Shown here one piece after another: positions 1 through 64,000 of a stretch of DNA of 64,000 bases (the first letter of the stretch is position 1; each line of letters begins with the position of its first letter). The translations under genes were made by a program, and so were the position numbers. Under the pieces are notes generated by a model. It had not been told where the DNA came from. It ran no database searches and worked only from the letters and a program-made list of their open reading frames with translations. Source of the DNA: Larus michahellis (taxonomy: Eukaryota; Chordata; Aves; Charadriiformes; Laridae); assembly GCF_964199755.1 (NCBI RefSeq), contig NC_133911.1, positions 2,011,001 through 2,075,000 on the forward strand, given 5' to 3'.

Positions 1-8337
<8,337 letters not shown>

Positions 8338-8414
8338 GCCCCGCCGCCCCCCAAAAATCCCCCTCCAGCTTTAAATGGCTGCCCCACGTACGGCCGCTGT
8401 ACGACGCCTGCGGC

Positions 8415-8420
8415 AATAAA
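8415..8420 (+). promoter_or_regulatory. SH2D5: SH2D5 polyadenylation signal (AATAAA)
   Basis: A canonical AATAAA 78 bases after the SH2D5 stop codon, followed within 30 bases by GT-rich sequence. It implies a very short 3' UTR. Confidence 0.8.
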
Positions 8421-8479
8421 CGGCTGTCGTGCCACCGGAGCAGGGGTCTGCTGGCCAAATGGTGTTCCCACTAGCCCGC

Positions 8480-10850
8480 TGCGTTGCACGCTCGTGCGCT
8501 CGCACGCTCCGGTGCACACGCGGCCTCGTGAACGTGCGTTCCCGCTCGCACGCGCGTTGGCGTCCTGGCACGCGCTTGCGTAGTCGCACCGTGCGCTGGC
8601 GCCCAGGGGCACTGACGTGCTCGCACGCTCGCGCCGTGCTTTCGCGCGTGCGCTCCCACGCACACCGCGCACACTCACGCGCTCCCACGCGCCCGCAGTC
8701 ACAAGCCCTCGTGCGCTCGCACCCTCAGGCGCTGCTGCGCTCGCACTCCCACGCGCTTGTGCAGCTGCACGCACGCGGGCTCGCCCTCTCTTGCACGCTC
8801 GGGGCTCACGCTCACACGCCGGCGGGGCCAAGCGCCCGTTGCACGCGTGTGGCTGACACTTGTGCATTGCGCACCCGTCGCACACTCAGGGCTCACACTC
8901 ATGTGCCGTCAGGGCTGTGCACCGTTGCACAATCAGGGCTCACACTTGTGCGCAGTGCACCCGTCGCACACTCGGGGCTCACACTCGTGCACTGGGTGGA
9001 CCGTGTACCTGTTGCACGCTCAGGACTCACACTCGTGCACAGTGTCCCCATCACACACTCGGGGCTCACACTCGTGCACTGTGTATCCCTTGCACACTCA
9101 GAGCTCACACTCGTGTGCTGTGCATGCATTGCACACTCAGGACTCAACACTTGTGCACTGGCTGGACCATGCACCTCTTACACGCTCGGGACTCGCACTC
9201 GTGCCCTGGGCACACGTCGCACACTCAGGACTCACACTCGTGCACTGCGCACATGTTGCACGCTCAAGGCTCACACTCGTGCACGGTGCCCCCATTGCAC
9301 ACTCAGAGCTCACACTCGCGCACTGTGCCCCCGTTGCACGCCTGGGGCTCACACTCGCGCACTGTGCATCCATTGCACACTCAGAGCTCACACTTGTGCA
9401 CTGTGAATGTGTTGCACACTCAGAGCTCACACTCACGTGCTGTGCCCCCGTTGCACACTCAGATCTCACACTTGTGCACTGCACACCCATTGCACACTCA
9501 GGGCTCACACTCACGCAATGCACCCCTGTTGCATGCCCAAAGCTCACACTCACGCACTGTTGCACACTCGGAGCTCACACTCGTGCATGGTGCCCCCGTT
9601 GCACACTCAGGGCTCACACTTGTGCACTGTGTACGCATTGCACACTCAGGGCTCTCACTCATGTGCCGATAGGGCTGTGCACTGTTGCACACTCACAGCT
9701 CACACTCGTGTGCTGTGCCCCTGTGCGAGCTCACACTCGCGCGCTGTGCCCCTGTTGCACACTTAGAGCTCACAGTCGTGCACGGTGCCCCCGTTGCACA
9801 CTCAGAGCTCACACTCGCGCACGGTGCCCCCGTTGCACACTCAGAGCTCACAGTCGCACACTGTGCCCCTGTTGCACACTCAGAGCTCACAGTCGTGCAC
9901 GGTGCCCCCGTTGCACACTCAGAGCTCACACTCGCGCACGGTGCCCCCGTTGCACACTCAGAGCTCACAGTCGCACACTGTGCCCCTGTTGCACACTCAG
10001 AGCTCACAGTCGTGCACGGTGCCCCCGTTGCACACTCAGAGCTCACACTCGCGCACTGTGCCCCTGTTGCACACTCAGAGCTCACACTCGCACACTGTGC
10101 CCCTGTTGCACACTCAGAGCTCACACTTGCGCACGGTGCCCCCGTTGCACACTCAGAGCTCACACTCGCACACTGTGCCCCCGTTGCACACTCAGAGCTC
10201 ACACTCGTGTGCTGTGCCCCCGTTGCACACTCAGAGCTCACACTCGCACACTGTGCCCCCGTTGCACACTCAGAGCTCACAGTCGCGCACGGTGCCCCCG
10301 TTCCACACTCAGAGCTCACACTCGCACACTGTGCCCCTGTTGCACACTCAGAGCTCACACTCGCGCGCTGTGCCCCCGTTGCACACTCAGGGCTCACACT
10401 CGCGCACGGTGCCCCTGTTACACACTCAGAGCTCACACTCGCACACTGTGCCCCTGTTGCACACTCAGAGCTCACACTCGCGCGCTGTGCCCCTGTTGCA
10501 CACTCAGAGCTCACACTCGCGCGCTGTGCCCCCGTTGCACACTCAGAGCTCACAGTCGCGCACGGTGCCCCCGTTGCACACTCAGAGCTCACTCGCACAC
10601 TGTGCCCCTGTTGCACACTCAGAGCTCACACTCGCGCGCTGTGCCCCTGTTGCACACTCAGAGCTCACACTCGCGCGCTGTGCCCCCGTTGCACACTCAG
10701 AGCTCACACTCGCGCACTGTGCCCCTGTTACACACTCAGAGCTCACGCTCGCGCACGGTGCCCCCGTTGCACGCGCGGGTCTCACGCTCGCGCACAGCGC
10801 ACCCGTCGCACGCGCAGGCCCTCGTGCCCCCCGCCCCGGCTCTTGCACGC
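8480..10850. repeat. 39-bp minisatellite between SH2D5 and KIF17
   Basis: Between about 9760 and 10780 the period is a clean 39 bp (core GTTGCACACTCAGAGCTCAC, then ACTCGCGCACTGTGCCCCC with CG/TG variants and C/T in the final C tract). Copies between 8850 and 9760 are older and more divergent. The leftmost 350 bp (8480-8830) is a degenerate CGCTCGCACG-rich version. Because 39 is divisible by three and the unit has few stops, several frames on both strands stay open for hundreds of codons (up to 874 on +), as 13-residue peptide repeats. There is no spacer/repeat alternation, so it is not a CRISPR-like array. I see no gene here. Confidence 0.93.
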
Positions 10851-10859
10851 GCGCGGTCG

Positions 10860-11519
10860 CGCGGCCCGAGGGGATGGGGCGAGGGGGCGGGGCCTCGCGC
10901 CAACGCGGCCCCGTCGCCGCGGCAACGGCGTGTGTTCGCTCCGCGCACGCGCCGGGGCGGCGGGTGCTTCCCGCCGGACCGGGCGCTCCTCGGCTCCCGG
11001 CGTCTCCACGCAGCTCGCCTCGCCTCGCCTCGCCTCGCCTCCCCTCCCCTCCCCTTCCCTTCCCTTCCCCTCCGCGCCCTCGGGCTTGCCCCGCACCTAC
11101 GGGTTTACCTCAGGTTTCCCCTCGCGCGGGCCCCCTTGGGCTTGTCCCGGCTTCCCCAGCGTTACCTCAGGCTTTCCCGCCCGCAGCCTCCCCTCGGGTG
11201 TCCTCCGGCCGGCCTGCCCTGGTTCCCCCTCAGACTTATTCCAAGCCTTCCCCTTTCCCTTCATCCCTCCCAAGCTTTTCTCCTCCTTAGTCTCCCCTTC
11301 TCCCGCAGCCATTCGCGGCCCCCGTTCCTCGCGCCAGGTTGCGGGAGGCCCCTTCCCCTCGGTGCCCCCAGCAAGCGGTGAGGGCTCCACCCCACCGAGG
11401 GGCGCAGGCTCCGGGGTCAGGCTTGCCCCAGCCTTCCCACAGGCCTACTCAGGCCCCGATGTCCCCCCAGCCCCTCTGAGTGAGCCCACCGAGTGTGGGG
11501 TTGAGCTGGGCCTTGAAAC
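10860..11519 (+). promoter_or_regulatory. KIF17: CpG-rich promoter / 5' UTR region of KIF17
   Basis: Non-repetitive GC- and CpG-rich sequence between the 39-bp array and the KIF17 start codon, including GGGGCGGGG at about 10880-10890. At 11014-11073 lies a pentanucleotide tract, CTCGC copies turning into CCCTC and CCCTT. No TATA box is evident, as is common for CpG-island promoters. The transcription start cannot be fixed from sequence. Confidence 0.55.
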
Positions 11520-14500
11520 ATGGCCTCGGAGGCGGTGAAGGTGATCGTGCGCTGCCGGCCCATGAACGAGCGTGAGAAGGCTCTCGGCTGCAAGGCGGTC
11601 GTCAGCATGGAGAGCGCGCGCGGCCAGTGCTTCCTCCAAAACCCCGCCGCCGCCGGCGAGCCCCCCAAGCAGTTCACCTTCGACGGGGCCTACTACCAAG
11701 AGCACAACACGGAGCAGATCTACAACGAGATCGCCTACCCGCTGGTGGAGGTGAGTGGTGCCCCAAGCAAGGCAGACGCAGCCAACACGTAGCTCGGGAC
11801 GTGGGCTCAGGAGTTCTACGTGGGCAGGTGATCCCTAAGTGGAACTGATTTACGGACAGAAACAGCCCCGTCCACTTCTCCGAGAGGTTGAGCTGCAACC
11901 TCAGCGTGCAGAGGAAGGCAAAACAGCGTTCCAGCAGTAGGCCGGGAAATTGGGAAGAAAAAAGAACATTTTCAGCAGCCAGCAGGGCACTGAGGATAGA
12001 ATTACATTTAATTGGTTTAGGCGGATGTTTATATGAAAGATGAAACCCTCCCGGGCCCTTGAGAGGGTAGCTGGAAAGAAACTGCGGTGGCAAGTGATGT
12101 GAGGGAGGGGAAGGGGGACAAACAAGACTCCTGATGATTTTAGGGACTTTTTACTATCAAGTGAGAAACTTTAAAGATAGGGAACCTCAGCCTGTTTTAG
12201 AATAGCAAAATGAGAGGGGATATGTTTGATGCCTGTTAACACACCAGTGTGGTAAACAGATGAAGTGGGAAAGGAAACAGTTAAGCAAAAAAAACCCTAA
12301 GCCCCCCCAAATGCCCAGTTTTGTTAGAAGAAGAAACAGGGATAAAATGGCCAGTGATAAATTTAAGATGGAAGTTCCTGATCAGGAGAACGACCAGGGT
12401 CTGGAACAGTAGATCATTGGGCTAATAGATTATTTATTTTCCTTTTATTTCAACCTTAAGAAATCCAAGTATCTTTTGTTCCTACCGCGCTTCTCTGAAA
12501 CAGGAAAAAAATGAAAAAAATGAAAGTAAGTCCTTCTTTCAGCCAGCTTTTCAAGAGAAGATGATTCTAAGCTAGAGACCATCCCTTTGGCTACCCTACA
12601 ATCAGCTGACATTCTAGTTGTCCCTGTGGGTTTCGTAAGATTTTCTGCCCTATGGCAAAAACATTCTGGTCTGCTAAGTGTTGTCAACTGCCCTTCCTCT
12701 TTTCAATACCTGCCTTTCTTCAAGTTTTCCATTTTTGAGAGAAAAGTGCCAATTTACATACTAGCAGAATGCATTTTTTTATTATTATACTCTGAGGGCG
12801 TATGAAGATCAAGTAGTTGTTTGAAGTTTACTTCTAGCTCTTCCTTTAAAATACCTTTTACAAGGTGGGATGGATTCTGGACAATGCATTTCCAATTATG
12901 CAAAGGGTGAAGCTAACGGCTATTTTATTTAGTTTTCCTCCGTTTCCAGGGTGTCACCGAAGGCTACAACGGCACCATATTTGCCTATGGCCAGACTGGC
13001 AGCGGGAAGTCATTCACCATGCAGGGAATCGTGGATCCTTCTACGCAGAAAGGCATAATACCCAGGGCATTTGAACACATTTTTGAGAGCGTACAGGTAG
13101 GTGTGTAAGGATGCGAGAGAGATTCTGCTGTAAGATGGTGTGATATCGAGACAGATGATTTTTGTATCATACCCCAAGGAGTGAGTGCCGATCGCACTCG
13201 GGAGCAAGAAGGGCGCCGGGCTCTTGGGTATGCTGCCTCTCACCCTAAAGCTGAGGCCCAAATATAGCCAGGTGAACTGCGCCCTCATCTCTGCTGACTT
13301 TATGGACTCGCACTTGAGATGTTTAAGGACTGAAAGTCCCTATGGTGAGTGTGTCGAGTGGTTACACCTGGGAATGAAATGCCAGGGGAGATTTGATGAA
13401 GTGCTGAAGGGAGGTGGGCACCCAGCTGGCACTGAGGATCTACGTGGGCTGCCTACGTGCCTTCATTTTGAGAACCTTACCCAAAAATCATTCCTGTTTT
13501 TATGCAGTGTGCTGAAAATGCCAAGTTCTTGGTGAGAGCTTCCTACCTGGAGATTTACAATGAAGACATACGAGACCTTCTTGGAGCTGACACCAAGCAG
13601 AAGTTGGAGGTGAGGTGGAGTCAATGTGTCTTAATTGGGAAGTGCTTTAATTTGCTCAGATAAGTGTTGCCATGAATGTTTCGCCAAAGTGCAATAATAC
13701 GCTTTGTCAGAAGCAGAACGCCAGAATATGAAAATACAATGATGAAAATCTCCTCCCGAGAAGATTTTGAGGGACTTTAGTGGAAGTTTTGCGGCAGAAG
13801 GAACAGGATCCAGTGCTGTGCATCCTGCTTGATAGTGGCCGGTGGCTTAGCAGAAGCTGCGTGAAAATCATTACCAGACAAGGATGGAATAAAGTGCTCG
13901 TGGGGCAACTTCTTCATAATCCTTTTCATCTCATGGCTGTCTCTAAAGCAGGAGGATTCTGTGCCTTATAAATGTTTAATCTGATCCAGTGTAGCTGTGG
14001 ATGATCTCATTATCTGTCTAAAACAAAAAAGGCTGGTCCTTTTTTGAGGGGACACAGCAGATATTACTCCCCATGGGAACGCACGGGGAAGGCGGGCAGT
14101 TTCCAGGCATGCAGGAGGGTCAACTTTCCTGAAATCCTAATCAAGGGGCTGATTTTTATAAAATTTACCTTTTGGTGGCTTTGCAGATCTTTTTGCTTGT
14201 ATGCCTGGGGGAAGCTGCAAATCTCCTGTCCTAATTTACTTCCCTGCAGGACTGCCCTTCTGAAGAAAACCGAGGCACTAGCACCATCTGCCGCACAGAC
14301 GTGCCGAGATAGGGACGGACCCAAACTGTCTTATGGGGCAGATGTGGTTTTTTAACAGGCTCCTGGCTTTCAGGGAGGCAAAACCCTCTCCGTTCCGCGT
14401 TCCAAGCGTGCTTCGCCCGTGCGGTGAGGGAGGGTGGGAGAAGGAGACTCGCCGTTTGGGAAGGCGCTTGCTGCAGTTTCCCATCTTTTGTTCCACATCA

Positions 14501-17500
14501 GCAGTGACACCGGTTTCCATGACGACTGCAGTTGGCACTGGGAGGGCAGGAGTTGGGCAGAACAGTTTCCAGGGTAACACCATCACACTGGTGACAGCCG
14601 CCGCCTGTTGCTGCCTCCACCAAGTAATTAAGGGAGTCATGTCCTGGGGAGACAGAAAGCCTGGGCTGACCCACTGCTTTCTTCTGTGTCCCCTAGTTCT
14701 CCTCCAAAATCCCATTTCTTATTTGTTCTTTTGCCTTTCAACATGAGTGACTTTGGTGACTCTGAAGCCCACAATCACTTCCCCAGGTGTGAAACCCTGT
14801 GAAGAGCAGGTTTTATGGAGCTCTGCAAGGAAAATGCCCCCGTCAGTCTGTCGTGGAGTTAAACAACAGCCATGTCCTCGGTTGTGTGTTCTTCGGGGAC
14901 TCTGCAGCACCCTCAAATACAGCCGGGCCAACCGTGGTTCTTCTGTAGCACAGCTGGGGTTCATCTGTAGCACAGGCAAAAGTCACAGTGTCTGAACCGT
15001 CTGGCTGCGATTCTGTAACTGGATTCATCCTGGGCAGTGATGGCATTAGAACAAGGCTAAAATCCTGCCCCGTTCCGTTTTCAGCCACTTCTGCTCTGTT
15101 CTGTGCAGATTTTTTTACAGCAAATGCTCTATTTTACATTACTTCTTGTGGGGTGTGCATCACTAAAGTATCTAAAGATCTTCTTTGGAAGTCACACTGC
15201 CAAACACAGTGCCTGTCACTCCGTGACACCGAGTCATGACAACCATATCTTGATATCCCAGCTGACACGATAAAGATAGAGCTTTGGTTATGAACTCAGC
15301 AGCTGTGGGGCGTAACATTGCTGTTGCAAATGAATTCAGCTCGTTTAAAATTCCCAGTGCGGAGAGAGCTTCAGAGGGAGCTGGTGTAGGAGTGCAGGGA
15401 TCTCTTGATTGTTTTGTATTTTTTATGTAGGTTTGATGGATCATTCAGGATTTCGAACATTTAAATTGTTTATTAGCATGCGGTATGAAATTTTTCTTCT
15501 GCATGATTGATAATTGCTGAAAAGGTGCTGTTAGGTATTTCACACTGTTTCTATCCGGGTGCCTGAATATGATTTTAGAGCATCTTAAAAATGAACTAAT
15601 CTGGAGAAAAATCGTTATAGTCCGCCTGTGCGTGAGAGGTGTGACTTTGGGAATTTTGTCAGTGAGATCAAGACGCCCTCTGAGAGCGGAGGGGTTCAGC
15701 AAAGCACCGGTAACAATATCTGTGACTATTGAATTTGTGCTTTGATTTTAAAAAAGCTCCCTATGACTGAAGAGATATTAGAGCCTTTGCCATAATGGGT
15801 GAAAAACATTTCAGTTCTTTTTTTAAAATCTGCGGCTTAATAATAGGGGAGGTAGAAGGCGGCTCAGCGCAGGTTTCTTGTGGCCTGGGAGATGTCTGAA
15901 TCAATCAGCAAACTTTTAACTTTAATTCTTTTTGTCTGCGGAGCCATGAAGGTGGTTCCTTCTTTTTGGGTGATTTTATTCCTCCTTCAGAAATACGAAG
16001 GCTTTTTGGTGGCAGCCGGATATGTGTTTTGCCGTACTGCGGTTTAATTTCTCCACGTGCAAAACTCCGTAGCCCTCGAGCTTCTGACCAGTTCCCAGCG
16101 CGCCTTCCCGCAGTCTCGGGGCGTCTTGTTTCTAACCTGTGTTGCCTTATCCCTGTTTGCAGCTGAAGGAGCACCCAGAGAAAGGGGTGTACGTGAAGGG
16201 GCTCTCCCTGCACACCGTGCAGAGCGTGGTCCAGTGCGAGCGGATCATGGAGACAGGCTGGGGAAACCGAGCAGTGGGTTACACCCTCATGAATAAGGAC
16301 TCTTCCCGCTCCCACTCCATCTTTACTGTCAATATGGAAATCTACACCGTAGGTAAGTAGCTGGATGTCCTGCGTTAGGCCTGGGCCTAGAAGAGCGTGG
16401 AATTTGCGTGTCACCAGTCACCCCACAGCAAGACTGAAGACCCTAAACGATTTTAGGTGCAGTAGGGATCAGAATTGTGCCCTGACATGGGCATTCTTCA
16501 CAGCATGAAATGGCTCAGCACTCAAAGTCTTTTTTTTTTTTTTTCTTTTTCCCCCCCCTAAATTCCCCCTTGGGAGAGAGAAGTCTGACACTCAGACTGG
16601 CAACATATTTAATTCTCCTTTCATTTCTTTATCTTCTTAAACCTTTATTTCCAGCAAAGGGTGCTAAATCTTCCAGCCCATACAATGGCTTGGAGTTCGT
16701 ACATTGTACAGCCTGGAGAAACTTCTGTCGTTATCTGGCTCGTCTGACCTCCTTCACAATGCAAGTCAGATCACTTCATCCAACGATTCCTTCACTGAAC
16801 TTAATCACGGGACACATCTTTTAAGCAAACAGCTAATCTGGGGTTTAAGATGGAAAAAAATAATCCCTTACTAATATTTGAATGACTGATTTTCCTTTCT
16901 CGAGCATCTCATTTCCATTAGCGTTTCTGTAGCTGATAAAGCTGCTTCGCTGGGCCTGAACACGGACGTCAAAAGGGTTTTTTCTGGGACTGAGAAAGGA
17001 ATTAGTCTCCTATATTCTGTCTAGTCCTTGACCCCGGCTGAGGCTGTGAACAACTTGGCTTCGTTTTCTTCAGCTGTTTCAGTCACGGGGAAAGTTACAC
17101 AATGTCTTCCTAAATTGTCGTTCCAGATGTTGGTGACAGTACCTCACTATCCAAAATGGGGTGTGTGGAGGATTTGGGGAATTTCTCAATTAGCACAGTT
17201 GGGGGATGCTAATCCTTGCATTACATGGGTCTGTAAAATCCCAACTTTAATCCTAACAAGGAAAAAGAGTATTTACTCTCCTCTTTTGTGTTCCAGATGG
17301 GTGCAGGGCTCTTAATCTAGCCTGCAACCATGTCTCTGATTTAAAGCTTTGAAAACTTGTTACACAGAACAGGATGGCAGGTGGGGAAACTTGCGGCTTT
17401 GGCAGTTAAATAGAAGACAGCTGGAATATTTGAGGAGAAAGCTGAGGGTTCTGGCACAATCCCTGTAACTGGATGGTTCTACTAGGGTAATCATTAGTTG

Positions 17501-20500
17501 AAAGAGTTAATGAAGTTGGTATTTATCTTGTCATCTCTAGGCTTCAAGAAGAGGTGCATGGGGAAGTTCAAACGCATTTTCCAGTTGAGCCTGTAGTTAA
17601 ATTATAATTTACAGGCAGTTAATATTTTAAAGGATTTCTTTGCAATTATGTGGAATAAAATTACTCTTTTTTTTTTTTTTTTTTTAAAGTAACAGATTCA
17701 AGAATTATGGCAAATACCGCCTCTCTGGCTGCAGATGTATGAAATGCACAAGTTACCGTCAGTGTTTTTACAGTATTTAGAGTCACAGATGTTTTATTCC
17801 TTTATATTATGCTTAGGGATTGATTTGTTAATGCGAAGGATGTCGTAGATTTGGCCAGTGCCACCAGAACTGGCTGATGGGCTGTACAAGAATTAGGTGG
17901 GCAAGATTTTTGGGCTGCTGCGGGCATGTTAGCAAGAGTCTGGGGACCTCGTTACACCATGGAAACTAAACCGCTAAGCTCCAAGATGGAAACAACCAGC
18001 CTCTGTGGGTAAAAAGACTGGCAGGAACCAAAACAACTTTTTAATTGCCCGACAGTGTTTACATAAACTGGGGGAAGGAGGGAAAGGGTTAGAAAAACTA
18101 CTTTTTGTGACTGTCCAGCACTCAGAAAGGGTAGTGAGAGGGTGCTCTATTTAAGCTCTGTCTGGTGGGGTTTTTTTTCCCAATTCTCCCATGTCTTGAC
18201 ACACCAGTAAGATCTGGAGTAAAGCAACAACTTTGCTCGGCAGCAAACGTTAAGTTCCACGGTTAACAATCTGTTGCTGTAACTGGGGAAATATCCTGGG
18301 GCAACAGATTTTAGATTTTTTTTGGTGTTTACCTGTGAACTTTTGACTTTCCCCCGTGCATCGGGTTATTTATTACTCGTGTTTAGATATTGTCCACAGC
18401 CATAAATCTTAACTCTGTCTAAATTCAAGGCTAGGTTTTCTAGAAGGCTGTCTGGAAAAGGGCGGACTTGGTTAAAATCCTGATGCTCTTTTTGCTTGGA
18501 GCGCTAAAGGAGCTCTTCCCTTGAACTTGGATTGTAATCGTGAGGGATGACTGAGACATGGGCATCCAAGAGTGTGGTCCAGCGCTGAGGACAGTAGCCT
18601 GTGATTTGGGAGCGTGCGTCCAACTCTTTGCTCTGCATGAGGCTGGGAAAGTTAAGTAGCCAGAAAACCCGAGGGGTTCCTAAAACAACTGGGTGTGTTT
18701 TCTCTCAGTCAGAGGGAATTTGCATCACCACGTTAATCTGGCCTCAAAATGCAGGTCAGGAAGCAGATATTACATGCGTGAGGTGTGCTTCCCGGTAGCT
18801 GGGGAGCTGTTAACTTCAGCTCACATCTTCTCTTGCCTTAGAGCATTATGATGGGAATGGCTCCAGCTCACTGGGTCTGACTCCTCACTCGCTGAGATCC
18901 AGTTCCTCATCCAGGTGGTTCGGGCCCAGCTCAGTCCTGATTTCTTGCCGTTTTCCTGTTTCTTGCGTGCCTCCATTTTACTTTCTCGCTGAGAATGTCA
19001 CGAGTTGAGGAGGAACAGATGCCGCTGAGCATGCCTGCGTGCTGAATCACAGCGCAGTTTTACAGCTATCTGGGAGAGAGGGGAGATCTGCTGGGCTTCT
19101 GGAACATTCGAGCTGTCTCGGGACAGAAAACCAGATGGTGGTCCTTGATGGTATCTGACAGGATGTGCTTTGTCTTTTGAAGCACAGCAAGAAACTTCTT
19201 CAGTACATCCATTGATTAGGGTAGGATGGATTCCAGTCTTGAGAAAAGCTGTAGTTTGGGAGTTCATGGAAAAACCGTTTCCCAACGTAGTGTCTATTCC
19301 AGCCTTTCCACGGTAGTCTGTAGGGTCACCTTCCTGCCTGTCCCTCCACATCGCGTAGGAGCCTGTTCTTTTGCCTGTGCTCTCCAACTATCCCTGCTCC
19401 AGTTGCTGCCTGTTGATTCCTTGTTTCATGCTTCTCCCCTTGTTTCGCTCCAATTGTCAGACATTGTTTAACTTCATGAAACAATCTGAGGAGGAAAAAA
19501 GTTGTATAAACTCATGGTCTGACTGTGTTAATTGCAGTGGGCTTTGCATGAAATGCTAAACGCTGTGGAAATATGCGGATGGTGTGTGTGTGTGTGTGTT
19601 CAGAGCTCACTGGGAGACTAAGAACAGGCATGAATTTTTACTGTGCAGGATCTCGTTCAGGAAGGCGCTAAAACATGTAGTTGTAAGATTAAGTAGGTAT
19701 TTATTTACTTAAGGGAGTCAGGGCCCAAATGCAGACAAAGAACAGGGCTTGAACTGGAACGTAATGCCAAGAAAGTCCTGTTTCTTGACTGTTAAGATGC
19801 TTCATCTTAAGAAGAGACTAACACGGAATTATTTTCTTGCAGATGAGCGAGGGCAGGACCACCTTAGGGCCGCAAAACTCAATTTAGTGGATCTGGCAGG
19901 AAGCGAGAGACAGTCAAAAACTGGAGCCACGGGGGACCGGCTCAAAGAGGCCACCAAAATCAACCTGTCCCTCTCAGCTCTGGGCAACGTCATCTCGGCC
20001 CTAGTCGATGGCAGGTGTAAACACATCCCCTACCGAGACTCAAAGCTGACCAGGCTGCTGCAAGATTCCCTCGGAGGGAATACCAAGACACTGATGGTAG
20101 CTTGCTTATCTCCGGCTGATAACAACTATGATGAAAGCCTCAGTACTTTGCGCTATGCTAATCGAGCGAAAAACATCAAGAACAAGCCCTGTATCAACGA
20201 GGACCCCAAGGATGCTCTGCTGAGGGAGTATCAGGAGGAGATTAAGAAGCTGAAGGCCATTCTAGCTGAACAGATGAGCACGAATAACTTGTCAGGTAGG
20301 AGAGCCCTTACTGGCTGGAGAGATGTTTTGACAGAAAAATGTGGTTTTTACACGTAAAATGCTTGCTGGATTTCACCTCAACCTTTCCCTTGCCTGTTGG
20401 AGGAAGAGTTCTCCATTCTGGTAATGGACTTTTCCTTCACTGTTGTCCAATTGACCTTATTCCATCAGTAAAGACCATCTCAGTTACCCGGTATTTTCAA

Positions 20501-23500
20501 TAATGACAAATTCTGTTAGAAAATGCAGTTGTGGTTAAAATCCTCAGCTCTTCTTGGTCATTTTGGCTAGAATTTGGTCAGTCACGGTAGAGAGGTTTTG
20601 GCTGGCAGAGCAAAAATGAGTTGCAAAAGACATAAAAGTATAAAATTCTTTATTAAAAAAAAAATATATATATGTTTTCAAATTTAGCATTCAGCCCCTG
20701 TTCTACTACACTGTGAATTTTTGACACCAGAAGAAAAGTTTTGCCCTGCTGGTGGAAGCTCTTTGCTGGGAAGTAGGAATGGCAAATGTGGGAACCAGTG
20801 GGTAAGAGCAATCTTTAGGGAGCTGATCACCTTTTGAGAACTATTCCCTAAAAAAGGGCAAGTTTCAGCAGAGAAATAAGGCTGTAAGTTTTTTTCTTTT
20901 TTTCTGACACCTCCCAGAAACAGCTGTGAAGAAAGGAGGCAATTTCCTTGCACCTTTCGTCTCCTTCCCAGTGTCTTTTATCTACCAAATCAGTTAGCAT
21001 AGTCCTGGAAACAAGTCTCCTGTTATTCTGTGAAAGAGATTAGATTTATATTTGCTTTCATATACCCAAAGGTTAAACCTCTCCCCCTCTGCTCAGCGCT
21101 GACTCCTCTCCCCACACCTATGGAGTCCCAGGCCAGTGGGCGTTTTGGCAGCCCAGATGCTGGCACACAAGCACACTTCAGAGGAGCGCACAGATTGCGA
21201 TGTTCTTCGCTGGCAGCCAGGTTCTTTGTTCTCTTTCCAGGCATTCTCCAGGCATCCCACCCAGTAATTGTGAGTGATTCTTATTTCTGCTTTGCTTTGC
21301 AGGGCTTCTACCTGCTGAGACTGCTCGCCTGGCAGCAAAGCCAGCTCCCCTCAAACCCCAGTTAGATCTTGAAGCAGAGAAGCAGCTGATGAGAGAAGTA
21401 AGTCAGGAGGGGGTATCCCGTAGTGTCTTTGACTAAAGCTTGTGGGTTTTTATAATAATCATTACAAACATGGTGTAGGGCTGTGTGGTTCAGCCTTTTC
21501 AGAACACTTCTCTTCCTATTTTTTGGTCATTGGGCTTCTCCTGTGGACAGAATGCGTGTTGATAGAAGTTTTATTTACAATGTCGCTTTCTCTCAGCATT
21601 GTTCCCACCACTCTGGAGATGAATTGGAACGGATCCGCAAGAAGAAGTTTTGACGTACATATAGCAGGAAGGGGAAACTACATGTGAAAGTTAAGGTTCC
21701 TCCTCCTGTCAGAGGAGGGAGAAGTAGGTGGGAGGAAAGCAGTAGGCAAAGATGTTAGGAGCAGTATGGAGCAGGATGAAGATAAAGAGGGGATATGGAG
21801 CCAGGAGGAAGAATGAGGAGTTGGGCCCAGAAGGAAATGAAACTCTCTCCTTGCTCTTTACAAAGCTCCTCCCAGGGCAATGCATCCGCCCAAGATAGCG
21901 GTTTCTGGGGTTAACTAGTCACCTTCCATCAATACTGTGTCGACTTAAATCACAGAAAAAGACAACGAATACAGGATGGTAAGGTTTTATCGGGGTAGAC
22001 ATAAGATGTGACCTAGAATGGACCTAGATGTGACCTTGTGTAGAGTCAGGAGCGGGGCTGTCGCGTCAGGCTGTCTGCTGTGCTTTTCAGGAGTACGAAG
22101 AGAGGCTGACCCAACTAAAGGCCAGCTACGAAGCGGAACAGGCGTCCCGTGCCCGCCTCGAAGAGGACATCAGTCGCCTGAGGAATCACTACGATCTCAA
22201 GCTGTCTGCTCTCGAGGAGAACCTCAGGAAGGAAGCAGGTGTGGACGAGGCAGGTGAAGGGTGTGCCGCACAGGCTGAGGGCGCCCTGATGCTTTAGGCA
22301 CGAGCAGACACGGACTGTTTTTTGCAAAGTCAGGTTTGTTGCAGCCACTGCAACCTTTAAAGTGGCAGCGACTGCTACTGCAGCAAGCGCTGCCTGGCAG
22401 CAACAGCAGCGCCTGCTCTCAACCCTCCCTTTTCCACAGCAGGAGCAGTAACTCTGGCTCTCCTGAGCCACTCATGAGACTGCCTTTGCCAGCTGTGTCC
22501 TATTTCCCTGGATTCTTTTCCCTATCAGGACCAGCCGAGCCCTACCCTATAAGCCTTGAGGCGATGAAATGTCATTTTTTGCCCACGTAGCCGTTGAGTT
22601 TCTTCTGACTTTGGGCAGCGTTTCTCTCGAGCAGAGGATGGAGCTGCGGAGATGACTGGTCTCGGCAGGCGCTGCTCTGTCTTGATCCGATTGGCTTTGC
22701 ACAACTCACACGCCCAAGACGAGGGTGGCTGCCGCAGTCTCTTCCAGCGCATGCAAATGCGATGCAGCCCTGGGGCTCCCGGTGGATTATCACCACCATC
22801 GCTTTGCTGGAGGATGGATATTCTTCTCACACACCTATAAATTGTTGCCAGCTATCCTCATTACCGCTTCTCATTTATACTTCCACGGTGCCCCAGAGCA
22901 TGTTTTGCAATGTGCTTGTACAGCACTTGTTGCCCAATATTAATTCTTGAACCTATATTCTTCATTTTTGATGCTATCACTTTCTAAGGCAAGAGGTTCT
23001 TTTTTTTTTTTCCCCTGATTACAAATGTGCACCCCCAGCCTCTGAAACAAATTATTTGTGTGCGAACACGAGGACCCAGGCTCTCCCAGCCCTGTAAAAT
23101 CTGCATTCCTCACCTGATATACCCTCTGCATCTTTGATAACAGACCTTTTCCTTCCAGACACAGACTTCGTAGCTTTTGGTGAAGATTTTCTGTCATGTT
23201 TCCACAGATTCATGCTCTAGTTTTGCAGAGCTCGTTGCTGACGTTGTGAGTGTTTCCTCTTTTACTCTTCAGCTGCCACGAGGACTGAAACTACTCCTGA
23301 CGAGACACCTTTGCCTGAAGACTCTGTTGCTGCAGCAGATGAAGAACCAACATCAGCGCAGGTACCCTTCAGGCTACTTCTCTCCCCCCAGGTTGAATAA
23401 ACCCAAGTGGGTAGAGTTGTGCTTCATCTGTCCCGGTACTCACACTGTGTCTTTTCAGAGCCGCAGCTTTTGGTTTCCTCTTCTCCTCAGGCCCCAGGAG

Positions 23501-26500
23501 CGCCTCGGGCTTTCCCAGACGCTGGCGGTGCGAGCCGGGGGAGCGCTGGAGCAGAGGTGGCCGTCCCTGCTGAGGGGACTTCATTGCCTGCAGAGCAGCA
23601 GCAGGTGCTCGCCAGGTCAGTGACTGCGCCGCTCCTGCTCCCTGCCTCCTGGGCACTGCTTACAACACACACAGGCACGAAACAACTTTGTTCTTCCATC
23701 ACCTTACAACCATCGAGCTTCAGCCCTCAGTTCAGCGCAGCACAAAACTAGGCAGGCGCGTATTCTTTACCCCCAAATTAACTTTGTCCTATTTGGGCAG
23801 ATGAATAGCTGTTAGCTGTGGCGTTCGGTGAGGCCAAGTGCCAGAATTATGAGAGGAAAAATCTGGAGAGGTTTGTGTCGGCAGATGTGGATGCAAAAAA
23901 AGCGTGCTTTCCTGATAACAAATCCTGCCTCGATCTGTAGGCAGGGAAATCTTCTCCTTCTCTGGCTTTTTGCAGGTGTAATTTAGAAGAAGTTTATAGA
24001 GTTGAGTCTGGCTGTCGCTGACAGAGCTTAAGTGCCCAAATAGCTTGGAGGCGGCCTCCTCGTCCTCTTAAAAGAGGTTTTTGAAGGGCACTTAGATCCC
24101 TCTCCTATCAGTACAAGTAAGGTAGCCGGCCTTCCTGCTGCTCGCTGCACACGTAGATGGAATAGAGTGCATCCTCCACGACTCTCCTATGTGACTGAGC
24201 TCACTTTTGCCTCTAACTCACACATCTGACAATGTTTGCAAGACATCAGCTGTAACTGCCACCAAAATTTCCCAAAAATCACATTTTAGGGGCAGCATTA
24301 GACCCAGGGTCTGGAGCAGAGGGCTGGGACGTGAGGAGTGCAGTCACGCTTGGCCTATCTCGGAGGCATCCTGTCTGGAAGGTTTTCTTCCAGGCAGGAG
24401 ACATCTTGAGAGAATTCCTTTAGTCCAAGTACAACACACTGTATATAATGAAATAATAATGGGGGTTTAATGCTGTTTTAGAAATACACACTCTAAGCAA
24501 ATTCTGCTGATTTCTCTCCCTCACTCTGTTGCATGGAAGTATATTAAAATTAGGAACGCTTAACGTAACATATATTGTGGACGATGGAGTTTGATTCTGC
24601 AAAGTCTTGTGGTTTTTTAACCATCTTTCAGCTTTGCTGTGAGCTCCTGTGGCGCGTGCTCGTTCTGTTGGGCCTCTCCCAGCTGAAAAAGGAGCGATTA
24701 AGATCTCGAATAGCAGTGTAATTTGGGGGCAGTTCTGTCTATTAACGGAGAGGTCTCCAAAGAAACCCTTCGTTTTGACTATATATCAAATCTTAGTAGT
24801 CCTACTGCAGCGGTCCTTTTTGTGACAAACAAGCGAAAAATGCTCTTCCAATTACGTCGTTAAAATCAAAGTTCTCTGCAGATGAGGCAGGAGGGTTTGG
24901 TTCCGCAGGCATGGGGATTTTCAAAGCCGCCTGTGAAAGGCTTTACGCATCAGGACGGCTGCGAGATCTCTGATACTCACTCAGCAGAGCAAGGATTCAA
25001 GCACGCATTAAGCAAAGGAAACCGAAGGCTACTTGGCAAGTGCAGTACAGTAGAATAGTAGGTCATCTCTGGTGGAGAACGAGCTCTTTCGGATGGGTTT
25101 GAAGATAATTAAGAGGCTATTATCAGCAGAGGTTTTATCAGCAGTGGGATTTTCTCCAATTTGAGGCAGCGCTGGCCAAGCTGAGCTATCTGCTCTGCTG
25201 CAGATCCCCGTGCAGACTCAGCTCTGGAGCACGGCTTTATTTCCGTGTCGGAGCGTACGGAGCCGTGCAGCGCGGGCATGAGACCAGCTTGGTTTCAAAT
25301 GTGGGTCTGTGCCAGTGCACATGCAGCAACACTGAGGTCACTCAAGTCATCAACCCTGGCTGATACTGCCCCAAAAAAGAACTTGTACTGTGTTTTCCAG
25401 CTGTACAACTCCCTTATCCACCACTTAGAATATTTCGTTGTGTAATTTTGGTGCCTTTTGTGCTTGCTTTGAGAGTGTTACAAAGCAAGGAATAAGAATT
25501 GAAATACAAATTCCACAAAACGGGGTTTTTTGAAATAATTCCGTGAGTGTAAATGCAGATTTCCAGACATATGTGCCGATGAAGGTGCTCGTAATAACAT
25601 GCACTTTGCCTTGGGTCCACAGGAGTATCTATGACAGGAACTGTAAAGAAATTGGAATTTGCCATGATTACTCAGGGCAGCAAATCTCGTCAGAAATCAC
25701 TATTTCTGTTCTGTGTCTTTGTCCCGTCCCACTCGGTTGGTGAGGGTAAGGTTAATTTTTTAATTCTCTGTGCGGTAGCCGGAGTAACGACAATTACTCC
25801 AGAAGTTTTAAACAAATTACGAATTTACTTAAACTCGGCGGAACTACATGGATAGAGGCTTGGCAAAACCTGTAACAATATTACTCTTAAACTCAGTGGA
25901 ATTACAAAAGATAGCATTTTGGTAAAAAGGACATCACCCTTATGTGCTGGAAAAGTGAAGTCAGAGGCAGACAGAGAGGAGGGGAGAGAGAGAGATGTGA
26001 GGAAAGGAGAAAGAAAAAGGAAATATATCACCACCCTTGGATCCAGTGATGGTCTCTGCTTGTAGCCGTGGTCCTCAGGTGGCCAACGTGCAGGGAAAGC
26101 GTGTCCTCCTTTCTTTTAGACTCAAAGTGCTCGCCCTTACAGGCAGGGACTCATCACCAAGCATGTGCAGGGGTTGCCCAGGAATGCTCCAGAAAAGGAG
26201 CACGCGGAGCAGATGTTCAGAAATGTTCCAGAAATGAGTTGGTGGGGTGTGGGGGTCTCGGAGACCTCACACCCCCTTCCCTGCATGCGCAAAAGCCAGT
26301 TAGCGATGCCCCTGCCCCCGTAGGGTCTGTCTGCTCACCTCTGCTAGTGTCGGGATGGATATTTGCGACACTCGCTCGTTTTGATAGTCGGAGCTCTACG
26401 GTCTTCCCAAACGTCGGTCAGGTAAGGCCGTGGATCCTCTGCGCCCATGCAGACGGTTCTTTGTGCCGCGCTTGTCTTTTCCAGGCTGCAGATGCTGGAG

Positions 26501-28653
26501 CGACAGGTGGTAGGAGGGGAACAGGCTAAAAACAAGGACCTCAAAGAAAAGCGTAAACGCCGGAAAAAATACGCGGATGAGCGGAAGATGCAGCTGGTGG
26601 CTGCCCTGCAGCAATCTAACGAGGACAGCAGCGACTGGGTCCTGCTTAACGTCTACGACTCCATCCAGGAGGAGGTTCGAGCCAAGAGCAAGCTTCTGGA
26701 GAAGGTGCAGGAAAAGGTGAGCAGCTCCCTGCTATCCCCGCTCAAGATCCAAGGGAGCGTCTCTCTCCTCCCCTGCTTACCTGTTTTTTATGGTTACGGA
26801 GGTGTTTTAGGGCAGTGTGTTTAGAGAATGACTCTTCCTGCGTCAAATATTTCATACACGTGCCTGCGTTCGTCGCTATAAGCTTGTTTGCGTGCGTTTT
26901 TATGAAATATCAGACGCAGCAGCCCTCAGGGTGAGGAATTAAGTTGTTAAAAACCCAAACCCCACCTGTTTTAGAGGCCGGTCTCCTTGTGCAGCGCAGA
27001 GGCCGGAGGGTGGTGTCTGGCCGTGGGAGAGGATGCGGCTCCCTCTGCTGCCCTGCGCCATCTACTGCACAGCTTCCTCCGGCTCCGATTGTCACACCTG
27101 GGCTCCTGGAAGAAATTATGCCGGGAAAAATTTTCGGGGGGGGGGGGGGGGAACCAAAACAAACTACAAAAGCAACGCTCTTAAATTTTAGGCACGCTTG
27201 AAAATCTGTTTTGCTCTCATGAGGCAGAATCAGAGGAGCATTAAAAAAATATCCGTGTGCGTGTGCGCAGTCCTAAATCTGCACGTTAAGAACTTGCTTT
27301 ATTCCTGTGTTTAGGTTAGCAAAGAAATATTGCACCTTTTTCATCGAAGTTAGGAACTCCCAAGAGTTTGTTATCACTGGACGCAGACAACACTAGTCAG
27401 ATTAATTTAAGGTCCATTCAAAGACTCGGTACTTTGGGGAAACGCAAGAAATCTTTCATTAAAACAGACGTGGAATAACCTCCCTGCACAATCTCATGAC
27501 AATTCTTAATTATAAATTAGAAATCTTCCCAAATATTGAAGCTTTTCTTTGTGTCTTTCCATCCCTCTGCCTGACAAATTCCTGTCCTGGCAGTAACGCT
27601 CTCTCCTTTATAATCCCAGTGATTTACTTTGGTTTTATGTCCCAGCTGCGGGCTGCCGAGACCGAGATCAAAGATCTGCAGTCGGAGTTTGAGCTGGAAA
27701 AGATCGATTACCTGGGCACCATCCGCCGCCTGGAGCGAGACCTGCTGCTCTTCCAGCAGCTGCTGGATCAGGTGCAGTCCCTCGTCCGCCGCGACTGCAA
27801 CTACAGCAATCTGGAGAAGATCAAGCGCGAATCCGTCTGGGATGAGGAAACGGGCTGCTGGAAAATTCCAGAGCCCGTCATTCAAAAAACCCGCCTGCCC
27901 GCAGGTGAGAGGCTGCTCCTGGGCTCGGCAGGTCATGTCTGGGCTCCTAAAATCTTCCACCTACAGAAAGTTTGTCTAGAAAATTTGAACATTAACATCA
28001 TCTAACGCAAAATGCGGTACGGATCCTTTGGGAATCTCCCTAAGCTCGGAGTGGTGTTGGGGATCGGGGAGCTTTAATTGCTCTGGAGCTGACGACCCTT
28101 TAACGCCGTCTCTCCCCACAGCGGTTCCAGCCCTGCCGCAGCCCCAGCCTGCCCGAAGCAGCCCCGCGGCTGAGCGCGGAGACTGCACGGTACGCTGCCT
28201 TTCTCCTCCCATTCCTATCCCATTTTATCCATTTTTGCCCTATTTCTAAGCCATAACCCGAGGGCTAGCGCAGAGCCCGGCGCCGCTGACAGCATTTTAC
28301 GCTTCCAGCCGGAGAAGGATCGCTACAAGCTGGTGCTGAACCGCAGCGACAGCGAGACGGCCGCCAACAACTACTTTGGACCCCGGCGCGCCAGCCGCAT
28401 CCTCCAGCCCGACCCGTCCCGGCACAAAGGTAAACCTTCATTTTTTCGCAGGAGGCGGCAGGTTTTTGGTGCCCGGTGAGGGCCGGTGCCCACCGCCGCC
28501 CCTTCCCCTCCTCTTCCAGCTCCCCCGGGGCACGAGGTGGCCGCCCTGCTCCGGCCCCGGCCATTCCGCCTCCAGGCCCTCGCCTTGACCCCGCCGAATG
28601 CCAACACCAAGCGCAAAAAAGGCAAAGGCGGCTCCGGCAGCCGCCCCCTCTGA
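11520..28653 (+). CDS. KIF17: Kinesin-like protein KIF17 (homodimeric kinesin-2 motor)
   Basis: Fourteen phase-consistent exons: 11520-11750, 12950-13096, 13508-13609, 16163-16352, 19843-20295, 21303-21397, 22091-22253, 23273-23361, 23461-23615, 26485-26716, 27646-27904, 28122-28189, 28309-28429, 28520-28653; about 812 residues. The start [14 protein letters not shown] matches the family. The N-terminal motor has P-loop GQTGSGKS (91-98), switch I SSRSH (207-211) and switch II DLAGSE (240-245). Coiled-coil segments follow (EEYEERL..., QVVGGEQ..., [14 protein letters not shown]). The tail ends in a basic KRKKGKG, similar to the ciliary/nuclear localisation signal, and a terminal PL like the PDZ-binding end of mammalian KIF17. 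KIF17 carries NMDA-receptor cargo in dendrites and acts in cilia. Exons 8 and 9 (23273-23361, 23461-23615) rest on phase and composition only. A donor at 22238 is an alternative end for exon 7. Human KIF17 is about 1,029 residues; the difference falls in the central tail. Confidence 0.95.
16353..19842 (+). other. KIF17: KIF17 intron 4 (3.5 kb)
   Basis: Ordinary intronic sequence splitting the motor domain between the switch I and switch II exons. It holds short T runs (16530-16545, 17668-17686) and a small GT microsatellite at 19582-19599. I see no exon, RNA gene or recognisable transposon in it. Confidence 0.6.
19582..19599. repeat. (GT)9 microsatellite
   Basis: Nine uninterrupted GT dinucleotides in KIF17 intron 4. 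Confidence 0.9.
23616..26484 (+). other. KIF17: KIF17 intron 9 (2.9 kb)
   Basis: I found no additional exon here, although this is where extra central-tail coding sequence would be expected by comparison with mammals. A purine-rich stretch lies at about 25970-26025. Confidence 0.45.
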
Positions 28654-28788
28654 CTGCACAGTGTCCGGCCTCGCAGGATGATGCCAAATCTCTGTGGGTT
28701 TGCACCCAAAACGCTCTTGCCCTACGTCAGGGTGTGGGACAGAGGGTGAGCTCATTGTCACGGTGTTGTCTCTCCCCCCCCACCCGGC

Positions 28789-28794
28789 AATAAA
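28789..28794 (+). promoter_or_regulatory. KIF17: KIF17 polyadenylation signal (AATAAA)
   Basis: AATAAA 136 bases after the KIF17 stop codon, followed by a T/G-rich stretch (GCCGTTTTGAGGTCTTTT). Confidence 0.8.
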
Positions 28795-28859
28795 CCAGTC
28801 TGACATCGCCGTTTTGAGGTCTTTTACTGGGAACTCCACCTCTTACCAAAAGCATATCC

Positions 28860-29340
28860 TGAAAATGTTATTAGCAACTTGTGGTGAAAGGCCTTAGGTA
28901 TGTTCTCACAAATAATGAGGATTCTACCCTTGAAAGGAACTCCTAATTAAGGGGGAGTTATCATATCACTCTCGAGGAGGCACATCGAGCATAAAGACCT
29001 TGAAGATAGTACTAACGCATTTTGAGAAGTTTAACCAACTTGGCGGGAAAGGGAAAATTCTTAGTGTCCCAAGCTGGACTACCTTTGTTAGAATACTAAA
29101 AATCATGCCCATAGGTCAAGAAGACCCTCGCCCAGGGGAAGACCCTTCCCCTGAGCACGCGTGGTAGCTGTAACTCGATGGTGTGTAATCGTCTGTGAAT
29201 TACTAACCCACCAAATACAGGTACTAATATTATAATAATGTTGTAAATCGTACATAAAAATCGCGCGGAGCGTCCTGAAAGGGGCGATTTGTGGAAACCA
29301 CCGTGCACCCAGCTGAAATGAACAATCCACGTCCCGTCCT
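28860..29340 (+). mobile_element. Probable degenerate endogenous-retrovirus solo LTR
   Basis: About 480 bp of AT-richer sequence inserted between the KIF17 polyadenylation site and the CpG-rich DDOST promoter. The right part has an LTR-like layout: a TATA-like ACATAAAAA near 29252, followed by a GGAGCGTCCTGAAAGGGG block and an R/U5-like GTGCACCCAGCTGAAATGAA before 29325. These words resemble avian retroviral LTR ends as I remember them. No internal gag or pol sequence is present, so at most a solo LTR. Boundaries are approximate, and terminal direct repeats could not be defined. Confidence 0.4.
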
Positions 29341-29379
29341 GCCGTGTGAAGACCGGTTATAGCACGCCAGGAGCGGAGC

Positions 29380-29581
29380 CCGCCGGACCCGCCGCCATCT
29401 TCCCCCCCTCCCTCAGCGGCGCTACGGTGGCCGCGCAGGGCGTCACGCCGGCGTCCCGCTGATTGGCAGGCGGCGAGGAGCTGTCTGGCGGTGATTGGAC
29501 GGGATGGGCGCGGCGCCCGGCGCTGATTGGCTGCTGCGCGGCCCCAGCCGCTTCCGGGGAAGCTTGGCGCCGGCGAGCAAG
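29380..29581 (+). promoter_or_regulatory. DDOST: DDOST promoter with three evenly spaced CCAAT boxes
   Basis: CpG-rich segment just before the DDOST start codon. Three inverted CCAAT boxes (ATTGG) sit at 29462, 29494 and 29526, each pair exactly 32 bp apart. An ETS-like CTTCCGG lies at about 29551, and the start codon itself is within AAGATGGCGGC, which matches the YY1 consensus. No TATA box is seen. Multiple NF-Y-type CCAAT boxes at about 30-bp spacing are typical of housekeeping and ER-protein promoters. Confidence 0.65.
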
Positions 29582-34281
<4,700 letters not shown>

Positions 34282-34558
34282 GCTCCCTGTGGGAGGAACG
34301 GCTTGTTCCCCGGCACCACTCGGGACCCCCGTCCGTAACCGTGTGAGGACTGGTAGGTGCCAGAGACGCTGTGGATTTGTGTTTTGGTCTTTTTATTTTT
34401 ACACGTTGGGGGGATTAATAGGAACGAAAATGAAATTTTGGGGGGAAAACTGTCACCGAAGCATCTGCAAACCTGGAGCCGTGACGCGGATGAGTTCGCG
34501 CTGTTTGTCTCGCCCCGCCGTCGGGATGATTTTGGTTGGAGATTCGCTGCCTTTTTGA

Positions 34559-34564
34559 AATAAA
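34559..34564 (+). promoter_or_regulatory. DDOST: DDOST polyadenylation signal (AATAAA)
   Basis: AATAAA 278 bases after the DDOST stop codon. It is the only good signal between the stop and the DDI2 promoter. Confidence 0.8.
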
Positions 34565-35089
34565 GTCTCGTTCCTCTCCTGGGTGGAAGCGAAATGAATT
34601 CACCGCCTGGGGCTTTCGGCTGTGTCCCCCGGGGACGTGTCCCCACATCACCCTCGCGGCTCAGGGTGTTCGTGGGGGGGCTGTGCGGGAACAGTCGGAC
34701 GACGCCGAGGCCGGAGCAGCCGAGAGGCAAAATGGGGAGCCTGGGGCGTGCAGAGGTGCTGGTGGTGCCCCGAAAACCACCCCGAAGGGTCCCCAGAGGC
34801 ACAGCGAGGAAGACGGGGCACCCCAAAGGCCACACTCTGCCCCAAAAAGCAAAGAGGGGGGTTCAGGGACACCCCAAAAGTGTCACCGAGGGTCTTGGAG
34901 CCCCCCAAAATGCCCAGGGAGGGGTGTGGGGAGGACAACGCAGCCGGAAGACGCGATGCTGGGAAAACCGGGGTGACACCGAGGGGCCGAAGGAGGGGCG
35001 GACATGGAGCGAGCGGCTTTCGGGGTGCGCCGGGGCTGTTTTGGGGTGAAAGACGGGGAAATGGAGGGCTGCGGGGGCGAGGATCCCGC
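34565..35089. other. DDOST-DDI2 intergenic spacer
   Basis: Compact GC-rich spacer with degenerate CCCCAAAA / GGGGTG motifs at about 34770-35060. Open frames cross it on both strands, but none has recognisable homology. No gene seen. Confidence 0.6.
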
Positions 35090-35277
35090 GGGGCGAAGGC
35101 GGGGAGGGGGCGCAGGCCCCGCCCCCTCCCGCCGGGCCCCCCGCTGATTGGTCGAGCGGCCCCGATTGACGGCCGGCTCCCGACCCGGCGGGGCGGGCGC
35201 TTTGCGACGGCGGTGCTTGACGGCGGCGGCGGCACTTGGCGGCGGCGGGGGCCGGTGGCGGAGGCGGCGGGTCGGCC
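35090..35277 (+). promoter_or_regulatory. DDI2: DDI2 CpG-island promoter / 5' UTR
   Basis: Extremely CpG-rich, with GC boxes (CCCCGCCCCC near 35118), one inverted CCAAT box (ATTGG at 35147-35151) and GGC triplet runs (35220-35250) directly before the DDI2 start codon. TATA-less. Confidence 0.6.
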
Positions 35278-38200
35278 ATGCTGCTCACCGTGTTCTGCCT
35301 GCGCCGCGACCGCAGCGAGCTCACCTTCTCCCTCCAGGTGGACGCCGACTTCGAACTGCAGAACTTCCGAGCTCTCTGCGAGCTGGAGTCCGGTATCCCG
35401 GCGGCCGAGAGCCAGGTCAGGCCCTGCCCGCCGACCGCCCCCCCCCCCCCCCGCCGTGAGGAGCGGGAGGGGCCCGGGCCTCGCCCTCCGCCCCGGGTCT
35501 GGGGTCCCCTGGGCCGGGATCGGCTTTGTCCCCCCTTCAGCCCCCGGGCCCTCCGCCCCGCCGCCTCCCCGAGCTCGGGGGTTATTTGGGGGGGCGCCCT
35601 GTCTGGGTTCTGGGGAGAAACGCGTCCTTTTTCCCCTCAAAATCCTCCCCTTCCCCTCAGGAGAGAGTTCCGGGTCTCCGGTGACTCGATGTCTTACCGG
35701 GGTCCCTCCGGGAAAGGTTCGGTCTGTTCCCGCGGTGGAGCTGAAAACGAGAAAAAAAATTGGGGGGTTTTATTGAGTTTTCAGAGGAATTTGGTGTTTT
35801 AAGTGGGGAAGGGTTTGGATCGAGAGGAATGGGAGTCGGAGAGCGGGGAAGGTGGCGGCCGACGGTCCCCTCACACCCCGGGGAACGAGGCTGAAACCAT
35901 TCCGGAAAGGGTTTATTGATCAGATAAAATTCCTGTCTGCGTCTAAGGTGGAAAAAGGCTGGTTGAGGCTTTTTTCCCATCTTTTTTTTTTCGTACAGGT
36001 GCGGGGAGCGAACGGTGTGTCCGCCGGGTTCCCCCAGCAAAGAGCCGAATTCGGGGCTCGCTCGTCGCCAGCATGCCAGCACACACGGCGTGGGGGCGGC
36101 TCTCCTCCGTCTGTCCGGCCGTCTGGGATTTACTCACTGTTTTGGGTTCAGTCCCACTTTTATTTTCCTTCCTTTTTTTTTTGTGAATTTTACCAGTTTG
36201 TTAGTGTAGGGGGGTTGCGTTGCAGGACAGGGCGATGTCGGCTCCTTTTCTCGGGGCGCTGGCTGCGCCTGGGGAGTTTTGTGGCGGTGGCTTTTTACTT
36301 CCTGAGCCTTTTCCGAGTTGAAATTAATAAAATATTTTTCCAGTCAAGCGAATATTAGTCAGCGATGGAAAAAGGGCTGAGGTGGATGTCTTCCCTCACT
36401 GAGCAGGTTCCTGACGCCTCCCCCGCGGTGTTTTGCTTTACCTTTGCCTTCGCCGAGCCTTTTATTTGGGGACGAGGGGTTGGTTTTGAGGGGGAAGCGG
36501 TCTCCAAAGCAGGGGTAGAAAATCAAGGTGAGGTGGATTTTCCTTTAGGGGGAAAAAACCTCTTGATTTTTGGTAGGTAGAAAGAGAGAAACCACCTCAC
36601 ACAAAGGTTCCCTTCTGCTGCGCTCCAGCAGAGCCCCCCCGTGTCTGTGTGGCAGCCGCCAGAGAGGCACCCACGTTCCCTGCTGGGAACGGGGACAACC
36701 TCTACACGTGGGACTCTGCGAGCACACAGTGGCTCCTATACGTCTGGGTGTCTGGAGCGTAAACTCCTCGTCGTCAGCTTTGTCCCCGGTGTGTCAGAGC
36801 AACCCCTCAGCTCTGGGTCTGTTTTAGGACAATGAGGGGTCAGGGATTTTTCTGCTTATATTTCGCTGGGAGTTAAACTGCTGCGGAGTTTTGTGATTTT
36901 ATCGGCCGCAGGTAACAGGGATCAGCGCTGCGCTTTTTGTAGCCACCTCTGCTTCCCTTCTGCTCACCCATCTGCCGTTTATGCATCGTCTTGGTTCCTT
37001 TCTTTTAATGTTTTCTAGCCATGTGTTTATTGTTCCTTTCTCTCCTGTTTCTACCCAGTGTTCGTGAAGTGTTTTGAGGACCTTCAGTGGGGAGAAAGTT
37101 CTAAAAATACAAGTTATCGGTGAAGCAGCTTGGTGTGTAGAACGATTTTGCGTGCTTAAACCATCCTCCACAAATAGGCAGTGTTACATTTACCAGACTT
37201 GGTGGTTTACTGCTGTTTTTCCATAACCAAGGCCCACGTTGTGTTAAAGGGGTCACGCTGGCACAAGAGAGGATTAATTTAATAGTAAATGTGTAGCGTG
37301 GAGCGAACCAGTGCTGTGTGTTAATCCCAGTCTTATTTTCTGCTGTTTTGTGGAATTCATTCCGGGTGCTGCAGTTTGGGGTGGAGGCGAGCAGGGGGCT
37401 GCGAGGTGTCTGAGGAATGGCTGCGGTCACAAAGTGGGGAGGGCGGCGTGAGATAACGGGGATGGCCGCTGCCGGGGTGCGGAGATAAGAGGAGCTGGGC
37501 AAGGAGAGGGGAAATAATTGGGCTCGCTGCGGTTTCCTCCACGTGTCAAGGCGGTGGCTTTTCTGGAGAGGGGTCAGGGAGGATCTGGGCAGAACCGTGT
37601 TCTTCTGGCAGCACTGTTTATTTCCTTCGTTTCTCTTTCTTTCTGCGCCGTACATCTCCCATCCTTGGCTGTGCACAGGAAGATGTAACGGGTTCTGAGT
37701 TTGCGTTGATTTACGGTTGCTGGTCATATCTGGTGTTCTTGATGGGGGTTTCTCGCTCCATAAACAGGTTCTACCCTACGGCATCGTGCAAAATGCAGCT
37801 GTCGTGCGGTATCAATGCTTGCATCCCTGCCCAGGTCACCTCCAGAAGAGCCCGTGTCCGGTACCTGGCCAGCCTTCTAAAATATGCTACAAACCAGATA
37901 ATCAAAACGCAGCAAAATTAAATCAGTTTGTTTTAACAGCAGAGCGGAATGGGTCAAAAGTATATTAAGCCGTGCTGCTAATGGATGTAGCGTGAGCGCC
38001 GAGCGCTTAATTCATTGTCTGAGGTGTTAAGGCCGAATGCTCATAAATCCAATCCCAGCAAGACGACAGAGGTAAAACCTCACTTAAACTGATTAACTTG
38101 TCTCTTCCAGAGTGTCTGCGCAGGGAAACTGCCATTTAAGATTTGGGCTTGCAGCTGGGATTTATTACAAGCTTGCTTTCTCTGCGGGCAGCAGCGTTAC

Positions 38201-41200
38201 TGAGTCAGGCCGGGTGGGACGCGTCCGGTAACGTGAGAGGATGCACTGGGACTCTTCCCGTCACACGCTAGCCTTAATTATACCGGTAATGTCTTGCAAA
38301 CCGCCAGAGCAGAGACTGTGCGCCTTAATAGAGCTTGCAAACGGACCTGTGTTTGCACCCAGTCTGGCGCAATAGCGCTGAGGCTGTTAAATGTGTGGCT
38401 GATGAGAAGGTAGGAAGCTCGTGCTTGTTCCTAATCGCGTATGTTTCTCTCCTTCTGATGGCTCTGGTTGCTGTTGTACATGGTTCTTATTATTTTTGCT
38501 TCTTCTGTCTTGTCTTACTATGGCACCACCACTCTTCCAGTGCATTAGTGGGATTGTCTGTAATATTTCTGAGTAGCTGCATTAAAGCAGGGAAAGTCTG
38601 TAGCGTCTTCCAGTCCTTAAGACGTGTAGTAATTGTATTTTTTGGATCTTCTTTTTGGATCTGCTACGTGCGATAGCATCGAGTAGAGCCATAGCCCGTC
38701 CAGGCAAGGACTGTGAAAGCTTCTCCCACGCGGCTTTGCCAGTCCCGACCTGCGGCAAACCTGTTGTTGCTGAACCAGCCTTTTCCAGACCCAGAGAGAC
38801 GCGGGTCTTGCTAAACGAGGTGGTAAACGTGAAATTCAATCGTATGCCTGACGGGTTGAGGCTGAGTTCTTTGGCGTTTCTTGCTTTGGACTCCTGCCAG
38901 GGGTAGGAGGCTGCTGAACCGATCTGCCCGGTCTCATCGTGCTCCCATGAAGGCACAGAAACCTTCACGTTTAGCAGATACCATTTCTGGGAACTTCTGT
39001 TCCCATAAAGCATTTCTTTCTTTATTTTCATTTTTTTGGCTTCCTGCGATTTAGGACATCTGTAGGTATTACAGATCTAATGTTAACAGAAATATTCCCA
39101 TGGTGATTATTCCTTTTTATCTCAACATGGTTTTATGTTTAATCTGCGGACCCCTTGTTAAGTCAGGTTATCATAATAGAGAATGATGTGACTTTGTGTT
39201 TTATAGTCAAAAGAAATGAATTCCCTGCCATGGACTGACTGCAGGCTCGGAAGTGGTGTCTTTGGGTGCTGAACCTTCGAGCCTGGATAGAGTTACATCA
39301 CTGAAGTAAACTGGAAATCACTAAGCTAATCACTGAGGTCCCTGTAAAACTGGTTATTCTGGGGAACGGTGTTGTTGGGAAAAGGCAGAGATCATAGATA
39401 TTGGACTGGATCATCCATGGATCTACCCTGACGGACACTGCCTGCACGTGTGCAGTCGGTCCTTGGTCAGTAGGTGCTGATGTGGGGAGAGATAACGCTG
39501 TAGGAGACGTCTGTGACTTGTGTAATCGTAGAGATTGGATGTTGGAAACGTGTGGCAAACAGCCCTGGAGCAAGGCTTGCTTTCTTCTCAAACTCCTGGC
39601 CTCTAATTAAGAGAGACCAGCCCTTCTCCAAGATGCTGAGTTTCGAGAAACCATTGCTGGGTTTCGGTAAGACCGACTCTGTGTCATTGTCCAACCGCTT
39701 ACCTGTTGAGGTCTCTCTGTGCCTGAGGTAGAGGTGCTTTGGCGGGGCCTGCCCGTGGCGAGAATTGCACGCCTTCCCTTCTGAAGCTTGAGATGGGTCC
39801 AGAGGATTTACTGGAACACTTTCATTAAAAAAAAAAAAAAAAAAAAAAGGCAAGATGTCTGCTTTGTCACGCGCGGTGTTTTTCACTGCACTCTCTCCAT
39901 GAACAGATAGTCTATGCGGAGCGGCCTCTAACCGACAACAACAGATCTTTGGCCTCCTATGGCTTGAAAGACGGGGACGTGGTGATCTTGCGACAGAAAG
40001 AGACCGTAGAGCCGCGGCCCTCCATCCGCTTCCCAGGTGAGAAAGGATTTGTGCTAACTTCTGCTCTTAGAGCATCCAAAGATCTTGATATTTATCAAAC
40101 ACCAACTCTGTCTCTTCTCAGTCTCCTTTAGCACCTCGCTGGGCAAAACACTTAGGAAGGAGAGCGGCTAGGGATGAGGCAGGGGGCTTTTAAAATTGGC
40201 TAAAGGGCTTGTTATTTAATGTTTTTTTTTTTTAATTCTAAGGAAGTGAATGCTATTTTACTATTCTTTTGGGGAAATACAGAGAAAGTGAGGAAGGTAA
40301 CTGGTTCAGAACTAAAGGTGTGTGACTTTTCATACGACCGCTGGTTCCCTTCCCGCTCGGTGTAATGGTGCAATGATCTGCAGTCTGTGCGGCTCCGGCA
40401 CGATAAAAAGGCTGTTGCGATGCGCGCTGTGAATCTGTACCGTGACAGATACCCAGAAAACACGCCTCTTAACGAACCCAGTTACGCAATTGTGCGTACA
40501 TGCGAAGGACTCCTCAGATAACATCTGAGTGGAGCCCTGCTCCTCTGTCCTGCCTTCTGCAGCAATTCCTAGCAATTCCTCATCATAAAATATCGCTGGC
40601 GAAGAAGGTACCGCTGGCTGAGAAGGGCTTGGGAGCGTTGCTTGAGGTCCTCATCCTCCTGCCTCAGCTGGAGGATTGGTGCCTGCAATGCAGGTCTGCA
40701 GAAATGGTACTTTTCTTTTTTTTTCCCCCCTGCTTTTTTTTTTTTTTTAATCCGGGAGATTCAGAAGTGCCTTAGAGACGCTGGGTTTAGCCTCACGATC
40801 CCCCCGTGTGGTATTCACGTTTGTGAAGCTGGAAATAACTAGTCTGCGATTCAGTCAGTGCATTTCAGGGGATAAAAACTGGGCCAGATAGAAGGCTAGA
40901 GCAGTTACAGAAATACACGCTAGCATTCCTAACCCACTAACCCAAGCACGTGGCCATGCTTCCAACGTGAATTGCTGTTTGCAGAAAACAGTCTAATACT
41001 GTAGCATTAAGAGCGGCTCATCCTTCCCGCGGTTTTTCCACTGTGTTTTTCACGCAGAATTGTAAATGTGAAGCGCCGACACCTCTGACTTTTTTTCCCT
41101 TCAAGGTCTGCCGAGGATAGACTTCAGCAGCATCGCGGTTCCTGGGACGTCCACTCAGCAGCACCAGCCACCAGCACAGCGAATTCGCCCGTCACCTCCC

Positions 41201-44200
41201 GATGCGCCTTCGTTCCCTCAGGGTTTGGACAATCCGGCGCTGCTACGGGAGATGTTGCTTGCGAATCCCCACGAGTTGTCCCTGCTGAAGGAACGCAATC
41301 CACCCTTGGCAGAGGCGTTGCTCAGTGGAGACCTCGGTAAGTTGGGTTATTAATCAGCGGGAGGTGGCTTTAAATCTGTTTGAGCTCAGTTCTACTAAAA
41401 GGCGGGCACAGGTTTTTAACTAGCTGGGATGTTCGCTGCCAGCTCATTGACGATGCTGAGAAATAGTGTGGGTTAGGAGTACTCAAGGCAGAGTTCCTCG
41501 CTTAACAAGACTGTTTCTTGCAAGCTGGGAGTATTTCTCCTGCTTGGCTTCTTTAATATCCTATCTCCCCCGCTTTGAAATAGCGGATGCACAGATAAGT
41601 CGAGTTTCTATGAATGGCTCAGCTCCCAATTTGTATGTGAAGACTCCCTGAATTCATGTTTTCCAGTAACAGCGTTGTGTTTGCTGCATCCCAGAGGCCA
41701 CTGAGACCTCAACAGAGAGCAGTACGCCAAAAAAACAACTCTATCCCTAACGGTTAGCTGCTATGGAAGTGGACACCAGAAAGGGAGAGGAAAAAGTAAA
41801 TGGTGCCTTTCGGGAACTTTTCCAGTAGCAGTAGTAATAAATGTTTAAGCCTGTTAATCTTGAAGGTGTTCACATATTTTGGGCACAGTTGGAGTCCGGT
41901 ACCGTGTCCTTCGCTTCCTCTGCAGGCGAGCAGCTGATGTTGGTCCCTCATTCTTCACGTAATGAAAGCGTTGAACTCTAGTGTCCGTTCAGTATGAAAA
42001 CAAGGTGGTGGTTTGAGCGTCAGAGGATGCGCTTCCAAACCTCTGCAAGACCTTTAGTTAGAAAATAAATCCTGTTGAGTTTGGGGAAATGAATGAAGAG
42101 GAGCTTCTAGCAGGAGACCTTTTTTCTTGTTTCAGGGGTACATCATAGTGTTTTCTCTCAGTCAAAGGAAGCTAGAAAGGAACTTGCATGGATATTTTTG
42201 GCCTATTTCATTTTTTCATTTTTACTTTAGCTCGTATCCAGAGTTCAAGCCATGTCCTTTGCGCTGTCAGGCTTTTCACACCTCTTGTGAGCGCTGCGTC
42301 TGTGGTGCAGTAGGGAAATTGTTCCCATCACCTTGAGAAGATGTGCTGCAGCTGGCACAGGAAACGAGAGGTTAAGCCCAAGACACCCAGAACTGGCTCA
42401 TCTGCTGCTCTGTCTTGCCTTCTTATGCGCATTGAACTTTGATTCAGGTGTGCATTTTTAGTCCCAAATCGCCGCAGTGGGCTGTGAGAAGGAAGCGGGG
42501 TTTGATCTGGTCATGCTCTCATCATTCTGTACGGCTGCTGTCGGTATTCGGGCACAGATCCAGTCCAGCTCTGGCTCCGATGCCCAAATATACACATAAA
42601 TACGTGCCATGTGACTGTGCTGGATGCACTGCAAGTACTTTAGAAGGCACCTGCTACGCAGAAACCTAATTAAAAAAAATAATAATAAATAAGTAAAAAA
42701 CAAATAAGAAAACATACACAGTGCCTTCCCAAACATGTAACAGCCTTTGAGCCAGAGAGCTTCTTCATGGGAACTGCATTTCTGGAAGCAAACCCACAAT
42801 CTTCTGTGTTTACAGAACTCAATTTATTGCCAAGTCCTTTTGGGAACGTATGTGATCAAATCCAAGCAGTAAAAAAAAAAAAAAAATAATAGCCAGAGGC
42901 CATACAAAAAGCGGGGATCTAAAAACTGTGTTCTTAAAATGTGCGGCAAGACTTTGTGGAGCAGGTGTCCCGCCTGGGACCTCTTGATTTCAGTGGTAGG
43001 CATCCAGCTTTAGGGATTGTAATGTCCCTGCCTTTGCCTGCGTTGCTTGCGTTTACAGGAAGTTTTGTTGTTAGCCTTTTCACGTCTTACAGTTTTGCCT
43101 TTGCTCTTTGCTGGATCTGCAGACTGTTATTTTACTGGGGGATTGCTGAGTGTAAAACACGATAGATTTTGCAAGCTGTTCCTGTAGATGGGCCATCTTA
43201 CTGAGAGCTATGAAATCTCGCTCCTATCTGCCTGAAGCTTTTGGAAAATACACGTGCACACAAGCTTCTTGTTCGAATTGTGCAAGTTCTGTAGTCCCAA
43301 TTTCTGCTTCGGGTCTCATTTATCGGCTGGTGGTTTTTTTTTCTTGGAGTACAGCGTAGGCAATTTTTCCTGCAATAGAAGAATGAATTCCTGTTTTTGT
43401 CTCAGTTCTTTGTTTTAGATATTGTTGTCTTTACGTTTTTTCCATTTTTCTTCCATATAAAAATGTATGTGCAGGGAAATTGAGTTTGATATTGCTGAGT
43501 CTGGGTAGCAACACAAGGAGAAAGAGCTCTGTCCAGTTGCTTTTCATCTCAGCGGGTTCCCAAGTTTGCCACCGATCCTTTGAGGTCTGTCCCCGCTGCC
43601 TTCAGATGAAGCCTTTGGTGCCTGTGCTGCTGAGCCTACCCCTGAGTGCGCGCTGGCATAAAAAGAAGAGTTTGCTGTGCCAGAACTTGATTTGTAAGAG
43701 TCATTTCCAGTAAAAAGCATTTCTGTATCTCCTTGTTACTGCAGAGAAATTCACCAGGGTGTTGCTGGAGCAACAGCAGGACCGAGCCCGGCGGGAGCAG
43801 GAGAGGATCCGACTCTATTCAGCTGACCCTTTTGATCTTGAGGCACAAGCCAAGATAGAAGAAGACATAAGGTAGAGAACCAAAGCTGCTTGCGGGCTCT
43901 GGAGGTCTTCATGGTGCTTTTTTCCACAGGGTGCTTCCGTCTGTGATGCTTTTTCCTTGGAGGGTGCAAGGAATGTATTTAGATCCTGCCTTAAGATGCC
44001 CGCAGGGCAATGCTCTGAGCCACCTTTGCATGTGGGAGGGCTGGGAATTGGGGACACACAGGCACACCCCATCCTTTAGGTTGTATCCAGCTGAGCCCGG
44101 ATCATGAGGTGGCAGCACCACTGTCTATGCGTGTGATGTCCCAGAGCTCTCCAAGCTGGTCCACTCTGAAGCACTTGCGAAAGCACTTAGAGATCTTAGA

Positions 44201-47200
44201 TCCTCTTGAGCGGTGGTACTTGGGTGCCTCAGGTGTGTTTTGAACCGGAGAACTGGGCCTGTGTTAGTCTCCAAGCTGAGCCTCTGCACAGCAACGTGGC
44301 GTCATTTCTCCCAGCTGCCTTTGAGATTTGGTTTTGCTTCCTGCTAATTGTTTTGTCTCTCTGGCTGATTCCAGACTCTGAGCATCACTGCTGTCAGAAG
44401 AGATGTTCTGTAGAAATATGTTCTGCTCGTCAGCGCTCGCTCCCTCTTGCTGTCTTCCAAATGTAATTGCATTGGGCTGAGGCTGGATTTCTTAAATTGA
44501 GTGATAAATCCTTGAGTCAGAACATGACTGGTGGTTTTTTTCCTGATAAAGAAATGTCTGTCTGATACAGGCTCGTAGTTGGTCATAGTCAAAATTCATT
44601 TGTGATGTCATTCTTGCATTACGACTGACAAGGTGTTGGTGCCAGATAAATGCTTCGTTTAGCAATGCAGAAAAATACGCATTTGTAGATAGCAAAACAC
44701 CCGAGGCACAGGAACGCTTTCCTCCTTCCACAGATGAGGGGACAGATAAAGACGGTGTGTCCAAGGCTGTGCAGCTGTTGGGGAACAGTTTGGGCACCTA
44801 GCAGTCCCCAATTTCACACCCAACTTAGTTTCTTTGAACTCCTTGCTTAATTAGATGTGCTCTGCCCAAGATTGACTGGAAGCTATTGCTATTTTTTTTG
44901 AGAACACGGTTTTGCCCTTCAAGTGTATCTTAGGTGGGAGAGTGTAGAGCACAGAGAAAACGGAGTAATGGATTTGACAAGAAAACAAACTGAAGGTTAA
45001 CCGTCTGATTTGTGCTTAAATAATAAAAGACAGGACAACATGTGGCTCTGTTTCAGGAGTATATGAAGCGCGATAGACTGGCAGTAGGGTGCTTTAGCTC
45101 CCAGATGAGCCACGTCTCGGGTGCCGTTAGCCGTTTTCCTTCCCCACCAAGAAACCTTGTCTACCCATCTTGTTGTGGGAAGGCTACCACAGTACAGAAG
45201 ACGGATCAGAGAGGAGCTCGGGGTTTTTCCTCTTCCTCTACTGAGGAGGAAAAATGAAATGGCATCAAAATTGGAAGCCCTTTTCTCTTTTTGGTAGATA
45301 GAGCTGTATCGGATGCAGTCGCTACAGATACCTATCACTTCCAAGATGACTGGAGGGGCCGTGGTGGGCTTCTTGAGGGGCGTTTCTTCTGTAGGCTTGA
45401 ATTTGCAGCAAGGGCTTGTGTTCGTGGTGGGGTGTTCTCGCTGCGGTTTTGCTCATCTCCCTCCCTTCCAATATCTGGAAAGGAAAGATACCAGGGAAAC
45501 GTTGGAGGATTTTAATGTTCAGCTGCTGTGTGGGATTCCAGCATTGTAGCTACTGGCAACATCATGGTGTGCCCTCAGTGCTTTATTTTAGAGTGACTAA
45601 TAAATAACACAGGTTTTTCGCTTGCAAGTTCTCCAGGTTAACCCCGTGGCGACAGGTTTCTGTTGCAAACGGAAGGCCGTCTGATGCTGTAGTGTGAGTT
45701 AGGCAAGGTGTTGGTAGGAGCAGTCTTCATGGCCGCTGGGGAGCAACTTGATGTCTCTGGATTACGCCAGGATCGTTACTAGCAATCCCCCTGCTAAGAA
45801 GGCTATGTTTAGCTAACGAAGCAGTCTTTGTTGTGGTTTAAACACGTTGTTCGTAAGGTGAGCTGCAGCAGGTGGGATTACCAGATCTAAGGTGGAGGGA
45901 TGCTTATAAGATCTGGCTGACGAAAAGTCTGATTTTTCTCTCTCTTCTCCATTAAATTCAGGCAACAAAACATTGAAGAAAATATGACGATAGCAATGGA
46001 AGAGGCCCCCGAGAGTTTTGGGCAGGTGGTGATGCTGTATATTAACTGCAAAGTCAACGGACATCCAGTGAAAGCCTTTGTTGACTCAGGTGAATTGCCC
46101 CATTTTCATCTCTTTCTCTGCACGCTCCTCTCCCTCCCTGAGGGAGACGGTAAACGCTCCAGAAATTTTGCCCAGAAATGCCATAAGAAAGCACTGCGTT
46201 ACAAGATTTTAAAGCACCTGATTAAAACCTGAAAGCAGCCTTGTTTAAGGCGAGCAGAGCCAACTGTTGTGAGAAGCAGCGTGCGTGAGTGCTCGAACGC
46301 CCCAGATCAAGGCTCCTGTGAGAATCTCCGGGGCTGCGATGCCAGAAAGGTCACTGCCACATGTGTGTCTTATCTCATTTTACAGATGGGGGGGATTTTG
46401 CATGCCTTTAATGCTGTGCTTCCCATCCACAGCCTTAAAGGGGAAGTTCTTGGGGTTATTCCAGCTCTACAGTAATACATACTTTACCATCAGTGCTCAT
46501 CTGTGTGTATGCAGTCAACTCAGCGCAGTGGGATTCACAGGAAACCTTTATGCCCTAATGCAGTTGCTGGTGCAGTGTGGTTTCCCGGCTGCTGAGTGCA
46601 AGATCTTAAGCCCTTCCAGGAGAGAATTTAATTTGTGATGAGCTGTCAGGATTTAACACAAATTCTCTTGCTGGTAGGTGCCCAGATGACCATCATGAGC
46701 CAAGCTTGTGCTGAAAGGTGCAACATAATGAGGCTGGTAGATCGGCGGTGGGCCGGCATCGCTAAAGGTGTAGGAACACAGAAAATAATTGGCAGAGTGC
46801 ACTTAGGTAAGTACCTCTGTTCTTCTTTGGGCAGCTTTGGCGGCAGTTTGACTGCATTTCCCATAGTCTTGGCACCGAGGAGTATCTGGTTTAATGCCGT
46901 AATTGTTAAAAACTCCCGCAGAGTAAAATAAAAGTGCATCTGCGATATGTTTGTTTGTCTCGGGCACAGTAGTCTGGCTTCTGTCTCATTTAATGCTTTC
47001 TTAATGGAATTACCTTAATACTTTTAGGTGAGGGGAGTCCTCAGCTCAGAGGACGTGCTCACTCTGGATGCGAAAAACAGGGCTAATGTGAAATAGCAGG
47101 GTCTTTCCTGTTTAGGGTGGGACTGCTGGGCAGCACGAGTTGCTCGGGAAGGGTTCCACTACAGTGGAGCGTTTCATGTTCCTTTGGGAAGAGAAGGCTC

Positions 47201-50200
47201 TCTGTGCTCTTGTGCAGGTTTTCTGGATGAGAGGAGATTGTCCGTAGTGTCTAAAAAATCGATTCTCTTCACTGTTGTTGCTTTTTAGACTTGTGCTCTA
47301 ACGAGCTGTACGCAGCTCCTCTAGCTTGGAGGGTTAGATAAGCAGTACTTAAGGCTCTAGAGCAGGTCAGTTTTTAAAATAATTAACTTCTTGAGACCAA
47401 GGCAGGCCTGATAGTCCCTGGGGTTCGCAAAGGGCTAGACTTTCTGTGACCCAAACGGTACGTCAGAGCTCTGGCTTTAAGATTTGCCCAGGTTTGTGCA
47501 GACCTTTCCCAGGAGGTGGCAGAGCAGAAAGTAGATTTTTTTGCGCTGTAGCATTGCAAGGTGGTAACTTCTCTCTCCCCTGCCTTTCAGCTCAGGTCCA
47601 GATTGAAGGGGATTTCCTGGCGTGCTCCTTCTCAATCCTTGAAGAGCAGCCCATGGACATGCTTCTAGGACTGGACATGCTTAAGAGGCATCAGGTATCA
47701 AAATCTCTTTTGAAACAGCTACTGGCTCTTCCAAGTTAAGTGCTAAGTGCAATGTAAATGCCTTGGTTGTGAATGTATTGGGATTTTTCTGGGGAGCGTT
47801 GATGGTGGATTATCTTCCAGCCGGTTAGGAAAGAAGTACATACGCTACATACATCATGGATAGCTGTAGGATGTCTGGCTGCTCCCTGAAGATTTTTGCT
47901 CTGATCAAAGATGCTCAGAGCTTTCCAACTGAATGATTTATTACAAATCAAGTCACGCGGGGCCCTTTGCTTATAGCCCACTTGGCCCACTTTGCTTAGC
48001 TGCTATGAGCTGTTCCCTTTGGAGATGGATTGTTTAACCTTTTCTCTCCTTTTTCTCCGGGAATTGACTGGCTCTTATGCAGGCCCCTGATGTCTCGATG
48101 CTCTTTCACAGTGTTCAATTGATCTCAAGAAGAATGTCCTAGTGATTGGCACGACTGGCTCGCAGACCACTTTCCTCCCAGAGGGCGAGCTCCCAGAGTG
48201 TGCCCGGCTGGCTTATGGGGCCGGGCGGGAAGACGTGCGGCCGGAGGAGATTGCAGACCAGGAACTAGCAGAAGCAATACAGAAGTCCGTAGAGGAAGCA
48301 GGTACCGGGAGGAGTGCAGTGGAAATATTAATCCGCGTAGTTTTCCTGCTGACAGGATGTCTGTCAGTAGTCCCCCTTCTCAGCTCCTAGGAGATACAGC
48401 CTAACGCAGCACCAGCGAGTAAATGGTGGAGAGAAAGGGGCTTTATTCTTGCTCGTGGCCTCTAACTGCGCTTCTCTTTTCCTTTCTGCCCAGCAAAATC
48501 TGTCTGCACGAAGGCATTTGGGGGTGCTTGCTGTTTAATTTGTGCTTTCCTTGCAACTTCCTACCCGCTCTGGTTTCTTGACCTTCAAAGGTGTGGAGAT
48601 AAATGGTTGTCTCTGGCACCCGTTCACCTGGGTCGAGTTGTAGTGCCTGGTCATGGTTCAGTTGTGTGGTGTTTTAGCAGCCTTGGGTAAGGACAGCTTT
48701 GTGGAGGCTTCCGCAAATCCCGTTCTTAATAGCTGCAGCATATGAAAACAGAGGAGCTGTAGCAGTAAGCACAAATCTCTGAACAGAAGTTCATGACAAT
48801 TTTTAGAAATAGTACTATTTCAGCATTTTTTTCCTTAGAATGGTGCTTGTGCCCTCGGAAGGTGAATTGCTTCTCTTACTGAAGGTTACCGTTGCTCCAA
48901 ATTTCAAAAGCAGCAGCTGAATTCACATCCTAATATACATCATCAGCCTTGACTGTGATCTGCAAAGAGAATTTTCGCCCTCCCCGTAGATTTGCTCCCT
49001 GTGCCTCTGGAATCCGTAAGCTGCACAAGCCCAGACCGACTGGGCTACGGGAGATTTTAGTAGCTGCAAAATTCATTGAAGTGGAGATGCCAGAATAGCT
49101 GAAAGCAGAGCTATGAGCCAGATTTTCTGTTTAACTCCTCCCTTAAAAGCATATGCTTTTGACTAAAGGAAAGCTTCGTTATTTTTTTCCCTGCTATTAA
49201 CAGTGAAGCTGTGAATACCTCACAAAGTATATTCCTCAGGCCTTTTACAAAACTTTTAAAGATAACATTTTATATGCAAGTCTTCTATAAAGACTTTTGA
49301 GTTTTCCTGCTAATTTTTCCTCTGGAAGCACACAGTAAGGTTCCGTTTCCCACACAAATGCCAAAACTCTTTGCCAGGTCACGTTTAAGCTGATAAATTT
49401 GACTTCTTCCACATTTCTATTGCTATTTTTTTTAAGACTCTAGCATGCACATATTTAAAATTGAAGTGCAATAACCAGATTTAACCATATGTGTATATAT
49501 ATCTATAAAACCAGTTGTAATGCACTGAAATTTTTCTTTAACACTTCCCAATTGCTGCTTGATAGCCCAAAGAGTAAGCAGTGACTTTTGTGCAAATAAT
49601 GAAATTGTTTACACTGAGGGGAGCACAGGACTGAACTTACTGGTCCCTCTACCAGTTTTCTTCCATTCTAAGAATATAAGTTTTCCAGAGATGTAAAAAA
49701 CTTGAGAGGAATGCCTGGCTTTAATAAATCAGCAAGAAATGCTTTACGTGTTTGACTTCTAAAGCCAAATTTGAATGCTTATTAACTTCAGTTACGGCAG
49801 GTAGAGAGAAACACAAACATAGGTTTGACCTTGCCCCTGTCAGGTTTTGGCACAGCTGAAGGTCACATTCGGTAGCTTGGGCTCATGTCTCTTCATATAA
49901 CCTGGCAGAGAAAATGTGCGGATGTAAATATTAGTTCTTTTCCTGTTAAAACTGTGAACCTGATGAGGCCCGGGTTGGTTTTAGACATATCTTTCCATTT
50001 GGGGTGAGAACTTTGCAGACATCGTAGTTGGTTGGACTTAGTTCTCTGCTGAAAGGGTCAAATAAAAAGCAAACCTCAGCCCCAAATGTATCAGTCTTTA
50101 CAATAAAAGCATTTTAGTTGAGTGCTTTAAGATGAAAAGTGCCTAAAATGACTTAAGTCAAAGCTGCTTATGCACCAAATACAGTTCTAAAGACCATGTG

Positions 50201-53200
50201 GCTTTGTTCAGACTAATCAGCAGTCTACAGTTTGCCATTGACGCTGAGCCCTAGAGGAATGTAAAAGATTTATGAGAATAGGAAATCCATTTTGTGGATT
50301 CGCTTAATGCTACCCGTGCACAAAACTAAGGTAGGTCTTGCTTAGATTGACTGTGTGTAAGTCTTAGACACGTTATAAGCCTCTGGCTCACAGGCTGTAT
50401 CCTAAGATGTCAGAATACTAATGTATATTCTCTTCCAAAGCTGTAGAATCATAGAATTGCCTAGGTTGGAAGAGACCTTTAAGATCATCAAGTCCAACCG
50501 TTAACCTCATGCTGCCAAACCCACCACTGACCCGTGTCCCTCAGCACCACGTCTGCCCGGCTTTTAAATCCCTCCAGGGATGGTGATTCCACCCACTGCC
50601 CTGGGCAGCCTGTTCCGATGCTTGACGACCCTTTTGGTGAAGAAATTGTTCCCAATATCCATCCTAAACCTCCCCTGGCGCAACTTGAGGCCCTTCCCTC
50701 TTGTCCTATCACCTGTTACTTGGAAGATACCAAACCCCTCCCAGTTACACCCTCCTTTCAGGGAGCTGTAGAGAGCGAGAAGGTCTCCCCTCGGCCTCCT
50801 TTTCTCCAGGCTGAACACCCCCAGCTCCCTCAGCCGCCCCTCACCAGACTTGTGCTCCAGACCCCTCACCAGCTCCCTCGCCCTTCTCCGGACTCACTCC
50901 AACACCTCAGTCTCTTTCTTGTCACGAGGGGCCCAAAATTGAACACAATATTCACTGCTATTAGCTGCTGCTAGATGGTAGCAGGAAAACCAAGTGAAAG
51001 AACAGGAGACCGGAGAGAACACAACGCAGGACCAAGGAAGCTCAGCTCCCTGCAAGGCCTGTGTTCTTTCACAGCAGCTTGTGGTTTTGCTGCCTTCTGG
51101 TAGATGGTACAACAGAAATTGCTGCATACATCTGTAGGTTATTAACGTTCTCACTTTGAATGCACCTGGATTATTCTTGAGCTTTATTTAATCCCCCAAA
51201 GCTCACTTTAGTGAGCCTCATGATTTCTGTCGGCTGACTTGCTGGTGTTTCGACACCCACGGAAAGGCGGTGAGGTGGTAGTGGAGTCCTGGTGTGTTTT
51301 ACTGTCCTCTGGATCCTCCACGTTTGCTTCGTTTATGTCTGAGGGCTTGCCCTTTTTTGCCAACATGCTCTGTTTCCCACCACCACTGGGAAACTCTGTG
51401 ATTATGGCGGATTTACAAAACGAGCAGCAAAACGACAGTTACTTTAGGAGGAAGCGTGTTCAGGTAGTTTACCCCATAGACAGCTTTTCATGCAGACAGC
51501 TTCGATTCAAGAAAGGCACTGCCACCTCATACGCAACTCAGCCTTTTCCTAACATAGAGAGGAATTTATCCCTGATGGTGCACTTTGTGGAGAAGGGTTT
51601 GTTCCGGGTGTTAGCTGGATCGATAGCCCTGATGGGGCTGGGATTCAGCTCCTGTAGGTACCCCGGGAGGAGGAGGATAGTGGGTCTCTTAAGGATGACC
51701 CCGAGGAGTGCTTGGCAGGAGAGTAGCTACTTCTGCTGTCTAAGTGACTCCAAATCCCTGATGTCTTTGACTGATCAGACCCTTATTACCGATCCTCTGA
51801 GTCAAAACACAGTTCTACTTCCTCTCTAAGAATTGGCTTGGGAGCAGAGAGCGTGAACGTAATCCTACCGTGTAGAAACAGAAGATGATCCCGGTTTTTC
51901 ATCTGTGCCCTGTATCACAAGCCTTTTTGCCACCCTTATGAAAGATGAGCGGTCTGAAAATCTGTAGGGTAATTCTGGCTTTTTAATACTCCAGCATCGC
52001 CAAGTTGGTGTAGCTGCATTAAGACCAGATGTGCAGCCAAAAGAAAGGATTGCTCTCTGCAGTGGCTGCTGTATTTTATACCAAAGCGTATCGATCAGAG
52101 GTGCAGTATCACAGCATGTAGTGCGCTATTTTTATTTAACGGAGAATAAAAAAAACAAGTAACTGAGTTGAAAAAAGGTAGATTTCTTCTGTGGTGTGGA
52201 ACTCAAAGGAAATCCTGGCTGTACATGTCCCCCAGTCCACCTGGGTATCCATAAAAAGAGAAAGACTTAAGGTAAAACAGCGGTATATGTTTAAGACCAC
52301 TGAGTTTGGAGGCCTCTGGGAAGGGAAAGAGAACTAACGCAAGAAATCCCACAGCACAAAATCTGAATATCTGACACTGGACGGAGCAGGGCTTTAATGG
52401 AAGAACAGGCACTCTTACAGCAAAGGTCATGTTGGTGATTTAAAGAGAGCATGGGAGCTGATACGTTAGCAAGATTAGACCGTTAGCAAGATAAGTTCAC
52501 TTATTTAATCTGTCCTGATAATGAGAGCCAGTGTTTGGTGCCACTGATAGAGATCTGCAATTCATCCGTTCTCCGTGTGGAGAAGGAAACGGTGAGCTGG
52601 GTTTGACGTCTGGCTGTCTCTTTGCTCTGCTCTTCCCAGTCTCCGGCAGCAGTTCCTTTGCAGGATTTCTGCCTTTTACTCTAGGATCTTTACGCTTCCC
52701 TTTTGCAGCAAGCTGGCGTTTGCTCGCCTTCTCTTGCCTGCGATGGCACTAGCAGTTGCAAGACAATAACGAATCGTATAGAGAATTGTATAGAATCCTA
52801 TAGAATAGTGACTCGTATAGAGAGATGCCCTCTTAATTCTCATTTCCCTGAAACATGGCTCCTGAGTAACTTCAGCTGTACAGAGAACAAACGAGTGCGG
52901 TGCTAGACACACGCCTTGGGCTGCCTATATTTTATCAAGCGTGTAGTATCACCCACAGACCACTGTGCAGCGTAGATAGTACAGAACAGCCTTTAAATTG
53001 TTCTCCAGCAGAGTTATTTTTGACTTGACGTAAGGAATTTCCCAGGCAGAACCCCTTCTGGAAGGCAGCGAACGCGAGGAGCCTCCTGCTGCTCGTACGC
53101 TGGGCAGTCGGGAGGGGAGCTGCGAGGTCGCAGGACTATAACCATGCATGTGGTGTGCTCTGAATGCTAACACGAGTTTGGTGTGTTTGTTTCCTAATCC

Positions 53201-53223
53201 AAACAGAACGTCAGAAGCCTTGA
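35278..53223 (+). CDS. DDI2: Protein DDI1 homolog 2, short form
   Basis: Nine phase-consistent exons: 35278-35415, 39907-40036, 41106-41336, 43745-43871, 45962-46089, 46678-46806, 47591-47694, 48112-48301 and 53207-53223; 397 residues, close to the 399 of human DDI2, ending in ERQKP as human does. Order: N-terminal ubiquitin-like domain ([11 protein letters not shown]... to about residue 80), a helical Ddi domain ([13 protein letters not shown] through QQNIEENM), then a retroviral-like aspartic protease with the catalytic DSG motif (Asp about 250, split between exons 5 and 6) and the flap and C-terminal half ([10 protein letters not shown]). A UIM-like helix follows ([12 protein letters not shown]). 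DDI2 cleaves highly ubiquitinated substrates, notably NFE2L1/NRF1, so that proteasome genes are induced. Exon 3 uses a CAAG acceptor. Identity is very secure. Confidence 0.97.
35416..39906 (+). other. DDI2: DDI2 intron 1 (4.5 kb)
   Basis: Starts in CpG-island sequence and becomes ordinary intronic DNA. A 22-nt A run (39827-39848) lies about 58 bp before exon 2. No exon, RNA gene or clear transposon was recognised. Confidence 0.6.
48302..53206 (+). other. DDI2: DDI2 intron 8 (4.9 kb)
   Basis: Contains the CR1 copy at 50440-50968 and a small degenerate TATAGAAT-type repeat at about 52774-52823. A 196-codon open frame at 51239-51829 has no recognisable domain and is close to what chance allows. 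Nothing else seen. Confidence 0.6.
50440..50968 (-). mobile_element. CR1 LINE fragment, 5'-truncated
   Basis: Starts on + with AGAATCATAGAATTGCCTAG and GGTTGGAAGAGACC, the complement of the CR1 3' end. It continues for about 530 bp through the familiar CR1 3' region (TCCCTCCAGGGATGGTGATT, CAGCCTGTTCCGATGCTT, CTTTTCTCCAGGCTGAACAC). It inserted antisense to DDI2 and is better preserved than the DDOST copy. The 146-codon + frame across it is not a gene. Confidence 0.95.
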
Positions 53224-53365
53224 TGCATGTAGTGTGTGTTTACTGCAGCTGGAGTGGGCCACAGACCAGGTATTTATAGCCATTGGTTTATAAGTTTTTG
53301 CTACTACAGTGAAAACAGTGGTTCTCCTGTGTCCTAACTACTGCTTTCTTTCTGTCTTCTGTTAG

Positions 53366-55260
53366 AGAATAGTGACAAAGAAACTACCTCACTGGAAATG
53401 CCCTCATTACCAGCTTCTGATGGGTTTCAAAATCCAGTCCAGTCTTCAGGACTAAATTCCAAGATCTGTAATCCCACAAATCAATTACTTGATCGTTCTG
53501 TCTCTGCCCCTGCTTCAATTTGCTCATCCGAATCTAGCCTCGCAGAGCCCATTGATCCTAGAGCTGTCAAGTCTTTTGAGTCTCCAACTGAATGCCAGAT
53601 AACCCCAGAAAAAGAACATCCTCTCTTGTTACAGCATCTTTCCAATAACGCTTCCTCGGCAAATAACGACCCTTCTCCCCAGCCAGGGGAGGGAACCTGT
53701 TGCAATCCAACTTGCCTTTCACAGAAGACACTCAAAGAAACATTTATTGCTGACAGTCTAAAGGAACGTAACGCTAAAGAACAAGACCGTGGTCAGGAAC
53801 ATCCTCTGGAAGTGACAAAAGAAAATAGTTTGGCTGGCACTGCTGCTAAGCACAGGCGAAATAAAGACATATGTCTGTCTGCAGAACAGGAGCAAAAGCA
53901 TGAGCTTCCCATAGACCATCAGACATGCAAAGAACCAGAGAAGGAACATCTGGAGAAGCAAACTGAGACGACTGACCCAGAACCTCCTTGCCATGTTGGT
54001 GGGGTTGAGAAACTTGTTGTGGAAGAAGCCAGCCAGCGAGCAAATCCTCCTACGGAAACGAGAGGAGATGGACTGGAGAAAGCAAATCTTTCCTGTGCGA
54101 AAGGGGGTATCCAAATGTCAGCCTCCTGTAGCTGTGTGCATACGGAAGCCTTCATGGAAATAGATGGAGCTGAGCAGTCTGTAGCTGAAGCGCGCAGCTC
54201 AACAAGCGAGCAGAAGTGGCAGGCTGAGAACAGAAGTGTGTCTGACCTGAACTCTGACACCTTTTCTATGGAGGTGGAGTCGCTAAAGTCTGCGTCCTCC
54301 TCCAGTGATCCACTTCCCACTGCTGATGTCCCGCAGTCTAAAAGCACTAGTGAAATTCCTGCCAAGTATAATGGGTTGTCTAATTTGGCAGCTGAAGACA
54401 GCTCTTCCCCCTCCAGCATCCATCAGCTGGATACGGATCCAGGAAGACCTTCAGAAGAGCCATGTTTCTCTCTAGCATCAGCCTTGAAAGAGCTGCACAA
54501 ACTCTTGATTATCAGTCGGAAAGGAGAATGTAAAATCCTTGCCTTGGAAGAAGTCTCTCAGCTGGAAATGGCTCACAGAGAGCCAGCAGCACAGCGGAAG
54601 GGGCTTTCTGAAGATGAGCAGAAAGGCTCAGATCCAGCCAGCCAGGAGGAGAGTTGTTCCTTCTGTGAGGTGAGGTCTGAAGGTGGGAGAGCAGAGGGGA
54701 AACAGCTTTGCGGTTCTGACCCAGAAAACATCAGCGCTGGCTCTATCAGATGCGTGCGGGCTGCTCTCGGAGAAGGTGCTTTGGAGAGTCACGAGTTTTC
54801 AGGTAAGAGTGATTTGGTCGTGGTGAATTCTGCAGCGACATCTGACCAGCAACAGAGCTCTGAGCAGGAGGAGGTTTTGGCAGAAGGTTATCAGAGTCCA
54901 ACTAGTCCAACTTCGGAGCAAAACGCATCTGTTTCCTCTGCCCCTGCTTCGGATGAAGGTGCACCTCAAGATACTCGGAGCCTGTTCACAGGAGCACCTG
55001 GGAGCAGCAGCAGTTCTGCTCCCGAAGGTCCGTGGCCATCGGGTGGGTGTGAGGAGCCCCTGCTGAGCCCACCAGCAGGCTATACCGGGCGTACCTCGGG
55101 TGCTTCTCCACCACCTGCTTTCCCGGCGGCTGATGTTAATCGGATCCTCAGTGCTGGTTTTACCACACAGGAAGCTCTTGAGGCTCTGGAACGAGCGGAT
55201 GGAAACACGGATCTTGCTCTTCTCATTTTGCTAGCCAAGAGTATCGTTGTTCCTACGTAA
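53366..55260 (+). CDS. RSC1A1: RSC1A1 (RS1) reading frame = alternative DDI2 terminal exon with UBA domain
   Basis: One uninterrupted frame. The first ATG (53398, MPSLPASDGFQNP) matches the start of human RSC1A1 (MSSLPTSDGF), and the 620-residue length matches its 617. Conserved islands include FMEID, SMEVES and SALKELHKLL. The last ~45 residues (ADVNRILSAGFTTQEALEAL ... LLAKSIVVPT) form a UBA-like domain. Most of the rest is acidic, Ser-rich and probably disordered. RS1 is known as a regulator of the glucose transporter SGLT1. The frame is open upstream of the ATG to an acceptor at 53364-53365 (TTCTGTTAG), and its phase matches DDI2 exon 8. Joined to exons 1-8 it gives a 1,023-residue DDI2-RS1 protein in which the RS1 Met is residue 404. 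It could also be translated alone from the DDI2 3' UTR, as annotated in human. Confidence 0.93.
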
Positions 55261-55534
55261 CTGCAGAAGAGGTAGCTGACTGGGGTGTCTTTTCTTTTAA
55301 AGGACATATCAAAATTATACACCATAATGTACAAGCAGAATGTTGAGCCAGATTTTTCGATTACTTGCAGCCAAAGTAACTTGTCTCTTCTGTTTTACGT
55401 GTTAGATTTGGCCTTTTAAAAGAAAGAAAACGTCCGAGCGTTCCGTGGACAGGATAGCTTTTAAGTATGCATACTGGGTAAAAATTAATGTTTTTATTTA
55501 AATGTACAATTTTAGAATAAGCTCCAATGTTACG

Positions 55535-55540
55535 AATAAA
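55535..55540 (+). promoter_or_regulatory. DDI2: Proximal polyadenylation signal (AATAAA)
   Basis: Canonical hexamer 275 bases after the RSC1A1 stop codon. A shorter mRNA using it would lack most of the long 3' UTR. Confidence 0.5.
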
Positions 55541-58500
55541 AAGCAGAAGCCATTAAGATCCCCGCCCTGTCCAGCGCAAAGCAGATTGTGAAGTGAATCG
55601 CCCGCGCGTGGGCGTGCCCGGGACAGGAGGCGCACGCCGACTGCGGTATGGCGCAGACGCCAAACAGCGCTTGTCCAAACGGACTCTGGGGATTTGTTGT
55701 AGCTCTCCTGCGCTTTGTAGCCCAATGTCCATCTGTGACGCTGGCGAAACAATTATGGCAGCTACTAAAGGTATGTAGATGCCCACAGACGCGTAACACT
55801 TTGCAAGAGGAGTGAGGGGTGGAGGGGGCTTTTGGAAGCGTGTGTTCTTGTGTGTGCACGAGGAAGGCTGCTGCCCGTTTTTGCCAAACCCTTTTATGCT
55901 CTTGGGCCAGTGTGTTCAAGTTTACAACGTGGGGATAGAAGAAGGGAAGGGATAGAATTTGGTGCTACCAAAACTTAAGAGACGTTTTAACTTATTTGAA
56001 GATGTGCTGGTATTAATTGTAAGGGGGTGGGAGGGAGGGAAAAGGAGTATTTCACTTTTTTTTTTTTTCTAGCCTTGCCCACACCGTGTTCCCCTGTATG
56101 AAAGAACAAGTTCAGCCACTTGAAGGCAAAACCTTAACGATGAAATTGTTTAACAAACCAGCCGTGTGTTACGGCTCTTAATCCCCCTCTGCCCCTGGAA
56201 GAATGAACTGTTTCAGTGGATGCATTCTCTATGCACCGAGCGGGGATGGGATCAGAAGAATGAAGAAATCTGCTTTGCACTAGTTTAATCTCGATGTTTG
56301 GGGATGATCAGCCGCTCAGCTGTGGAAATGCAAACTGCAGAAAGCCTGGAGCGGCTGGTGGGGTACTAATTTAATACCTCTTAACGAGCGAGGGCTCCCC
56401 AATAGGGTTTCTGAAACAAATGCACTGACATGGCTTCTGCATTATAACCATCGTGGCCTTCTGGGAAGTCCTTGGCGAGTAGCCTGACGAGCACTCGCCG
56501 AGGCTGTGCTGTAGGAAACCCTTTCCAGATGCTTTTTTTTTTGGGGGGGATGAACTACTTTTGGATGCTCTGCAGAACCCCAAAACGCTCTTGGGGGCTG
56601 GGGGAAGGAAAGCACGGCTGAAACACGATACCAAATTTTAAGTAGGAACTTTTACGTAGTCCCACTTGCAAAGCTCAGAAGAGGCTTTGTGTCAGGTGTT
56701 CATCTTGAACTTTCTGCTTTGAGCTAAACCAGCGGGTCAGCAGCCGCTGGAAACATGTTTTGTTCGTGGCTTTCATTTGTTGTTATCATTGTCTCAGGCC
56801 TGTGTTCCTGGTGTTTTGTTTTCCCTGTGGTGTAGCAGATTTGCCTGCGTGTACGCTAGGCTTTTTTTCATGCAGGGTAGCATTTAAAAACAACACAGAT
56901 TTGGTTCCCTCTGTGAACTTGCAGGAGTTTCTGATGCCGGTGAGCGGTGGTCATCAGATTTTTCTTAGAGGCTTGGGTAGCCAGGAGATCCTTTAGAATA
57001 ACGAAGAGCTTTAAGGCATTCTGCTGTTGAATGGAGCTTCTGCATGAGCTGTGAACGTACCAGCTAGGCCTGGGGCTCCCAGACATGCTTAGCTCATATC
57101 CCACTACTTGTGATGCCGGCAGCAGGCATTGCTCCGTGTGGATGTAGGAAGCAGCGCTTGGCTGTTTGGGGACCCCTTGCCGGAGCAGCATGGAGTAATT
57201 CACTTTGAGACTATGTTCACATTGAGTCACTGAGGTGGGACTACAGCTTTAGGATCTTTACCAGGCAGGTGGTCAGAGTTAATCCTGGTGATGTTTGGGG
57301 TTTTTTTTTTCAATATTCTCCTTGCAATGAGCACCTCAGATCAGCAAAAGCCCCCCTCTGTCTAACACTTGGGCTGGTACAGGAGTAGGGTGTCATCAGA
57401 TCTCTCTCTAGAAGCCTTAGGAATTAAGATTATATTAGACCCGTTCCCATCTGTATCTGGTTCCCTATCAAAAGCAGCAACAAGAACGCAGCTCCCAGCT
57501 CTCGGATCCAGAGCATCCTCAGCCTGAATAGCCGAATCTGCTCCCGATTCACACCGCGGGTCTCGGTGAGGTGGTCCTGGGAGCAAGCCCCCACCTGGTA
57601 CGCAGATACCAGCTGCGGGTTGGCCCTCTTGGACGCACGAGAGCTGAATTTGTGCCCTTAGCCTGCAGGTTCATCTACCGCCAGCTTCTTGAAGCATCAG
57701 ATGTTAGCCATTTGATGTTATACCCCTTTCCATAGTTACACTTTATGTTTTTAGAAGCAATTACTAATAGCTAGACGAAGTACTGCTGCTTTGCACCAAA
57801 CTGGGTAAAGGCTCTAGTTTTATGGCCATGTTTACTTAGACTGCATATACAGAATTTATGCTATAAAAGCTTCAGAGCATCAGCCAACTTGCTTCAATGC
57901 TCAGTTTTAGCCTTTGTCAAATATAATTTTTGAAATCTGCCCTTCTGCCAAAGCTGTACTGAAGCATTTATCAATAGTGCTAGAATTTCCTGGGTAACTT
58001 TCTCTGAACTGCTAGAAACAAAGCCTGACCCCCAACTGATAAAACCTTGTAAAACTATTTTACCAAGTTGGTCCAAGCCTGGTGATTTAAATCTCTTGAT
58101 TTCAGAGCCTTGCTTTGAGCGAATGGCTAGGTGCTACCAAATTAGAGAATAACTTTTTTAGGAGCGAGATTTATGTTGGAGAAAATCTGGGCAGTGGTGA
58201 GCATTTAAGGTTAAAATAAAATGTAACAGAATGTGTATTTAGCGAATGCCGTCTAAAAGTTGTCTTCTGTTTTAATGTGCATGTGTGTCCTCTCTGCTGC
58301 GTGCACACATCCTTTGCTCGGCCTTTAGCAATCCCTTAACTACTAGGCTCTGCTCACCTGGCTCATAAAGTGGGAATACTTCTATTTAAGCAGGGACGGC
58401 TTGTTGGCTAGAGCCGGGGATAAAGGTAACGCCAAAAGCTCTTCAGGTTTCCGAGGAGCCACGTGCCCTGGTCTAAAATAAGGCTCTTCACTCTCTTCTC

Positions 58501-59730
58501 TTCCCCTCCTCATTAATCACTGCTCCAATGTACTAATGTCACATCAGCTTAGCAAAACAGTTTCAGTATGAGAAGTCCATCTATAGAGAACAAAGCAACG
58601 CTCAGAAGCTGCTTCATAAAGATGCCAGCGCCTGTGGGGACCCGTGTGGGTCCGTGGAGCTGGTTTCTGGCTGTTTCCTGAAGCCACGGTGGCCGCGTAC
58701 CTTGCTGTTGGTTTCTGAGATCTGTTCTGGTCCTTGAAGATACTGAAGGAATTTACTCGGCCTCTTGCTCTTTCTGTATGTGAGGCTCTAGGTGAGTTCA
58801 GAGGTGACGTTTAGTGAAATATCGACATCTGAAAGTTTCTGGGCACAGGTAATTCTGACAAGAGGAGGAAATATTTCCTGGTGCTGGTCCCTGGCATGTT
58901 TACCTGCTGCTGGACAGAGCTGAGCTACGCTGTGTTATCGTGACAATCTCTGCCTTGTTGCTACGTATGGTCAACTTTCTACGTAGACACTCGCTCTCCA
59001 GGACTGTTAACCTCGTACCTCCTAGATATGTTCCCTTCTTTCTGTCTTTGTCTCTCCCTCTTGCTGTCTCCTTGCCTCAAAAGTAGCAATATTTAAGTGT
59101 ACTTGCTGAATGCTTAACTTCCAGATAAGTTTTCTTTAGAACACTATGCCATTTACAAATAAAAGGAGGAACAGATCCTAGAGGTTGCTTCGCCAGACTT
59201 GGACTTTGGCTCCCCAGAACTTTTAACGTGAATTCAAAGAGGAGAAATCAAGAGGTATTTTTGCCTGCCTCTCTCAGAGGTCAGCTTGGGAAATGGGGTT
59301 GGTTTCGTGTACATCATTCCCTTCTGAAGCGTTCAAGAGATTTCTTCCTGCACTGTGTAGACATAGCTTAGTCCGTGATCCAAATGCGTAGCGGTTTGGG
59401 TTACTCCTTGACTGATGCTTTTTAGCTTAAAGAGTTTTACAAACTCACTTAAGGAACTTGAGGGAATCAATACTCAGGAATCCTAAAGCTGGTTGCATTT
59501 GTGTCATTTACTCTTCTGGGCTGAACATACTGCGCTTGTCCTCGCAGGTGGCTGAAGGGAGGAGTGGTTGTGTCATCAGAGAATGGGATGTGGTTCTGCC
59601 CAAAGTAATACACACTTGATTCTTTTTTTTTGATTTTTGGTTGTTTTTTTTTTTTTTTAAATATTGGGGGACTGTTTATCAACAAAAATTGATGTGTAAA
59701 AAAAAATTTGATATTTAAAAAAAAAAAATG

Positions 59731-59736
59731 AATAAA
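59731..59736 (+). promoter_or_regulatory. DDI2: Distal polyadenylation signal (AATAAA)
   Basis: AATAAA followed by TTGCTTGATTGGTCTGTCTG, a T/G-rich downstream element, after an A-rich run. This is the best candidate for the end of the long DDI2 transcript. Confidence 0.55.
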
Positions 59737-59760
59737 CACTTTATCATAATGTTGCTTGAT

Positions 59761-62700
59761 TGGTCTGTCTGTATTTCTGAGGTCAGCATCTCTGCACTCA
59801 AATCCTTCTCCGGCTTTTGTTCTGAAGGCAATAGAATTTCCTTAAAGGAAATGTTGCCATTTTGAACATAAATTCATAGGAATCAGTGGTTAAAATGGTT
59901 CCAGTTGGCAGGGCCTGAGAGCAGGCGTGAGAAATTCATGTATTCCCCTTCTACGGAGATGGGCTGCTGAATCCTTCAGGCAGGACTTGGAAGTGGAAGA
60001 GCATTACACAACACAAAACGGAGCGCTTGGCCCCAGCACTGTCTGCTGGCAAAATGAATGAGGCACTCCTGGTGTCTCCTCACTTCCACCCAGATTAGGA
60101 GAGGGTTGGTTTTAGTTTTCTGGAGCTGTAAACTAATCTCTTGGGACATCAAAAAATTGACATTTATATCCCTAGAAAGCTCGTAACAGTTTTAGTTAGA
60201 AATAACTTTTTTTAAAGTCCCATTCTCTTAATGTCATGTAATAGATTTTTGAAAGGGGGAGCAGAGGATCTTCCTCCTCCGAAACCTGTGGCGCAGCCAG
60301 CTAACCCTATGCGGCAGCGTTTGTCTTGTGGAGCAGTAATTCCTTTTTCATATCCTGAAAAGCAGGTGCACGTTGTCTTGAGACAAGCGCTGAGGCTTTT
60401 TGCCCATTTTAACTCTCAGCTCTCCAGCGAGCTGTCAGTGCTAGCGCCAGATGAGCAGAGCCGCTCAAAAACGCAAAGCGTTATGAATCAGTTGCTTTGA
60501 CAAAGCACTTCTTGGACTGCGGTTTCCTCCTCACGTGCTCAGGGCTCTACATGTGATGCTGTTGTCACTGTTACAGCTAAGTTATGTCATTAAGGCAGGT
60601 ATTAATTAGGAGGGCAAAACTGCGTTTTGAATTCTGGGGTGGGAAAGGGGAAGGTTTTAACGTGTGGGCTGCTACAGCCCCCTTCATACCTTGGCCAAAA
60701 CGTTGTTCGCAGTTTCTTCTGTAGGGAGGTGATTTCAGGACTAAATACTCTGACTGTTTGAAAACTATTTTGAGCACTTGGGTCTTGCCCTTTCTGCTTT
60801 ATGGAGATGGTTTTCTTTCGGTACCGTATACAAGTGCAAATTAATGACACTTACAGTTGCGTACATTTTTGGGATTGTCCCAGACACTCTGATTTGCAGC
60901 ATTAGCACTTTTAAATCTGCAGCTCCTCATGTGACCGAGAGAGGTGCAGACCCTATGTAATAAATGTAAAGCTTACTGCACGTTGGTGTGCTTTCCTTGG
61001 TTAGCTGGTATGGATGCGCTAGGAGTAGGACAAGGAACTCCCCCCTACCCTCCCCCAGAGGTTTACAGTTTAAAAATTGCAGATGAAGGTTTCTTCGAGC
61101 AGTCACATGGGTGCAGGGACTGCATTAAGAGCAGGAGCCGGATGCAGAGAGGTGAGCGTTGCGTCATACCACTTCCTGCACCAGAATAGTTCAGAGAATG
61201 GTCAACAGCAGAAAGGTGACTGAGCCATCGCTCATAAATTCCGCAGTGCCACTCATTCGGGTCCACTGCCTCATTTCTCTGCCGTCTCATGGTTTCAGCA
61301 CGTGCCTGGTGTTGCTTTGCCAAGTGAACCACTGTTGGGGCAGGTACGTCACCAGGATGGGATTTGGGAAATCCTGCTGGCCAGTCTGGCTTTGGATTCA
61401 CTCCAGCCTTACGTCAATTATCTGCTCGGCCTCTTTTTTCCCTAGGGGTAAACTGGGGGTGAAGGACCCCCTCGGACGCGTAATCACTCCACTATGACAT
61501 AATTGTCTCTGACAACCAAGCTCACTAATTACAAGGTGCTGTCATGATTGCCAATAAAAGCATTGAGTCATGCAGACAAGGATGCGAGTGGTTGAAATCC
61601 CTACAACAGCAGCTGCCAAAGGAGTGTCTAGTTCCGAGTCCCTTTGTTAACAAATGAAAATGGGGAACATTTCAAAATCAGAACGCTTGTGCCTGGTTGT
61701 GGAAATGGAGGTGTGCTCGCCGGGCTGCGTGTTGGTCGTGTGATGCAGGGCTCGCTCTTTACTCATCCTGATAAACCTGCCGTTTCTCCCTTGGTTTTTC
61801 CAAATACTAAATTTTTTTCTTGCCTAAATCTATACTGCTACCTCCTAAAATGTTTGTGTCACTTTAATTTCCTTCCGGGTGACTGGCAACCTTATTAAAG
61901 TGCTGTACGACTGCACTGCGTGATAAGGTATGTATCTTAGGAGGACGCTATCTTGCCCTTACCGCACCTTGCTGCAGGAGCTGAGACACACCTCACTGAC
62001 TCATTCTGGCCTTCCTTGCTATCCCGATGGCTCCTCTCTGTGGGTGATGTTCTTCATGCTAACTTTGAGCTGTAAATATTGCACAAAATATATTATATAT
62101 TTTTATATCCTGCCCCAAGGAGTTAAAAATCTCTTTGAGAGGAGGATAAGAAGCAGACTAGCACGTGGCGGGAGCGGGATGGTTCTTCCTGACCCTCTCC
62201 AGGGAGAACGGGAGCTGTCTTTAAATGCTGGGAGCAGGGAATTTTCCATGTAAATCCGTAGTTGTGTGGTGGGTGCTATAAGGGATTACAACCAACTCGT
62301 TCTACTTGGAGTAAAGCAGAGACTTGGGGCATTCAAAACAGCCAGGAGAACTGCAGGACACCAGGAAGTCTGGCGTACCGTGGGATTATACAGGGGTATA
62401 CGCTGAGCTGCCTCTGGTGCCTCCAGAGCAACAAAGAGCGCAAACATGCGCTTACCTGCTGGCTGGTGCTGTACGGACTGGGGTTTTTTTTTATACCCTG
62501 AGCATGCTTTAAATCCTAAAATTGACCAGTGAATTCAAAAACGGTGCATTGGATCTGTTGTGCTTCTTTAAAAGGGCTGACTTCAGCTTGCTGCTCTCTC
62601 CAGCCATTTCTTGGTGCTCAGGCTCAAATGGTTCATGCTCAGGACTGCTACTCCGGAGATGTGTGTGCGCTTTAGTGGGGTCGTTTCCCTCCCGCCTACC

Positions 62701-63640
62701 CCCAGTCCGTCAGGAAGAGCTTTACCTTCTTCCCCAGGTGCGGAGACAAGCTCCCGTCCTTGTTGGGATCTCACTCAATGCAGCGCTTCTGCTTCTCCAG
62801 GTGCTGGTGGGGAGCTGAGAAAAGAAGAGGAGCTTTACGATTTGGCTCGGTTTTATGCCAAGCACTAACGAGCTGTGCCCTCTTCCCTTCCCTGGGAGTT
62901 TCTCCCACACTTTCCAAAGCTGTTAAACTGGCTGGGCCGTTCCTGCGAATGCAGGGAAGGAGCAGGCTTGGCCTGGCGTGTTTTCTCCGTCCCAGCCCTT
63001 GCTCAGCTCATCCCTTCCCCACCAGCAGGTTATTTAGGGAGGAAAGGGTGGGAATGGCGCAGGGAACGCGCTCCTGAGGCCTGCTGGCTTTTCCTTTTTT
63101 AATTGCTTTTACTTTCGGTTCCATTTTCAGTTTTCAGGGTTGGGCGTTGCAAGGGCGATAAGCCAGCTCTGAGGGACAGCCCCATCGGGGCTTTTCACCT
63201 GAATCTCAGGAGGAAAGTTTATTAATAATTTTATCTTTTATTTCTTCAACCCCCACCTCCATTCAGCCTCTGCACCCACTCCCAGCTCTGTCCCGTGATG
63301 GCGAGCAGGGATTGTATTTGGGGTTTTTTAGGATGTTGTCCCAGTGATAGAGATTTCGGCTTGAGCAACACTTTTCTGGCCCGTTTTTGGCTCCGAGGTG
63401 CCACGGAACCAAGCACGTGGACCTTAGCAGAGAGACTGGTCCCCTGTTCATCTCGGGGCTGCCATGGGGGGTGCCATGCAGGCTCCCCCATTTTTCCCTT
63501 GGGCCACCGAATATTTCTCTTTCTTTTGAAGCTGGGCCCTGCCAGCACCCCAAAGTGCAGCAAAGCCATGGGCTGGGCCCTGGCTAGGGGGGCTGGGGGG
63601 CTGGTGGCCGCCTCGCCTGGTGTCCCCGAACTGGGGCCTG
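59761..63640. other. Intergenic region with no recognised gene
   Basis: Ordinary single-copy sequence. Isolated AATAAA hexamers lie at 60959 and 61553. An 89-codon + frame at 60231-60500 and a 112-codon - frame at 61063-61401 have no recognisable domain. One exon-like segment (62801-62868) is listed separately. Human synteny would suggest PLEKHM2 near DDI2, but I could not recognise any of its sequence. Confidence 0.5.
62801..62868 (+). CDS. Doubtful terminal coding exon of an unidentified gene
   Basis: A strong acceptor (CGCTTCTGCTTCTCCAG, ending at 62800) is followed by a short frame reading GAGGELRKEEELYDLARFYAKH-like residues up to TAA (62866-62868). The peptide looks like a charged, helical protein C-terminus, but I do not recognise the family. 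No convincing upstream exon was found. It may be chance. Confidence 0.2.
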
Positions 63641-64000
63641 CTGACCCCCCTGCGTGTCCTCTCAGGGGGCACCCAACACCGTCATCCCCTTGTGTCCCTT
63701 CAGGGGGCTGTGAGGGACCCAGCGCCATCTCCCCTCATCCCCATCACGTCACCTCACTGTGCCCAACACCATCTCCCCTGTTGTCCCCTCACTGTCCCCA
63801 ATGCCATCTCCCCCCAGTCCCTCACTGAGCCTGGGGCTGCGAGGAACCCGATGCCATCTCCCTTCACCCCCTCACTGTCCCCAACACTATCTCCCCATAT
63901 GTCCTCTCATTGTGCCAAAAAGTCCCCTCAGCTGGGTCATGAGGGACCCAGTGCCATCTACCCTCATGTCCCCAATGCCATCTTCCTTCACAACCCCTCA
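63640..64000. repeat. ~36-bp C-rich minisatellite at right edge
   Basis: Imperfect tandem units combining CCTCACTGTCCCCAA, TGCCATCTCCCCTCA and a TGTCC or GGGACCC linker. The landmark CTCACTGT recurs about 36 bp apart near 63752 and 63788 and again near 63868. The array continues to the window end. Confidence 0.7.

Follow-up and report, generated by a model that had tools for sequence, protein, structure and literature searches.

Is RSC1A1 a gene of its own, or does it belong to the adjacent gene DDI2? This question is raised by a window of 64,000 nucleotides of Larus michahellis (the whole stretch of DNA that was analysed), in which the RSC1A1 frame lies downstream of the DDI2 exons. Papers from 2016 to 2024, in the parts available to us, describe vertebrate or human DDI2 as having no UBA domain and discuss how, in that case, it binds ubiquitin. 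From the sequence of this locus, we consider it very probable that the so-called RSC1A1 ‘gene’ represents the final coding exon of DDI2 and that a cassette stop exon would choose between the short form and a long form of ancestral type.

The DDI2 part of the locus consists of eight exons:

35278-35415, forward strand: exon 1, coding part, start of the UBL (open frame and GT donor)
39907-40036, forward strand: exon 2, UBL (gene-model translation; Pfam ubiquitin at residues 16-77)
41106-41336, forward strand: exon 3, linker and start of the HDD (Pfam Ddi2_HDD)
43745-43871, forward strand: exon 4, end of the HDD (gene-model translation; Pfam)
45962-46089, forward strand: exon 5, start of the retroviral-like protease (Pfam Asp_protease; DSGA at residue 250)
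46678-46806, forward strand: exon 6, protease (gene-model translation)
47591-47694, forward strand: exon 7, protease (gene-model translation)
48112-48301, forward strand: exon 8, end of the protease and UIM, with a phase-1 end after G (gene-model translation)

CpG-rich DNA lies over exon 1 (34001-36500). The product has an N-terminal UBL (Pfam ubiquitin, residues 16-77, 29.1 bits with a cut-off of 25.4), an HDD (Pfam Ddi2_HDD, residues 131-196, 103.3 bits) and a retroviral-like aspartic protease (Pfam Asp_protease, 177 bits) whose D-[ST]-G active site is DSGA at residue 250. The UBL, the HDD and the D-[ST]-G protease that characterise the Ddi1 family are thus all found in the fused product. 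In six other long open frames, the Pfam scan found no family.

The frame of RSC1A1 lies in a further exon, which we call exon 10:

53366-55260, forward strand: exon 10, coding part (the ‘RSC1A1 gene’), an open frame with junction peptide, linker, UBA and stop
53398-53400, forward strand: RSC1A1 start ATG, methionine 404 of the fused protein
55120-55257, forward strand: UBA and C-terminal tail, FPAADVNRIL...LLAKSIVVPT (Pfam, hhalign, three-helix model)
55535-55540, forward strand: AATAAA past the stop

An earlier note on this DNA had proposed that exon 8 splices in frame into this exon, and its coordinates were correct when re-checked. Exon 8 is in phase 1 and closes at 48301 (...GAAGCAG, then GTACCG). 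The acceptor AG at 53364-53365, preceded by 15 bases of which 87% are pyrimidines, opens the frame E-N-S-D-K-E-T-T-S-L-E-M-P-S-L-P..., whose stop ends at 55260. Computed together, exons 1-8 and the exon at 53366 form a single open frame of exactly 1,023 residues, as the note had predicted. It runs from the UBL through the HDD, the retroviral-like protease and the UIM to the UBA, the last two being separated by a linker of about 585 residues. We rejected the possibility of a chance open frame, as a run of 631 codons without a stop would arise at this composition with a probability of about 3.5e-14; the remaining two frames of exon 10 contain 16 and 52 stops. Another AATAAA is located within exon 10, at 53860.

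Between exons 8 and 10, we detected signals for an additional exon and an inner acceptor:

53207-53269, forward strand: likely cassette exon 9, 63 nt, reading ERQKP-TGA, the end of the short form (acceptor; donor at 53270)
53249-53269, forward strand: in-frame piece of 21 nt that adds AGVGHRP and bypasses the stop (inner acceptor AG at 53247-53248)
53270-53365, forward strand: intron of 96 nt from exon 9 to exon 10 (donor CAG/GTATTT, acceptor TTAG)

Exon 9 starts 159 nt upstream of the exon 10 start. ERQKP and the stop occupy 53207-53224, with an acceptor at 53205-53206 in front, and the stop ends 45 nt ahead of the exon 9-exon 10 junction. The splice from exon 9 to exon 10 is crossed by P0038, P0062 and P0086 (bird-like) and by P0117 (budgerigar), and the AGVGHRP peptide recurs in a pigeon prediction (P0025). 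Having found exon 9 and the inner acceptor, we rejected the joining of exon 8 to exon 10 as the sole event. The short tail ERQKP and the 63-nt cassette exon are absent from the earlier note. If this were a read-through of two genes, the upstream one would be expected to carry its own poly(A) site ahead of the downstream one. Neither AATAAA nor ATTAAA occurs between exon 9 and exon 10; AATAAA occurs at 49723, 50061, 50102 and 52145, all within intron 8.

We propose that inclusion or skipping of the stop exon should select the DDI2 form. If exon 9 is included, the mRNA would encode the known short DDI2, with 397 residues ending in ERQKP, and the RSC1A1 frame would fall in the 3' UTR. If exon 9 is skipped, exon 8 would join exon 10 in frame and give an ancestral-type Ddi1 (UBL-HDD-protease-UIM-UBA), in which the distance between UIM and UBA would have increased from a few tens of residues to about 590. 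Skipping of exon 9 probably occurs in this bird.

Conservation of the junction is a stronger test of the fusion than the openness of the frame. Our protein searches cover the best 120 of 521, 1,907 and 3,491 matches, and the counts refer to these listed entries, which include several isoforms from one species and come without sharks, lampreys, lancelets, amphibians and mouse. In two of the searches, with 120 listed matches each, the fused entries number 53 for amniotes and 62 for fish, many of them titled “DDI1 homolog 2 isoform X1” or “RSC1A1 isoform X1”. The junction peptide E[NK]S[DG]KE[TS]TSL is present in 50 of the 53 listed fused entries from amniotes; in 60 of the 62 from fish, a relative that contains TTS is found. 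The motif is absent from the predictions P0021, P0026, P0092, P0150 and P0172, and extra residues stand ahead of it in P0036, P0152 and P0179. Furthermore, a GNN codon specifies the residue that follows exon 8 in all 173 matched vertebrate proteins, the two products of the window among them (3 of 176, P0021, P0151 and P0205, were unmatched). Since the pattern [SA]LAxALxELH is present in 17 of the 53 listed fused amniote entries and 60 of the 62 fish entries, conservation of that stretch was judged from column identities instead. One fish entry, P0121, is a fused frame of 914 residues on a public contig of 2,922 nt, a size as expected of a cDNA. The proposed DDI2-RSC1A1 fusion is thus supported by the conserved junction in amniote and ray-finned-fish entries and by P0121. 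The predicted fused isoform is not bird-specific, as its database entries run from fish to mammals, and, being in the databases already, it is not new as a record. In our literature search, no paper describing the fused isoform was found, and the literature on RSC1A1 and ‘readthrough’, in the parts available, comprised expression tables only.

How does a stand-alone RS1 fit with a fused gene? One gene could have two products, the long isoform and, in amniotes, a stand-alone RS1 that starts from a gained methionine by internal initiation or from an internal promoter. This is possible although rather doubtful, and it is compatible with RSC1A1 being the last exon of DDI2. In the aligned listed entries, the start column contains methionine in 48 of 51 amniote residues vs 0 of 60 fish residues, and the ATG has a G at -3, both of which are in favour of two products. 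With the methionine retained to this extent, amniotes may have a stand-alone RS1 product. However, the methionine is absent from the entries of Rhea, barbet and bilby (P0027, P0022 and P0100; the record of the barbet carries a low-quality label), and a GC and CpG scan of the window gave no promoter evidence ahead of exon 10: a stretch high in both GC and CpG was flagged at DDI2 exon 1, and nothing of the kind at 41501-55500. The CpG o/e is 0.63 at a GC of 0.46 in 52501-53000 and 0.45 at a GC of 0.46 in 53001-53500; the former may reflect a weak internal promoter ahead of the RSC1A1 exon.

The UBA had been taken for the original UBA of Ddi1. An hhalign alignment of the UBA and tail to the C-termini of invertebrate Ddi1 covers 47 of 47 columns, with a probability of 98.6 and an E-value of 6.9e-16, and this match, together with the gene position and the common C-terminal tail, supports the claim. 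An invertebrate Ddi1 profile, built without 5 of the 120 listed sequences that were excluded by pattern, scores 35.3 bits against the window and has no matches among shuffled decoys. In the PDB, the same profile matches USP13 (40.0 bits) and RAD23B (33.7 bits), and as these score like the window, we rejected the UBA score alone as proof. Clustering with Ddi1 was judged by profile scores, which alone are not family-specific. The vertebrate UBA profile was found at E < 1e-3 in just 13 of 120 listed invertebrate Ddi1 proteins, and P0126, a vertebrate protein in which no tail was recognised, matched weakly (E 0.88). The predicted structure is a three-helix model with a mean pLDDT of 91.3. With this model, Foldseek places a mixture of UBA domains at the top, with Cbl-b in first place, Mud1 in sixth and seventh and Ddi1 in fourteenth, and none of the 201 matches reached E 0.001; we therefore rejected the structure match as proof of Ddi1 descent. 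Sequence and model point to a Ddi1-type C-terminal UBA, against which stand USP13, RAD23B and a Pfam UBA score of 20.1 bits, below the curated cut-off of 22.4.

That RSC1A1 carries a Ddi1 UBA has been published by Siva et al. 2016, who, in the accessible part of the paper, describe it as a loss by DDI2; its descent from Ddi1 is in this respect not new. Their view that vertebrate DDI2 lost the domain would exclude our reading of RSC1A1 as a DDI2 exon, and we consider it very improbable. In its favour, besides being published and besides the amniote methionine, are the RSC1A1-only records, which make up 66 of the 120 listed matches in the search giving amniote entries (56 of the 66 begin at the methionine), and the separate SGLT1 literature on RS1, according to the available part of a review. 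Against it stand the open frame over the junction, whose phase and peptide are conserved in amniotes and fish, and the lack of GC- plus CpG-rich DNA flagged ahead of exon 10. A start codon conserved across the family, as expected of a separate gene, was not found, given that fish lack the methionine; moreover, the 11 residues before it are better conserved than those following (mean identity to the window 0.90 vs 0.79 over 17 residues from the methionine). It is equally hard to believe that the fused records are biologically meaningless automatic read-through predictions of adjacent genes, as many prediction-style names (isoform X1 or similar) might suggest, since the junction is conserved at the protein level, the domain order agrees with invertebrate Ddi1 and a short contig lies behind P0121.

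For RSC1A1 as the last exon of DDI2, the frame, the splice signals, the conservation of the junction from ray-finned fish to mammals and the homology of UBA and tail are established at the sequence level. The long form would retain the UBA that vertebrates supposedly lost and, with this UBA on a long tether, would probably bind polyubiquitin better than the short form. Much of the so-called RS1 protein would then be the long DDI2 isoform. More tentatively, and with considerable doubt, there might be no independent vertebrate RSC1A1 gene at all, with RS1 biology belonging wholly or partly to long DDI2 and skipping of the stop exon acting as a UBA switch. RS1 biology here means the control of SGLT1 trafficking and the obese Rsc1a1-deleted mouse. 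If the long isoform is translated, 399-residue constructs probe just part of the output of the gene, and the Rsc1a1 deletion would truncate DDI2 too.

Lastly, we compared the fused product to known proteins. Human short DDI2 has 399 residues, and the UIM region is described as absent from non-vertebrate Ddi1 (both from the available text of Siva et al. 2016). Of the 120 invertebrate Ddi1 proteins listed in our search, 76 have a UIM-like motif. In this comparison of proteins, invertebrate Ddi1, or Rngo, has the same order UBL-HDD-RVP-UIM-UBA in about 420-490 residues and a C-terminal tail of the same kind after the UBA. The UIM-UBA distance is 12-45 residues where measured in invertebrates vs 589 in the window, which agrees with the proposed enlargement of the linker. 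Because the outgroups have a UBA, the short DDI2 form appears to be derived, as had been suggested, in a comparison without sharks, lampreys and lancelets. In this bird, the short form shares exons 1-8 identically with the long form but has neither linker nor UBA; among the matched tail-less fish entries, 32 of 57 have the tail GQH. RSC1A1, or RS1, comprises the same exon and UBA but is treated as a separate protein starting at fused residue 404. In the PDB, the vertebrate UBA profile scores highest over a single stretch with yeast Ddi1 (22.9 bits) and fission yeast Mud1 (about 22.8 bits); NUB1 reaches 29.3 bits summed over two stretches. The linker in yeast Ddi1 and Mud1 is much shorter than in the window product. 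Unlike these two, the window UBA has Ala-Gly-Phe (AGF) in its first loop, which differs from the UBA first-loop motif MGF or MGY.

The eight shared coding exons of DDI2 are separated by introns that start with GT and end with AG, and past exon 8 the same reading frame is open into two alternative continuations.

35278-35415, forward strand, DDI2 coding exon 1
39907-40036, forward strand, DDI2 coding exon 2
41106-41336, forward strand, DDI2 coding exon 3
43745-43871, forward strand, DDI2 coding exon 4
45962-46089, forward strand, DDI2 coding exon 5
46678-46806, forward strand, DDI2 coding exon 6
47591-47694, forward strand, DDI2 coding exon 7
48112-48301, forward strand, DDI2 coding exon 8, ending in phase 1, after G
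53207-53224, forward strand, short-form tail E-R-Q-K-P-stop (acceptor 53205-53206; product of 397 residues)
Acceptor 53364-53365, forward strand, long-form continuation ENSDKETTSLE, then the RSC1A1 methionine, with the stop ending at 55260 (product of 1,023 residues)
53398-53400, forward strand, RSC1A1 methionine codon ATG

ERQKP is also the tail of human DDI2. For the DDI2-RSC1A1 fusion, the joined exons and the frame open to 55260 agree with the coordinates and the 1,023-residue length given in an earlier note. The residue directly after exon 8 is GNN-coded in all 173 matched short and fused proteins (3 of 176 were unmatched), as the fixed phase-1 boundary after G requires; these proteins are related and not independent tests. 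At the sequence level, we show that a single gene structure could yield both short and long products and that the fused frame is conserved.

The fused protein is already listed in databases. When it was used as the query, 521 matches were found, and the best 120 of these comprised 53 entries that combine the protease core with the UBA tail, 66 without the core (RSC1A1-only) and one with the core and no recognised tail. The 53 fused entries come from birds, turtles, crocodilians, a worm lizard, platypus, a marsupial and placentals, and include 'protein DDI1 homolog 2 isoform 2 [Bos taurus]'. With a fish-like bait, 1,907 matches were found, the best 120 being 62 fused and 58 tail-less entries. 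Among these 62, P0121 matches the bait at 99% identity and carries a 914-residue fused frame on a contig of 2,922 nt, a length expected of a spliced cDNA; it is possible that this entry is instead a processed gene copy. Among the matches listed, identity to the window is 91% for Pluvialis over the fused protein, also 91% for an eagle entry, and 92% for the auks Uria and Cepphus over the RSC1A1 part.

Our alignment comprises 62 sequences from fish and, counting the window, 54 from amniotes. Within amniotes, identity to the window is 0.90 over the 11 residues preceding the RSC1A1 methionine, 0.79 over the 17 residues from it onward and 0.46-0.65 per 50-residue block from residue 454 on. The motif E[NK]S[DG]KE[TS]TSL is present in 50 of the 53 listed fused amniote entries (exceptions P0021, P0026 and P0092); 60 of the 62 fish entries carry a relative that contains TTS (exceptions P0150 and P0172). 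At the methionine column, 48 of 51 amniote residues are M (2 gaps); the others are E in Rhea, T in Macrotis and L in a barbet whose entry is labelled low quality. None of the 60 residues from fish is M (2 gaps).

Behind the short tail, a donor CAG/GTATTT at 53270 scores 5.66 on a weight matrix, compared to 4.10 for exon 7 and 4.39 for exon 8. It would turn the ERQKP piece into a 63-nt exon 9 (53207-53269), followed by a 96-nt intron. The bird-like entries P0038, P0062 and P0086 (label lgn; longest contigs 4,776, 2,418 and 7,428 nt) start with MFTAAGVGHRP-ENSDKETT, and the budgerigar prediction P0117 with MGHRP-ENSDKETT. In the window, the codons for these residues are interrupted by exactly this 96-nt intron, thus all four look spliced. 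The exon 9 stop ends 45 nt upstream of the junction with exon 10, the RSC1A1 exon, which by the usual 50-55 nt rule is too close to trigger nonsense-mediated decay. Use of an inner acceptor at 53247-53248 would insert AGVGHRP and bypass the stop, and this peptide is present in the pigeon prediction P0025. Inclusion of exon 9 would give short DDI2 and leave the RSC1A1 frame in the 3' UTR. The Ddi1-family protease is dimeric, and skipping of exon 9 would give a protease with UBAs on long flexible arms, which may suit long ubiquitin chains. Among the matches listed, 32 of 57 matched tail-less fish entries end in GQH, not ERQKP, so the end of the short form differs between fish and this bird.

The UBA of the fused protein scores 20.1 bits with Pfam UBA, below the cut-off of 22.4. 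When profiles of 31 vertebrate UBAs and 26 invertebrate Ddi1 UBAs were compared, 47 of 47 columns aligned (probability 98.6, E 6.9e-16), including the tail, L-L-A-[KR]-x-I-x-V-P in vertebrates and L-F-A-K-S-L-K-x-P in invertebrate Ddi1. The invertebrate profile matched the window protein with 35.3 bits (E 4.7e-7, database of a million); in reverse, the vertebrate profile matched 55 of 120 listed invertebrate proteins, 13 at E < 1e-3. Neither profile matched any shuffled decoy. Searched against the PDB, the vertebrate profile scored highest over a single stretch with yeast Ddi1 (22.9 bits), followed by Mud1 (about 22.8); NUB1 came first at 29.3 only by combining two stretches (14.4 and 12.0). 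Against specificity, the invertebrate profile matched USP13 at 40.0 bits and RAD23B at 33.7, thus a Ddi1 origin cannot be read from the score alone. What marks the UBA as that of Ddi1 is its position in the gene, its place behind the UIM and the tail it shares. We consider it very likely that the gene structure and descent are as the earlier note proposed, the RSC1A1 exon being DDI2's and the UBA being Ddi1's. The predicted UBA structure is a three-helix bundle (mean pLDDT 91.3), and a fold search with it returned assorted UBA domains. Its first loop is AGF instead of the common MGF, thus it may bind ubiquitin less strongly.

Of the 120 invertebrate Ddi1 proteins listed, 76 have a UIM-like motif ahead of the UBA, a share that is not unbiased as the bait held both UIM and UBA; the pattern is absent from the other 44. 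It occurs in 11 of 6,000 shuffled stretches and is plainly present in molluscs, annelids and a hemichordate. These UIM-like sequences contradict Siva et al. (2016), where the UIM region is described as absent from non-vertebrate Ddi1-like sequences. UIM and UBA lie 12-45 residues apart in invertebrate Ddi1 where measured, whereas 589 residues separate them in this bird's fused protein. A charge-hydropathy rule predicts the linker to be disordered; it contains two conserved islands, SLASALKELH (fused residues 761-770, 54469-54498; identity to the window 0.87 in amniotes, 0.84 in fish) and LDRSVSAPAS (residues 434-443, 53488-53517; 0.92 and 0.75). The latter fits the mode-1 14-3-3 motif R-S-x-S-x-P and is a candidate site; DRSxSAP is found in 73 of 115 listed fused vertebrate entries.

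A study of an Rsc1A1-deleted mouse has reportedly been made, going by a reference title. A review describes effects of RS1, the RSC1A1 product, on SGLT1. These effects and the mouse may belong to the long DDI2 isoform, a reading that we hold to be less likely than not. Siva et al. (2016) already placed the Ddi1 UBA in RSC1A1 and took it to be lost from DDI2. Later papers, as far as accessible, describe vertebrate or human DDI2 without a UBA, and in the accessible parts of the openly licensed literature on both genes (readthrough, UBA, isoform, splicing, knockout) we found no description of a fused isoform.

Elsewhere in the window, positions 1-11100 are dense tandem-repeat DNA (for example, 48 copies of a 39-nt unit at 8915-10811), which gives rise to long open frames in both orientations; a Pfam scan of four of the longest found no match. 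In intron 8, the stretch at about 50440-50940 resembles a CR1-type retroelement.
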